A stretch of DNA of 50,494 bases from a virus, in IMG/VR virus record IMGVR_UViG_3300025577_000014, positions 1 to 50,494 of that record. The stretch is one strand, 5' to 3'. Under the pieces are notes generated by a model. That model was not told the origin of the DNA. It searched no databases and saw only the letters and a program-made list of their open reading frames with translations. The position numbers were made by a program, and so were the translations under genes. Of this stretch, positions 1-50,494 are shown one piece after another; the first letter of the stretch is position 1; each line of letters starts with the position of its first letter.

Positions 1-290
1 AGCAAATGTTTGATCTTGCTAAATCGTTTCTAGATATTAGAGTAGAAGGTACGGAAAATACCTTTGATGATCAAGCAATTGATGAAGTTTTAAATGTTCA
101 ACGTAAAAATGATGAAGGTAATATGCTTTGGGAAGTATTTAATCGTGTCCAGGAGAATATTATTGAAGGTAATTTCGAATATATTACAAAAACAGGAAAA
201 AAACGTCAAGCTCGAGTTATTAAGAATTTCAAACAAGATCAGGACGTAAATAAAAAAATGTTTAGTAAAGCATTAGAATTTGTAGCATAA
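1..290 (+). CDS. C-terminal end of a DUF932-like phage protein (5' end outside window)
   Basis: The reading frame is open from the first bases of the window (Gln codon at 3-5 before the Met at 6-8), so this is the 3' end of a longer gene and that Met is probably internal. About 95 residues are visible. The segment with LNVQRKNDEGNMLWEVFN, then VQENIIEGN and a basic KKRQARVIKNF stretch, resembles the C-terminal part of the DUF932 family common in phages and plasmids. The function of that family is not established. The stop codon shares one base with the start of the next gene, which implies translational coupling. I see no catalytic motif. The family call is from remembered sequence pattern and is moderate. 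Confidence 0.55.
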   Translation, partial: QMFDLAKSFLDIRVEGTENTFDDQAIDEVLNVQRKNDEGNMLWEVFNRVQENIIEGNFEYITKTGKKRQARVIKNFKQDQDVNKKMFSKALEFVA

Positions 291-763
291 TGGAAAGGAT
301 AACAAATAAAGTAGCGAAGGGGTTAATTCCCCTTCGTGAAAATTACGGAAATACCGGTATTGAAAACGCAGCTTTCTTTACCATCACCCCAAGTGAACGA
401 GGTGAGGGATGGGAAGACGTAACGTATTATACCGAAAAAAAATACGGGCTTTATGCCGATCAAGGTGAAGGAGATCAATGGGTATATGTATTATCAAACC
501 CATCATTACCTAAAGAATATCTAAAAATTGGTTATACTAAATTAAGTCCTGAGGAAAGAGCAATCCAAATATCATCTGCTACTGGTGTTCCTACACCTTA
601 TAAAGTAGAATGGGCTTATAAGTGTTTTAATGGTGAAATAGTAGAAAGAATGACCCATGAAAAATTAAAAGCATTTAGAGTTAATAATAGAAAAGAATTT
701 TTTCATATTAGTTTGGAAGAAGCAAAAGATAATATTATATTAATCGGTAATAAATTTAAATAA
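290..763 (+). CDS. T5orf172/MUG113-type GIY-YIG-superfamily protein
   Basis: A 157-residue protein. The core runs from about residue 63 to 150: WVYVLSNPSLPKEYLKIGYT is a divergent GIY-YIG start (VYVL, then a Lys-Ile-Gly turn), followed by a helix with PEERAIQISSATGVP, and a VERMTHEKLKAFRV helix carrying the Glu and His usual in T5orf172/MUG113 proteins. The C-terminal FFHISLEEAKDNI is also typical of that group. Members are predicted nucleases of the GIY-YIG fold, but the biochemical role in phages is mostly unknown. The start overlaps the preceding stop by one base (TAATG). It could act on host DNA or as a homing-type nuclease; the sequence does not decide. Confidence 0.6.
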   Translation: MERITNKVAKGLIPLRENYGNTGIENAAFFTITPSERGEGWEDVTYYTEKKYGLYADQGEGDQWVYVLSNPSLPKEYLKIGYTKLSPEERAIQISSATGVPTPYKVEWAYKCFNGEIVERMTHEKLKAFRVNNRKEFFHISLEEAKDNIILIGNKFK

Positions 764-764
764 T

Positions 765-905
765 ATGGTTATAGTAATGCAAAATACTATAGATTTTCTT
801 GTAGAGAGTAAGAGAATTAAAGAGTTAAATAAATTAATGGGTGATGATCTTCCTTGGGAGCCTAAAGAAACAGAAACAGAAGTTAAATATTATAAATTAA
901 ATTAA
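765..905 (+). CDS. Small hypothetical protein (46 aa)
   Basis: A short frame beginning two bases after the preceding stop. It reads MVIVMQNTIDFLVESKR..., has a central amphipathic helix, a Leu-Pro-Trp-Glu-Pro turn and an acidic C-terminus. An alternative start is Met5. There is no recognised family. Support comes only from its tight fit between neighbours on the same strand and from sensible amino-acid composition. Confidence 0.4.
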   Translation: MVIVMQNTIDFLVESKRIKELNKLMGDDLPWEPKETETEVKYYKLN

Positions 906-908
906 AAT

Positions 909-1079
909 ATGATGGTATATTTAATAATGGCAGTATTATGGTTAGCACTTACGGAATATATATTCGAGTTAATTGGTGAAAAATTAACCTGGGAAATGAA
1001 AATAATAAATTTTTTATTCTTTCCTATAGTACTAACAATATCCGTTTACACATTTATAAAAGAATTCAATAACGACTAA
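909..1079 (+). CDS. Small membrane protein (56 aa)
   Basis: It starts with two consecutive Met codons three bases after the preceding stop. Two hydrophobic segments are evident: residues 3-20 (VYLIMAVLWLALTEYIFE) and about 33-50 (INFLFFPIVLTISVYTFI), separated by a short charged loop with GEKLTWE. It is probably a two-helix inner-membrane protein with both ends on the same side. No family is recognised. Small membrane proteins in this position of T4-like genomes are often early host-takeover or lysis-timing factors, but nothing here shows that. Confidence 0.45.
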   Translation: MMVYLIMAVLWLALTEYIFELIGEKLTWEMKIINFLFFPIVLTISVYTFIKEFNND

Positions 1080-1089
1080 AAATAAAATT

Positions 1090-1281
1090 ATGGAACAATC
1101 AGAAATCAATTACTTAAAAACTGAATTAGTTAATGACCTAGTAGCCACAACTACTGTAATGGAAGATCTTTGGAGATACCATCCAGAAAACCCAGATAAA
1201 AAGGATGTTGTGTCCGAGTATAAAGTATTAGAAAAAATAAAATTAGATATTGAGCAAGAATTGGAAAACCTAAAGGAATAA
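1090..1281 (+). CDS. Small helical hypothetical protein (63 aa)
   Basis: It is predicted to be almost entirely alpha-helical: an N-terminal helix (residues 1-25), a kink at YHPENPDK, and a second Lys/Glu-rich helix (about 39-63) with heptad-like Leu/Ile spacing. It is preceded by an A-rich stretch (aaaaataaaatt) and no Shine-Dalgarno. No recognised family. It is compatible with a small dimeric coiled-coil protein. Confidence 0.45.
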   Translation: MEQSEINYLKTELVNDLVATTTVMEDLWRYHPENPDKKDVVSEYKVLEKIKLDIEQELENLKE

Positions 1282-1290
1282 CATATATTT

Positions 1291-1719
1291 ATGAACATGA
1301 TAGATAAAGATAAAGTATTTGATTTATTTTCCAAGGAAATGGAAAATGATAACTTGTCTATAGATGACCTGATGAAAGATCCCCTATCTAAGATTGGGAT
1401 GTTTGTTAAGTTAATACAAAATCATGAAATATTCCATAAAAAACTTAATCAATTTTTATCTAAAGAAAACCCTAACTATGATATAGAACAAACTAAAAAT
1501 GCTTCTATGTTTACTGTATATAATAGAGCTTGGTTTTATATTAATCAAATAGATCTTACAGATAAAAACCATTTAGATGCTGTATTAGATTTTAAAAAGG
1601 AACCCTTCCTTTCAATTTTAGAAAAAGTACTCCAATATTTTGAAAATATAGAGGAGTATGAAAAGTGCGCAAAATTGCTAACTCTAAAAAAACTTAAAAG
1701 AAATATACAAAATTACTAG
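1291..1719 (+). CDS. Hypothetical helical protein (142 aa)
   Basis: It starts ATGAACATG, so Met3 at 1297 is an alternative start. The upstream ATATTTATGA closely resembles the ATATTTATAA late box and overlaps the first ATG, which makes the second ATG plausible. The protein is acidic at the N-terminus (DKVFDLFSKEMENDN), has an aromatic middle (NRAWFYINQIDL) and a basic C-terminal tail (LLTLKKLKRNIQNY). No motif or family recognised. A 140-base gap follows, in which I see only two copies of ggggataaaa (1771, 1821) and a weak 4-bp GGGG/CCCC hairpin. Confidence 0.5.
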   Translation: MNMIDKDKVFDLFSKEMENDNLSIDDLMKDPLSKIGMFVKLIQNHEIFHKKLNQFLSKENPNYDIEQTKNASMFTVYNRAWFYINQIDLTDKNHLDAVLDFKKEPFLSILEKVLQYFENIEEYEKCAKLLTLKKLKRNIQNY

Positions 1720-1859
1720 GATACCAGAAAAACTTTACGTAGATTTGTAATACAGGTTTAGGAAATAAAAGGGGATAAAAAGAATAGGAAAAATAAGGCA
1801 ACAAAATAATAAGAAAAACAGGGGATAAAATAAAAACCCCGTTATTAAAATTAACAATT

Positions 1860-2042
1860 ATGAGAAATAAAAATTTATTTGAGAAAAAGTTATTACAATT
1901 ATCTTCAGGTTTATTAGAACTTAAACGTATGGTAGGGGATACAAGAGAAACCGCTACTAGTTTTCGTAAAAGAATTGAAAGTAGTGAAAATATCATAGAG
2001 GATTTACAATCAATGATAGAGCAGGATAATACCATTAGTTAA
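1860..2042 (+). CDS. Small coiled-coil hypothetical protein (60 aa)
   Basis: It begins after an A-rich leader (aaaattaacaatt). Nearly all residues fall in one or two helices with heptad spacing (FEKKLLQLSSGLLELKRMV, then RKRIESSENIIEDLQSMI). No family recognised. The small size and helical content suggest a dimerising accessory protein. It is supported by position and strand only. Confidence 0.45.
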   Translation: MRNKNLFEKKLLQLSSGLLELKRMVGDTRETATSFRKRIESSENIIEDLQSMIEQDNTIS

Positions 2043-2060
2043 ATTAAAAAAAAATAGGTT

Positions 2061-2837
2061 ATGAAATTAACAGCAGAACAACTCCAATCCAATTGGATCG
2101 AATTCAACACTAACATTGAGACATTTATTACTGGAGATCGTAAACAACGTTTACTTGATTTTTATAGTAAATATGAGGACCGTATTATATTAATGCCAGC
2201 AGCTCATAAGAAAGAATACCATTCAGCATTCCCAGGTGGGTATGTAGATCACGTTAATAGAGTAGTAAAGGCAGCATTGTCCATGTCCGCTGTATGGGAG
2301 GGGTTTGGTTGTGATATGACGACATTTACCCAGGAAGAATTGGTATTTTCGGCGATTAATCATGACTTAGGTAAAATGGGATCTGATACTGAAGAAGCAT
2401 ATGTACCCCAGACAGATAATTGGAGACGTGATAAATTAGGTGAAGATTATATGTTTAATAAAGCATTACCATTTTCATCCGTTCCAGATCGTGGATTATT
2501 TCTACTTCAGCAACATGATATTAAATATACTTTTAATGAAATGATTGCTATCCAGACCCATGATGGTTTATATGACTCAGCAAATGAGAAATATTTAAAA
2601 GCATTTATGCCAGAACAAAAACCTCGCACATCACTTCCATTTATTTTACATCAGGCTGACATGATGGCGGCACGTATTGAATTTGAGATTGAGTGGTTAC
2701 CAAAATTCTCTAAGAATAGCGTGGCTACGCCAAAGAAAAATTATACATTGACGTCAAATCAAAAAGGTAATTCTAAACAAAAGGCACTTAATAAAGTATC
2801 TAGTGTAGGATTAAAAAACATGTTAGATAACTTATGA
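2061..2837 (+). CDS. HD-domain metal-dependent phosphohydrolase
   Basis: A 258-residue protein with a complete set of HD-superfamily ligands: His64 in GGYVDHVNRV, the His101-Asp102 doublet in INHDLGK, His167-Asp168 in QTHDG, and Asp200 in ILHQADMMA. The spacing fits metal-dependent phosphohydrolases (nucleotidase or phosphodiesterase class) found in many T4-like marine phages. The C-terminal 40 residues are basic and low-complexity. The substrate cannot be read from sequence; a nucleotide or nucleotide second messenger is likely. Its TGA stop overlaps the next ATG (ATGA at 2834), indicating coupling. It starts after aataggtt, an A-rich non-Shine-Dalgarno context seen at several genes in this window. 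Confidence 0.75.
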   Translation: MKLTAEQLQSNWIEFNTNIETFITGDRKQRLLDFYSKYEDRIILMPAAHKKEYHSAFPGGYVDHVNRVVKAALSMSAVWEGFGCDMTTFTQEELVFSAINHDLGKMGSDTEEAYVPQTDNWRRDKLGEDYMFNKALPFSSVPDRGLFLLQQHDIKYTFNEMIAIQTHDGLYDSANEKYLKAFMPEQKPRTSLPFILHQADMMAARIEFEIEWLPKFSKNSVATPKKNYTLTSNQKGNSKQKALNKVSSVGLKNMLDNL

Positions 2838-3109
2838 TATTAAATATAGTAATTATTGTTTTAGGGGTTTTGGTCGTTGTCTTAGGATATACGACCATCA
2901 ACCTATTAAAGAAAAATGAGAAAATGCTAGAAATAATTATCAATCAGAATAGTTATATAGCAGAATTTTCAAAACAATTAGAAATATCAGATAAACGTTT
3001 ACAAGACGTAGATTCTAAAGGTATATTCAAAGCTGATGATGAAATAGGTTGGATTTTTGATCAAATAAAGGTAATACAAACCAATTTATCAAGATTTAAA
3101 GTCCAATAA
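2834..3109 (+). CDS. Membrane-anchored small coiled-coil protein (91 aa)
   Basis: One clear N-terminal transmembrane helix (residues 2-25, ILNIVIIVLGVLVVVLGYTT) is followed by Lys-Lys, which favours a cytoplasmic C-terminus. A long helix with heptad Leu/Ile positions runs to about residue 60, then a short acidic GIFKADDEIGWIF segment. No family recognised. It overlaps the HD hydrolase by four bases and lies six bases before the sigma factor gene, so it belongs to the same operon. It may tether a partner to the membrane. Confidence 0.5.
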   Translation: MILNIVIIVLGVLVVVLGYTTINLLKKNEKMLEIIINQNSYIAEFSKQLEISDKRLQDVDSKGIFKADDEIGWIFDQIKVIQTNLSRFKVQ

Positions 3110-3114
3110 CATTT

Positions 3115-3828
3115 ATGGCCCCAATAAAGAAAAAACGTAGACCTAAGAGTAAGAACTACTTCACTCAAGATACAGAAGATGCTATTGTATTATATAATAA
3201 TACTGAATGTTCTGAAGTAAGAAGTAAAATTTACGATAAAGAAATTCATTATGCTTTCTTCAAACTTACTCAAAACATTATCCACACATTTAAATTTTAC
3301 CATACAGAAGTAGAAAATTTAGAACATCTCCAACATGAGATAATTGTTTTTTTATTATCAAAAATTCATTTATTTGACCCAACAAGGGGGGCTAAAGCAT
3401 ATTCTTATTTTGGAACCATTGTAAAACGTTGGTTAATTCTATATAATACAAAAAATTATAGTAAAAAAATCAAAAAAGTACCTGTTGATGTATTAACTGG
3501 AGAACATTCGACCCACACATATAAAATGGGAGATGAAATTATTAAAACTGATTTAGATAAATACATTGATATATTTGTTGATCATGTTACATCAAACATA
3601 TTTGAGTTATTTCCTAAAAAGAATGATGCCCAAATAGCAGATGCAATTTTAGAATTATTTCGTAAACGAGAAACTATAGAGGTTTTTAATAAAAAAGCAC
3701 TTTATATATACATTCGTGAAATTATAGATGTAAAAACTCCTAAAATAACAAAGATTGCAGATAAACTTCATACTATCTTTAAACAACAATATATATTTTA
3801 TTTAGAGAACGGTTACGCTAGATTCTAA
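3115..3828 (+). CDS. 55: gp55-like late-transcription sigma factor
   Basis: 237 residues. Residues 18-60 (helical, with DAIVLYNNT and KIYDKEIHYAFFKL) and 65-115 (ENLEHLQHEIIVFLLSKI, FDPTRGAKAYSYFGTIVKRW) match the sigma-70 region 2 layout of T4 gp55-type late sigma factors. The RGAKAYSYF...RW segment corresponds to the promoter-melting and -10 recognition helix. A basic N-terminus (KKKRRPKSK) is present. T4 gp55 (185 aa) redirects host RNA polymerase to TATAAATA late promoters with gp33 and the sliding clamp. The present protein is longer and has an extra C-terminal helical part. An ATATTTATAA box and the structural block start right after the gene. The identification is by pattern, not alignment. 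Confidence 0.7.
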   Translation: MAPIKKKRRPKSKNYFTQDTEDAIVLYNNTECSEVRSKIYDKEIHYAFFKLTQNIIHTFKFYHTEVENLEHLQHEIIVFLLSKIHLFDPTRGAKAYSYFGTIVKRWLILYNTKNYSKKIKKVPVDVLTGEHSTHTYKMGDEIIKTDLDKYIDIFVDHVTSNIFELFPKKNDAQIADAILELFRKRETIEVFNKKALYIYIREIIDVKTPKITKIADKLHTIFKQQYIFYLENGYARF

Positions 3829-3843
3829 TTCCTTCTTATATCC

Positions 3844-3853
3844 ATATTTATAA
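3844..3853 (+). promoter_or_regulatory. Putative late promoter box (ATATTTATAA)
   Basis: Ten-base box followed by an A-rich leader, 12 bases before the ATG at 3866, at the first gene of the baseplate block. The same box precedes most late blocks in this window. Its reverse complement contains TATAAATA, the T4 late promoter octamer. Direction and activity are inferred from position. Confidence 0.4.
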
Positions 3854-3865
3854 TAAAATAACATC

Positions 3866-4225
3866 ATGGGCGCATTAGATAGTGTAGTATTTGGTAACAA
3901 AAAATTCTCAGACATATTAAGTGAGATATATGATAACCAAAAAACAAAACAACAACAAATAGGGGGATTAATATCAGAATTAAAACCATTAATTAACGAT
4001 ATTGGTGATGCTACTTTGATTGTTCCTCTTATAAAAGAATATATGGAAATTGGTGTTCGAAATGACGAACAGTTAATAAAAATGTCCACAATTATACAAC
4101 GTGTTTTAAACAATTCAGTTAGTGATGATCCTACTGGCATTACAGATGCAGAAAAAGATCAATTAATGAAAGAGTTAGAAACTCTTAATAAGAATTACGA
4201 AGAAAAAAAAGATGGCAGTAAATAA
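3866..4225 (+). CDS. Hypothetical virion/baseplate-block protein (119 aa)
   Basis: First gene of the structural block, directly behind a late box. It is mostly helical: SDILSEIYDNQKTKQQQIG, a central LIVPLIKEYMEIGVRNDEQL helix, and a charged C-terminal helix. It overlaps the next gene, the putative baseplate hub, by 14 bases, so the two are co-translated. No family recognised. The position suggests a small hub-associated or baseplate assembly protein, which is inference from context only. Confidence 0.5.
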   Translation: MGALDSVVFGNKKFSDILSEIYDNQKTKQQQIGGLISELKPLINDIGDATLIVPLIKEYMEIGVRNDEQLIKMSTIIQRVLNNSVSDDPTGITDAEKDQLMKELETLNKNYEEKKDGSK

Positions 4226-5540
4226 AACTGGAATCTCTAGATTATTTCAATCATCACCTAATACTAACTCAAGTATAAGTGGTGCTACTGATGAGGTTTC
4301 ACAAATAGGAAAATTTATAATTGCTAGGGTTACAGATGTTAATCTTAATTCTAATTCTGATTTATTTACAAAAACTGGTAAATGGTCAGGAATAGGAACA
4401 ATTAACTTTTCTGAAGTTAAAACCCCAGGTTCTACAAGTTTAGACGATATTACTCCCCAATTAGCTACCCCCTTATTCCCTAATTTAAAAAATTACCCCT
4501 TAGTTAATGAATATGTACTTATTGTAAAAGGACCATCAAATGTAAATCCTGATATAGGATCACAATTAAAGAATTTTTATGTAAGTATTACTTCATTATG
4601 GAATAGCCAACACATGAATGCTGTACCTATAGGTTTAAATAATGATAGTGATGTTGCCCCCTCTTTAAATAAATCTTATACCTCTATAGAAACAGGAAAT
4701 GTAAATAGACCTGCAACACAAAAACAAAGTATAGATTTAAATGGTAATAGTGGTGGTACTTTTGAAGAAAAAGGAAATATCCACCCCATTTTACCCTTTG
4801 CGGGCGATAATATATTTGAAGGTAGATTTGGTAATAGTATTAGATTAGGTAATACCTCTAAAGCTGGAGGCATTATTACAAATAATTGGTCTACGGGTAA
4901 TAATACTGAAAATGGCGACCCCATTACTATTATTAAAAATGGTCAACCCTTAAATGGCTCATCAGAAGGTTATTTACCTATAACAGAAGATATAAATAAT
5001 GACCCTACGTCTATATATTTAACTTCTACTCAAAAAATACCATTTGATATAGCGGTTGCTTTAAAACGTGAAGGTGAAGGTTCAACTATACCTTATTCTA
5101 ACATAATTTCTCCTGTACCTAAATCACCTAAATCCTATAATGGTCCTCAGGTAATATTAAATTCAGGTAGATTATTATTTAATACTCATACGGATAGTAT
5201 ATTACTTTCTTCACAAAAGTCTATTGTATTAACATCAATTGAAGATTTAGGAATACAATCTCAAACTAAAAATGTAAATATTATATCTGATAAAGGTGTA
5301 GTATCTCTAGGTAAACAAAATGCATCTGAATCCGTAATTTTAGGTGATACATTTATAAATGATTTTACAGCATTAATAGATAATTTAAAAACTTTATGTA
5401 GTGCTTTAGGTAAAGAAGGTTCTCTTCCTATTGCTTCATCTTTAGCCAATATTCTTAGTCAATCTGGGGGTGTATTAGATAATATATCTAACAGGGCACA
5501 AGCAGGTGATTATAAATCAAAAAAAGTAAAAACTACCTAA
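4212..5540 (+). CDS. Baseplate hub-like protein with OB-fold (gp5-like, no lysozyme)
   Basis: 442 residues. The N-terminal region from about 30 to 130 (GKFIIARVTDVNL, then YPLVNEYVLIVKGPS and a FYVSITSLWN strand) looks like the OB-fold that opens T4 gp5-type hub proteins. Residues about 195-215 contain GDNIFEGRFGNSIRLGNT, a signature I associate with phage baseplate structural proteins. Residues about 315-370 form a repetitive beta stretch (LLFNTHTDSILLSSQKSIVL) like the start of a gp5 C-terminal spike. The muramidase domain of T4 gp5 is not present. The very C-terminus is helical and ends in basic residues. It likely forms part of the central hub or spike. The exact T4 counterpart is uncertain. 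Confidence 0.55.
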   Translation: MAVNKTGISRLFQSSPNTNSSISGATDEVSQIGKFIIARVTDVNLNSNSDLFTKTGKWSGIGTINFSEVKTPGSTSLDDITPQLATPLFPNLKNYPLVNEYVLIVKGPSNVNPDIGSQLKNFYVSITSLWNSQHMNAVPIGLNNDSDVAPSLNKSYTSIETGNVNRPATQKQSIDLNGNSGGTFEEKGNIHPILPFAGDNIFEGRFGNSIRLGNTSKAGGIITNNWSTGNNTENGDPITIIKNGQPLNGSSEGYLPITEDINNDPTSIYLTSTQKIPFDIAVALKREGEGSTIPYSNIISPVPKSPKSYNGPQVILNSGRLLFNTHTDSILLSSQKSIVLTSIEDLGIQSQTKNVNIISDKGVVSLGKQNASESVILGDTFINDFTALIDNLKTLCSALGKEGSLPIASSLANILSQSGGVLDNISNRAQAGDYKSKKVKTT

Positions 5541-5541
5541 T

Positions 5542-7008
5542 ATGATAGATGAAAAAACATTATTAGATTTAGGTAAAGTATTTTTAAATACCCCTAAAGG
5601 TCAGGAAATAATAGCAAAAGCTGAAGGTGTAAAAGACAATGTTGATGATTTCAAAGCAACTAAAGAACAACTTGAAAAATACAAACCGGTTATTACTACT
5701 TTTTCTACTAAAGGAAGATTATATAGTGAACAAACAAGTGAACCTATTCAAGGAGTTGAAGTAAAACCTTTACTTGTTTTATTTCCAATGAAATTAGTAA
5801 CTAAAACTAGAAAAATTAAAATTGACGACCCCAGTGGTAAAATAAATAGAATAACTGGTAAACCTAAACAAATAAAAATAGAGGAAGAATATAAAGAATA
5901 TGTATATGATAAAAATGGTGATAAAGAAATAAAAACTGATGAAAATGGGGAATATGAGATTAGGTTTGGAACAGTATCAATTGAAGCTTTACCTGAATTA
6001 TCTATATTAGAACCAACAGTTCTTTATAAAAAAGACCAATACGCCCCAGATAAACAATCTTTAATAACCCTTGAGGGAGAAGTACCACAAATTCTACCTA
6101 TAAAAAAATTAATTGATATAGATAAAGAAGCTGAAAGGCGGGCAGATCAAGTAAAAGATGAAATGAATAAGCTAGCTGAAACTGCTGCCCTTATAGGCTT
6201 AGGAGCAGTCCAAATAGCTATAATTACCATAAAAGCTCAAATATTATCATTTGCCGGGGTAGCCCAAAACAAATTATTTCCTTTAGCTATATCTTTAATG
6301 GTTGTGTTTGGTATTACCAAATTAGAAAAAGAAGAACAAGAAACGGCAGTATGCCCTAATAATGAGCTTTTAAGAGAACTTATAAAACGAAGAAATTCTA
6401 TAGTTAAACAAATAAACCAAATGTGGATAGTAATAGCAGCAAACACAGCAATAGCAGCTTTATTTCTTTACTTATCAATTCAATTAAAGGGTGTAAAAAG
6501 TAGTATTTCCGCAATAGGCTTCCCAGTTGCCACACCTCCTGGTGTAGGTGTACCTTATTCTTTAATAGCAAAATTAGAAGATGTTAAAGAGTTACTTAAA
6601 GATTTAGTTGATATATCCGAAGATTTAAAAAAGGCATTACTTATATCCCTTATATTTTTAGTTATATCCTTAATAATAATATTAAGATACTTAAAACGTG
6701 TTGATGAACTAATAGAAAATTGTGGTGGTGATATACCTATGGAACAAATAAATGCTGAGCTTTTAGCAATACAAGCTAACTCACAAGAACAAGGAAATGT
6801 AATATTAACTAATGTAAATGGTTTTGAATTATCTGTAATACAAGAAGATAAATTTAAGGTAGGTGACCAATATAGAAGAAGAGCAATAGCTAAAAATTCA
6901 GGAGGAATTACAATATTACAAGGAGAACCTTCATTTAGTGCTGAAGACCAAATATTACTAGACGAACTAGCATTTTATATAATACAAAACAATTTAAAAG
7001 CAGATTAA
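5542..7008 (+). CDS. Baseplate-block protein with carboxypeptidase-regulatory-like domain and membrane helices
   Basis: 488 residues. Residues about 52-160 read as a carboxypeptidase-regulatory-like (CarboxypepD_reg/transthyretin-like) beta-sandwich: FSTKGRLYSEQTSEPIQGVE at the start and TDENGEYEIRFG before the last strands. A charged helix (190-212) follows, then hydrophobic segments at about 214-257, 294-314 and 365-382 that look like transmembrane helices, with KRRNSIVKQ and DVKELLKDLVDI helices between. The C-terminal 90 residues are soluble. It starts one base after the hub-like gene stop. No T4 homologue recognised. Membrane segments in a tail protein suggest a tape-measure- or pilot-like role in membrane penetration, which is inference. 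Confidence 0.5.
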   Translation: MIDEKTLLDLGKVFLNTPKGQEIIAKAEGVKDNVDDFKATKEQLEKYKPVITTFSTKGRLYSEQTSEPIQGVEVKPLLVLFPMKLVTKTRKIKIDDPSGKINRITGKPKQIKIEEEYKEYVYDKNGDKEIKTDENGEYEIRFGTVSIEALPELSILEPTVLYKKDQYAPDKQSLITLEGEVPQILPIKKLIDIDKEAERRADQVKDEMNKLAETAALIGLGAVQIAIITIKAQILSFAGVAQNKLFPLAISLMVVFGITKLEKEEQETAVCPNNELLRELIKRRNSIVKQINQMWIVIAANTAIAALFLYLSIQLKGVKSSISAIGFPVATPPGVGVPYSLIAKLEDVKELLKDLVDISEDLKKALLISLIFLVISLIIILRYLKRVDELIENCGGDIPMEQINAELLAIQANSQEQGNVILTNVNGFELSVIQEDKFKVGDQYRRRAIAKNSGGITILQGEPSFSAEDQILLDELAFYIIQNNLKAD

Positions 7009-7012
7009 TTCA

Positions 7013-7022
7013 ATATTTATAA
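7013..7022 (+). promoter_or_regulatory. Putative late promoter box (ATATTTATAA)
   Basis: Exact copy of the box, four bases before the ATG at 7027. It is so close that a transcript starting downstream of it would be leaderless for this gene, or the box might serve the gp25 gene that follows. Activity inferred. Confidence 0.35.
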
Positions 7023-7026
7023 ACAT

Positions 7027-7422
7027 ATGAAACTAAATCAATTAAAAACAATCGTAAAAGAAGCAGTGAAAGAGGCTATACAAGAAGAGATGAAAGACAT
7101 CCTTATGGAAGCTGTACGTGCTCCTAAACAAACCGTTGTCGAAAGAATAACAGCAAACCCATCAACAGATCCAGGAACACCTAGTCCCCTGAATCCAGTA
7201 ATGCAAACTTCACTTCCTGAAACGGATAAACTAAAACTAAGAGAAAACATGATGAGTGTTTTAGATGGTATGAGACCTGGGGCAAATGGTACTATAAGTG
7301 CAAATACTAATAGTAGACCATTACAAATGGGTAGTATGGATACTACATCTCCAAATGGTCAATTACCTCAAGGTGAGGTATCTATGGATATGATTAATAA
7401 CATAATGAAAGGAAAAGTATAA
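7027..7422 (+). CDS. Hypothetical structural protein with N-terminal amphipathic helix (131 aa)
   Basis: The N-terminal 30 residues form an amphipathic Lys/Glu helix (MKLNQLKTIVKEAVKEAIQE). The rest is Pro/Thr/Asn-rich and probably extended, ending with a short helix (MDMINNIMKG). It lies just upstream of gp25 in the baseplate block. The opening MKLNQLKTIVKE is reminiscent of the tags at 47749, 48291 and 49088 but ends in Val-Lys-Glu, not Leu/Ile-X-Glu, so a targeting role is doubtful. No family recognised. Confidence 0.45.
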   Translation: MKLNQLKTIVKEAVKEAIQEEMKDILMEAVRAPKQTVVERITANPSTDPGTPSPLNPVMQTSLPETDKLKLRENMMSVLDGMRPGANGTISANTNSRPLQMGSMDTTSPNGQLPQGEVSMDMINNIMKGKV

Positions 7423-7423
7423 T

Positions 7424-7831
7424 ATGGCATTTAGAGCACCCAATCAATTTGTTAATGATTTAAGACCCTCAGTTGGTATTGGAGTAAACATCCCATTCAA
7501 TGAAGGTGGTGTGTTCACTCCTAATTACCAAACAGCAGAAGCAATTAAAAATAATTTAATTAATTACTTTTTAACCAACCCGGGTGAAAGACCTGGAAAT
7601 CCAACATTTGGTGGTGGTTTAAGAAGATTTATATTTACTCAAATAGATTCAGGAAATTTAGATTTTTTAAGGGAAGATGTAGAAACTAAAGTTAAAAGAG
7701 AATTCCCTTTAGTAAATGTTCAAGAATTAAATGTTTTAACTAACCAAGACAATAACGAAGTAACAGTACAAATATATTATAATGTTATAAATACTGCTAT
7801 TGAAGATACTTTAAATTTAAATTTTAACTAA
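7424..7831 (+). CDS. 25: Baseplate wedge protein gp25 (GPW/gp25 family)
   Basis: 135 residues, close to T4 gp25 (132). The family hallmark is clear: AEAIKNNLINYFLTNPGERP, then NPTFGGGLRRFIF, followed by a helix (LREDVETKVKREFP) and the final beta strands (EVTVQIYYNVIN). gp25 proteins form the conserved core of the baseplate wedge and nucleate sheath assembly in contractile tails. Its stop overlaps the gp6 start by one base (TAATG), matching the usual gp25-gp6 order of T4-like phages. High confidence. Confidence 0.93.
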   Translation: MAFRAPNQFVNDLRPSVGIGVNIPFNEGGVFTPNYQTAEAIKNNLINYFLTNPGERPGNPTFGGGLRRFIFTQIDSGNLDFLREDVETKVKREFPLVNVQELNVLTNQDNNEVTVQIYYNVINTAIEDTLNLNFN

Positions 7832-9672
7832 TGGCTGTAAGAAAAGACATAAAATACGTAAACAAAGAATTTACAGAGTTAAAGAATCAGCTAATTAACT
7901 ATTCACAAACTTACTTCCCAACCACTTATACAGATTTTTCAAACACATCTCCAGGGATGATGTTTATAGAACAGGCGGCATATGTAGGGGATGTATTATC
8001 TTTCTATTTAGATAATCAAATACAAGAAAACTTTTTACAATATTCTAGACAACAAAGCAATATATTTGATATGGCTTATATGTACGGTTATAAACCTAAG
8101 GTTACTGGTTTAGCTAATACTATTGTAGATATATACCAACAAGTTCCTGCTAAATTAGTTAACAATGAGTATGTTCCTGACTATAATTACGCTTTATACG
8201 TAGGTGCTAATACATCAATGACAACAACATCAGCAACAACCGTAACTTTTACATTGGATAACCCTATAGATTTTACAGTATCTAATTCACTAGACCCAAC
8301 TAATGTTTCAGTTGCTCAATTATCAGGAGGTAATCCTTCCTTTTACCTGTTAAAAAAATCTAGAAATGTCTTTTCAGGTAAAATTAATACAACATCATTT
8401 TCAGTAGGAGCCCCACAAGATTTCCTTACAATAGATATTGACCAGCCTAATATAGCTGGCATAGTTGATATAATAGATACTGATGGGAATAAATGGTATG
8501 AGGTTGATTATTTAGGACAAGAATTAGTATTTGATGGGGTTAGAAACACAAATATAAATGATCCAAATACATACTTAGATACTGATACACCTTATTTATT
8601 ACAAACTAAATCAGTAGAAACTAGATTTGCAACTCGGTTTTTAAGTAATACAAAACTCCAACTTCAATTTGGTGTTGGTAATCCAAATAGCACAACAGAA
8701 GAAATTATTCCAAATTCAATGAATGTTGGTTTAGGTTTACCTTTTGAACAAGATAAATTAACAACGGCTTATAGCCCTACAAATTTTATATTTACAAACA
8801 CATATGGTATTGCCCCTTCGAATACTACTTTAACTATAAGATATTATACCGGAGGTGGAGTTCAATCAAATATATTATCTAATACCCTTACAAAGATTAA
8901 TACTTCAAATATAAAATTTATAAAAGGTGGGTTAGACCCTAATTTATCACAATATGTATTTAGCTCAATAGCGACCAATAACCCTACAGCAGCTTCCGGA
9001 GGTCAAGATGGGGATACAATAGAAGAAATAAGGCAAAATAGTATATCTAATTTCTCAACACAATTAAGAAATGTAACGGCTAATGACTATTTAGTAAGGG
9101 CTTTAAGTATGCCCTCTAAATATGGTAGAATATCAAAAGCATGGACACAAAAACCCAATGCCGATGAAGCTAATACAACATTAGACCTTTATGTATTGAC
9201 ACAAGATAATAATAATCATCTAGATACTGCTTCTAATACTTTAAAACAAAATGTTAGAACATATCTTAATGAATATAGAATGATTGGGGATACTATTAGT
9301 ATTAAAGATGCTTTTATTATTAATTTTGGTGTAACTTTTCAAATTGTAACTTATCCTAATTTTAATAATAATGAGGTACTTGAAAGATGTATAATCTCTC
9401 TTCAAACATATTTTAATACTGATAAATGGCAGATTAATCAACCCATAATTATTCCTGATTTATTTGTAATGTTAGATGCATTAGAAGGAGTACAAACTGT
9501 TAAATCTATAATAATAAATAACATTGCAGGAACAAATAGCGGATACTCAGAATGGGCTTATGATATGGATGGCGCAAATCAAAATGGAACAATATTTCCT
9601 TCACTAGACCCAAGTATTTTTGAATTAAAGTACCCAAACACAGATATTAAAGGAAAAGTAGTAAACTTATAA
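7831..9672 (+). CDS. 6: Baseplate wedge protein gp6 (gpJ-like)
   Basis: 613 residues. The N-terminus is typical of T4-like gp6: a helical segment with YFPTTYTDFSNTSPGMMFIE, then QAAYVGDVLSFYLDNQIQEN and ARQ-type ANIFDMAYMYGY text. The central region is beta-rich. The segment GQDGDTIEEIRQN (about residue 390) with NVTANDYLVRAL corresponds to the conserved gpJ/Mu gp47 core that dimerises in the wedge. The C-terminal third is alpha/beta. gp6 forms the ring-shaped inner baseplate with gp25 and gp53. Directly coupled to gp25. Confidence 0.88.
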   Translation: MAVRKDIKYVNKEFTELKNQLINYSQTYFPTTYTDFSNTSPGMMFIEQAAYVGDVLSFYLDNQIQENFLQYSRQQSNIFDMAYMYGYKPKVTGLANTIVDIYQQVPAKLVNNEYVPDYNYALYVGANTSMTTTSATTVTFTLDNPIDFTVSNSLDPTNVSVAQLSGGNPSFYLLKKSRNVFSGKINTTSFSVGAPQDFLTIDIDQPNIAGIVDIIDTDGNKWYEVDYLGQELVFDGVRNTNINDPNTYLDTDTPYLLQTKSVETRFATRFLSNTKLQLQFGVGNPNSTTEEIIPNSMNVGLGLPFEQDKLTTAYSPTNFIFTNTYGIAPSNTTLTIRYYTGGGVQSNILSNTLTKINTSNIKFIKGGLDPNLSQYVFSSIATNNPTAASGGQDGDTIEEIRQNSISNFSTQLRNVTANDYLVRALSMPSKYGRISKAWTQKPNADEANTTLDLYVLTQDNNNHLDTASNTLKQNVRTYLNEYRMIGDTISIKDAFIINFGVTFQIVTYPNFNNNEVLERCIISLQTYFNTDKWQINQPIIIPDLFVMLDALEGVQTVKSIIINNIAGTNSGYSEWAYDMDGANQNGTIFPSLDPSIFELKYPNTDIKGKVVNL

Positions 9673-9674
9673 TT

Positions 9675-10844
9675 ATGGCAGTATATAAATTATTTCCCTC
9701 ACAAGACGCTTCAATATATAGTGCTTACCCGGCAATGAATGCAGGACTTGATGCTATATTAGATGTAAATAACAAAGTAACAGATGTAAATCCTGTAGCT
9801 CAAGTAGCAAGATCTTTAATTAAATTCGATCAATCACAAATAGACGATGTAATTGATAATATAGCAAAAGTAACAGGATCATGGGATAACTTTTCAGGAA
9901 GCCTAAAATTAAATGTAGCAAAAGCTACAAATGTTATTTTAAAATCAAACATAGAAGTTTACCCCATATCAGGATCATGGAATAATGGATCAGGACAATA
10001 TTTAGATAAACCTGTTAATCATACTGGTGTAAGTTGGGTATATTCTGACTACTCAGGTTCAAATAAATGGTCAACTGGAGGTTGGAATCCACTTATTACA
10101 GCCTCATTTTCTGGAAGTAATAATGCAGGAGGTGGAGTATGGTATACAGGATCTGGGGGTTATGAAGGAATTGGTCCTTTAGAGTTTACACAATCCTTTA
10201 ATTTAAGAAGTGACAAAGACTTAAATGTTAATGTAACAGATGCATTAAGAGTATGGTATTCATCATCTAGGGGTTTAAATGCAGGTAAAATAGAAATAGC
10301 AAACGAAGGATTTATAGTAAAATGGGAAACTGATAAAGAATTTATTACTTCAAGTGCAGTATCACCTCAATTAAGTTACTATTCAGTAGATACAAATACA
10401 ATTTATCCCCCTCAATTAGAAATAAAATGGGATGATTCTGTATATGAGACAGGATCATTAGAGGTTATTAATACTCCTGATTTATTTGTAGCATTAGATA
10501 ATAACCAGGGTATATTTTATAGTGAAAGTATAAATAATTTTAGATTAAGTGTACGCCCTGAATTTCCCATTCGTAGTTTTCAAACCGCTTCTGTTTATAC
10601 CACAAATTATGCTTTACCTTCACAATCTTTATATGCAATTAAGGATTTAGATACTAATGAATTTGTTGTTGATTTTGATAAAGAATTTACAAATATTAGT
10701 TGTGATTCAACCGGAAGTTTCTTTACTGTTTATATGAATGGTTTGGAACCTGAAAGATATTATTGTATATTGATACAAACTGAGATAGCAGGTCAAACTA
10801 TAGTGATGGATGAAAATTATTACTTTAAAGTAGTTAACGGGTAA
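9675..10844 (+). CDS. Virion protein with DNRLRE-like beta-sandwich domain (389 aa)
   Basis: The N-terminus reads LFPSQDASIYSAYPAMNAG, then SLIKFDQSQIDDV, which matches the DNRLRE/CBM96-type pattern (Asp-Ala-X-Ile, Asn-X-Gly, then Ser-Leu-Ile-Lys-Phe). Such beta-sandwiches bind surfaces or glycans in extracellular proteins. The middle is rich in Trp, Gly and Ser (SWNNGSGQYLDKP, GGWNPLIT). The C-terminal 120 residues form a second beta domain ending YYFKVVNG. Located between gp6 and the giant structural proteins, it is probably a peripheral baseplate component. No T4 counterpart recognised. Confidence 0.5.
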   Translation: MAVYKLFPSQDASIYSAYPAMNAGLDAILDVNNKVTDVNPVAQVARSLIKFDQSQIDDVIDNIAKVTGSWDNFSGSLKLNVAKATNVILKSNIEVYPISGSWNNGSGQYLDKPVNHTGVSWVYSDYSGSNKWSTGGWNPLITASFSGSNNAGGGVWYTGSGGYEGIGPLEFTQSFNLRSDKDLNVNVTDALRVWYSSSRGLNAGKIEIANEGFIVKWETDKEFITSSAVSPQLSYYSVDTNTIYPPQLEIKWDDSVYETGSLEVINTPDLFVALDNNQGIFYSESINNFRLSVRPEFPIRSFQTASVYTTNYALPSQSLYAIKDLDTNEFVVDFDKEFTNISCDSTGSFFTVYMNGLEPERYYCILIQTEIAGQTIVMDENYYFKVVNG

Positions 10845-10851
10845 AAATAGA

Positions 10852-11304
10852 ATGGATAGAAATAAAGAAAAAATAGATTTAATTAAAAAAGTATATTCTA
10901 AAACAGATTATACTAAAATTATAGATACTCGATTTCAACAATTGGGTAACATTTCTGTAAATCAACAAATAGATGAAACGGTTACAGTAAATGATTTTTT
11001 TGAATCTTACAATGATTTATTTTACGATATCCCCTCTTATGGATCTAGTAATTCACATGAATATCTAGTTAAAACTAGTGGTGACTATATAAACTTTGAT
11101 CAAGATAATGAAATAATAGTAGCATTGAGAGCGGAAATATCACAACTAAGAAGGGATTTATTACAAGCACAAATTGCAACTGCCGAAGCACTTTCAGGAG
11201 AAAAAATTAATTTAGATGTTGATAATATACAAGATGAGGATCTATCAGGGAATAAAGAATATAATGATATTATAAGTTCAATCCCAACAACAACAAACCC
11301 ATAA
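10852..11304 (+). CDS. Hypothetical baseplate-block protein (150 aa)
   Basis: The N-terminus is basic and helical (DRNKEKIDLIKKVYSKTDY), with a middle acidic/aromatic section (DFFESYNDLFYDIPSYGSS) and a long helix from about 85 to 115 (ALRAEISQLRRDLLQAQIA) with coiled-coil spacing. The C-terminus is acidic and disordered. The intact frame, close spacing to both neighbours and the structural context support it as real. It may be a trimeric coiled-coil adaptor of the baseplate. No family recognised. Confidence 0.5.
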   Translation: MDRNKEKIDLIKKVYSKTDYTKIIDTRFQQLGNISVNQQIDETVTVNDFFESYNDLFYDIPSYGSSNSHEYLVKTSGDYINFDQDNEIIVALRAEISQLRRDLLQAQIATAEALSGEKINLDVDNIQDEDLSGNKEYNDIISSIPTTTNP

Positions 11305-11331
11305 TACTACAAATACTACTACTTTCTAAAT

Positions 11332-14300
11332 ATGGAAGAAAATAAAATAAATATAGTACAGGTTGACCCAACAACATTTGAGTTTCAACAATATAGTGAA
11401 AAAGATAGCAATTTAATATCTTCTTCAAGATTAGATACTGCTTTTACTTCATCCACAGATTATATAGAGTATTATGCTTATGATGAAAGTAAAAATCTTA
11501 TTTTTCCCACAGTTGGATCAGTAAAAGCAGTTCCCGTAACAAATTATAGTGTAATAAATGGAGATACTTTATTATACCCAGATGAAAATCTTTCAGAACT
11601 AGGGTATGATGAGGGTACTTTTTATGCTACTTATAATTTCTATAGAAAGCTTATAGCTTCAGATATTGAAAATAACTATTATATTAGTGAAATTAGTTCA
11701 GACAGAACAGAATTAAGGTTAAATAGTAATACTATATCCAGTGAATTAATTATTAGTTCAAGTGAAGCATTTATTGGGTTTCGTGAAACTCAAGATTATT
11801 TTGTAGATTTCTTACTTAATTTTGGTAATGATCAACAAGTAATATCAAATAATTTAAGATTAGATACAACAACTGCTGTAGAACCTTCATTATTAGTTAA
11901 ATTATATGAGCCTTTACCTTCCCAATTTGATTTAAAATCAACATTATGGGTAGTTGAAGAAATTTCATATCCTGAAGCATATAGTGTTACTTTTCCACCT
12001 TTTATTTTTGAACCAAATGATATCCAATTCATAAAAGGACCAAACTATAGTATTAATGTAACACAAGAAACAGGTGAATCAAGCCAATTATTTAGTTATG
12101 ATACCTTAATTGGTACAGATATAACTAGTTCTCAAAACCAAGTAAAAAATTTATTAAATAGAAAAGATATTAACATAAGTGTTAATTACAATGAATATAG
12201 TAATTTTGTTCACTTTTCATCCGCCTATACTAGGTTAGATAATTTTTATTATAAAGTAGGATTAATCCAATCTTCAAGTAATGCTATAGATAATTTACTT
12301 TTAAATAGTGGTACTTACAGTTCTAGTAAAGCTGAAATTAGTAATAGTATTGAAAAAATAATTTCTAACTTAGATGGTTGGGAATATTTTATGTATTTTA
12401 ATAGTGGTTCAGAAAAATCATACCCAAAACAAAACACAGAACCTCCTTATATTTTATTTCCAACTGGAAGTACCGAAGCATTAACTTGGGTAGGGAGTAC
12501 AGATGAAGGAAGTCCTTATTATGGAGGACAAGCCCTATCTGCTTCTAATTATGATGAAAATAATCAAGATTATTTATATAATTCAATACCTGAATATCTT
12601 AGAGAAGACCCAGAAAATGAAAAGTATGAATTATTCGTTGATATGGTTGCTCAACAGTATGATAACACATGGTTATATACTAAGAATTTAACCACTAGAT
12701 TTGACGCGGATAACCGTTTAGATTATGGTATTTCTAAGGATTTAGTAGCGGATGCTATTAGAGATTTTGGTATAAAATTATATTCAAATAATTTTAACTC
12801 TAACGATTTATATACCGCCTTTTTAGGATTAACTCCCTCAGGTAGTACATTCCCTTTCCCAGATATGACGGGGTCAATCGATACTCTAGTTAACACACCT
12901 ACGGGGTTTCAGTACGTAGATACTCAAATATCTGCCTCAAACGATATAGTCCCATTAGATGATGTTAATAAGCAATTATATAAACGAATTTACCATAACA
13001 TACCCTTATTACTTAAGAAAAAAGGTACAATAGCTGGTATAAGAGCATTAATTACTGCTTATGGAATCCCAAGTACTATTTTAAGAATAAACGAATTTGG
13101 TGGTAAAGATAGAAACGACTTTCAAGATTGGGATTATAGTGAAGATGTATTTAATTACGCATTTCATTCTGATGGTATAAACAATCAAATTACCTCCTCA
13201 TTTCAATTAAGTGATGATTTTGCTAATACTGTTCAAGAAACAAGACCAAAATCCTTACAATTTAGATTTAAAACACCAGGTGTACCTGAAACAGCAACAC
13301 CAATACATCAAAATTTATGGGTTGGAGATAATAGTACATCCTTTATTACTTTAGATTATACAGGATCAGGAATGACTACTTCAAGTTATAGTGGATCATC
13401 CCCTTCTGAATCTAATGCCTATGGTACTTTAACATTTTATCCAGATGGGGGTAATGGATTAGACAAAACAGCAAGTATAGATTTACCTTTCTTTGATGGA
13501 GGATGGTGGTCAGTAATGGCTACAGTTGATTATTCAGGAAATGATAAAGCTTATATATACGCTGCTAATAGGATTGGTGATAAAATAGGACACTCTGGCT
13601 CAGATAGCATACTACATAACTGGCAATATTGGGATTTAGTTCAAACTTCAAGATTTCCAAATATAAATGGTGTATCTGTAAATGGGGTATTAGCTACACC
13701 TTTTTCTGGAGCATACCAAGAAATAAGATATTGGGATACAGCATTAAGTGAAAGTTTGTTTTACGATTATGTAGTTAATCCTTATTCAACCCAAGGTAAT
13801 ACAATTAATATAACACCTCAAGATTTAGCCTTTAGAGCAGATTTAGGTACACAATTAATAACATCAAGTAGAACTTCAATACATCCTAAAGTTACAGGAT
13901 CTTGGGCAACAACACAGTCCTTTTCAAGTGGGGATAGTGAATTTTATGTAACTGGTTCATTTATACAAAATAGAGAAAGTATTTTCTTAAATCAAGTACC
14001 AGGAGGTATTAAAAATAGGATAAGCGATCAAATTAAAATAGTTCAAGAAGTATTACCTTCTGGTTCTACTTTATCACCTTATAGATCAATACAACAAGAT
14101 ATTTACCCAAGTGGTAGTAATCCTAGTATTAACTATTTAGAAGTAGCATTCTCACCTACAGATCAAGTTAACGATGATATTATAGCACAAATAGGTGCTT
14201 TTAATTTAGGAGAATATATAGGTGATCCTAGACAAATATCTGAATCTGGGTATTCCTACCCACAATTAGATGCTTTAAGAGATGCATATTTTACAAAATA

Positions 14301-17031
14301 TATAAATAGTTATGATGTAAATGATTTTATTAGGTTAATTTCATTCTTCGATAATTCATTATTTAAAATGATAGAAGATTTTACACCTGCTAGAACGAGT
14401 TTATCTTCTGGTGTTGTAATAAAACAAAATTTATTAGAAAGAAACAGACAAGCACCTCCATCAATGTCATTTACCACCCCTGAATATTCAGGTAGTGTTA
14501 AATCATTCCCTAGAGACTATCAAGTACCTAACTCCAGTAGTTCATTTCCAGCATATGGTAATGTTAGTGGTTCTGCTATATATAGGTTTAGTGGTGGTAC
14601 TGGGGGTTCATTTGAACCCTTTAATAATAATTTTGCTGCCCCCGTTAGCAAATCTGCTCAAAATACTTGTTTATTAGGGTATTTTTATAATACATCTAAT
14701 GACTTATTAGAGGTAAATGATACTTTTGGTGAATCTATTTTTTCAACAAATATAGATAATAACCCTACTACCATGAGCCTTAATTTAAGAGGAGAATCAG
14801 GTATAAATAATTTTGATTTTCTTCAAGTATTAGCAACTTCATCTCTTAATCAAGATAATTTTCTATATTATAGTGCTTTATCAGGACAGGATAGAATGAA
14901 ATATAAAATTGATGAAATTCAATTTGGTGGTGGTTATGGTGGTTTTGAAAGTGATTATGGAGAAACAACTTATGGTACAAATTATAGTAGTAGTGTATTT
15001 TTCAAATTAACCGTAATTACCAATTCAGGGTTTGTACCTGTAGAGGATCAAGAAGTAGAAATTTGTTTTGAACTTAATGGAGAACCTTATAGTGGTTTAA
15101 CAGAAGCTGAAGTTTCTGCCTCTGAATTTTATGCTCAATACCCAGAGTTTGTACAACAATGGAGTGAGTCAATAGTTCCTTCTTTAGGAATTACACCTCC
15201 ATATCATCAAGAACAAACAGGATCAAATCAATCCCCTCCTGTTAATTATCCTAGAATTGACCAAAGAGAGTTTTATAATGGAGAATTTGGTAATGCTATT
15301 CAAGTAGGAGCTAATGAAATTTGTAAAACATTTTTTGGACATGATGCTATTATAGATTATTTCTTTAGAATCCAATGGTTTAATAATATATCTAAAAATG
15401 AATCAGATTTTGTACTCCCTAACTTTATCCCAACAGAAGGAAATGTATGGTTTTGGGCAGACACAGTTAACCAAAATGGTATATTAACACAAAATTACCC
15501 CCTTAATATAACCCAAAACTTTCAAACCACTCCTTACCCATCTAACACTAATGTAACAACTACAAATATAACAACAGATGGTAGTGGAACAGGTGCTGAA
15601 GTAAGAATAAGCACAACAACACAACCTGCTGCCCAATCATGGTTAAGTGTTAAGGTAATTAATTCTCCTAGTAATTCTGGTTATCAAGTAGGGGATACTA
15701 TAACAATATCTATAGCTGAATTACAAAGTTTAGGGTATACAACCGCAACACAAGATTTAATTATAACTTTAGAAGTTAAAGATGTTGCTTATGGTGTAAC
15801 TAATAAGGTTAAATATATCAAAATGTCTAATGTTGATGTTAATGGTGTAGCAATACAACCCTTTATTACGGATAGTGATTATGTAATATTTAATTTAACA
15901 GGAGCCTCTGATTATCTAAATAATTTAATTGAAGGGTATCAATCTTATTTTATATCAAATACTTCAAATCAAAGTGATGGATTTCCTGGTACCGAAGATG
16001 CAACTTTATTAATAATTAATCAAGAACCTTCATCTAATGCAGTTAACTCATTTGATGATTCATTTTATAATTTAACCTTTAGTGCAAGTGGGGTATTTAG
16101 TTATTATGCTACCTCTTCAGGAGAAGATCCAAATGTAATCCCTTCAACAGGGTTTACAGAATCACTAGCACAAGGGTATTTTCCACCAATACCTACATAC
16201 CCTACAGAATCGTTTTTTAAAGGATGGCATGAAGCTAATTATTTCCAAACAACAAATGATGGTGGTCTTGTTAGAGTATCAACGGGTGATAGTTTTAATA
16301 CTGATACCTTTGGAAATTTTAACACAGGTTCAAGAGAGTTTGATGGAGATGCTACTAACACCCCAAGTGAAGTACCATGGTTTATGAATGCTAAAAATGA
16401 CACATATCATGCTTTAAGTGCTTCATCTACTTTAACAGGAGGGGCACCATCAATAATAAAATTAGCTTTATATCAAGGCGATATAACAGCATCATCAGTC
16501 CCTATTGGACCCGCTTTTAATTTATATTCATCACCTTCAACTATAACAATAACTCCTAATTTACAACAAATTCAAGGAACTACTGATATTGTTAGTATAA
16601 GTAGTTGTGGGTCTGGAACTGTTCCTAGTTCTGGAACTCCAGCTGAAAGAACATCCACCACACAAGTAAGTGTAGGAGGTAATCCTAACACTCAATATGT
16701 AATGTATTTTATGACTGATGAAAGTGGTGCTTGGTTAGTACACCCAGGCACACCAAGTTTCCTTACTATAGTTGGTGGAGGAGTTACTCCTAATCCAACT
16801 GTAGCAAATAACGGGAATGTATATACAGGAGATAGAACTATTAATATTAGATGTGATGCATCCCCTGGTCCAACTCCCCCAGATAATTTAGAGGAAACTC
16901 AAAGAGATTGGAGAGTTGTTATAAAGAATTTTGATCAAACCAATTATCCTCTAAATGAATCTTATTGTGCTTATTATCAATTAGGTTATTTTGGAGGACC
17001 GACACAAGGAGATGATCCTATAGATCCATAA
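11332..17031 (+). CDS. Giant baseplate/tail structural protein (1899 aa) with LamG-like domain
   Basis: The largest of the non-collagen virion genes. Residues about 550-585 (YHNIPLLLKKKGTIAGIRAL, ITAYGIPS) match a motif seen in tail-protein-I-like and wedge proteins, where a helix pair around Lys-Gly-Thr precedes a fibre-binding domain. Residues about 630-830 are a concanavalin/LamG-like beta-sandwich (KSLQFRFKTPG, GGWWSVMATVDYSG, YQEIRYWDTALSE). A further beta module at about 1407-1486 (SGYQVGDTITISIAEL) is shared with the next gene. The C-terminal region is Pro/Thr-rich. Its position after gp25-gp6 matches the location of gp7 in T4, so it may be the large peripheral wedge subunit. That equivalence is inferred from order only. 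Confidence 0.6.
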   Translation: MEENKINIVQVDPTTFEFQQYSEKDSNLISSSRLDTAFTSSTDYIEYYAYDESKNLIFPTVGSVKAVPVTNYSVINGDTLLYPDENLSELGYDEGTFYATYNFYRKLIASDIENNYYISEISSDRTELRLNSNTISSELIISSSEAFIGFRETQDYFVDFLLNFGNDQQVISNNLRLDTTTAVEPSLLVKLYEPLPSQFDLKSTLWVVEEISYPEAYSVTFPPFIFEPNDIQFIKGPNYSINVTQETGESSQLFSYDTLIGTDITSSQNQVKNLLNRKDINISVNYNEYSNFVHFSSAYTRLDNFYYKVGLIQSSSNAIDNLLLNSGTYSSSKAEISNSIEKIISNLDGWEYFMYFNSGSEKSYPKQNTEPPYILFPTGSTEALTWVGSTDEGSPYYGGQALSASNYDENNQDYLYNSIPEYLREDPENEKYELFVDMVAQQYDNTWLYTKNLTTRFDADNRLDYGISKDLVADAIRDFGIKLYSNNFNSNDLYTAFLGLTPSGSTFPFPDMTGSIDTLVNTPTGFQYVDTQISASNDIVPLDDVNKQLYKRIYHNIPLLLKKKGTIAGIRALITAYGIPSTILRINEFGGKDRNDFQDWDYSEDVFNYAFHSDGINNQITSSFQLSDDFANTVQETRPKSLQFRFKTPGVPETATPIHQNLWVGDNSTSFITLDYTGSGMTTSSYSGSSPSESNAYGTLTFYPDGGNGLDKTASIDLPFFDGGWWSVMATVDYSGNDKAYIYAANRIGDKIGHSGSDSILHNWQYWDLVQTSRFPNINGVSVNGVLATPFSGAYQEIRYWDTALSESLFYDYVVNPYSTQGNTINITPQDLAFRADLGTQLITSSRTSIHPKVTGSWATTQSFSSGDSEFYVTGSFIQNRESIFLNQVPGGIKNRISDQIKIVQEVLPSGSTLSPYRSIQQDIYPSGSNPSINYLEVAFSPTDQVNDDIIAQIGAFNLGEYIGDPRQISESGYSYPQLDALRDAYFTKYINSYDVNDFIRLISFFDNSLFKMIEDFTPARTSLSSGVVIKQNLLERNRQAPPSMSFTTPEYSGSVKSFPRDYQVPNSSSSFPAYGNVSGSAIYRFSGGTGGSFEPFNNNFAAPVSKSAQNTCLLGYFYNTSNDLLEVNDTFGESIFSTNIDNNPTTMSLNLRGESGINNFDFLQVLATSSLNQDNFLYYSALSGQDRMKYKIDEIQFGGGYGGFESDYGETTYGTNYSSSVFFKLTVITNSGFVPVEDQEVEICFELNGEPYSGLTEAEVSASEFYAQYPEFVQQWSESIVPSLGITPPYHQEQTGSNQSPPVNYPRIDQREFYNGEFGNAIQVGANEICKTFFGHDAIIDYFFRIQWFNNISKNESDFVLPNFIPTEGNVWFWADTVNQNGILTQNYPLNITQNFQTTPYPSNTNVTTTNITTDGSGTGAEVRISTTTQPAAQSWLSVKVINSPSNSGYQVGDTITISIAELQSLGYTTATQDLIITLEVKDVAYGVTNKVKYIKMSNVDVNGVAIQPFITDSDYVIFNLTGASDYLNNLIEGYQSYFISNTSNQSDGFPGTEDATLLIINQEPSSNAVNSFDDSFYNLTFSASGVFSYYATSSGEDPNVIPSTGFTESLAQGYFPPIPTYPTESFFKGWHEANYFQTTNDGGLVRVSTGDSFNTDTFGNFNTGSREFDGDATNTPSEVPWFMNAKNDTYHALSASSTLTGGAPSIIKLALYQGDITASSVPIGPAFNLYSSPSTITITPNLQQIQGTTDIVSISSCGSGTVPSSGTPAERTSTTQVSVGGNPNTQYVMYFMTDESGAWLVHPGTPSFLTIVGGGVTPNPTVANNGNVYTGDRTINIRCDASPGPTPPDNLEETQRDWRVVIKNFDQTNYPLNESYCAYYQLGYFGGPTQGDDPIDP

Positions 17032-17064
17032 AAAATAATAATAGTATAAAAAAATAGTTTTAAA

Positions 17065-17074
17065 ATATTTATAA
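17065..17074 (+). promoter_or_regulatory. Putative late promoter box (ATATTTATAA)
   Basis: Exact box in the short gap between the two giant structural genes, 13 bases before the ATG at 17088. It is followed by caaaataacataa, a leader very like the one at 3854-3865. Confidence 0.42.
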
Positions 17075-17087
17075 CAAAATAACATAA

Positions 17088-20000
17088 ATGGCAGTAGCTC
17101 CAACACCAGACATAAGGTATTATCTTAAAGAAACCACTAATCAGATATTAGTATCAGGTTCTTCTAATAATTTAGATATGAATCTTAAACTTAATTCTAT
17201 TAAGGATCCTACAACGGTAGCTAATAATAATTATACTTCTAAAATCTCATCATTAGGGACTAATATTTCGTATGTAGTACAAAATGGAATAGAATTTACT
17301 AATTTAATACTAAACCAAAATTTATCTTATACCCAACCAACTACATCTGCAACTAATACTGCTACTATAACAAAAAATGGTAGTGAAAATGGTACTGGGG
17401 CAATATTCTTTTTAAAATCTGTAGGTTCAAATATTAACCAAGTTAAAGTTAATAACACAGGATCAGGATATCAAGTAGGAGAAACTATAACATTTACACA
17501 ATCAGAACTATTAGCTGAAGGATTTACAGCTGTTTCAAGTGGTATAGTTATTACTTTAACTACAAATAATATAGTAGAATCAACAACTGAAATCCCAATT
17601 AGAAACGATCAAGAGCTATGGGTATACAGAGGATACAATACTGATGGTGGAGATGGAGATACATATAGATATAACCCACACATCCATAGACCTTATAAGG
17701 CTTATATATTAACAGAAACAGGTTCAGGATCACCAGCTTCTCCCTTTATTCCTCTAGGTGGCAATGTATATACATCAACAGTTAATAGTAATGTAAACAT
17801 AAATAATGTTTTTTTAGAAGGTACATTAAATGAGTTAGGAAATGGGGTTTTAAATGGGGTAACTCAAGTAAACCAACAAGTAAGTGGTTCATTTCAAGTA
17901 TTTCATGAAGAAATGGGTGTTAGTCCATGGGTTTTTACCCAGTATACTTCTATATCCGCAAACCCACCATCAGCAGGTGCCGCATTTAGGGTATATAAAG
18001 AAAACGCTACAACAACAGATAGTGGAAATTATAATTTTAGAACTAATACATCACCCCCTGTAATTAATGAAAATATAGCATATAATGACTCAACTATTGC
18101 TAGTGTAACAGAAGTATATGTAGGTGATGGTTCAACTTTTTATCAAACATTAACAACTTTATCGGGATCAGTAGAAGATTTTAATAAAAATGCAGGTAAA
18201 ATAAAGGTAGCACAATTTTCAAATATTTTAAATAATGTTGAATGGGACATTACTGATTTAGAAACAGTTCCTGGAGCTGATCCTTATATAAAATTAACAG
18301 TAAATAATGTTAATTTAAGTGTAGGGTATTCTACACTTCCTGATACGGAAGCTGTCACTCTTACTTTATCTGAGTTTAGTGATTTAACTAATACTATAAG
18401 TCAAACTCAAGGTACTTCTCTAAATCTACAACCAATAGTATTTAATAATTCTTTAAGAAATGGGGATTATACTTATACAAGTAGTTTTTTCCCAACATCC
18501 GGAACTGTTCCTAATGCTAATGATGCTGTAGGAACTACACAATTTGGTTTATGTACAAATTATGGGTATTTTGTAAAATATACGGTATCATATGATAATG
18601 CTAATGTTGGGGAAGAAACAATAGATGTTAATTTTACAAGTAGTACTAACGATTTAGTCCCCAATACCTTTCAATTACCAGAAGGCTTTTCAGCAGGTAT
18701 TTTTGCCCAAATAGGATCAATATCAACAACAGGATTTACATTCCCTAGTAATACAAGCCAAAACCAAGATGGTACTTATATTTCACCTCAATTAAATATT
18801 ACAATAGAAAACCCTAATGCTAATAACCAAAACATAATACCCCCAGATTTATTTGCAACTAGATGGAGTGATGTTTATATTTCATTCTCACAATCTTTAT
18901 CTTCTAGTATAGATGGTTTATATGTTTTTAATCAACTCCCACAAAATGATGTACAAGTAACAGCATCAATGTTTTTAGCGGCATGGACTGGTAGCGATGA
19001 TGAAGGTGCAAAATACGCATCTGCTATATATGCCACAGACGTATATGGAGAGGGTGAAGACGGCGATGGTCCAACTTGGCCTACCGCTTCAATTCGATTA
19101 TATACTGGTAGTTACCCACTTAGTATTCCAACAACAGCTAATAATTTTGTAACAGAATCTCAATTTAAAAATGATTCAATTCATCTGGGTGGTTATGCCA
19201 TTACTATGAGTTATTTAATACCCTCCCAATCTATTAATATTAAGGATTGTTTATCTTTAGCATTACAAGTATCATCAGGGTCAGCAAATTCTGCTTCAGT
19301 AGAAAATTCTTTAGTAGTACGACATTATGAATTAGAATTTAATACACCTGCGGGATTAATAGAAGGAGATGGTTTAGTTCCAACAGTTATAGAAAATGCC
19401 TTTTCGGGATCAAATGGATTTGATAACGAGGTTGATTGTCAACCTTTATTAAATAATGTTGTTGGTGAAAGAGAAAATGGACAAATACAAATAGTAAATT
19501 ACTCAGTTGATCCTTATACACCTTCAAATTTTCAATTGATACTTTCAGGATCAGCATTAAAATCTACAGTACCCTCCTCAAACTATACTCAACTAACTAG
19601 TATTTATCCTAGATATGTTGGGTCAAGATCAACATCAGATGATTTTAATCTTTCATCTTCAGAGTCACCAATTCAATATACATATGGTAATGTTCCTGTA
19701 GTTGATTATTTAAACACAAATTTTGCATATGCTGAACAAATAACAGACCCCTATCCTGTAATAAACGATAAAGTACAATTTAATGTTAAATATCTAATTA
19801 ATGGGACAGGAGATGCTAATAATCCAAACTTATCACCTTATACCGCTTTTGATATTAAAAGTACTTGGAAAGAAACAACTAATAGTAATGATCCAGATTT
19901 AATAGAGACAGGTAAGGTAGCAATGAACCAAGTGGAGGGATCAACAGCATATAACTTTCTAAATGGGGATCAAGAAATAGAAAAGGTAGCACAACAATTA

Positions 20001-21794
20001 GTACCTATTTTATATTCTCAAACATCTTCTAATGGTTATCAATCTTTTATACCATTAAAAGGACAATCAATCCCAGAATATACTCAACCATATACAGAAT
20101 ATGGTATGAATTATAATGGTGCTTTATTTGTCCCAGCAAACGGTGTTAACCCAGCTAACAAAAATATTAATATCAGTAACTTATTAGGAAGTGTATCCGC
20201 TACTACTTTACAAGCAGGTGTTAATTATTTAAATAATTTTGGTCCTGATATAACCCCAGATTCATGTGATGATCCTATTATAACAAACGCTGCTTGTGCC
20301 ACTGATCCTAATGCATCTTTAGGTAATGTATTTTTTATTACAGATCCCAAAGAACCAGTTGGAAGTACAAATGGTTTATCTGCTCCTTATTCTATAGAAT
20401 TTAGTGGAAAATTCCCTACAACACCACCACAAGAAGTTAGAACATCTACAGGTGGTTGGAATGATGGTTCCAATTACAATGGGGGTGAAGTAGGTACATT
20501 TGAAATATCACTTCAAGCATATAAACGAAATGCCTTTGGACAGTTTGCATGGAGAAATATAAAATTAAGTTTAATAGAACAAGTTAAATTAGTTCTTCAT
20601 TATGCAGGTGGTAGTATACTTAGTATACCTTTAGCTTCAGCTTATGGTGCACAAAATGTTGGGTTAGTAGATAATGGTTTTAAACTTAGAGTTAATATGA
20701 GAGCTCATGATACTAGGAATTATGCTAATGAAAGTGGTCAAAATGCTTATGGGGCTACATATGCTACCTTAGATATAGGGATAAAAAATGCTCCAAGCGA
20801 AATTATAAAATCAAATAGACCATATAGAATTAAGGTATCACAAACTTATTTATCAGAAAATGTTGATCCCCCTAGGAATTATTGGAATCCAATAAATAGA
20901 CCACAAATAAATGGTGGTCAATTAATAACCCCAGCAGTAGAAGGCCCATTTGTAAATTTAATAATTAATTCTAATACAGAAGATGAAGGCCAAGCTGAAA
21001 GTGCAGGATCAATGGTAACTCCATTTTGGGTATTTCCTGATAGTTCAACTACAGAATTATTTATAAGGGAGGATGGAACTAATTATGAATTAGACCAACA
21101 AATATATTTATCTAATGCTAATAATTATCAACCAGACCCAGGATCAGATCCACCAACATATTCTCCACAACCTTTTGGAAATGATTATTATAATTCAGGT
21201 AGATCACAACAATCTTTAAATTATCTTCCAGGACCCAGTTCAAGATTTCCAGGTGGGTTTGAACCAGAGGATACTGTAATACCTAATTTTAACATTCCAT
21301 GGACAGTAGAAGTAGGTGATCAAATACGATTTATTAACGATGAATCTCAGGTATTTAATGTTTTAGGAGTAAAAACTCCAGAAGAAAGAGAAAATAATGA
21401 TAGACAGTTATTATTATTATTAGACAGATCAGTTGATCCTTCTATTAATAAAGATTTCTTTTTATTAAGAAGATGGAGGTTTGAACCTTCATCAATAATA
21501 ATAAATCAAACTTTTCCTTATGCTGAATTACCGATAAAAAGAGAATTCATACCATCACAAAATCAAGATTTAGTATATGGTACTGATACGGGACAACCTC
21601 CTACCCCACAAAATGCTACTGGGTCTTTTACTACACAGGAGCAATCTGGAAGTATTATAACAACGTACTCACCATTATTAAAGAAAAATAACACACCTTC
21701 TGGTTTCTTATTTCCAAATTTTCCAATAAAAGAAATAGAACTTACACCAGATGAAGCATTAATCCAACTAAGGGACAACAAACTAATAGATTAA
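17088..21794 (+). CDS. Giant tail/fibre structural protein (1568 aa)
   Basis: A long, mostly beta protein rich in Ser, Thr, Asn and Gly. Residues about 88-164 contain the small module (GSGYQVGETITFTQSELLAE) also found in the 1899-aa protein. The middle has multiple beta domains with SxSLSSSIDGLYVFNQL- and WTGSDDEGAKYASAIY-type text. The C-terminal 120 residues differ in character: charged, with VEVGDQIRFINDESQVFNV and a NDRQLLLLLDRSVD strand, and a final helix with LTPDEALIQLRDNK, perhaps the baseplate-binding end. Own late box upstream. Likely a long peripheral fibre or wedge-attached arm. No family recognised. Confidence 0.5.
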   Translation: MAVAPTPDIRYYLKETTNQILVSGSSNNLDMNLKLNSIKDPTTVANNNYTSKISSLGTNISYVVQNGIEFTNLILNQNLSYTQPTTSATNTATITKNGSENGTGAIFFLKSVGSNINQVKVNNTGSGYQVGETITFTQSELLAEGFTAVSSGIVITLTTNNIVESTTEIPIRNDQELWVYRGYNTDGGDGDTYRYNPHIHRPYKAYILTETGSGSPASPFIPLGGNVYTSTVNSNVNINNVFLEGTLNELGNGVLNGVTQVNQQVSGSFQVFHEEMGVSPWVFTQYTSISANPPSAGAAFRVYKENATTTDSGNYNFRTNTSPPVINENIAYNDSTIASVTEVYVGDGSTFYQTLTTLSGSVEDFNKNAGKIKVAQFSNILNNVEWDITDLETVPGADPYIKLTVNNVNLSVGYSTLPDTEAVTLTLSEFSDLTNTISQTQGTSLNLQPIVFNNSLRNGDYTYTSSFFPTSGTVPNANDAVGTTQFGLCTNYGYFVKYTVSYDNANVGEETIDVNFTSSTNDLVPNTFQLPEGFSAGIFAQIGSISTTGFTFPSNTSQNQDGTYISPQLNITIENPNANNQNIIPPDLFATRWSDVYISFSQSLSSSIDGLYVFNQLPQNDVQVTASMFLAAWTGSDDEGAKYASAIYATDVYGEGEDGDGPTWPTASIRLYTGSYPLSIPTTANNFVTESQFKNDSIHLGGYAITMSYLIPSQSINIKDCLSLALQVSSGSANSASVENSLVVRHYELEFNTPAGLIEGDGLVPTVIENAFSGSNGFDNEVDCQPLLNNVVGERENGQIQIVNYSVDPYTPSNFQLILSGSALKSTVPSSNYTQLTSIYPRYVGSRSTSDDFNLSSSESPIQYTYGNVPVVDYLNTNFAYAEQITDPYPVINDKVQFNVKYLINGTGDANNPNLSPYTAFDIKSTWKETTNSNDPDLIETGKVAMNQVEGSTAYNFLNGDQEIEKVAQQLVPILYSQTSSNGYQSFIPLKGQSIPEYTQPYTEYGMNYNGALFVPANGVNPANKNINISNLLGSVSATTLQAGVNYLNNFGPDITPDSCDDPIITNAACATDPNASLGNVFFITDPKEPVGSTNGLSAPYSIEFSGKFPTTPPQEVRTSTGGWNDGSNYNGGEVGTFEISLQAYKRNAFGQFAWRNIKLSLIEQVKLVLHYAGGSILSIPLASAYGAQNVGLVDNGFKLRVNMRAHDTRNYANESGQNAYGATYATLDIGIKNAPSEIIKSNRPYRIKVSQTYLSENVDPPRNYWNPINRPQINGGQLITPAVEGPFVNLIINSNTEDEGQAESAGSMVTPFWVFPDSSTTELFIREDGTNYELDQQIYLSNANNYQPDPGSDPPTYSPQPFGNDYYNSGRSQQSLNYLPGPSSRFPGGFEPEDTVIPNFNIPWTVEVGDQIRFINDESQVFNVLGVKTPEERENNDRQLLLLLDRSVDPSINKDFFLLRRWRFEPSSIIINQTFPYAELPIKREFIPSQNQDLVYGTDTGQPPTPQNATGSFTTQEQSGSIITTYSPLLKKNNTPSGFLFPNFPIKEIELTPDEALIQLRDNKLID

Positions 21795-21795
21795 C

Positions 21796-21805
21796 ATATT
21801 TATAA
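21796..21805 (+). promoter_or_regulatory. Putative late promoter box (ATATTTATAA)
   Basis: Exact box, starting two bases after the stop of the preceding gene and 19 bases before the ATG at 21825. Confidence 0.4.
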
Positions 21806-21824
21806 CATATAATAATAAACACAA

Positions 21825-22490
21825 ATGGGATATTTAAACAATTCAGTAATAACAGTTGATGCTATCTTAACAACAAAAGGTAGAGAATTGTTAGCAGCTA
21901 ACGACGGTTCATTTAGAATCACACAATTTGCTTTAGCAGATGATGAAATAGATTATACACTTTATAATCCATCACACCCTTCTGGTTCACAGTTTTATGG
22001 TGAAGCTATAGATGGAATGCCTTTATTAGAAGCATTTCCTCTTGAATCACAAATAATGAAATATAAATTAGCAACACTACCAAGAGGTACAGCTAAATTA
22101 CCAGTATTAAATGTTGGGTATAATGCAGTAACACTTCAACAAGGTGCTACATTAGCAATTACCCCTCAAACATTAAATTACTTAGGTAATGATCAAGTGT
22201 TTGAAACATCAGGTTATAGTGTAACTATTGCAGATGTTCGTTTATTAAATACTTTTGAAGCAACTGGTATTAATACAGCAGCCTCAACAACTGCTAATGT
22301 TAATTCAACAACAACTTTAGGAACAAATGTTTCTTCAACTATAACAGGTACACAGGTTACATTAAGAGCAACTACAGTAAATACATTGTTTGGGGCAAAT
22401 GCAACTTTATTAAGTACTTTAACATTTACAGGTTTAGATAGTGGGGCAAGAATTACTATTCCAATAACAATAACTAAATCAACAACATAA
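21825..22490 (+). CDS. Conserved-type phage structural protein (221 aa)
   Basis: The N-terminus (TTKGRELLAANDGSFRITQF, then ALADDEIDYTLYN) is a pattern I associate with virion structural proteins of T4-like marine phages. A helix turns into a strand that carries the Ala-Asp-Asp-Glu-Ile-Asp-Tyr motif. The C-terminal half is a Thr-rich repetitive beta region (TTANVNSTTTLGTNVSS). It is the first of three consecutive genes of similar character before the fibre island. Probably a baseplate or fibre-connector subunit. Exact function unknown. Confidence 0.55.
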   Translation: MGYLNNSVITVDAILTTKGRELLAANDGSFRITQFALADDEIDYTLYNPSHPSGSQFYGEAIDGMPLLEAFPLESQIMKYKLATLPRGTAKLPVLNVGYNAVTLQQGATLAITPQTLNYLGNDQVFETSGYSVTIADVRLLNTFEATGINTAASTTANVNSTTTLGTNVSSTITGTQVTLRATTVNTLFGANATLLSTLTFTGLDSGARITIPITITKSTT

Positions 22491-22500
22491 TAAAAAAGAT

Positions 22501-23535
22501 ATGGGATTTAAAAGATTAGAAGCAGATGATTTTGTAGTAAGTGCACAAGCACAAACTTCCACCTGTTGGACAAATAACGCACCAGTACTTACAACCTTCT
22601 TTACAAGATCGGGTCAAGTAGTAGCAGAATCAGGAAAATATTATACAACAGTATATAACCTTGAACAGGGTGATGCTGGTTCACAAGCCCAATTTGAAAT
22701 TGCTTATGGTAACGAAACAGGAGGAGGAGCTCTTGCTTATAATCAACCAGCAGTGCCTAATGTATCCCCAGCTTCTACAATTTATGGGCAATATAGAACA
22801 CTAGTATTAGAAGATGAAAATGGATCTTTTGTATTTGGAGGTGTTACAGGTAGTTCAATTTATGCTGTTAGTGTAGAAAGATCAGCTTATAAACAATCTT
22901 TATTCCCTGGTTCATTAAATGTAATATTAACTGGTCCTACAAATCAACAAGTAACTTTAACTGATAATTCAAATATGGTTACTGTACCAACTTTTTATGG
23001 TACAATGAGAGCATATGAAGTAATTAGTGGATCTGATGGTTTTTCATATAACTCAGGTTCAGGTGGTACCGGATATACAGAAAAAAGTGGTTCATATGGT
23101 TTATTTTTACCAGATATTGGAACAATATTATTAAATGGAGATGCTTTAGATTTATCTGGAGCAGATGGAGGAATATCTTTAGGTACAAACCAAGACTTAA
23201 ACTCAATTTCCGATCCTACTAACCCAGTAAAATTACTTAACAGTTTTAAAACAGGTTCTTCATTTGGATTAAACTCAGAAGAAACAATTACTTCAGATTT
23301 TGTATTTATTAGAGCAAGAAATAGTGAATTCAATTATTCAGAAAACCCATCATATATTTCAGGATCAACTGGGGAAGTTATTTATAATTACTTTATTAAT
23401 AACCCTCAAACATATATGACATCAATTGGATTATATAATGATTCAAATGAACTGTTAGCGGTAGCAAAATTATCAAAACCTTTAAACAAAGATTTCACAA
23501 AAGAAGCTCTTGTTAGAGTTAAACTAGATTTTTAA
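22501..23535 (+). CDS. Virion structural protein with shared C-terminal domain (344 aa)
   Basis: The N-terminus is GFKRLEADDFVVSAQ. The middle is beta-rich with Gly-Ser-Gly loops. The last about 70 residues hold NSEFNYSENPSYISGS, then TSIGLYNDSNELLAVAKLS and KPL, which recur in the next gene product, so the two proteins share a C-terminal domain. That Phe-Asn-Tyr / Gly-Leu-Tyr-Asn pattern is one I associate with phage baseplate proteins. It is probably a paired peripheral subunit with the 23542 product. Confidence 0.55.
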   Translation: MGFKRLEADDFVVSAQAQTSTCWTNNAPVLTTFFTRSGQVVAESGKYYTTVYNLEQGDAGSQAQFEIAYGNETGGGALAYNQPAVPNVSPASTIYGQYRTLVLEDENGSFVFGGVTGSSIYAVSVERSAYKQSLFPGSLNVILTGPTNQQVTLTDNSNMVTVPTFYGTMRAYEVISGSDGFSYNSGSGGTGYTEKSGSYGLFLPDIGTILLNGDALDLSGADGGISLGTNQDLNSISDPTNPVKLLNSFKTGSSFGLNSEETITSDFVFIRARNSEFNYSENPSYISGSTGEVIYNYFINNPQTYMTSIGLYNDSNELLAVAKLSKPLNKDFTKEALVRVKLDF

Positions 23536-23541
23536 AAATGA

Positions 23542-24600
23542 ATGGGCGCTTACAAAACATTAAACTCACAAGATATAATAATATCACCTTTAGAGCTAAC
23601 TAAAGGATTTTCATTTACTGGAAATGCTTTAACTGCTTCTGATGTAGGGGTTGATCGTTTTTTAGGAGCAAAATTCCAAACTTCTAGTGCTACAGGGTAT
23701 ATAACAGAATATTCACAGTCTTCTGTATATTATTCTGCTCAACAATTATATTATTCAAATTACATCTCAAGTAGTAATGGCGAGGTACAAATAGCTAATA
23801 CACAATCAATATCCCCAGATGGTACTACTCATGGTATAATAGATTCAAATGCCTTTGAAAACTTTGATCAAACTGATTTAAACCCAGAAAAATATTGGCC
23901 AACTAGTTCTTATACAACACGAACCTTACTTGGTCCCTTATATGGGGAAGCTATATATGGAGAAGATGTTTATGGTGAACCCACAGAAATATCTCCTACT
24001 ATAGGAGTAATATCAATACCCAAATCTTTATTTGGAGATTATATTTTACCTAGTTCTATTAACATCACTACCCCCAGTGGAAGTTATTATGATGATGGTG
24101 AAGGTAAACTAATAAGAACAAATATAAATGATACTGTAACCGTAGTAGGTAATGTTATTTATGGGCAAGGTATGATTGTTTTTACTGGTGGAAGTAGAAA
24201 AGAAGGAATTGGAGAAGAAGGGTATTGGGGTAGTGCGGAATATGGAGACGGTATATATGGTGGAAGAACAGTAGGAAATAATGATGTTGAAAACCTTATA
24301 GATACTCTTAATATAACTGTATCCTTTTCATCTTCTTTTACTATTTATGAAACGCAATATAAATGTACTATTGGAGAAAGTGAATTTAATTATACATTAA
24401 ACCCTTCAACAATATCAGGTTCTAGTAATGACGGTACTGTTTATGCATATGCCACGGGGTCATATTTTTCCCCATATGTTACAACAGTAGGCTTATACAA
24501 TAATAGCAACGAATTAGTAGCAATTGGGAAAATGGCACAGCCACTTCCTACATCAAGAACTACTGATACAACAATTTTAGTAAACATTGACAGACAATAA
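23542..24600 (+). CDS. Virion structural protein, paralogous at its C-terminus to its neighbour (352 aa)
   Basis: It starts GAYKTLNSQDIIISPLELTK. Residues about 130-150 and 235-250 carry Tyr-Gly-Glu/Tyr-Gly-Asp repeats (LYGEAIYGEDVYGE, SAEYGDGIYGG). The C-terminal part repeats the neighbour domain: ESEFNYTLNPSTISGSS, then TTVGLYNNSNELVAIGKM and QPL. It probably arose by duplication with divergence and N-terminal replacement. An out-of-frame ATG at 23538 precedes the true start by four bases. Late box follows the gene. Confidence 0.55.
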   Translation: MGAYKTLNSQDIIISPLELTKGFSFTGNALTASDVGVDRFLGAKFQTSSATGYITEYSQSSVYYSAQQLYYSNYISSSNGEVQIANTQSISPDGTTHGIIDSNAFENFDQTDLNPEKYWPTSSYTTRTLLGPLYGEAIYGEDVYGEPTEISPTIGVISIPKSLFGDYILPSSINITTPSGSYYDDGEGKLIRTNINDTVTVVGNVIYGQGMIVFTGGSRKEGIGEEGYWGSAEYGDGIYGGRTVGNNDVENLIDTLNITVSFSSSFTIYETQYKCTIGESEFNYTLNPSTISGSSNDGTVYAYATGSYFSPYVTTVGLYNNSNELVAIGKMAQPLPTSRTTDTTILVNIDRQ

Positions 24601-24608
24601 CCTTTTAT

Positions 24609-24618
24609 ATATTTATAA
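24609..24618 (+). promoter_or_regulatory. Putative late promoter box (ATATTTATAA)
   Basis: Exact box nine bases after the preceding stop, 21 bases before the ATG at 24640, followed by taaaataaatacc. It marks the start of the fibre island. Confidence 0.42.
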
Positions 24619-24639
24619 TAAAATAAATACCAATACATC

Positions 24640-26481
24640 ATGGCAGACCAAGAATCTACATTATCCGGAGCAGGGATACAAACAGGAGAAACAGTAGAAG
24701 CAATACAAGTAAAACAAATAGTAGATGCTTTTACTAATAATAGAAATACATCATATAACCTTTCAGGGTCATTTAAAATGACCGGGTCTTTTTCAACCAC
24801 AGGCTCTGTAACTTTAAAAGGAGCATACGAAAACGAAGCAACAACTCCAGGAGAACAAGCTTATCCAATGTTATTAATAAAGGATGATGGAGAACTTTTT
24901 AGAGGAGCATCCGCATCAGGAGCAACAGGACCTCAAGGAGCTCAAGGTATAATAGGTGCAACAGGTCCACAAGGTGCAAATGGTGCTCAAGGTGCACAAG
25001 GTGCACAAGGTACTCAAGGTATAACAGGTGGTGTAGGTACAAAGGGTGCTCAAGGTGCAAATGGTGCTCAAGGTGCACAAGGTATAATAGGTACTCAAGG
25101 TATAACAGGTGCAGATGGTACAGGTGCACAAGGTGCACAAGGTATAATTGGTATTCAAGGTATAACAGGTGCAGATGGTACAGGTGCACAAGGTGCACAA
25201 GGTATAATAGGTAACCCTGGTTCACAAGGTGCTCAAGGTATAATAGGTGGAGATGGTAGCGAAGGTACTCAAGGTGCTCAAGGTATAATAGGTAACCCGG
25301 GTTCACAGGGTATTCAAGGTTTACAAGGTATAACAGGTGATACTGGTTTACAAGGTCTACAAGGTATAACAGGAGCAGGAACACAAGGTACTCAAGGTAT
25401 TCAAGGTATTACTGGTGCAGATGGCGCTCAAGGTATACAAGGTATAACAGGTGCAGGCACACAAGGTGCTCAAGGTATTACTGGTTTACAAGGTCTACAA
25501 GGTATAACAGGTGCAGGCACACAAGGTGCTCAAGGTATTACTGGTCTACAAGGTTTACAAGGTATAACAGGTGATACTGGTTTACAAGGTCTACAAGGTA
25601 TAACAGGTGCGGGAGCACAAGGTTTACAAGGTATAACAGGTGATACTGGTTTACAAGGTCTACAAGGTATAACAGGTGCAGGCTCACAAGGTTTGCAAGG
25701 TATAACAGGTGTAGGAGCACAAGGTTTACAAGGTATAACAGGTAATACTGGTTTACAAGGTTTACAAGGTATAACGGGTAATGAAGGTGTAGGTGCTCAA
25801 GGTGCTCAAGGTATAATAGGTACTCAAGGTATAACAGGTGCAAGTGGTGGAGGAGTAAATCCTGAAATAAGCAATACGATTAGATATATAGCTTCTCCTG
25901 TAGCTTCTACAAGAGAATTTCAAATAATGTCTACTGGAGATGTATTTAAAGGTTTAGACTATACAAGGGTAGGATCTACTGTAACTATTACATCAAGTGC
26001 ACACGGTTTAACAAATGGTGATTTTATAGTAGTAAGAGGAGGAGTAGATAGTTATTTATATGTTACAGTTTCAAATGTTTCAACAAATGAATTTGATTAT
26101 ACTTCATCTACATCTGGAGCAGCAACTGGAGCAGATGCAGCATACATACCTGCTGCTAAAGTTACTTCATTTACAGGTACAACAGCAACAGTATCATCCC
26201 CTTCAGCAGGAAATATACAAATATTATCAATGACAGTAACAAGAGGAACAGAGTTTACTGCAGATTTCACTTTAACTATGCCTTCTAGCATAGGAAATGG
26301 AGCAGGTGCAAATACGTCAATAACTAATCAAAACCCACCAATAATTTCATGTTGGAATATATCAAATGGTTCACCTTTAACATCCCCATCCGTTACTTGT
26401 AATACATCTTCTAATTTTAATGTGTTTACGTTAGGAGGATTAGCAACGGCAGTAAACAACTTAATAAGATTTCAATTTTAA
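24640..26481 (+). CDS. Collagen-like fibre protein (613 aa)
   Basis: Three parts are visible. Residues 1-93 form a non-repetitive head with a helix (GETVEAIQVKQIVDAFTNN) and a TGSFSTTGSVTLKG beta strand segment. Residues 94-403 are an essentially uninterrupted Gly-X-Y collagen-like run, rich in Gln, Ala, Ile and Thr ([16 protein letters not shown]), with almost no Pro. Residues 404-613 form a beta-rich tip with SSAHGLTNGDFIVVRGG. Phage collagen-like stalks trimerise into thin rods, so this is likely a trimeric fibre or spike. It lacks an S74 chaperone, unlike the two later collagen-like genes. Long frames on the opposite strand here only mirror the CAAGGT-type repeats. Confidence 0.8.
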   Translation: MADQESTLSGAGIQTGETVEAIQVKQIVDAFTNNRNTSYNLSGSFKMTGSFSTTGSVTLKGAYENEATTPGEQAYPMLLIKDDGELFRGASASGATGPQGAQGIIGATGPQGANGAQGAQGAQGTQGITGGVGTKGAQGANGAQGAQGIIGTQGITGADGTGAQGAQGIIGIQGITGADGTGAQGAQGIIGNPGSQGAQGIIGGDGSEGTQGAQGIIGNPGSQGIQGLQGITGDTGLQGLQGITGAGTQGTQGIQGITGADGAQGIQGITGAGTQGAQGITGLQGLQGITGAGTQGAQGITGLQGLQGITGDTGLQGLQGITGAGAQGLQGITGDTGLQGLQGITGAGSQGLQGITGVGAQGLQGITGNTGLQGLQGITGNEGVGAQGAQGIIGTQGITGASGGGVNPEISNTIRYIASPVASTREFQIMSTGDVFKGLDYTRVGSTVTITSSAHGLTNGDFIVVRGGVDSYLYVTVSNVSTNEFDYTSSTSGAATGADAAYIPAAKVTSFTGTTATVSSPSAGNIQILSMTVTRGTEFTADFTLTMPSSIGNGAGANTSITNQNPPIISCWNISNGSPLTSPSVTCNTSSNFNVFTLGGLATAVNNLIRFQF

Positions 26482-26512
26482 TTAAAAAACCAATAAAAAA
26501 ATATAAAAAATA

Positions 26513-27514
26513 ATGGCCGGATACGAAAAACAACTTTTTATTGGTAGGGTATCAAATGTAACCCCACAGTACAATAATATAGTATTTATAAATGGTACTA
26601 TTTCATCAGGAGATGATAGAATTACAGGGATTACGGGACAAAGTGGGGTTCAAGATCCAAGTCTATTAAGAGTAGGTATGACCATACAATCTTTTGGTGG
26701 AGGGTATGCTTCAAATCCTACAATCCTTAGTATAGATAGTGCGACACAAATAACAGTAGATCAAAACGCAACAAGTAATGTAACGAATGTATTTGGAGCT
26801 TCTTTACCAGCAGGTAAATACTACTTTTCATCAGCATCATTTTTAGACCCACAGAATCTAATTAATGTAAATGATATCACAGGTAGTTTAGAATCAGATT
26901 ATGATGAAGCATTAAGCCCATTATATGCTATTATAGGACAAGCATCAACTACACTTGGTGGTACACAAATTAACGGTAGATTTTTTAACTATAAAATAAC
27001 AGATGTACCTTATAGAAGTATAGGTAGTGCTGAAATATCAGCATTTGTAGAATGGGCAGGAGAAGATACAGAAGCGGATAGTGGAAATGCCTTATTTACC
27101 TCTGCAAATCAAACATTAGCTATTGGAGCTTTATCAGAAACAGCCTCAGCAGTAACAATATTTGATCCAAGTTATATTACAGGAACCGCAGTAGGTTCAA
27201 CTGTAGCAGGTTATCAACAAACCGTAGTAGGAGTAATAGATCAAGCACTTACAGAATCAGATGGTTTTCCTTATACAGGATCAGCTCAAATAACAGGAAG
27301 TTTAAGTGTAACAGGTAGTAGTATTATATCATTAGATACTGAAGAACATTTCTTAATAAATAATACAACTGCGGTAACACAAAGTCTATTTAAAATAGAT
27401 AGTGAAGGTATAGCTATATTTAGAGTTCAACCTGATGGTTTTGAACCAACCCCTGAACCAGGGCATATGTATTTTACAACTGAATCTGTGTTTTTTGGGT
27501 TTGAAGGTACTTAA
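26513..27514 (+). CDS. Virion structural/fibre-associated protein (333 aa)
   Basis: A beta-rich protein starting AGYEKQLFIGRVSNVTPQY, with Gly/Ser/Thr-rich text in the middle and TGSLSVTGSSIISLDTEE near residue 270, a segment often seen just before fibre-tip domains. The C-terminus FEPTPEPGHMYFTTE, then VFFGFEG looks like a short terminal cap. Located between two fibre genes and expressed in the same direction. Probably part of the tail-fibre complex. No domain named with confidence. Confidence 0.5.
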   Translation: MAGYEKQLFIGRVSNVTPQYNNIVFINGTISSGDDRITGITGQSGVQDPSLLRVGMTIQSFGGGYASNPTILSIDSATQITVDQNATSNVTNVFGASLPAGKYYFSSASFLDPQNLINVNDITGSLESDYDEALSPLYAIIGQASTTLGGTQINGRFFNYKITDVPYRSIGSAEISAFVEWAGEDTEADSGNALFTSANQTLAIGALSETASAVTIFDPSYITGTAVGSTVAGYQQTVVGVIDQALTESDGFPYTGSAQITGSLSVTGSSIISLDTEEHFLINNTTAVTQSLFKIDSEGIAIFRVQPDGFEPTPEPGHMYFTTESVFFGFEGT

Positions 27515-27552
27515 AAAAAATTAGAAAAATATTAATAAATAAAACAGGTTGC

Positions 27553-27562
27553 ATATTTATAA
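27553..27562 (+). promoter_or_regulatory. Putative late promoter box (ATATTTATAA)
   Basis: Exact box in a 97-base gap, 49 bases before the ATG at 27612, so the transcript would carry a longer leader than most late genes here. The leader is A-rich. Confidence 0.4.
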
Positions 27563-27611
27563 ACGAGAAAATTCTCAAAACTTAATAATAATCAAAAAAA
27601 ACAATTAGTCA

Positions 27612-29756
27612 ATGGCAACATGGAAAAAAGTAATTGTATCCGGATCATCAGCAGCGTTAGCTAGCTTAACCCTAGATACAGCATTACCCGTAGCATCGGG
27701 TGGTACAGGTGGGGCAACCTTTACAGACGGCGCCCTAGTCGTAGGTAGTGGAACAGGAGCACTTACGTCTCTTGCTCAAGCTACGAATGGTCAATTAGTA
27801 ATCGGTTCTACAGGAGCAGATCCTGTATTAGGAACTATTACTGGTGGATCAAATATTACAGTAACAAATTCAGCAGGTGGTATTAGTATTGCTGCAACAG
27901 GTTTAGGTTCAGGTACAGTACAAACTGTATCAGCAACTGGAACTGAAAATGGTTTAACATTAACTTCAGATGGAGATACTGTTGATCCAGTAATCACATT
28001 AGGTGGTACTTTAGGAAATATTGCAAATTCTCAGTTAGTAAATGATAGTGTAACACTTGGTTCTACAGAAGTAGATTTAGGTACAACTGCAACTACATTA
28101 GCAGGTTTAACACTTACCGGTGTTACAGCAACTGGTTCATTCAGCGGTTCATTTATTGGAACAACAAACCTTCCAGATTTAACATCAGGTAATGGTTTAA
28201 CAGGTGGTCCTTACGATGGAGCAGCAGCAGCAACATTTGCAGTACAAGCAAATGGTTCAACATTAGATGTTGGAGCAAGTGGTGTAAAAGTAGCAGATGC
28301 TGGAATTACAGCAACTCAAATTGCATCTTCAGTAGCAGGAGCAGGTTTATCAGGTGGTGCTGGATCAGCATTAGCAGTAAATGTAGATGGTACTTCACTT
28401 GAAATTACTACAGATACCATAAATATAAAAGCAGGTGGTGTTAGTAATGCAATGTTAGCAAATGATGGTATTACAATTGCAGGTACTGATGTTTCATTAG
28501 GAGGGTCAATAACAGCAGCTACAATATTATCTGGTTCAGGAGTAGTATCAGGATCTGACGCCGTTCCAAACCCATTAGCGGATGGAAATGGTATTGCAGA
28601 TTTCTCTTATGATGGAGGAACAGCAGGTATCCTAGTTGCAGTAGAAGCAGATGGTTCTACCTTAACAGTAGGAGCAGGTGGTGTAAAAGTATCAGATGAT
28701 GGAATTACAGCAACACAAATTGCAGATGACGCAGTTGGAACAGCAGCTATAGCAGATGGTGAAGTAACAAATGCTAAATTAGCAAATGATGGCATTACTT
28801 TAGGTACAACAGATGTTACATTAGGTGCGGCAGCAACAACTACAATTGCAGGATTAACAAGTGTAACTTCTACAGCATTTGTAGGTGCTTTAACTGGTAA
28901 TGCTGATACAGCTACTAAAATAGCAAGTATTACAAATAGTAATATTGTTCAATTAGCTGCTACACAAGCATTAACAAACAAAGATTTAACAGGTGCAGGA
29001 AATACTTTCCCAACCTTTAATCAAGATACAACAGGTAACGCTGCCACTGCAACAGAAGCAGCAAGTGTTGCCGCAAATTCAGTTGCTTTAGGAACTGATA
29101 CAACAGGTAACTATGTTGCTACACTTGGATCTGGAACTGGTGTAACAATTGGATCCAATACGGGTGAAGGTTCAACTCCAACAATAGCTGTAGATTATGG
29201 CTCAACTGCTAACACGGCAGTAGAAGGAGATACAACTGCAACATTCGCAGGTACAACAAATGAAATTACAGTATCAGATACTTCCGCTCAAGCAATTGGT
29301 GGAAATATTGCTTTAACAATTGGTTTACCAGATGATGTAACAATCGGACAAGATTTAACTGTAACAAGAGATGTTCAAATTGGAAGAAACGCAGTAGTAT
29401 CAGGTAACTTAACAGTTGCAGGTACAGCAAGTTTCCAAAACACTCAGAATTTAGATGTAGCTGATAGATTTATTAGAATGGCATCAGGTTCAACCGCAGT
29501 TGGAGATGGTGGTATTGTAGTACAACAAGATGGTCCTGCAAATGGTGAAGCGTTTGCTTACGATGCAGCAACAACAAGATGGAGTACAACAGGTTCATTT
29601 GATCCAAGTACAGAAGCTTATACACCAGACTCATTTATGTCATTGGTAGTAGAAGGTGCAACAGGAATAGATGTTCCAACAGCAGTAGTTGCTAAATTCC
29701 AGAAGAAAGGTAACATATTTGTAGCAGATAACGAAGACATTTACATTTATTCATAA
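27612..29756 (+). CDS. Tail fibre protein with repetitive beta-helix (714 aa)
   Basis: The N-terminus MATWKKVIVSGSSAAL is shared with the fibre proteins at 30208 and 36905 and probably docks them to one baseplate site. The body is highly repetitive Gly/Thr/Ala beta text with recurring motifs such as VKVADAGITATQIA and VKVSDDGITATQIA, LANDGITIAGTDV and LANDGITLGTTDV, as in long beta-helical or beta-prism phage fibres. Residues about 575-620 (VTRDVQIGRNAVVSGNLTV, then AGTASFQNTQ) resemble the segment before fibre tips. The C-terminus ends FQKKGNIFVADNEDIYIYS. No S74 domain and no Gly-X-Y run. Confidence 0.72.
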   Translation: MATWKKVIVSGSSAALASLTLDTALPVASGGTGGATFTDGALVVGSGTGALTSLAQATNGQLVIGSTGADPVLGTITGGSNITVTNSAGGISIAATGLGSGTVQTVSATGTENGLTLTSDGDTVDPVITLGGTLGNIANSQLVNDSVTLGSTEVDLGTTATTLAGLTLTGVTATGSFSGSFIGTTNLPDLTSGNGLTGGPYDGAAAATFAVQANGSTLDVGASGVKVADAGITATQIASSVAGAGLSGGAGSALAVNVDGTSLEITTDTINIKAGGVSNAMLANDGITIAGTDVSLGGSITAATILSGSGVVSGSDAVPNPLADGNGIADFSYDGGTAGILVAVEADGSTLTVGAGGVKVSDDGITATQIADDAVGTAAIADGEVTNAKLANDGITLGTTDVTLGAAATTTIAGLTSVTSTAFVGALTGNADTATKIASITNSNIVQLAATQALTNKDLTGAGNTFPTFNQDTTGNAATATEAASVAANSVALGTDTTGNYVATLGSGTGVTIGSNTGEGSTPTIAVDYGSTANTAVEGDTTATFAGTTNEITVSDTSAQAIGGNIALTIGLPDDVTIGQDLTVTRDVQIGRNAVVSGNLTVAGTASFQNTQNLDVADRFIRMASGSTAVGDGGIVVQQDGPANGEAFAYDAATTRWSTTGSFDPSTEAYTPDSFMSLVVEGATGIDVPTAVVAKFQKKGNIFVADNEDIYIYS

Positions 29757-29766
29757 GAATAAGTAA

Positions 29767-29970
29767 ATGGGTTTTAAAGCAGGTAATACAAGAATAGGAG
29801 AGGCAGACCCATTAGCGGGTCTGCCAATTCTTACTAGAGAAGAGATATTATTTATGTTAAATATAATCCGGAAATCAACCTTTACAGGAGGAGAAATGGA
29901 AGAAATTTATAATTTAACTTTAAAATTACAAAAAATGTATCTTGATTTAGAAAAATTTAAAAATAAATAG
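29767..29970 (+). CDS. Small helical protein, paralogue A (67 aa)
   Basis: Residues 1-24 include GEADPLAGLPILTREEI; two helices follow (EEILFMLNIIRKSTFTG and EEIYNLTLKLQKMYLDLEKF). The helical part aligns with the next gene product on an L..EI...L..I......G.....I..L.LKLQ pattern. It is tucked between a tail-fibre gene and a collagen-like fibre gene. Possibly a small connector or fibre-assembly factor; no family recognised. Confidence 0.5.
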   Translation: MGFKAGNTRIGEADPLAGLPILTREEILFMLNIIRKSTFTGGEMEEIYNLTLKLQKMYLDLEKFKNK

Positions 29971-29972
29971 TT

Positions 29973-30164
29973 ATGGATATATACACATTAGAAGACTTAT
30001 CATTAAGAGAAATAAAAGCTTTATTAGTAGGAATTAAAGAAATTAGTATTAAGGGAGTAGACGCTATGTTTATTGGAACTTTACAATTAAAACTTCAGGA
30101 ACAAATAGCTCAAATTGAAGAACATTTAAATTCTCAGCCCACTCCTCCTCCTATAGAAGGTTAA
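29973..30164 (+). CDS. Small helical protein, paralogue B (63 aa)
   Basis: It starts two bases after the stop of paralogue A. Two helices (LSLREIKALLVGIKEISI and GTLQLKLQEQIAQIEEHL) follow the same spacing as paralogue A, and the C-terminus is Pro-rich (SQPTPPPIEG). The pair looks like an old tandem duplication kept next to the fibre genes. Function unknown. Confidence 0.5.
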   Translation: MDIYTLEDLSLREIKALLVGIKEISIKGVDAMFIGTLQLKLQEQIAQIEEHLNSQPTPPPIEG

Positions 30165-30181
30165 TTAACCATATTCTTTTA

Positions 30182-30191
30182 ATATTTATCA
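30182..30191 (+). promoter_or_regulatory. Putative late promoter box, one mismatch (ATATTTATCA)
   Basis: One-base variant of the ATATTTATAA box, 16 bases before the ATG at 30208, followed by an AT-only leader (ttatatataataaaat). Confidence 0.33.
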
Positions 30192-30207
30192 TTATATATA
30201 ATAAAAT

Positions 30208-33200
30208 ATGGCAAATTGGAGAGAAGTAATAGTAAGTGGATCAAACGCTTTACTTGAAACCCTAGGGGTAGATAACGATACAAATATTAGTGGGTCTCTT
30301 TTAGTCTCAAAATCAATATACGATACAGACGAATCTCCTGGAATATTAGGTCAAGTTTTATCTTCTACAGTATCAGGTTCACAATGGATAGATATATCTG
30401 GAGCAGGTGCTCAAGGTACTCAAGGTATAACGGGTAATACTGGTTTACAAGGTTTACAAGGTTTACAAGGTATTACTGGTACTCAAGGTCTACAAGGTAT
30501 AACTGGTAATACTGGTTTACAAGGTCTACAAGGTATTACTGGTACTCAAGGTATACAAGGTACAACAGGTGTAGGAGAAGTAGGATCGCAAGGTTTACAA
30601 GGTATACAAGGTAATACTGGTACTCAAGGTTTACAAGGTATAACAGGAATACAAGGTACTGATGGTCAAAAGGGCTCACAAGGTACAGCAGGTAACTTTG
30701 GAGGTGCTTCTTTTGATTATACATTTAGTACAACAGTACCTTCTCCACCAACAGATCCAGGCACAGGGATTGTTCAATTAAATAATTCAACTCAAAATGC
30801 CGCAACAAGCTTATATTTAGATGCCACGGATGACAATGGAAACAGCATTGTTCAATTTATGACAACTATTGATAATGCTTCATCTACAATAAAAGGACAC
30901 GTTAGAATATCAGAAAAAGGTAATACTGACGATTTTATATTATATCAAATTACTACAGTAGCAGGACAAGATACAAATGCCTGGTATATTTTAACTATAT
31001 CCTCAGAAGCATCTTCTACATCAAGTCCATTTGCTAATGGAGATGACATAATAGTTTCTTTTCAAGTAACGGGTGATGCAGGTGATAAAGGAGCTCAAGG
31101 TACCCAAGGTATTACTGGTACTCAAGGTTTGCAAGGTATAACAGGTGACATTGGTTTACAAGGTCTACAAGGTATTACTGGTACTCAAGGCTTACAAGGT
31201 TTACAAGGTATTACTGGTGAACAAGGTCTACAAGGTATTACGGGTAATACTGGTTTACAAGGTCTACAAGGTATAACAGGTGAGCAGGGCTTACAAGGTC
31301 TACAAGGTATAACAGGTGCCAAAGGTGCTCAAGGTACTCAAGGTATTACTGGTGAGCAAGGTTTGCAAGGTTTGCAAGGTATTAATGGTGAACAAGGTCT
31401 ACAAGGTTTGCAAGGTATAACAGGTACCAAAGGTGCTCAAGGTACTCAAGGTATTACTGGTGAACAAGGTCTACAAGGTTTACAAGGTATTACTGGTGAA
31501 CAAGGTCTACAAGGTTTACAAGGTATAACAGGCGAGCAAGGTTTACAAGGCTTACAAGGTCTACAAGGTTTACAAGGTAATATTGGTTTACAAGGTCTAC
31601 AAGGTATAACTGGTAATACTGGTTTACAAGGTCTACAAGGTATAACAGGTGAGCAGGGCTTACAAGGTCTACAAGGTATTACGGGTAATACTGGTTTACA
31701 AGGTCTACAAGGTATAAAGGGTGAACAAGGTATACAAGGTTTACAAGGTATTACTGGTACTAAAGGAGCTCAAGGTACACAAGGTATAACAGGTGATACT
31801 GGTTTACAAGGTTTACAAGGTATAACTGGTGATATTGGTTTACAAGGTTTACAAGGTGTAAAAGGACAAAAAGGAGAAGTAGGTTTACAAGGTCTACAAG
31901 GTATAACTGGTAATACTGGTTTACAAGGTCTACAAGGTATAACAGGTGAGCAGGGCTTACAAGGTCTACAAGGTATTACTGGTGAACAAGGTCTACAAGG
32001 TTTACAAGGTATAAAGGGTGAACAAGGTATACAAGGTTTACAAGGTATTACTGGTGAACAAGGTTTACAAGGTTTACAAGGTATAACAGGTGATACTGGT
32101 TTACAAGGTTTACAAGGTATAACTGGTGATATTGGTTTACAAGGTTTACAAGGTGTAAAAGGACAAAAAGGAGAAGTAGGTTTACAAGGTTTACAAGGTA
32201 TTACTGGTACTAAAGGAGCTCAAGGTACACAAGGTATAACAGGTGATACTGGTTTACAAGGTTTACAAGGTCTACAAGGTATAACTGGTGAGCAAGGTTT
32301 GCAAGGTTTGCAAGGTATTACTGGTGAGCAAGGTTTGCAAGGTTTGCAAGGTATTACTGGTGAGCAAGGTGCTCAAGGCCTACAAGGTATACAAGGTAAT
32401 ACAGGCTTACAAGGTCTACAAGGTATTACTGGTGAGCAAGGTTTACAAGGTTTACAAGGTTTACAAGGTAATACAGGCTTACAAGGTCTACAAGGTTTAC
32501 AAGGTAATACAGGCTTACAAGGTCTACAAGGTCTACAAGGTATAACAGGTGAAAAAGGTACTCAAGGAACAGAAGGTTCATTTGGTGGTGCTTCATTTGA
32601 TTATACATTTGACACTTCAACAGCAAACTCAGATCCAGGAACAGGTAAAATAAGATTAAGTAACTCAACTCAAACATCAGCAGCTGAAGCCTATATTGAT
32701 ATTACAGATGATAATAGTAATTCAATTCAATCATTTTTATTATCAATTAAAGCCGTAACTTCAGCTATTAAGGGGCATATGAGAATAGCAAGTAGAACAG
32801 ATTCTACTCAATTCTTATTATATCCAATAGATGATTTAACTGACAATACAGGTTGGTGGACATTAGATTTAGATACAATATCATCATCAGGAGGAAGTGC
32901 ATTTATAAACAATCAGGATATTTTAATATCATTTACAACTGTAGGTGATAGAGGAGATACAGGACAAAAAGGTGCTCAAGGTACTCAAGGTCCACAAGGC
33001 CTACAAGGTATACAAGGTAATACTGGTTTACAAGGTTTACAAGGCATAACAGGTGCTAAAGGTGCTCAAGGTACTCAAGGTATAACAGGTGATATTGGTT
33101 TACAAGGTTTACAAGGTATAACAGGTACTAAAGGTGCTCAAGGTACTCAAGGTATTACTGGTACTAAAGGAGCTCAAGGTACACAAGGTATAACGGGTAC

Positions 33201-35931
33201 TACTGGTTTACAAGGTTTACAAGGTATAACAGGTGAACAAGGTTTGCAAGGTCTACAAGGTATAATAGGTACTAAAGGTGCACAAGGTGCTCAAGGCGTA
33301 CAAGGTTCAACAGGACAAAAAGGTGCACAAGGCCTACAAGGTATAAAAGGAGAAAAAGGAGAAGTAGGCGCACAAGGTCTACAGGGTATAATAGGTGAAC
33401 AAGGCTTACAAGGCTTACAGGGTATAACAGGTGATACTGGTTTACAAGGTTTACAAGGTATTACGGGTGAACAAGGCTTACAAGGTTTACAAGGTATAAC
33501 AGGTAATACTGGTTTGCAAGGTTTACAAGGTATAACGGGTGATACTGGTTTGCAAGGTTTGCAAGGTATAACAGGTAATACTGGTTTGCAAGGTTTACAA
33601 GGTATTACCGGTGAACAAGGTCTACAAGGTTTACAAGGTATAAAAGGAGAAAAAGGAGAAGTAGGCGCACAAGGTCTACAGGGTATAACAGGTGAACAAG
33701 GCTTACAAGGTTTACAAGGTATAACAGGTGATACTGGTTTACAAGGTTTACAAGGTATAACGGGTGAACAAGGCCTACAAGGTCTACAAGGTATAACGGG
33801 TGAACAAGGCCTACAAGGTCTACAAGGTATTACTGGTACTAAAGGAGCTCAAGGTGCACAAGGTATAACAGGTAATACTGGTTTGCAAGGTTTGCAAGGT
33901 ATTACTGGTGAGCAAGGTCTACAAGGTTTACAAGGTATAACAGGTGAACAAGGTTTACAAGGTTTACAAGGTATAACTGGTGAACAGGGCTTACAAGGTT
34001 TACAAGGTATTACTGGTACTAAAGGAGCTCAAGGTACACAAGGTATAACGGGTACTACTGGTTTACAAGGTTTACAAGGTATAACGGGTGAACAAGGCCT
34101 ACAAGGTCTACAAGGTATTACTGGTACTAAAGGAGCACAAGGTGCACAAGGCGTACAAGGTTCAACAGGTACTAAAGGAGCACAAGGTATAACAGGTAAT
34201 ACTGGTTTACAAGGCTTACAAGGCATTCAGGGTACTCAAGGTATACAAGGTACAACAGGTGTAGGAGAAGTAGGATCACAAGGTTTACAAGGTATAACAG
34301 GATCACAAGGTTTACAAGGTTTACAAGGTATTACCGGTACTAAAGGTGCACAAGGAACTAATCCTACAGCACCTGGAAATAATAATGAAGTATTAACATC
34401 TGATGGGAATGGTGGAATCATTGCCGAAGGAAATTTAACATTTAGTACTAGTAATCTTAGTATAAAAGGTGCAAGTGGAACTGATGGTGAATTAAATATT
34501 TATAGAGATGGAGCTAATGGTGTTAAAATACAAGGTAATGGTGCTGATAATACAGATTTTACATTTCAAGGAGATACTGGAACAAATTTTGGTAAATTTA
34601 AATTTATATCCAAAACTCCAGGTGGTACAACAACAGAAGTAATAAAATACGATGCTACTGATGTTACTATTTCTAAAGATGTTGTAATGGATAATGATTT
34701 ACAAATGTCTGATGGTAAAATAACTATTGACCAACAAACATTAAGTAATGCAACATCTACAATTACATTTAACCCATCATTAGGTTCAAATGCTAAAGTT
34801 ACCTTAAATGGTGATAAAACATTAGCAATGTCAGGTTGGGTAACAGGTGATACAGGTGTACTATTAGTTGAACAAGGATCAGGTACAACATATACTGTAA
34901 CACTACCTGGTGGATCTGTTATAATAGGTGGGGGTTCATATACTACAACAACAACAAGTGGTGGTACTGATGTATTAGGTGTTTATTATGACGGTACTAG
35001 TTATTACTGGTCAATCCCAGGAGGAGCATCAGGTGCTCAAGGTATAACAGGTGCAAAAGGTGCTCAAGGTGCTCAAGGTGCAGGCGCTCAAGGTGCTCAA
35101 GGTGCTCAAGGTATACAAGGTACAACAGGTACAGGTACTAAAGGTGCACAAGGTGCAACAGGAACAGGTGCTCAAGGTGCTCAAGGTATACAAGGTACAA
35201 CAGGTGCAGGCTCATCAACTCCAGGATCTAATAATCAAGTATTAACATCCGATGGTAGTGGTGGAATGGTAGCTGAATCAGGTTTAACATTTGGTGATGT
35301 TAATGGAGGTTTATTTGTATCTAAACAAATTGATCTTGGAAACACTTCAGATACAACACTCTCTAGAGGATCCGCTGGGATTTTAAATGTAGAAGGTGAT
35401 GATGTAGTAGTTACTCCTTCATCTGGTACAAGTAATGAATTTGCAGCATATGCAGGTTCTAATTCAATTAAATCTATAGATACTTTTAATTACCTTCCTG
35501 ACCCAGGATTTACCATAGATAAATTTGTTATTACAGGATCATTAGGAGTAGGTACTGGAGCTCCAATTAATAATACAGCAGGTAGGATTACAGCAACTAA
35601 TGATATAGTAGCATACGCTTCATCAGATAAAAGATTAAAAGAAAATATAAGACCTATTCCATGGGCTGTAGATAAAGTAAAACAAATAAATGGTGTATGT
35701 TTTGATTGGATTCCACTATCAGAAGAAGAAGAAAAAACCATACATGGTAATAAAGGACAAGATATAGGAGTAATAGCTCAAGAAATTGAAACTATATTAC
35801 CTGAATTGGTTACTACAAGGGATAACGGATACAAAGCAGTTAAATACGAAAAAATAGTTGCTTTATTAATTGAAGCTATTAAAGAACAGCAAGGTGAAAT
35901 AGAAGAACTGAGAAGAAAAATAAATGAGTAA
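30208..35931 (+). CDS. Giant collagen-like tail fibre with S74 chaperone (1907 aa)
   Basis: The N-terminus [19 protein letters not shown] is shared with two other fibres. Gly-X-Y runs lie at about residues 65-161, 292-789, 919-1383 and 1609-1668, dominated by [10 protein letters not shown] units. Two copies of a beta domain (about 164-291 and 790-918, [10 protein letters not shown] then DPGTG) interrupt the rod. Residues about 1384-1608 and 1670-1805 form the head. Residues 1806-1907 are an intramolecular chaperone of the endosialidase/S74 type: [12 protein letters not shown] with Ser1806 and Lys1811 as the expected autocleavage pair, then [14 protein letters not shown] and a coiled-coil end. 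The chaperone trimerises the fibre and is then released. Internal 297-nt DNA repeats suggest length change by recombination. Confidence 0.85.
31585..32190 (+). repeat. Tandem 297-nt higher-order repeat in the collagen-like rod
   Basis: Exact stretches recur with a constant 297-base offset (33 Gly-X-Y triplets): 31585-31682 equals 31882-31979, and 31779-31893 equals 32076-32190. The segment between them is also similar. This is a tandem duplication of a whole unit, not just the 6- to 36-base short period. The frame is preserved because 297 is a multiple of three and of nine. Confidence 0.75.
33335..33687 (+). repeat. Second pair of exact repeats at 297-nt offset
   Basis: The segment encoding [13 protein letters not shown] at about 33335-33390 recurs at about 33632-33687. 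The offset is again 297 bases, the same as in the repeat near 31.6-32.2 kb, although the two regions are more than 1 kb apart. Confidence 0.65.
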
Positions 35932-36790
35932 TATAAATTTCTTTAGAGTACTACAATCTGGTGGTGTTGGTGGGCCATCTGGTGGTGAAGTAGAATGGGA
36001 TGATTTTACAGAATCATTACATTTTACTAGTAGTATAAATTCTATTGATATAGATGTTAATTCTAATCAAACAGAAATGTTTTTTGCCCCAAATAATACT
36101 AAACGTATAGATGTATATGATTTTAATACAACAGGAGATGTAAGTGATGGTTTTACATTTTCAACTACAGGTACTACCCTTGATAAGCATATTTTAAGTT
36201 TTCAATTTAATCCTACAGGTACAAAAGTATTTGCTCTAATGAGAGAGAGCTTAGCTGGGCAAACTACAGGTATATATCAATATAATCTTACAACTGCCTG
36301 GGATACATCTACAATGTCATCAACTTATGATGAATATGTTGCTTTTTCTACTTTAGATAGCAACATTGGAACTAACACTAGAAGAGCTTTTGCAATTGAC
36401 GAAAATGGATTAAATATATATTTCTCTGCTGGTTCATCACCAAGTGGTAATAATGTTAATTTATATAAACTACCCTTATCAACGGCTTTTGATTTAAGCT
36501 CGTATGGAACTATTGTTTCTGAAGATACTGGAGGAACAACCCAATTATCAATTTGTAGTTTTAGTTATAATAGTTCCAAATACGTAACTTTCGTAACAGC
36601 TGGAAAAAGTGGACGTATTCTAAAAAATGGTATTGAGATACCTGGAGATCAAGTTGATGGACAAAATAATCTTGATACTAAATCATATATTGGCAAAACC
36701 CCAGATAATGAAACCTTTTTTGGTTTATATAATTTTAACCCTGGAAGTGGTTTTGTTTCAGTTGTATACCAATTTACATCTAGTTTTTAA
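35924..36790 (+). CDS. Beta-propeller-like fibre-associated protein (288 aa)
   Basis: The start overlaps the end of the fibre gene by eight bases, so it is translationally coupled to it. After a short Gly-rich N-terminus the sequence shows repeated blades: TEMFFAPNNTKRIDVYDFNT, ILSFQFNPTGTKVFALM, AFAIDENGLNIYFSAG, and a final FFGLYNFNPGSG. Phe-X-Pro/Asp-X-X-Gly-Thr-Lys-Val/Ile-Phe/Tyr blades are the style of YncE/lactonase-like beta-propellers, which occur in phage adhesins. It likely sits at a fibre tip or is an alternative receptor-binding module. No enzymatic residues identified. Confidence 0.55.
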   Translation: MSNINFFRVLQSGGVGGPSGGEVEWDDFTESLHFTSSINSIDIDVNSNQTEMFFAPNNTKRIDVYDFNTTGDVSDGFTFSTTGTTLDKHILSFQFNPTGTKVFALMRESLAGQTTGIYQYNLTTAWDTSTMSSTYDEYVAFSTLDSNIGTNTRRAFAIDENGLNIYFSAGSSPSGNNVNLYKLPLSTAFDLSSYGTIVSEDTGGTTQLSICSFSYNSSKYVTFVTAGKSGRILKNGIEIPGDQVDGQNNLDTKSYIGKTPDNETFFGLYNFNPGSGFVSVVYQFTSSF

Positions 36791-36828
36791 AACATATTTT
36801 TTCTTAGTGACTATTCCATATTACTCTC

Positions 36829-36838
36829 ATATTTATAA
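36829..36838 (+). promoter_or_regulatory. Putative late promoter box (ATATTTATAA)
   Basis: Exact box in the 114-base gap after the propeller gene, 66 bases before the ATG at 36905. The leader contains ggccataacggaagtgg, more GC-rich than usual here, possibly structured. Confidence 0.4.
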
Positions 36839-36904
36839 GGGTATTATAGGCCATAACGGAAGTGGACTCATTTTGAGTAACCAACCATAATAAAACATAT
36901 TAAC

Positions 36905-39900
36905 ATGCCAAACTGGAAGAAACTTATAGTTAGCGGATCAGACGCAACTCTAAACACATTAAACTTATCATCAACTCCCTCTTCAACTACAGTAAATGAT
37001 ATTTTAGTACAAGATAGTAACGGGAATATATATAAAAGATCAAACCTATCACTTCAAGGTACAACAGGTCAAAAAGGACAAAAAGGTCAAACAGGTTTAC
37101 AAGGTATTACTGGTGCTCAAGGTACTATTGGTTCACAAGGTATCCAAGGTATTCAGGGTATTACTGGTGCTCAAGGTACTACAGGCCAAAAAGGTGCAAC
37201 TGGTGCCCAAGGTATACAAGGTACAACAGGTTCTCAAGGAACAACTGGTCAAAAAGGAGCAACGGGTCAAAAAGGACAAAAAGGTGAAGTTGGTGCTCAA
37301 GGTATTCAAGGTATTACAGGTAGTCAAGGTATCCAAGGTGTTCAAGGTACAACAGGAATAAACACAACAGGATTTTCAATAAATTATTTAACTGCAACTA
37401 CAAATTCAGACCCAGGCTCTGGTAATTTAAAATTTAATAGTACTGATCCTGCTACTGCTACAGCTGTTTATGTTAGTGAAACAGATTCAGATGGATTAGG
37501 TATAATAAGTTTATTAGATGAGTTAACTTCTTCTACAAATTCAAATAAATCCGTAGTAGCAATTAGACAAACTGCTAACCCACAATATTATGATACTTTC
37601 TATGTTACATCACAAACCGATAATGGTAGTTGGAGAACTTTAAGTATTACTCATATTGACAAAAATGGTTGGTCTAATTTAAATAATGGAGATAATACAT
37701 TTTTTTCAATTTCTATAAATGGTGACCAAGGTAATAAAGGTAGTACAGGTGCTACAGGTTCACAAGGAATTCAAGGAACAACAGGTACTCAAGGTATACA
37801 AGGTACAACAGGTTCTCAAGGAACAACTGGTCAAAAAGGAGCAACGGGTCAAAAAGGACAAAAAGGTGAAATAGGTGCTCAAGGTACAACGGGTACTCAA
37901 GGTATTACTGGAGTAAAAGGTGATAAAGGTGAAATTGGTGCTCAAGGTATTCAGGGTATAACTGGTTTAACAGGCCAAAAAGGTGCATTAGGTGCTCAAG
38001 GTACAACGGGCCAAAAAGGTGAAGTTGGATCTCAGGGTGCAATTGGTACTCAAGGTATTACTGGTTTAAAAGGACAAAAAGGTGAAATTGGTGCTCAAGG
38101 TACTATTGGTTCACAAGGTATTCAAGGTATTACTGGTCAAAAAGGTGCTACAGGTTCACAAGGTATTCAAGGTATAACAGGTGCAATAGGCTCTCAAGGT
38201 ACAACAGGCCAAAAAGGACAGAAAGGTGAAGTTGGGGCTCAAGGAGTACAAGGTATTCAAGGTACAACAGGTCAAAAAGGACAAAAAGGTGAAATTGGTG
38301 CACAAGGTATAATTGGTTCACAAGGTATTACAGGTACTAAAGGTGAAGAGGGTGCTCAAGGTACCACAGGAACACAAGGTATTACAGGAACAAAAGGTAC
38401 AACAGGTGCTAAAGGTGAAATTGGAGCTCAAGGAACAACAGGCCAAAAAGGTGCAACGGGTTCTCAAGGTATCCAAGGTATAACAGGTGCTACAGGTTCA
38501 CAAGGTACAACAGGACAAAAAGGTGCTACTGGTTCACAAGGTATACAAGGTATAACAGGTGCAACAGGCTCTCAAGGTACAACCGGACAAAAAGGAGCAA
38601 CAGGTTCTCAAGGTATTCAAGGTATTATCGGTACTCAAGGTACAACAGGTCAAAAAGGTGCAACAGGTTCTCAAGGTATCCAAGGTATAACAGGTGCTAC
38701 CGGTTTACAAGGTACAACAGGACAAAAAGGACAAAAAGGTGAAGTTGGTGCCCAAGGTATTACAGGCCAAAAAGGACAAAAAGGTGAAATAGGTGCTCAA
38801 GGTACAACAGGACAAAAAGGTACCACAGGTTCACAAGGTGCAACTGGACAAAAAGGACAAAAAGGTGAAATAGGTGCTCAAGGAACAGATGGTTCATTTG
38901 GTGGTGCTACATTCGATTATACATTCTCTTCAAGTACAAGTGATGCTGACCCAGGAACTGGTAAAGTAAGATTAAATTCTACAACCCAGAATACAGCAGG
39001 AAAAATGTTTATTGACTCAACTGACGATAATGCCAGTAATATAGACGATTTTTTACAATCAATAGATGCTGTTACATCTGCTATTAAGGGTCATGTTAGA
39101 TTATCAAATAGAACAGACGCTACACAATATATATTATTCAGTATATCTGATTTAACTAATAATACAGGTTGGTGGACAGTATTTATAGATGAACAAGCAT
39201 CATCTACTGCATCCCCCTTCTCAAATAATGAAGATGTAATTGTATCATTTGTTGCTACAGGTGATAGAGGAGATAAAGGTTCAACTGGTAATACAGGTTC
39301 ACAAGGTACAACAGGTCAAAAAGGTGCTACTGGTTCTCAGGGTACTACAGGTCAAAAAGGACAAAAAGGTGAAATAGGTACTCAAGGTACAACGGGTGCT
39401 AAAGGTGCTCAAGGTACAACTGGTTCACAAGGTACAACGGGACAAAAAGGTGCTACTGGTTCACAAGGTATTCAAGGTATAACAGGCCAAAAAGGTGCTA
39501 CTGGTTCTCAAGGAACAACAGGGCAAAAAGGAGCAACAGGTTCACAAGGTATCCAAGGATTTACTGGTGGTACAGGTGGACAAGGTGCTAAGGGTAATAC
39601 TGGTTCAACAGGTTTACAAGGTATTCAAGGATTTACAGGTGGCACAGGACAAAAAGGACAAACAGGTAATACAGGTTCTCAAGGTATTCAAGGTATAACA
39701 GGTAATACTGGTGCTCAAGGTCAAAAAGGACAAAAGGGTCAAAATGGTAATACAGGTTCAACTGGTTCACAAGGTATACAAGGATTTACTGGACAAAAAG
39801 GACAAAAAGGTGAAGTTGGTAATACAGGTTCAACTGGTTCACAAGGTATACAAGGATTTACGGGACAAAAAGGACAAAAAGGTCAAACAGGTGCAACAGG

Positions 39901-41305
39901 TGGAGGTGGTGCTCAAGGTACCCAAGGATTTACTGGTGGTACAGGTGGACAAGGTGCTAAAGGTGCTACTGGTTCACAAGGTATTCAAGGTATAACAGGC
40001 CAAAAAGGTGCTACTGGTTCTCAAGGAACAACAGGGCAAAAAGGAGCAACAGGTTCACAAGGTATCCAAGGATTTACTGGTGGTACAGGTGGACAAGGTG
40101 CTAAAGGTGCTACAGGTTCTCAAGGTACTACAGGCCAAAAAGGTACTACTGGTTCACAAGGTATACAAGGTATAACAGGTTCACAAGGTGGTGGTGGTGC
40201 TAAAGGTCAAAAAGGACAGAAAGGTCAAACAGGTGCAACAGGTGGAGGTGGTGCTCAAGGTACTCAAGGATTTACTGGTGGTACAGGAGGACAAGGTGCT
40301 CAAGGTACAACAGGACAAAAAGGACAAAAAGGTCAAACAGGTGCAACAGGTGGAGGTGGTGCTCAAGGTACTCAAGGATTTACTGGTTCACAAGGTGGTG
40401 GTGGTGCTCAAGGTACAACCGGACAAAAGGGTGCTACAGGTCAAAAAGGTGCTACAGGTTCTCAGGGAACAACAGGACAAAAAGGTGCTACTGGTTCACA
40501 AGGTATACAAGGTATAACAGGTTCACAAGGTGGAGGTGGTTCTAAGGGATCAACAGGTTCACAAGGTATTCAAGGTTTTACTGGTTCACAAGGTGGTGGT
40601 GGTTCTAAGGGATCAACAGGTTCACAAGGTACAACAGGCCAAAAAGGTGCTACAGGTTCAAATGCTGGTATAACAACATATCAAAACGCAGGTAATCATA
40701 GAATAATTACAGGAACCTCTTCCAATTCCATAATTTCTGGTGAAAGTAATTTAACATTTAATGGAACTAATTTAGTTTTAGATGGTATCTTAGAGGTGGA
40801 GGATTCAGGAGATCGTGGTCTTTTAGTTTCACCTTCAACAGGAACCTTCAGAATAGGAGATATAGATGAAGTAGGAGGTGGTGCTTATATTAATGGGGAT
40901 GGTGATGATATTTTTATATTAAATGGTGGGAATAATAAATTTGAATTTGGTGGTACAGGTACATTAACAGCAGCAGCGGATATAATAGCATATGGATCTC
41001 CATCAGATATCAGATTAAAAGAAAATATTAAACCTATTGAGTTAGCTTTAGAAAAAGCAATGAAACTTCAAGGTGTTACTTTTGATTGGAAAGAAAGTGA
41101 TAGCATATTAAAATTAAAAGAAGATGTAGGGTTTATAGCTCAGGATGTACAGAAAGTAATACCAGAACTTGTAAGAGAAAATGAAAATGGTATGCTATCA
41201 ATGAGACATCAAGGTATAGCACCTATACTTCTTGAGGCAATAAAAGAATTAAAACTAGAAATAGATTCACTAAAAAATAAAATAAAAGTTTTAGAATCAA
41301 AATAA
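36905..41305 (+). CDS. Collagen-like tail fibre with S74 chaperone (1466 aa)
   Basis: The N-terminus MPNWKKLIVSGSDATLNTL is shared with the fibres at 27612 and 30208. Gly-X-Y runs lie at about residues 49-152, 279-660 and 792-1253. They are rich in Gln-Lys and Thr (GTTGQKGATGSQG) and chemically distinct from the Leu-Gln type of the 1907-aa fibre. Two copies of the beta domain lie between the runs (about 153-278 and 661-791). The head region is about 1254-1366. The C-terminal 100 residues are an S74 intramolecular chaperone: SDIRLKENIKPI with Ser1367 and Lys1372, GFIAQDVQKVIPEL, then a coiled coil. Expected to form a self-trimerising fibre whose chaperone is clipped off. Confidence 0.85.
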   Translation: MPNWKKLIVSGSDATLNTLNLSSTPSSTTVNDILVQDSNGNIYKRSNLSLQGTTGQKGQKGQTGLQGITGAQGTIGSQGIQGIQGITGAQGTTGQKGATGAQGIQGTTGSQGTTGQKGATGQKGQKGEVGAQGIQGITGSQGIQGVQGTTGINTTGFSINYLTATTNSDPGSGNLKFNSTDPATATAVYVSETDSDGLGIISLLDELTSSTNSNKSVVAIRQTANPQYYDTFYVTSQTDNGSWRTLSITHIDKNGWSNLNNGDNTFFSISINGDQGNKGSTGATGSQGIQGTTGTQGIQGTTGSQGTTGQKGATGQKGQKGEIGAQGTTGTQGITGVKGDKGEIGAQGIQGITGLTGQKGALGAQGTTGQKGEVGSQGAIGTQGITGLKGQKGEIGAQGTIGSQGIQGITGQKGATGSQGIQGITGAIGSQGTTGQKGQKGEVGAQGVQGIQGTTGQKGQKGEIGAQGIIGSQGITGTKGEEGAQGTTGTQGITGTKGTTGAKGEIGAQGTTGQKGATGSQGIQGITGATGSQGTTGQKGATGSQGIQGITGATGSQGTTGQKGATGSQGIQGIIGTQGTTGQKGATGSQGIQGITGATGLQGTTGQKGQKGEVGAQGITGQKGQKGEIGAQGTTGQKGTTGSQGATGQKGQKGEIGAQGTDGSFGGATFDYTFSSSTSDADPGTGKVRLNSTTQNTAGKMFIDSTDDNASNIDDFLQSIDAVTSAIKGHVRLSNRTDATQYILFSISDLTNNTGWWTVFIDEQASSTASPFSNNEDVIVSFVATGDRGDKGSTGNTGSQGTTGQKGATGSQGTTGQKGQKGEIGTQGTTGAKGAQGTTGSQGTTGQKGATGSQGIQGITGQKGATGSQGTTGQKGATGSQGIQGFTGGTGGQGAKGNTGSTGLQGIQGFTGGTGQKGQTGNTGSQGIQGITGNTGAQGQKGQKGQNGNTGSTGSQGIQGFTGQKGQKGEVGNTGSTGSQGIQGFTGQKGQKGQTGATGGGGAQGTQGFTGGTGGQGAKGATGSQGIQGITGQKGATGSQGTTGQKGATGSQGIQGFTGGTGGQGAKGATGSQGTTGQKGTTGSQGIQGITGSQGGGGAKGQKGQKGQTGATGGGGAQGTQGFTGGTGGQGAQGTTGQKGQKGQTGATGGGGAQGTQGFTGSQGGGGAQGTTGQKGATGQKGATGSQGTTGQKGATGSQGIQGITGSQGGGGSKGSTGSQGIQGFTGSQGGGGSKGSTGSQGTTGQKGATGSNAGITTYQNAGNHRIITGTSSNSIISGESNLTFNGTNLVLDGILEVEDSGDRGLLVSPSTGTFRIGDIDEVGGGAYINGDGDDIFILNGGNNKFEFGGTGTLTAAADIIAYGSPSDIRLKENIKPIELALEKAMKLQGVTFDWKESDSILKLKEDVGFIAQDVQKVIPELVRENENGMLSMRHQGIAPILLEAIKELKLEIDSLKNKIKVLESK
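39446..40104 (+). repeat. Exact 146-nt direct repeat inside the 1466-aa fibre gene
   Basis: Bases 39446-39591 recur at 39959-40104, an offset of 513 bases (57 Gly-X-Y triplets). The length far exceeds what coding constraint on Gly-X-Y alone would give, because synonymous positions are identical too. Points to recent duplication or gene-conversion within the rod. Confidence 0.7.
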
Positions 41306-41368
41306 ATTTGGTATAGCCAAAAATCTTTATTATATTATAATAACATGAAATTAAACTCATGAATTTTA

Positions 41369-42403
41369 ATGATAAATAATTTAGCCAAAATAGTTTTAGA
41401 TAATGGAGGAACAATAACTCCTCTTATAATACCAAGTGAATTAACAGATGGTACTGGTCTTTGCAATGTTTCTGTTTTTATAGATGATAATGGGGATATA
41501 TTAGCCAACATTAGACATGTTCATTATACCTTATACCATGCAGAATTTAACCAAAATTTTTATTGTAAATGGGGATGTTTAGCTTATCTAAACCCTGAAG
41601 ATGATGTTCATTTAATAACAGGAAATTACTTATGTAAATTAAATGATGATACTTTAGAGGTAGAATCATACCAAAAAGTAGATACATCTAAAAATGATAT
41701 TCCTCCCATATGGGATTTCCATGGTTTAGAAGATGCTAGAGTAATGCGATGGGATAGTAAATTTTATATATGTGGTGTAAGAAGAGATGTAAAACCCAAT
41801 GGTGAAGGTAGAATGGAACTTTGTGAGATAGATTGGACTAAAGACCACGCCATAGAACTAACTAGAGATAGAGTTGACCCACCAACAAAAGATACTTATT
41901 TAGAAAAAAATTGGATGCCTGTTATGGATATGCCTTTTCATTTTGTTAGGTGGTCTAATCCGGTTGAGGTAGTTAAAGTAAATTTAAAAGATAAATATAA
42001 AGAAGCAGTATTAAAGGGTATTTTAAATAAAGTATCTAGTACAACAGTTATTAATAAAAAAGAAAAATTTAATGGACCATTAGGTATTAGAGGTAGTTCT
42101 CAAGTTATACCTTTTGGTAATGGAGGCGATAGAATATGTATAACACATGAGGTAGATTTTTTTCACCACCCTGGGGGGCATAAGGATGCTCATTATTATC
42201 ATAGGTTTCTAATTTGGGATAAAGATTGGAATTTAAAATCAATATCTAAGATATTTAAATTTATGGATGCTATGGTAGAGTTTAATACTGGATTAGCAAT
42301 TAAAAATGATAATTTTATTATAACATATGGATTTCAGGATAATGCGGCATATGCTTTAAAAATGCCTGTAAATTTATTAGATAAATTAGAATGGGAAGAA
42401 TGA
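41369..42403 (+). CDS. GH130-like five-bladed beta-propeller protein (344 aa)
   Basis: Signature segments: DFHGLEDARVMRWDSKFYIC (about residues 112-131), the position of the Glu-Asp-X-Arg motif in GH130-type mannoside phosphorylases and related glycosidases; EKNWMPV (about 180), FVRWSNPVEVV (about 193), GIRGSSQVIPFG and EVDFFHHPGGHKDAHYY. These fit the five-bladed propeller of GH130/GH43-like enzymes. Known family enzymes act on mannosides; the substrate here is unknown. It lies next to a TPR-like gene and behind the fibres, so glycan trimming or sugar decoration of the virion or host surface is a reasonable inference. Preceded by two tiny frames at 41345 and 41360. Confidence 0.55.
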   Translation: MINNLAKIVLDNGGTITPLIIPSELTDGTGLCNVSVFIDDNGDILANIRHVHYTLYHAEFNQNFYCKWGCLAYLNPEDDVHLITGNYLCKLNDDTLEVESYQKVDTSKNDIPPIWDFHGLEDARVMRWDSKFYICGVRRDVKPNGEGRMELCEIDWTKDHAIELTRDRVDPPTKDTYLEKNWMPVMDMPFHFVRWSNPVEVVKVNLKDKYKEAVLKGILNKVSSTTVINKKEKFNGPLGIRGSSQVIPFGNGGDRICITHEVDFFHHPGGHKDAHYYHRFLIWDKDWNLKSISKIFKFMDAMVEFNTGLAIKNDNFIITYGFQDNAAYALKMPVNLLDKLEWEE

Positions 42404-42972
42404 AAGAATTACAAAAACAATTACATAATTACATTCAAACACCTCAAGACGCATATATAAATGCTAAGTTAGGTGAAGAATATGAAAAAATAGGACAGGG
42501 AGCAGCAGCACATTCTTACTTTTTAAGAGCAGCTGAACTGTTACATGATAGTGACCCTAAAATGGCTTATAATTGTTTTCTAAAAACGTGGAAGCAATTA
42601 AATATAACTACAAGAAGACTTGAGTGGGAACAAGGACAACTCCAAGCTGCTATTGCCTATGCACCTAATAGACCCGAAGCTTATTATCATTTAAGTATAT
42701 GGCATAGCAATAGAAAAGAATGGATGATATCTTATATGTACGCCTGTTTAGGTAAAGATAATATTAAAGAAAATACTCCATTAACCTATGACATAGGATA
42801 CCCGGGTGACTTTGTGTTTGATTTTCAAAAAGCATTTACAGGGTGGTATATAGGTAAAAGAGATCAATCTAAATCTTTATTTTTAGAATTAGGAAAATTA
42901 AAAGATATACCACAAAATTTTAAAGAAATAATCTCTGAAAATATTAGAGATTTTGGTTTACAATATTTATAA
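42391..42972 (+). CDS. TPR-like helical protein (193 aa)
   Basis: Overlaps the propeller gene by 13 bases. The helix-turn-helix pairs have TPR spacing: AKLGEEYEKIGQGAAAHSYF, DPKMAYNCFLKTWKQ, YAPNRPEAYYHLSIWHSNRK. Residues about 130-165 (TYDIGYPGDFVFDFQKAFTG) resemble the segment following TPR units in phage glycosyltransferase-associated proteins. There is no catalytic domain in itself, so it may serve as a scaffold for the propeller protein. Met4 (ATGAAAGAA) is an alternative start. Its last codons overlap a copy of the late box. Confidence 0.5.
   Translation: MGRMKELQKQLHNYIQTPQDAYINAKLGEEYEKIGQGAAAHSYFLRAAELLHDSDPKMAYNCFLKTWKQLNITTRRLEWEQGQLQAAIAYAPNRPEAYYHLSIWHSNRKEWMISYMYACLGKDNIKENTPLTYDIGYPGDFVFDFQKAFTGWYIGKRDQSKSLFLELGKLKDIPQNFKEIISENIRDFGLQYL
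42963..42972 (+). promoter_or_regulatory. Putative late promoter box (ATATTTATAA) overlapping a stop codon
   Basis: The box forms the last codons and stop of the TPR-like gene and lies 15 bases before the ATG at 42988. The next gene is a structural protein, which fits late expression. Confidence 0.38.
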
Positions 42973-42987
42973 TAAAAATATATAAGC

Positions 42988-43386
42988 ATGCCATTACCAT
43001 CATTAGGACCCATAAGCGGAAGCCAAATCTCAGCTGAATTAGGAACAGCATCAACTAATATATCACTAGGTGGAATGGCAGATTCCGCAAGTTTTACAGC
43101 ACCAGATGCATATAGTGACTTTTATGGGTATTCTAACTTAACTTCTTATACAGGAGGCGCATTCCAAACCGGAACCAAATTTATATGTAATTCAACTTTA
43201 AATGTAACATATTATCATGATGGGAGTGGAAATATTCCAACAGTTGGTGATACCATTTATACTAACAGTGGGGGAACTACTGTTATAGGAGGAGGAAATG
43301 CTGGGTATAATAGAACAAATCAGTTTGGTTATCTTCGTACTAACTCTTCGGGAGTTGTAACTAATACTTACCTTTGCGGTCTCTAA
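42988..43386 (+). CDS. Small fibre-tip-like virion protein (132 aa)
   Basis: The N-terminus (LPSLGPISGSQISAELGTAS) and the segment PDAYSDFYGYSNLTS follow a pattern common in small phage virion proteins (SGSQI..ELG ... S.FYGY). The C-terminal 65 residues (LNVTYYHDGSG, PTVGDTIYTNSGGTTVIGGG) are a beta domain that I associate with fibre tips of Bacteroidetes phages. It is the last structural gene before the replication genes. Probably a receptor-contacting or tail-tip protein. Confidence 0.55.
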   Translation: MPLPSLGPISGSQISAELGTASTNISLGGMADSASFTAPDAYSDFYGYSNLTSYTGGAFQTGTKFICNSTLNVTYYHDGSGNIPTVGDTIYTNSGGTTVIGGGNAGYNRTNQFGYLRTNSSGVVTNTYLCGL

Positions 43387-43395
43387 CATATATAT

Positions 43396-43878
43396 ATGAA
43401 TTGGATATACAAACAACATGAAATAAATGATATCACTCAATTCCCAGATAAGACCTTTGGTTTTGTTTATATAACAACACATAAACCTACGGGTAAATCT
43501 TATATTGGAAAGAAAGTATTATTTCATAATCAAAAGAAAAAACTAGGTAAGAAAGAACTTGCTGCTCTAACGGGGGTAGTTGGTAGACGACCTTCATATA
43601 AACTAATAGTCAAAGAATCAGATTGGCTTAAATACTATGGTTCCCAAAAAGATATTAAAAAATTATTAGTTGAAGGTAAAAAAGATGAATTTGAGCGTAC
43701 CATTTTGAAATGTGTAGAGACTAAAAAACAACTTACCTATTTTGAAATTAAATACCAAATGTTATATCAAGTCCTAGAAAAACCAGATGAATTCTTTAAT
43801 GATAATATTCTAGGTAAATTCTTTACAAAAGATTTAGCGGACATAAAATTCGAAGATCTCGTGGTTGAGCGAAAATAA
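43396..43878 (+). CDS. GIY-YIG endonuclease-like protein (160 aa)
   Basis: Residues about 22-38 contain FGFVYITTHKPTGKSYIGKK, a clear GIY-YIG motif pair (Val-Tyr ... Tyr-Ile-Gly-Lys-Lys). Then comes a WLKYYGSQKDIKKLL segment with conserved Trp and Tyr, and a Glu in QLTYFEIKYQM that matches the catalytic Glu of the family. Such free-standing GIY-YIG proteins in T4-like phages are either homing nucleases or host-DNA nucleases. There is no DNA-binding zinc finger or NUMOD repeat. It sits at the border between virion and replication genes. Confidence 0.68.
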   Translation: MNWIYKQHEINDITQFPDKTFGFVYITTHKPTGKSYIGKKVLFHNQKKKLGKKELAALTGVVGRRPSYKLIVKESDWLKYYGSQKDIKKLLVEGKKDEFERTILKCVETKKQLTYFEIKYQMLYQVLEKPDEFFNDNILGKFFTKDLADIKFEDLVVERK

Positions 43879-43896
43879 GTTCGTATATTATATGGT

Positions 43897-45021
43897 ATGA
43901 GTAAAAAAGTATCAGTAATAGGAAAAGGTACAGCAGGTTGTATAACTGCTCTTGATATGTCAAATTCTGGTTACGAAGTTGATTGGTATCATGATTCATC
44001 CATATCCGCAGCTTCTGTAGGTGAAGGAGCAGATATGGAATTTTGTAGATTTTTAGATAAACATACTGATTTAAATTATAATAACCTAGATAGAATTGAT
44101 GGGTATTATAAAGAGGGAATTATTAAAGATAATTGGGGGAATCAAAATTTTACACATTGGTTTAATTTAGGGACTATGTCTTTACATTTTAATTCAAATA
44201 AATTTCAAAACCTTATATTTGAAAATTTAAAATATAAAGTTAATATAATAGACCAACATGTTTCTTCTAAATCCCTTAATAGTGATTATACTATAGATTG
44301 TAGTGGAACACCTATAATTAATAATGAATTTGAATTAGCCAAATACATACCAGTTAACTCTGCTTATATTAGACAGTGTAGTTGGGATTACCCACAATTT
44401 AAATCTACTTTAGCTATTGCTCGTCCTTATGGGTGGGTTTTTTGTATTCCACTTAAAAATAGATGCTCAATAGGATATTTATTCAATAGTAATATAACTA
44501 CAGTAGATGAAATAAGTGAAGATTGGGAACGTATTATCCATGATTATAGTTTAGTTTTAACTAATTATAGTACTCCAAAACTAATAAACTTTTCTAATTA
44601 TTATAGAAAAGAAAATTTTACAGATAAAATATCATATAATGGTAATGCCTCATTTTTTCTAGAACCTATGGAGGCAACTTCTGTTAATATTATTATTAAA
44701 AATAACCAATTAACTAAAGGAATAATCGAAGGCCATTTTGAAACGGATACACATAATAAATCATATACCAATTTTTTAAAAGAAACTCAAGACATGATTA
44801 TGTTACATTATTTAGCTGGTAGTAAATGGAAAAATGAATTTTGGGATATGGCAACATCTAAAGCACAGGATTGTTGGAAAGAATCATTTAAAAATTACCC
44901 CAAATCTCACTTAATTACTAAAGATCAAATTCACTATTCTACATGGAACGCCGATTCCTTTAAGCAAAATTTAACGGGACTAGATTTATATAAAGTTTTA
45001 ACTCAATTACAAAATGGTTAA
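43897..45021 (+). CDS. Flavin-dependent (tryptophan-type) halogenase-like protein (374 aa)
   Basis: The N-terminal Rossmann motif is GKGTAG at residues 9-14 (usual GxGxxG), followed by VGEGADMEF at 41-49, where family members have VGE(A/S)T. Lys72 in YYKEGIIKDNW (70-80) falls where the catalytic Lys lies in halogenases, and Trp80 is kept. Residues 179-185 are GWVFCIP, corresponding to the diagnostic W-x-W-x-I-P but with Phe182 for the second Trp. FLEPMEATSV (254-263) matches the flavin-binding (D/E)P(L/M)E(S/A)T segment. It is shorter than bacterial tryptophan halogenases. Members use FADH2, O2 and halide to form hypohalous acid; halogenases are known in marine phages. Substrate unknown. Overlaps the primase gene by eight bases. 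Confidence 0.65.
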   Translation: MSKKVSVIGKGTAGCITALDMSNSGYEVDWYHDSSISAASVGEGADMEFCRFLDKHTDLNYNNLDRIDGYYKEGIIKDNWGNQNFTHWFNLGTMSLHFNSNKFQNLIFENLKYKVNIIDQHVSSKSLNSDYTIDCSGTPIINNEFELAKYIPVNSAYIRQCSWDYPQFKSTLAIARPYGWVFCIPLKNRCSIGYLFNSNITTVDEISEDWERIIHDYSLVLTNYSTPKLINFSNYYRKENFTDKISYNGNASFFLEPMEATSVNIIIKNNQLTKGIIEGHFETDTHNKSYTNFLKETQDMIMLHYLAGSKWKNEFWDMATSKAQDCWKESFKNYPKSHLITKDQIHYSTWNADSFKQNLTGLDLYKVLTQLQNG

Positions 45022-45949
45022 TCATACATTAGTAACATTAGTTAATTCTGTATTAGGTACAGGTAAAAAAACTGCTCGAGGTAACATGGCATATAAATGT
45101 CCCCACTGTAACCACCATAAACCTAAATTAGAAATTAATTTTACTGAAAATAAAGAGGGTCATAACCCTTGGCATTGTTGGGTATGTGGTAAAAAAGGTA
45201 AATCTATTAGTTTACTATTTAGACAAGCAGGTGCCTCTTCTGATAAAATAAGTGAAGCTAAAACTATAAGTAAAGAAGTAAATTATACTTCATACACAGA
45301 AAAGGTAGATGTAGCAACAATCAAACTACCTGACGAATATATTAGCCTAAATAACGTTGATAACAGCGATATAATGGCTAGACACGCGCTCGCGTACCTA
45401 AATAATAGACACGTGAGTAAATACGATATTCTCAAATATAATATAGGTTATTGTAAAGCAGGTTTATATAAAAATATGGTAATAATTCCCACCTATGATG
45501 TAGAAGGTAAGTTAAACTACTTTACTGCTCGCTCATTTGAAAAGGAACCATACATTAAATATAGAAATCCACAAGTATCAAGAGATATAATACCTAATGA
45601 ACATATGATTAATTGGAATGTACCTATTATATTATGTGAAGGGTTATTTGATGCTTTAGCTATAAAAAGAAACGCAATTCCCTTATTAGGGAAAAATATA
45701 CAGAATAACTTAATGAAAAAAATAGTTACATCTGTAGTAGATAAAATTTATATTGCATTAGATAGGGATGCGATCAAACAAGCTTTGAAGTTCTGTGAAA
45801 AGTTAATGGCAGAAGGCAAAGAAGTCTATCTTGTAGATTTACAAGATAAGGATCCGAGTGAAATGGGTTTTGAAAATTTCACAAAACTAATACAAACAAC
45901 GTTACCATTAACCTACTATGATTTAATGGAACAAAAACTATCAATATGA
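45014..45949 (+). CDS. 61: DNA primase, gp61-like (zinc finger plus TOPRIM)
   Basis: 311 residues. The N-terminal zinc-binding ribbon uses Cys29, Cys32 (CPHCNHH) and Cys55, Cys58 (HCWVCGKKG). A linker precedes the TOPRIM core: Glu209 in LCEGLFDALAI with Asp213, and Asp250/Asp252 in IALDRDAIKQAL. This matches DnaG/gp61-type primases, which make RNA primers for lagging-strand synthesis together with the gp41 helicase. Length is close to T4 gp61 (342 aa). Stop and next start overlap (ATGA at 45946), so it is coupled to the PD-(D/E)XK nuclease. Confidence 0.85.
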   Translation: MVNHTLVTLVNSVLGTGKKTARGNMAYKCPHCNHHKPKLEINFTENKEGHNPWHCWVCGKKGKSISLLFRQAGASSDKISEAKTISKEVNYTSYTEKVDVATIKLPDEYISLNNVDNSDIMARHALAYLNNRHVSKYDILKYNIGYCKAGLYKNMVIIPTYDVEGKLNYFTARSFEKEPYIKYRNPQVSRDIIPNEHMINWNVPIILCEGLFDALAIKRNAIPLLGKNIQNNLMKKIVTSVVDKIYIALDRDAIKQALKFCEKLMAEGKEVYLVDLQDKDPSEMGFENFTKLIQTTLPLTYYDLMEQKLSI

Positions 45950-46725
45950 TCAAAAAATCATACAAAAGATTATTAGAAATTTCAGATGATTATCAACAAG
46001 TTACAATGCCTGATTCAAGGTATTATAGACGTAATAGTAATTATTACCCCTCAGTAACTCATGTTTTAAATTCTTACCCAAAAGGTAAATATTTTGAAGA
46101 TTGGCTTAAAAAAGTAGGTTATAGTGCGGAATGGATTGTTAAGAAAGCAGCAGAAGAAGGAACACAAGTCCATGAAATGATTGAAGACTGGTTAAATGGG
46201 GAAGAAATTACATTTTTGTATAAAGATGGTAATCCTAAAATGCCCGCTCATGTATGGCAAATGTTCCTTAGATTTGTAGATTTTTGGGAAACTTATAATC
46301 CAACACTAATAGAAGCAGAAGTACATTTATTTTCAGATGAAATTAAAGTAGCAGGAACCTGTGATTTAGTATGTGAGATTGAAATAGATGGTAAAATGGA
46401 ACGTTGGATTATAGATTTTAAAACATCTAACCATTTACAAACAACATACGATTTACAAGGAGCAATTTATGCCCAGTGTTATGAAGAATGTTATGGTAAA
46501 AAAATTGACCGTGTAGGAGTTTTATGGTTAAAATCTAAATCTAGGGGTGAAGATAAATCTGGTAAACGTTTAAAAGGTAAAAATTGGGAAGTATATGAGT
46601 CACCTCGTACACAGGAACAAAATATAGAAATATTTACTCATGTTAAAGCCTTATTTGATATTGAAAATCCAAAACCAAAACCTTATACAAACACATTTAA
46701 AACCTCTTCGAAGAGAACCGTGTAA
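45946..46725 (+). CDS. PD-(D/E)XK nuclease (RecB/Cas4-like)
   Basis: 259 residues. Motif set: His76 in GTQVHEMIEDWL, Glu125 in EAEVHLF, Asp140 in AGTCDLVCEI, Asp157-X-Lys159 in WIIDFKTSN, and Gln171/Tyr175 in LQGAIYAQCYEE. This is the order seen in RecB/AddB/Cas4-type exonucleases, with the QxxxY motif after the core. No iron-sulfur cysteine quartet is evident. The C-terminus is basic. It is likely a phage recombination or DNA-end processing nuclease working with the replication genes next to it. The end of the gene contains a perfect 12-base palindrome (46704-46715). Confidence 0.75.
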   Translation: MIKKSYKRLLEISDDYQQVTMPDSRYYRRNSNYYPSVTHVLNSYPKGKYFEDWLKKVGYSAEWIVKKAAEEGTQVHEMIEDWLNGEEITFLYKDGNPKMPAHVWQMFLRFVDFWETYNPTLIEAEVHLFSDEIKVAGTCDLVCEIEIDGKMERWIIDFKTSNHLQTTYDLQGAIYAQCYEECYGKKIDRVGVLWLKSKSRGEDKSGKRLKGKNWEVYESPRTQEQNIEIFTHVKALFDIENPKPKPYTNTFKTSSKRTV

Positions 46726-46728
46726 AAA

Positions 46729-46786
46729 TTTGGCTACCCGGGCTATCTTTCGTATATTTACCATGTTGAGCAGTTAAGCACAACAT
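46729..46786 (+). promoter_or_regulatory. Early-type promoter and 5' leader, copy 1
   Basis: TTTG at 46729-46732 and TATATTTA at 46753-46760 are separated by 20 bases, as in the Bacteroidetes TTTG / TAnnTTTG promoter. Downstream, ATGTTGaGC agttaa GCaCAACAT (about 46763-46786) can form a hairpin that would lie at the 5' end of the transcript. Bases 46731-46786 are repeated at 47054-47109 with two mismatches. It serves the 76-aa gene at 46804. Confidence 0.6.
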
Positions 46787-46803
46787 CCAAAAATTAAGGT
46801 TAT

Positions 46804-47034
46804 ATGATGAGTCCAGAAGAAATTTATTTTGCAGAACAAGAGTTCAATCGTTTTGAAGAGATTATGAATACAAAAGAAATCCTTACAAAAGAGGAGTATG
46901 ATTTTTGTTTTGCATATGATAAAGATATTAGAGAAGATACCTCTTATATTGGGGATGGTGAGTATTTAAACCTAAGGGTTTATAGTGAACATGATCACGA
47001 AAAACGTGGAGAAGATGATGTTAACAACTGGTAA
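46804..47034 (+). CDS. Small acidic hypothetical protein (76 aa)
   Basis: It lies 17 bases after promoter copy 1. Very acidic, with helices in EEIYFAEQEFNRFEEIMN and KEEYDFCFAYDKDIRED and a His-rich EHDHEKRGEDD tail. Starts Met-Met; the second is an alternative start. No family recognised. Strong acidic character and an own promoter hint at a host-directed inhibitor or DNA mimic, which is speculation from composition. Confidence 0.5.
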   Translation: MMSPEEIYFAEQEFNRFEEIMNTKEILTKEEYDFCFAYDKDIREDTSYIGDGEYLNLRVYSEHDHEKRGEDDVNNW

Positions 47035-47044
47035 AAATAATGCA

Positions 47045-47063
47045 CGGGAGGCTTGGCTTCCCG
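47045..47063 (+). other. GC-rich hairpin upstream of promoter copy 2
   Basis: cgggaggc-ttg-gcttcccg forms an 8-bp stem with one G-U pair and a 3-base loop, in an otherwise AT-rich region. It overlaps the -33 element of promoter copy 2. No U-tract follows, so it is an imperfect terminator candidate for the 76-aa gene or a regulatory hairpin. Copy 1 lacks this stem. Confidence 0.4.
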
Positions 47064-47109
47064 GGCTATCTTTCGTATATTTACCACGTTGAGCAGTTAA
47101 GCACAACAT
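47052..47109 (+). promoter_or_regulatory. Early-type promoter and 5' leader, copy 2
   Basis: CTTG at 47052-47055, 20 bases, then TATATTTA at 47076-47083. The downstream stem (GTTGaGC / GCaCAAC) is kept, including the loop AGTTAA. The 56-base block matches copy 1 at all but two positions, one being T to C beside the stem. It serves the 49-aa gene at 47123 and perhaps the following operon. Confidence 0.6.
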
Positions 47110-47122
47110 TAAAATCAAAGTT

Positions 47123-47272
47123 ATGTCTACATTACACTCTTACACATTATTAGAATCAATTGTTTATAAATTACAAGAAAAAGGCGCTATTGTTGATCCT
47201 TGTGTTGTTGATGATTTAATCACTTGTATTAAAACAACAAAAAAAGTTGAATATAATAAAATAAAAATATAA
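47123..47272 (+). CDS. Small hypothetical protein (49 aa)
   Basis: Reads MSTLHSYTLLESIVYKLQEK, then GAIVDPCVVDDLITCIK and a basic tail. It begins 13 bases after the conserved 56-base leader, at the same relative place as the 76-aa gene behind copy 1, which strongly supports it as a real gene. Two helices and two Cys residues. No family recognised. Confidence 0.5.
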   Translation: MSTLHSYTLLESIVYKLQEKGAIVDPCVVDDLITCIKTTKKVEYNKIKI

Positions 47273-47290
47273 ACTTAAAAAATAAAGGTT

Positions 47291-47746
47291 ATGAAAAAAA
47301 TAGTATATTTACACGGTTTAGATAGTGAACAAGGAGGAACAAAAGTATCTTTCTTGTCAACAAAAGGTACAGTTTATGCACCTGAAATGAATTATGAAAC
47401 CCTAGATTTAGATGAATTCATTTATACTTTAGGTATGCCTGACATAATCATAGGTTCCAGTATGGGGGGCTATGTCGCTGATATTATTGGTTCAAGATTA
47501 GGAGTTGATGTTTTACTATTTAATCCTGCATTACATAGTAGACGAATAGATCCTGGGTATGAATATTATGGTAACACATACGAACGTACAATTGTCTTAG
47601 GTACTGAAGATGATATTGTTGACCCTGAATTAACTAAAAAACTATGGTCTGTTCATGGTAATGAAGCAATACATGATGAAGTTGAAGGTATGGGCCACAG
47701 AACGCCACTTGATGTTTTTATCAATATGTATAATAAACATATTTAA
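47291..47746 (+). CDS. YqiA-like alpha/beta-hydrolase esterase (151 aa)
   Basis: The compact alpha/beta-hydrolase core resembles the YqiA/UPF0227 family. LHGLDSEQGGTK (residues 7-18) is the oxyanion-hole strand with His8-Gly9. GSSMGG (55-60) is the nucleophile elbow with Ser57. GTEDDIVD (104-111) supplies the acid, and His136 in GMGHRTPLDVF completes the triad. E. coli YqiA has esterase activity on short acyl esters. The true substrate here is unknown. It starts after aataaaggtt and lies three bases before the first of the tagged genes, so it probably shares their transcript, yet it lacks the tag. Confidence 0.68.
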   Translation: MKKIVYLHGLDSEQGGTKVSFLSTKGTVYAPEMNYETLDLDEFIYTLGMPDIIIGSSMGGYVADIIGSRLGVDVLLFNPALHSRRIDPGYEYYGNTYERTIVLGTEDDIVDPELTKKLWSVHGNEAIHDEVEGMGHRTPLDVFINMYNKHI

Positions 47747-47748
47747 TT

Positions 47749-48294
47749 ATGATCAAACTAGTAGATCTCTTAAATGAGATAGATATACCAAAAAATACAT
47801 GGACAACTATACCATCTTCAGAATTACAGGATTATGATGAAGAAATATTCAAATTAATTTCTACAGCTTATGCTCCTATTGGTGGTCATCCTAATTTTAC
47901 TTCTCCGGACTCAATAACAGGCAAAGAATCAGATGCCAAATATGTAGTAATAGATTTAGATAACGATGATGAAATTGATGCTCTATCAGCATACAAACAA
48001 AAAGGGTTTGGAAATAAGTTTATAGCAACGGGTCATGATGGTACTAAACCTGCTAAATCCAAAGTAGTAAATTATAGAGCAGATCTATTAAAACAACCAG
48101 GATATTATATAGAAGTATCAGGAGCATGGATAGATATTCTTTCTTCTAAGGGTGTAGAACCAGTTGATGATGAAGAATTGGTACGTAAAGTACTTAGGGG
48201 TAAAGATATTGAATGGTTAGGCAACGGAAAATATAAGAGAAATATAGCAGGAAAGTTATATACAAAAACATTAATGGGAAAACCAACAGTATGA
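47749..48294 (+). CDS. Putative head-packaged protein with N-terminal tag (181 aa)
   Basis: The first ten residues, MIKLVDLLNE, end in Leu-X-Glu and match in length and style T4 capsid-targeting peptides such as that of the internal proteins (MKTYQEFIAE), cut after Glu10 by the prohead protease. The body has KYVVIDLDNDDEIDALSAYK, GNKFIATGHDGTKPAKSKVV and an IDILSSKGVEPVDDEELVRK stretch. It reminds me of a conserved phage protein annotated as acetyltransferase-like, but I cannot show the GNAT acetyl-CoA motif. The stop overlaps the next start (ATGA). Confidence 0.5.
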   Translation: MIKLVDLLNEIDIPKNTWTTIPSSELQDYDEEIFKLISTAYAPIGGHPNFTSPDSITGKESDAKYVVIDLDNDDEIDALSAYKQKGFGNKFIATGHDGTKPAKSKVVNYRADLLKQPGYYIEVSGAWIDILSSKGVEPVDDEELVRKVLRGKDIEWLGNGKYKRNIAGKLYTKTLMGKPTV

Positions 48295-49088
48295 TAAGTT
48301 TAGTACAATTATTAAAAGAAGCACAAGGTAATCCAAAAGCGATTATCTTAGCAGGAGCACCTGGAGCAGGTAAAGGATATATTTTAAAGGGTTTAGATTT
48401 AGGAGGTCTGAAAGTAATGAATATAGATGACATTTATATTAATATGCTTAAAAAAGCGAATGTTAGTTTAGATTTAAAAAATGCTACACCTGAAGAAAGA
48501 AGCGAACAAGCTAAACAAATGGCGGCTGCAAATAAAGAATTTAAAGGAAATATAGCGGCTACTATAGAAGGAAAAGAATCATTTATACTAGATGGTACAG
48601 CAGCTTCAGTAAAATCAACAACAACCTTAAAATCAGAATTAGAAGAAGCAGGATATGATGTATTTATGCTTTATGTTTATACTGATTTAGAACGTTCACT
48701 TAAACAAAACCAAGATAGATTTGAAAAATCAGGAGGTGAAGATAGAAGTTTAGCACCTGCTATTGTAATGCGTACTTGGGCTGGTGTAACTAGAAACTAT
48801 GATGCTTATAAAAGTTTGTTTGGTAACAATTTTGTTTCAGTTGCTAATACTTTAGAAGATGAAAAATTAAGTGATTTAGAAAGTATAGTAGATAAGTACT
48901 TAACACCATTCAAACCTACAGGAACTAAACCTAAAGATGAAAAAGCAAAAGCCAGATCAGCTAAAGCAAAAGCCAAACTAGATGGTGAGTTAAATGCTTT
49001 ATTAGCAGATGATGGAGTTAAAGATATTATAGATAATTCAGTATCAAAAGAAGAAGCACAATCTAAAATAAAACAATTTTTATCTTAA
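48291..49088 (+). CDS. P-loop kinase / zeta-toxin-like protein with N-terminal tag (265 aa)
   Basis: The N-terminal MISLVQLLKE repeats the tag of the gene before, with Leu-Lys-Glu at residues 8-10. The Walker A motif GAPGAGKG is at 22-29, followed by VMNIDDIYI and a switch segment FILDGTAASVKS. MLYVYTDLERSLKQNQDRF and the following Arg/Thr-rich helix fit the lid of polynucleotide-kinase or zeta-toxin type P-loop enzymes. The C-terminal 60 residues are Lys/Ala-rich (AKARSAKAKAKLDGELN). The substrate could be a nucleotide, a nucleic-acid end or a peptidoglycan precursor as for zeta toxins. The stop shares one base with the next start. Confidence 0.62.
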   Translation: MISLVQLLKEAQGNPKAIILAGAPGAGKGYILKGLDLGGLKVMNIDDIYINMLKKANVSLDLKNATPEERSEQAKQMAAANKEFKGNIAATIEGKESFILDGTAASVKSTTTLKSELEEAGYDVFMLYVYTDLERSLKQNQDRFEKSGGEDRSLAPAIVMRTWAGVTRNYDAYKSLFGNNFVSVANTLEDEKLSDLESIVDKYLTPFKPTGTKPKDEKAKARSAKAKAKLDGELNALLADDGVKDIIDNSVSKEEAQSKIKQFLS

Positions 49089-50494
49089 TGAATTTAACAA
49101 GTTATTTAATAGAAGGGTTATTACCTGAAGAAGAAAAGAAAAAGGTAGTAGCAGTATATGGTGGTGGTTTTAAACCACCTACTTCTGGTCACTTTGAAGT
49201 TGTAAAACAAGCATTAAAAGAAAACCCTGAAATAGATAAAATGATTATTTTAATAGGTGGTAAACCAAGAAATGGTATTACACCTGATGAGTCTATTCTA
49301 ATTTGGGATATCTATAAAACATACTTACCATTTAAAGTTGAAGTAAAATACACATCAGTACCTCCTATAAAAGGTATTTACAATTATGCTAAAGAACACC
49401 CAGATGAAGAAGTATTATTTATTATAGGTGCTAGAGAAGGCAACGAAGAAGATTTTAAAGATATAGCATCTAGAACAACTTCATTAGATAAATACCCAAA
49501 TTTAAATTTACGTACCATTGTAACACAAGGTGGTGTTTCAGGTACAGCAGCTAGGAATGCATCTAAAATATCATTAGATAAATTTAAACCATTTGTTCCA
49601 TCTGAATTATCAGATGAAGAAGTAGAACAAGTATATAACATAGTAGCTGATAAAATTACTGAGAAAAAAGAAGCATCTAAAGTTAAAACACAACGTTTAA
49701 AAAAGTTAAACGAAAACAACAAAGTAGACGAATTAGAATCACTTTTAGATAAATGGTCAGCATACTCAGGACAATATGATTTACTACCAGATATAGCAAA
49801 ATTAGCTAAAAATTTAGGAGTAAATAATGGTCCTTCTATTGTATATAGAGCAGTACCTGGTTTAGATGAATACCCTTATACTAAACAAGAAGTTATAGAC
49901 TATGATAAAGAACAGGAAATAGTAGCAACAACCCCTACCAGAAAACAAGCAGAATATTTTATTACAGATAATGCAGACTGGGCTTATATTTTAGAATATA
50001 AACCTCATATTGTTATCAATTTTGATGAATTTGAAGAAAAATATGGCTGGTCTGGAAATTGGGGCGAAGGTGAAATATTAATCGATGTAACTAAAAGTAA
50101 GTTAGTTAATATAGAAGATTATACTAAAAAACAAAATATAAACGAAAACGCTTCATATTCCCAACATATAGATGTTCAAGATAAAATAGCTCAATTAACA
50201 CAACATATGATTGATAAGGGTATGAATATTGAACCCTTACCTACACTAGAATTTGTAGATGGAGACTCAAAAAATGCTAGCGATTTTTTCGGTAAAACAG
50301 CGTATTATGACCCGAACAAACAACACATCGTGTTATATACTGAAGGTAGACATCCAAAGGATATAGTACGCTCATATGCGCATGAAATGATACACCATAT
50401 CCAATATCTAGAGGATAGATTAGGAGATGTAGCAGGAACAGATACAACAGAAGATGACCATTTAGATAAAATAGAACAAGAAGCTAATTTAAGA
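49088..50494 (+). CDS. Multidomain nucleotidyltransferase / ADP-ribosyltransferase-like / HExxH protein (3' end outside window)
   Basis: Open to the window edge; 469 residues visible. Residues 1-9 (MNLTSYLIE) are a tag ending in Leu-Ile-Glu. Residues 20-160 are a cytidylyltransferase-like fold: GGGFKPPTSGH (25-35, the HxGH-type site) and SGTAAR (151-156, the ISSTxxR-type site), as in NMN adenylyltransferases. Residues about 215-345 fit an R-S-E ADP-ribosyltransferase: Arg254 in VYRAV, ATTPT (280-284) in the Ser-Thr-Ser position, and Glu327-Gly-Glu329 in GEGEIL. Residues from about 355 lead to HEMIH (432-436), a metallopeptidase zinc motif, with EQEA (463-466) as a possible third ligand. Leu207-Asn-Glu209 and Ile351-Asn-Glu353 lie at the two domain joints and match (L/I)-X-Glu cleavage sites. 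Domain calls are by motif only. Confidence 0.6.
   Translation, partial: MNLTSYLIEGLLPEEEKKKVVAVYGGGFKPPTSGHFEVVKQALKENPEIDKMIILIGGKPRNGITPDESILIWDIYKTYLPFKVEVKYTSVPPIKGIYNYAKEHPDEEVLFIIGAREGNEEDFKDIASRTTSLDKYPNLNLRTIVTQGGVSGTAARNASKISLDKFKPFVPSELSDEEVEQVYNIVADKITEKKEASKVKTQRLKKLNENNKVDELESLLDKWSAYSGQYDLLPDIAKLAKNLGVNNGPSIVYRAVPGLDEYPYTKQEVIDYDKEQEIVATTPTRKQAEYFITDNADWAYILEYKPHIVINFDEFEEKYGWSGNWGEGEILIDVTKSKLVNIEDYTKKQNINENASYSQHIDVQDKIAQLTQHMIDKGMNIEPLPTLEFVDGDSKNASDFFGKTAYYDPNKQHIVLYTEGRHPKDIVRSYAHEMIHHIQYLEDRLGDVAGTDTTEDDHLDKIEQEANLR

Follow-up and report, generated by a model that had tools for sequence, protein, structure and literature searches.

A short-form phage halogenase from the SrpI-type clade, with peptide- or protein-bound tryptophan as a possible substrate

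The marine phage DNA analysed here (IMG/VR record IMGVR_UViG_3300025577_000014, 50,494 nucleotides, referred to in full as the window) encodes a flavin-dependent halogenase of unusually compact form, which belongs to a clade of short enzymes found in phages and bacteria. We propose, with even confidence, that this is a working short-form halogenase shared with the SrpI-type RiPP enzymes, one that most likely acts on tryptophan or another electron-rich aromatic bound in a peptide or protein. The homology, fold, conservation, purifying selection, clade membership and RiPP context of the bacterial sister group described below were all observed computationally. The gene and its landmarks are as follows.

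43897..45021, plus strand: short flavin-dependent halogenase, 374 aa, ATG start (PF04820, phrog_2928, fold and tree)
44110..44112, plus strand: codon of the catalytic Lys72, aligned to Lys79 of PrnA and RebH (alignment to PDB chains; conserved in 80/81 viral homologues of the short form)
44155..44163, plus strand: HxF (His87-Phe89), the ring-clamp motif, immediately after which the insert is missing (RebH/9luq alignment; loop lengths)
44434..44451, plus strand: WVFCIP (W180-P185), a WxFxIP variant of WxWxIP (Phe versus Trp counts across aligned rows)
44656..44682, plus strand: FLEPMEATS tunnel motif (F254-S262) with Glu259 (kept in 76 of 81 short viral homologues)
44944..44946, plus strand: codon of Trp350, at the position of the Trp in the RebH NFW motif (alignment; Trp in 73 of 81 homologues)

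The protein matches PF04820 (Trp_halogenase) at 91.9 bits against a cut-off of 21, and phrog_2928 ('tryptophan halogenase') with an E-value of 4.5e-56, both far beyond chance. The landmarks on which the initial annotation based its call of a halogenase-like gene (GxGxAG, VGE, Lys72 and FLEPMEATSV) were all found in the 374-aa frame, with the flavin-binding GxGxxG reading GKGTAG (G9-G14) and VGE at residues 41-43, and the two oddities that it pointed out, WxFxIP for WxWxIP and the short length, were borne out as well. The FX[DE]PX[EFL] motif given in the available text of PMC8407142 is present as FLEPME. Two other motifs, both typical of the family, are not kept in strict form: WxWxIP reads WVFCIP, a WxFxIP variant of the kind also found in the bacterial locus L095 described below, and Fx.Px.Sx.G reads FLEPMEATS, with A for S and S for G (FMEPLQATA in L095). 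According to the same text of PMC8407142, WxWxIP is typical and not defining, since active enzymes may carry variants of it or lack it altogether.

A careful tree of 48 rows places the window enzyme in a single branch of viral short and bacterial short halogenases with support of 100/100, within which the viral short forms (100/98) and the bacterial short forms (95/81) each group together, and outside of which the long viral forms fall. This tree was built from 19 of 43 viral short representatives (the long-branch L010 and L015 were left out), 16 of 39 long bacterial rows and seven of eight viral long proteins (L083, which lies inside the short clade in the quick tree, was left out). The quick tree of 81 rows, with 43 viral short representatives and 24 of the 39 long bacterial rows, agrees, with a long-branch Campylobacter phage protein just outside the clade and one 470-aa protein inside it. 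Shortness and WxFxIP are marks of this viral and bacterial short clade: the Phe is found in 41/43 viral short, 6/6 bacterial short and 1/39 bacterial long rows (Trp holds that position in 38 of the 39), and the loop after HxF, which runs to 51-75 residues in bacterial long forms, has 5-27 in the viral and 8-9 in the bacterial short ones. For members of the short clade, 'tryptophan halogenase' is probably a misleading name.

Among solved structures, Trp halogenases are closest in sequence (9luq at 6e-14, PrnA at 4e-10 to 6e-10 and VirX1 at 3e-4). An AlphaFold model made with 73 viral sequences reached a pLDDT of 94.5 and a pTM of 0.92, and Trp halogenases rank first for this model by both Foldseek and VIA-align, with Z of 40.2 to AbeH and SttH, 35 to PrnA and 31.4 to VirX1 (352 residues). 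The modelling, comparison with PrnA and viral halogenases, and phylogeny suggested in the initial annotation agree with the profile matches on a halogenase with a confidently predicted fold. The kinship with ordinary FAD monooxygenases that it had held up as a contrary outcome appeared in neither profile, fold nor tree, and Lys72, which it feared might be misplaced, aligns in sequence with the Lys of RebH.

With regard to the substrate pocket, Trp350 falls on the Trp of the RebH NFW motif in the alignment, and the HxF at 87-89 matches by eye the Trp2 motif, likewise HxF, given for characterised enzymes in the available text of PMC8269204, whereas the Trp4 anchor motif given there for groups A and B (YYxxF..EFxNFWxNxxYY or YYHGxxxYS) is not kept, the window protein reading YSTWNADSFKQN. 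The ring clamp therefore looks kept, and the amino-acid anchors do not. Which residues of PrnA and RebH clamp and which anchor tryptophan is an assignment that we in part presume. Ser354 of the window enzyme aligns to an Asn of wild-type RebH (presumably Asn470), where tryptamine-selective RebH variants carry Ser. Taken from sequence, a kept clamp, absent anchors and Ser354 would fit an indole-bearing substrate without a free amino-acid group.

The bacterial members of the clade were then considered in their genomic context. The short form is rare in bacteria, and eight bacterial short loci were recognised (three in the genome-contig search, six high-scoring genomes among 1,057 and two in a cyanobacterial set of 386), which score 256-393 bits with the short profile versus at most 192 for long forms. 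Two of them, L181 and L182, were found later and stand outside the tree; they are short by score (324 and 312 bits), by WIFTIP and by their short loop. RiPP markers are present in 7/8 bacterial short loci and 1/24 long-form controls (Fisher p 1.8e-5), or in 5/6 when the three picocyanobacteria are taken as one lineage (p 2.4e-4). The marker queries came from the short loci themselves, which is a bias; without the main source locus the count is 6/7 (p 6.4e-5). As controls, 32 long-form regions were requested, of which the 24 of at least 16 kb were counted, seven shorter ones were also marker-free, and L114 was not counted. Some RiPP profile matches lie under the NCBI cut-offs, such as the exporter of L093, which is cut by the locus end.

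L095, from a Gammaproteobacteria MAG, has K84, Y102, P105, Q106, Q107, V108, S109 and Y110, the same eight residues named for SrpI in the available text of PMC10858898 and PMC10286304, and from this agreement of 8/8 we infer that L095 is SrpI. Its neighbours include a YcaO/TOMM protein above cut-off and NHLM-type exporters. SrpI is described in those texts (PMC10858898/PMC10286304) as brominating the C-terminal Trp of leader-bearing peptides and not free Trp, and as brominating free indole at another position. Among the other loci, the three of picocyanobacteria have C39-type peptide exporters, the myxobacterial one has YcaO, TfuA and TP-methylase genes with a 69-aa ORF that retrieved a weak NHLP-clan match, and L182 has part of a LanM together with an NHLM exporter that scores above cut-off; no RiPP markers were found in the locus L149. 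In L181 (cyanobacterial genome G1112, 9187-13168), the short halogenase is accompanied by an oxidase-like gene, by an NHLM exporter scoring above cut-off and by three Nif11 precursors, each with Trp as the last residue of its core. This locus is a candidate source of halogenated peptides and, to our knowledge, has not been reported as a RiPP locus.

In the window itself, Pfam, PHROG and NCBIfam scans of the neighbours returned no RiPP precursor, leader, maturation or export gene, and thus we do not class the window enzyme as a RiPP halogenase. An auxiliary metabolic halogenase acting on a free small host metabolite (an indole, phenol, pigment or signal) has to be weighed here: VirX1 takes many free aromatics in the available text of PMC8407142, SrpI also accepts free indole, the ring clamp is kept, and no phage peptide substrate was found in the neighbours. 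Nevertheless, the sister group lies in RiPP rather than small-molecule loci in 7/8 cases and the window has no biosynthetic gene set adjacent to the halogenase, and we consider this reading unlikely, if well worth keeping in mind. The initial annotation had guessed at a nucleotide or a small host metabolite as substrate; nothing was found in favour of the former, and the latter may hold, but peptides are the substrates of the closest bacterial relative to have been characterised.

A tblastn search matched 68/50,697 phage records, mostly cyanophages but also Campylobacter and Pelagibacter phages. The IMG/VR profile search gave at least 564 relatives among at least 599 stretches; the best 80 loci were kept and joined with 10 annotated phage regions, which yielded 81 non-redundant short proteins of 334-418 aa and eight long ones of 470-499 aa (110 halogenase matches reduced to 89, with L001, L002, L005 and L016 dropped along with proteins that share the same last 330 residues). 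In the short viral homologues, in addition to the residues listed above, the flavin-motif glycines G9 and G11 are kept in 81/81 and G14 in 79/81. The dN/dS ratio is 0.04-0.16 in pairs with dS of 0.1-1.5, with the exception of L003/L004 at 0.355, and 0.14-0.63 in pairs with very few changes. The viral short halogenases are under purifying selection. An inactive or repurposed, monooxygenase-like FAD protein could account for the loss of strict WxWxIP and Fx.Px.Sx.G and for the 5/81 relatives that have no Glu259, but the near-universal Lys72 (80/81), the strong purifying selection, and variants of the same kind (WIFGIP and FMEPLQATA) in L095, which matches the active SrpI, make this very improbable.

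The available texts describe cyanophage T4-GC 212/PrnA in short and long sizes (PMC3037559, PMC2984593) and flavin-dependent halogenases in 20/153 cyanophage genomes (PMC10452541). The halogenase of S-RIM4 (MK493321.1 23689-24852) is annotated as hypothetical, and in S-PM2 (AJ630128.1 121883-122458) no annotation lies under the halogenase match. Two or three tandem halogenase genes, or a short and a long one in the same locus, were also seen (L087, L090/L091, L031, L044, L065; L032, L041, L058, L062). A flavin reductase, which the initial annotation advised looking for, did not turn up: PF01613 matched 0/36 virus records, most of them fragments, with controls positive in 13/14 genomes, and FADH2 would therefore have to come from the host.

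The surroundings of the halogenase in the window are as follows.

36905..41305, plus strand: collagen-like tail fibre of 1466 aa that carries a Peptidase_S74 domain at its C-terminus (sequence, domain match)
42963..42974, plus strand: last late-promoter-like motif (ATATTTATAATA) upstream of the halogenase-bearing run (seven matches versus 1.03 expected)
42988..43386, plus strand: small protein whose N-terminus resembles by eye the Gly-rich adhesin-like proteins (c24) of relatives (weak match to phrog_21885, function unknown)
43396..43878, plus strand: GIY-YIG SegE-like protein (phrog_447; PF19835 at 91.5 bits), adjoining the halogenase throughout the clade (synteny)
45014..45949, plus strand: DnaG-like DNA primase, start overlapping the halogenase stop by 8 bases (phrog_47, E 9.8e-46)
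45946..46725, plus strand: PD-(D/E)XK exonuclease (phrog_298, PF12705)

The last 8 bases of the halogenase frame, stop codon included, are shared with the primase, whose ATG lies at 45014 (ATGGTTAA); the Pfam Toprim matches of the primase reach the cut-off or fall slightly short of it. Within the window clade the gene order (GIY-YIG, halogenase, primase, exonuclease) is conserved at about 50% protein identity, with an overlap of 4, 7 or 8 bases in 10/10 clade loci showing both genes. The coupling to the primase described in the initial annotation is therefore real and conserved in the enzyme's own clade, but it is local, as the primase adjoins the halogenase in 10/77 loci, every one of them in the two identity clusters closest to the window. 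In its backbone the window phage most resembles Flavobacterium phage immuto (46% for the primase and 43% for the baseplate protein), in which no halogenase was found between the tail-spike genes and the primase and for which the phage-record search gave no tblastn match. Modification of nucleotides or DNA bases as part of replication, which the overlap in the window clade and gp59 or primase neighbours in some loci might suggest, is highly improbable, since the position of the gene changes between lineages and the open-licence literature found reports no relative acting on nucleotides.

The further claim that the halogenase is expressed with replication genes and not virion genes was unsupported. 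It lies in one tight plus-strand run that follows the genes for the collagen-like fibre and adhesin-like proteins, and between 42963 and 47045 the intergenic stretches show no terminator-like site on the plus strand. The motif ATATTTATAA(N)A has seven matches in the window (3844, 7013, 17065, 21796, 24609, 27553 and 42963; 1.03 expected), all on the plus strand and each no more than about 60 bases ahead of the start of an ORF, and is likely a late-promoter element of this phage. Its reverse complement holds TATAAATA, which we take to be the T4 late box, leaving the orientation of the motif ambiguous. With a fibre-led run before the gene and the last late-promoter-like motif at 42963, the halogenase is no less likely to be co-expressed with virion genes than with replication genes, and expression with replication genes only was dropped, the neighbourhoods of relatives being variable as well. 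A TTCGTATATTA element before the halogenase and at two later sites has four matches (one mismatch allowed) versus 2.6 expected and is no evidence. Further downstream we observed a repeated element (46749-46759 and 47045-47082; a terminator-like hairpin at 47045 and TTCGTATATTT at 46749 and 47072) and, after the replication genes, a UPF0227 esterase-like protein (47291-47746) and a Zeta-toxin/kinase-like P-loop protein (48291-49088; PF06414 at 61.7 bits).

In other lineages the halogenase follows a tail fibre and a PF16778 tail-assembly chaperone or lies between a fibre and a Gly-rich adhesin-like protein, and in further ones it is found beside a carbamoyltransferase, after a gp59 helicase loader or in tandem arrays. 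Among annotated isolates, it lies by structural and fibre genes in S-RIM4 and S-ShM2, and follows the major head protein in Sf-CH8, gp33 in S-SSM5 and DNA ligase in CP21. When near and far genes were compared with weighting by identity cluster (43 clusters), fibre-type genes were commoner near the halogenase (0.041 vs 0.014 far), but in 5/43 clusters only, and a tail-fibre partnership was not adopted; an S74 fibre domain is present in 12/36 records, from 1 kb to over 40 kb away. Trp within the last five residues of near neighbours is not enriched (19/243 near vs 51/401 far), and a 76-aa window ORF (46804-47034) that ends in Trp was set aside, as relatives encode at this position c36 proteins that lack the terminal Trp. 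Two families of about 230-250 aa with no Pfam match (c22 and c14; one is phrog_7084, function unknown) adjoin the halogenase in several phages (0.028 near vs 0.001 far; e.g. L082 5313-6002 and L035 7851-8615).

A phage cluster for a halogenated sugar or amino-acid product or for capsule decoration, as proposed for jumbo cyanophages in the available text of PMC7824862, would account for the NodU/CmcH-type carbamoyltransferase directly beside the halogenase in L025, L042, L043, L048 and L050 and for the 2OG oxygenases of many loci. We regard this as improbable: carbamoyltransferases are near in 4/43 clusters, neither gene type lies beside the window halogenase, and a partnership with 2OG-Fe(II) oxygenases, striking by eye, failed because they are no commoner near (0.046) than far (0.050).

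Returning to the peptide- or protein-directed reading, the host-reduced FAD, oxygen and halide would form hypohalite, which would be passed to Lys72, with Glu259 aiding activation and an indole-like ring held by His87, Phe89 and Trp350. The substrate would be the side chain of Trp (or of an electron-rich aromatic) in a peptide or protein of phage or host. We infer activity, halide and peptide substrate alike, and we place a bound side chain first because the insert after HxF is missing and the amino-acid anchor motif is not kept. Against it stand the lack of RiPP genes beside the phage halogenase, the lack of Trp-end enrichment and a fibre neighbourhood in only 5/43 clusters, and the long viral branch means that the substrate may have changed from that of the bacterial short forms. 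More broadly, and tentatively, many marine phages may carry a protein halogenase that brominates or chlorinates Trp of their own fibre or adhesin or of host proteins during infection. Such a putative enzyme would share descent with RiPP-brominating enzymes. We know of no such post-translational halogenation described for phages.

Halogenase-like cyanophage genes have been listed since at least 2010, with no agreed role in the available texts (PMC2984593, PMC3037559, PMC10452541), and no paper tying phage halogenases to SrpI-type peptide halogenases was found in the open-licence literature. The position of the short viral forms beside peptide brominases, and apart from the long viral forms, offers a concrete and testable substrate class. 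Judging from sequence, phages of the window type may chemically mark proteins or peptides during infection; if so, mass spectrometry could be used to look for halogenated sites in proteins of phage or host, and biocatalysis would gain access to a large set of compact peptide halogenases.

Several known systems, treated in the available texts of PMC8407142 (VirX1), PMC12615548 (peptide halogenases), PMC11791876 (MppI), PMC8269204 (motif groups), PMC7948982 (catalytic Lys) and PMC7824862 (the proposed secondary-metabolite or capsule cluster), may be compared with the window enzyme. PrnA, RebH, AbeH and SttH have the fold, the Lys, the Glu and the ring-clamp positions in common with it, but keep the post-HxF insert, the W of WxWxIP and the Trp4 anchor motif, which it does not. 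VirX1 (cyanophage Syn10, PDB 6qgm), a viral enzyme with the same fold and the same Lys and Glu, is long at 531 aa, and long viral forms fall outside the short clade (VirX1 itself is absent from the tree). The phage 'tryptophan halogenase' family (T4-GC 212, phrog_2928; S-RIM4, S-ShM2, S-SSM7 and CP21) is the same family in its short form, the S-RIM4 halogenase being 41% identical to the window enzyme, yet in these four phages the neighbours differ and there is no translational coupling to a primase. SrpI, as represented by L095/L148, is a leader-dependent RiPP (proteusin) brominase of sponge microbiomes. Unlike the window gene, L095/L148 lie in a YcaO/NHLM peptide cluster, with Gln in place of Glu259 and Phe in place of Trp350; they are 27% identical to the window enzyme (22-31% across the viral forms), and yet they belong to the same clade and share with it the missing insert after HxF, WxFxIP, the catalytic Lys and A for S in FxEPxxS.

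Follow-up and report, generated by a model that had tools for sequence, protein, structure and literature searches.

A predicted capsid-targeted cargo polyprotein of a T4-like phage with putative prohead protease sites between its enzyme modules

In phage T4 the cleavage consensus of the prohead protease is (L/I)-x-E, and we assume this consensus to hold for the proteins described here. Prohead proteases of the T4 type cut after glutamate (PMC5694885), and both T4 gp21 and its relatives from giant phages, which share this specificity, free core proteins of their capsid-targeting propeptides (PMC5694885, PMC9958956, PMC9026906). The internal proteins of T4, Alt among them, carry an N-terminal tag of 10-20 residues which ends in a Glu site and is removed by gp21. 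The heads of phiKZ and SPN3US are processed by a gp21-related protease which recognises a Glu-ending motif and cuts several sites per substrate, ejection proteins included, but these multiple sites are located in discarded propeptides and not between functional enzymes (PMC5694885, PMC10052503). Polyvalent proteins are large proteins of an injected type which unite swappable, unrelated enzymes, a zincin and sometimes an ADP-ribosyltransferase (ART); in the portion of that account considered here their processing is attributed to zincins and no inter-domain code of prohead protease sites is described (Iyer et al. 2017, PMC5512222). The family to which the gene studied here belongs resembles the T4 system in its tag, in the presence of an S77/gp21 protease and of gp23 in the same phages and in an enzymatic cargo that is expected to be injected. 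While T4, however, encodes one cargo protein per gene and its enzyme-bearing internal proteins lose the N-terminal propeptide only, the present family has such sites repeatedly along a single chain, where they separate as many as about nine unrelated domains. Compared to the same portion of the polyvalent protein account, the module set is a different one, comprising a NadD/CoaD-like nucleotidyltransferase (NT), superoxide dismutase (SOD), cupredoxin and HAD nucleotidase. A search of the open-access literature yielded no paper on prohead protease sites between enzyme domains.

The window, i.e. the whole stretch of 50,494 nucleotides analysed, derives from a 50 kb uncultivated viral contig. The gene under study (49088-50494, plus strand) is a single frame of 469 amino acids which starts with ATG and is still open at its 3' end where the contig stops. 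A preliminary description had ascribed motifs of three enzymes to this one frame and (L/I)-N-E triplets to the borders of its segments. Indeed, GGGFKPPTSGH, SGTAAR, R254, ATTPT, EGE 327-329 and HEMIH 432-436 are all in place, as are LIE 7-9, LNE 207-209 and INE 351-353, the latter two exactly at the joints. A further joint triplet, ITE 190-192 at the end of NT, had not been listed. In the entire protein [LIVM]xE occurs only nine times (E at 9, 14, 45, 192, 209, 215, 261, 303 and 353), five of these occurrences being situated in the tag or at joints. The tag itself, with the sites LIE-9 and LPE-14, resembles a T4 capsid-targeting propeptide (Table 1). A near-identical complete gene of 795 amino acids (L083, JAAEPJ010000459.1) displays the order NT - basic module - ART-like - zincin - Zn ribbon - HAD nucleotidase. 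The contig harbouring it is binned in a bacterial MAG and carries a phage gene cluster; it is probably a mis-binned phage contig. Both in L083 and in L004 the basic module is intact between KITE and KKLNE. In the window protein residues 193-206 (KKEASKVKTQRLKK), a part of its tail, are its only remains, so that this protein exhibits the loss of a module.

Table 1. Features of the window gene and of the two genes preceding it. Slashes mark predicted cuts.
Feature	Coordinates	Strand	Basis or remark
Tagged neighbour gene, MIKLVDLLNE/IDIPK...	47749..48294	+	Tag as on stand-alone modules
Zeta-toxin-type kinase, tag MISLVQLLKE/AQ...	48291..49088	+	PF06414 E 8e-17
N-terminal tag MNLTSYLIE/GLLPE/	49088..49129	+	Two [LI]xE sites, E9 and E14
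NT, HIGH-superfamily nucleotidyltransferase, residues 21-187	49148..49648	+	Motifs, PHROG 395, Foldseek
Junction triplet ITE (190-192)	49655..49663	+	ITE/G at equivalent place in L083 and L004
Remnant KKEASKVKTQRLKK of the C-terminal tail of the deleted basic module	49664..49705	+	Whole in L083 and L004
Junction triplet LNE (207-209)	49706..49714	+	Linker statistics, held-out set
ART-like module, residues 210-350 (R254, ATTPTRKQAEYF, EGE 327-329)	49715..50137	+	Motif level only
Junction triplet INE (351-353)	50138..50146	+	SINE/NASYSQ in L083
Zincin-like metallopeptidase ZnA, HEMIH 432-436, ends at contig edge	50147..50494	+	HExxH, downstream E

The proposed nucleotidyltransferase is confirmed at the level of its fold. 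Besides the motifs GGFKPPTSGH and SGTAAR, the NT of the window protein matches PHROG 395 (E 2.6e-4), and a Foldseek search with the model of L083 retrieves NadD and CoaD (best E 2.7e-6 for NadD; TMt up to 0.78 for CoaD), the best structural matches being NaMN and phosphopantetheine adenylyltransferases. With TSGH representing (H/T)xGH, SGTAAR representing SxTxxR and a NadD/CoaD fold the module belongs to the HIGH superfamily. The model of L083 has a mean pLDDT of 66.6; NT and HAD are modelled with high confidence, and the values are low near the Zn ribbon, in the ART-like module and at the majority of the linkers. Low confidence at most of the joint linkers is what is expected of flexible links.

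Viral contigs contain 246 relatives of the window protein. The compared set consists of 63 related proteins, and 55 non-redundant proteins were used to build HMMs and linker statistics; modules were defined by these HMMs, single-linkage clustering of segments having merged most of them. The family is built from at least 16 interchangeable module types and, like polyvalent proteins, combines unrelated catalytic domains within one chain in shuffled order. NT almost always comes first, ZnA is almost always there and HAD is usually last, while the variable middle contains basic, KGK, ART2, ParB-like and Zn ribbon modules, a second, HExEH-type metallopeptidase, a module with weak similarity to RegB and others. 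Among relatives, modules have been acquired, lost or exchanged at the putative cut sites. In L053 (3071-6832, 1253 aa) an Fe/Mn superoxide dismutase and a plastocyanin/azurin-type copper domain are accommodated between cut-site linkers, which suggests packaged redox enzymes, and L116 (1602 aa) comprises SOD and zeta-type kinase modules, the kinase being placed after NIKE/. A cultured member is gp088 of Flavobacterium phage vB_FspM_immuto, which is annotated as a plain enzyme, namely NMN adenylyltransferase. It comprises NT, ZnA and ZnB modules, and its HAD nucleotidase is the next, separately tagged gene; unlike the window protein it begins with an additional region similar to a polymerase-beta-type nucleotidyltransferase. 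Predicted cut sites in gp088 and gp087 include LAE ahead of the NT, MAE ahead of GRYDT and LLLE ahead of ESDF. Judged from sequence, the window gene belongs to a large group of polyproteins from marine phages whose unrelated enzymes have predicted cut sites between nearly every pair. This arrangement suggests that the enzymes are packed as one chain, cut in the head and injected as a kit.

The linkers of the homologues strongly support the initial proposal of a T4-like polyprotein with (L/I)xE sites at its joints, as the triplet is kept there although the modules change. Within the 55 proteins [LIVM]xE is present in 124 of 132 distinct linkers compared to 44.7 ± 4.9 after shuffling and 19.2 ± 3.8 in within-module windows, and it is seen in 43 of 47 ordered module-pair types. 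When linkers are clustered below 50% identity, 37 out of 42 contain it (versus 13.8 ± 2.6), and in held-out proteins, which were fetched later by other queries, it occurs in each of the 29 linkers (versus 10.7 ± 2.3). Break points determined by BLAST, i.e. independently of the HMMs, lie within 5 residues of the triplet in 45-58% of cases (18% expected). Inside the modules, [LIVM]xE is rarer than expected (275 versus 459, ratio 0.60), particularly as [LIV]NE (4 versus 24), whereas terminase, portal and oxidoreductase controls contain it at 1.22-fold of expectation. Of the few linkers devoid of the triplet (eight among 132), four (FEN... after the second metallopeptidase) seem to result from a module border set one residue early as V-F-E is found in L072 and L014. 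Some modules, SOD above all, hold internal [LIVM]xE which cleavage would have to spare through folding. At the junction sites P3 is L, I or V, valine being common, while P2 is variable and mostly N. This pattern looks like selection for the specificity of a protease.

It is conceivable that the chain is not cleaved at all but works as a whole in the infected cell, the [LIV]xE linkers merely representing flexible spacers or recombination seams. The location of the swap points at these linkers and the prevalence of one 9-mer, TTAAATGAA, which encodes 27 of the 206 junction sites, are in line with this view. Yet these 206 sites are coded by 96 different 9-mers, which indicates a constraint on the protein and not on the DNA; a recombination seam in the DNA therefore does not suffice to explain the triplet. 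In addition, the constraint concerns [LIV]-x-E, as the control triplets [LIVM]xD and [LIVM]xK are not enriched in linkers, and it is accompanied by the depletion inside modules. Moreover, stand-alone genes, which need no linker, retain tag and site. An uncleaved multidomain protein thus appears improbable to us.

The triplet precedes the NT domain in 48 of the 55 family proteins. Counting against packaging by means of the tag, about nine members lack it at their N-terminus (e.g. L062, L065, L070, L076, L079, L106, L116 and L118), and a stand-alone ZnA gene in L136 is likewise untagged; upstream tags with other start codons were not seen in the tag-less members, in-frame stops being close upstream. 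Stand-alone SOD genes invariably carry a tag (10/10, e.g. MIKLLDLLTE/, MITLLEILKE/, MKLMSILTE/), and so do stand-alone copies of the basic module (Bas, 4/4), of ART2, of the RegB-like module, of Fer and most HAD genes. The two genes directly upstream of the window gene (47749 and 48291) follow the same pattern. In immuto, Pfam identifies gp070 as an S77 protease (PF03420, E 9e-35) and the capsid protein as Gp23 (PF07068, E 6e-84), and homologues of these two share a contig with a polyprotein in six viral contigs; the window contig carries no head genes. Every one of the gp23-like capsid proteins shows four conserved [LIV]xE within its first ~60 residues compared to 4-8 in the remaining ~480, the last of the four being located where the propeptide would be expected to be cut off. 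Finally, the triplet is also present in the prohead protease itself. From these sites shared by capsid protein, protease and cargo, and from the Glu specificity of gp21-type enzymes, we infer the prohead protease to be the enzyme which cuts the chain inside the head.

A competing candidate for the cutting enzyme is ZnA, which might be a self-processing protease or else an injected effector. The HExxH metallopeptidase recognised at the outset (residues 354-469) holds at the motif level, H-E-x-x-H and the downstream Glu ligand being invariant in an alignment of 24 sequences, while beyond the motif Pfam gives weak matches to M91 (E 0.006 in immuto gp088) and DUF6782 (E 0.0015 in L058). Self-processing of a polyvalent protein by ZnA before or after injection would agree with its occurrence in essentially all polyproteins of the family, and, in the portion of the polyvalent protein account considered here, processing by zincins is proposed and P1 DdrB is reported to be processed before packaging (PMC5512222). 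The triplet, however, terminates the tags of stand-alone proteins without ZnA and is found both in the propeptide of the capsid protein and within the prohead protease, and a cut after [LIV]-x-Glu fits the known T4-type prohead protease (PMC5694885). Since identical sites occur in tagged stand-alone proteins, capsid protein and prohead protease, a trans-acting enzyme of the gp21/S77 type is the simpler cutter, and we consider cleavage by ZnA unlikely. By the same token, the original notion of a self-contained polyprotein is probably wrong.

We are rather confident that the window gene stems from a T4-like (gp23/gp21-type) phage and encodes a capsid-targeted cargo polyprotein which is cut by the prohead protease and then injected, with tag and sites pointing to delivery into the host. 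The tag would target the chain into the prohead core, where the S77 protease, acting in trans, would cleave every [L/I/V]-x-E linker behind its Glu and strip the tag. Judged from L083, this would free NT, the ART-like module, the zincin, the Zn ribbon and the HAD nucleotidase, and these predicted enzymes would reach the next host along with the DNA and become active immediately.

The ADP-ribosyltransferase proposed for residues 210-350 is a candidate on the basis of its motif letters, R, S and E being present between residues 254 and 329. The module has no relative of known function in Pfam, PDB or PHROGs, and homology searches in Pfam, PHROGs, PDB sequences, phage records, viral and genome contigs revealed none beyond L083, whose copy is 93% identical. 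Accordingly, it is known from these two sequences only, from which an AlphaFold model of pLDDT 43 was obtained. The different module ART2 of other members gives weak Tox-ART-HYD1 matches (E ~2e-4 to 8e-3, below the Pfam cut-off). A dedicated effector in which an NAD-making and an NAD-consuming domain are functionally paired, as the preliminary description had envisaged, could draw on the NadD/CoaD-like NT, the R-S-E-like motifs and the ART2 matches elsewhere in the family, but it is the least probable reading, since the window-type module is present in 2 of the 63 proteins, NT is combined with other modules in most relatives and the ART assignment is at motif level; the pairing is not a conserved unit but incidental to module shuffling.

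More generally, it seems fairly probable that tailed phages use a polyprotein strategy in which the capsid-maturation protease frees up to about nine injected enzymes from one tagged chain in the head. As the [LIV]-x-E code is common to capsid, protease, single-gene cargo and linkers, any module could be added to the virion by placing it between two sites. Two known ideas, the capsid-targeting tags of T4 and the injected polyvalent proteins, are combined here in a packaging code that can be tested. On the basis of nothing but sequence it allows the packaged phage proteins, their cleavage positions and the injected products to be predicted. The predicted injected set comprises SOD, cupredoxin, zeta kinase, metallopeptidases, ART-like enzymes and an NAD/CoA-type nucleotidyltransferase. 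Such a code could guide protein delivery via phage heads.

Between polyprotein and terminase gene, arrays of short genes with near-identical tags are observed, e.g. at about 13962-16980 of L098. The tags include MDNFDLKKYLAEGRLxxE, which occurs six times in G003, MKKSELxxxIKEEI and RRMQKLAGIITEEQLNE; these arrays are probably further classes of packaged cargo. A second large gene of the same phages, L082:29007-31532 (immuto gp079), and its homologues show repeated [LIV]NE at intervals and may represent another polyprotein. Lastly, three large genes of the window between 24640 and 41305 (ORFs 24640, 30208 and 36905) contain long GxQGxxG repeats of a collagen-like type and probably code for tail-fibre proteins.
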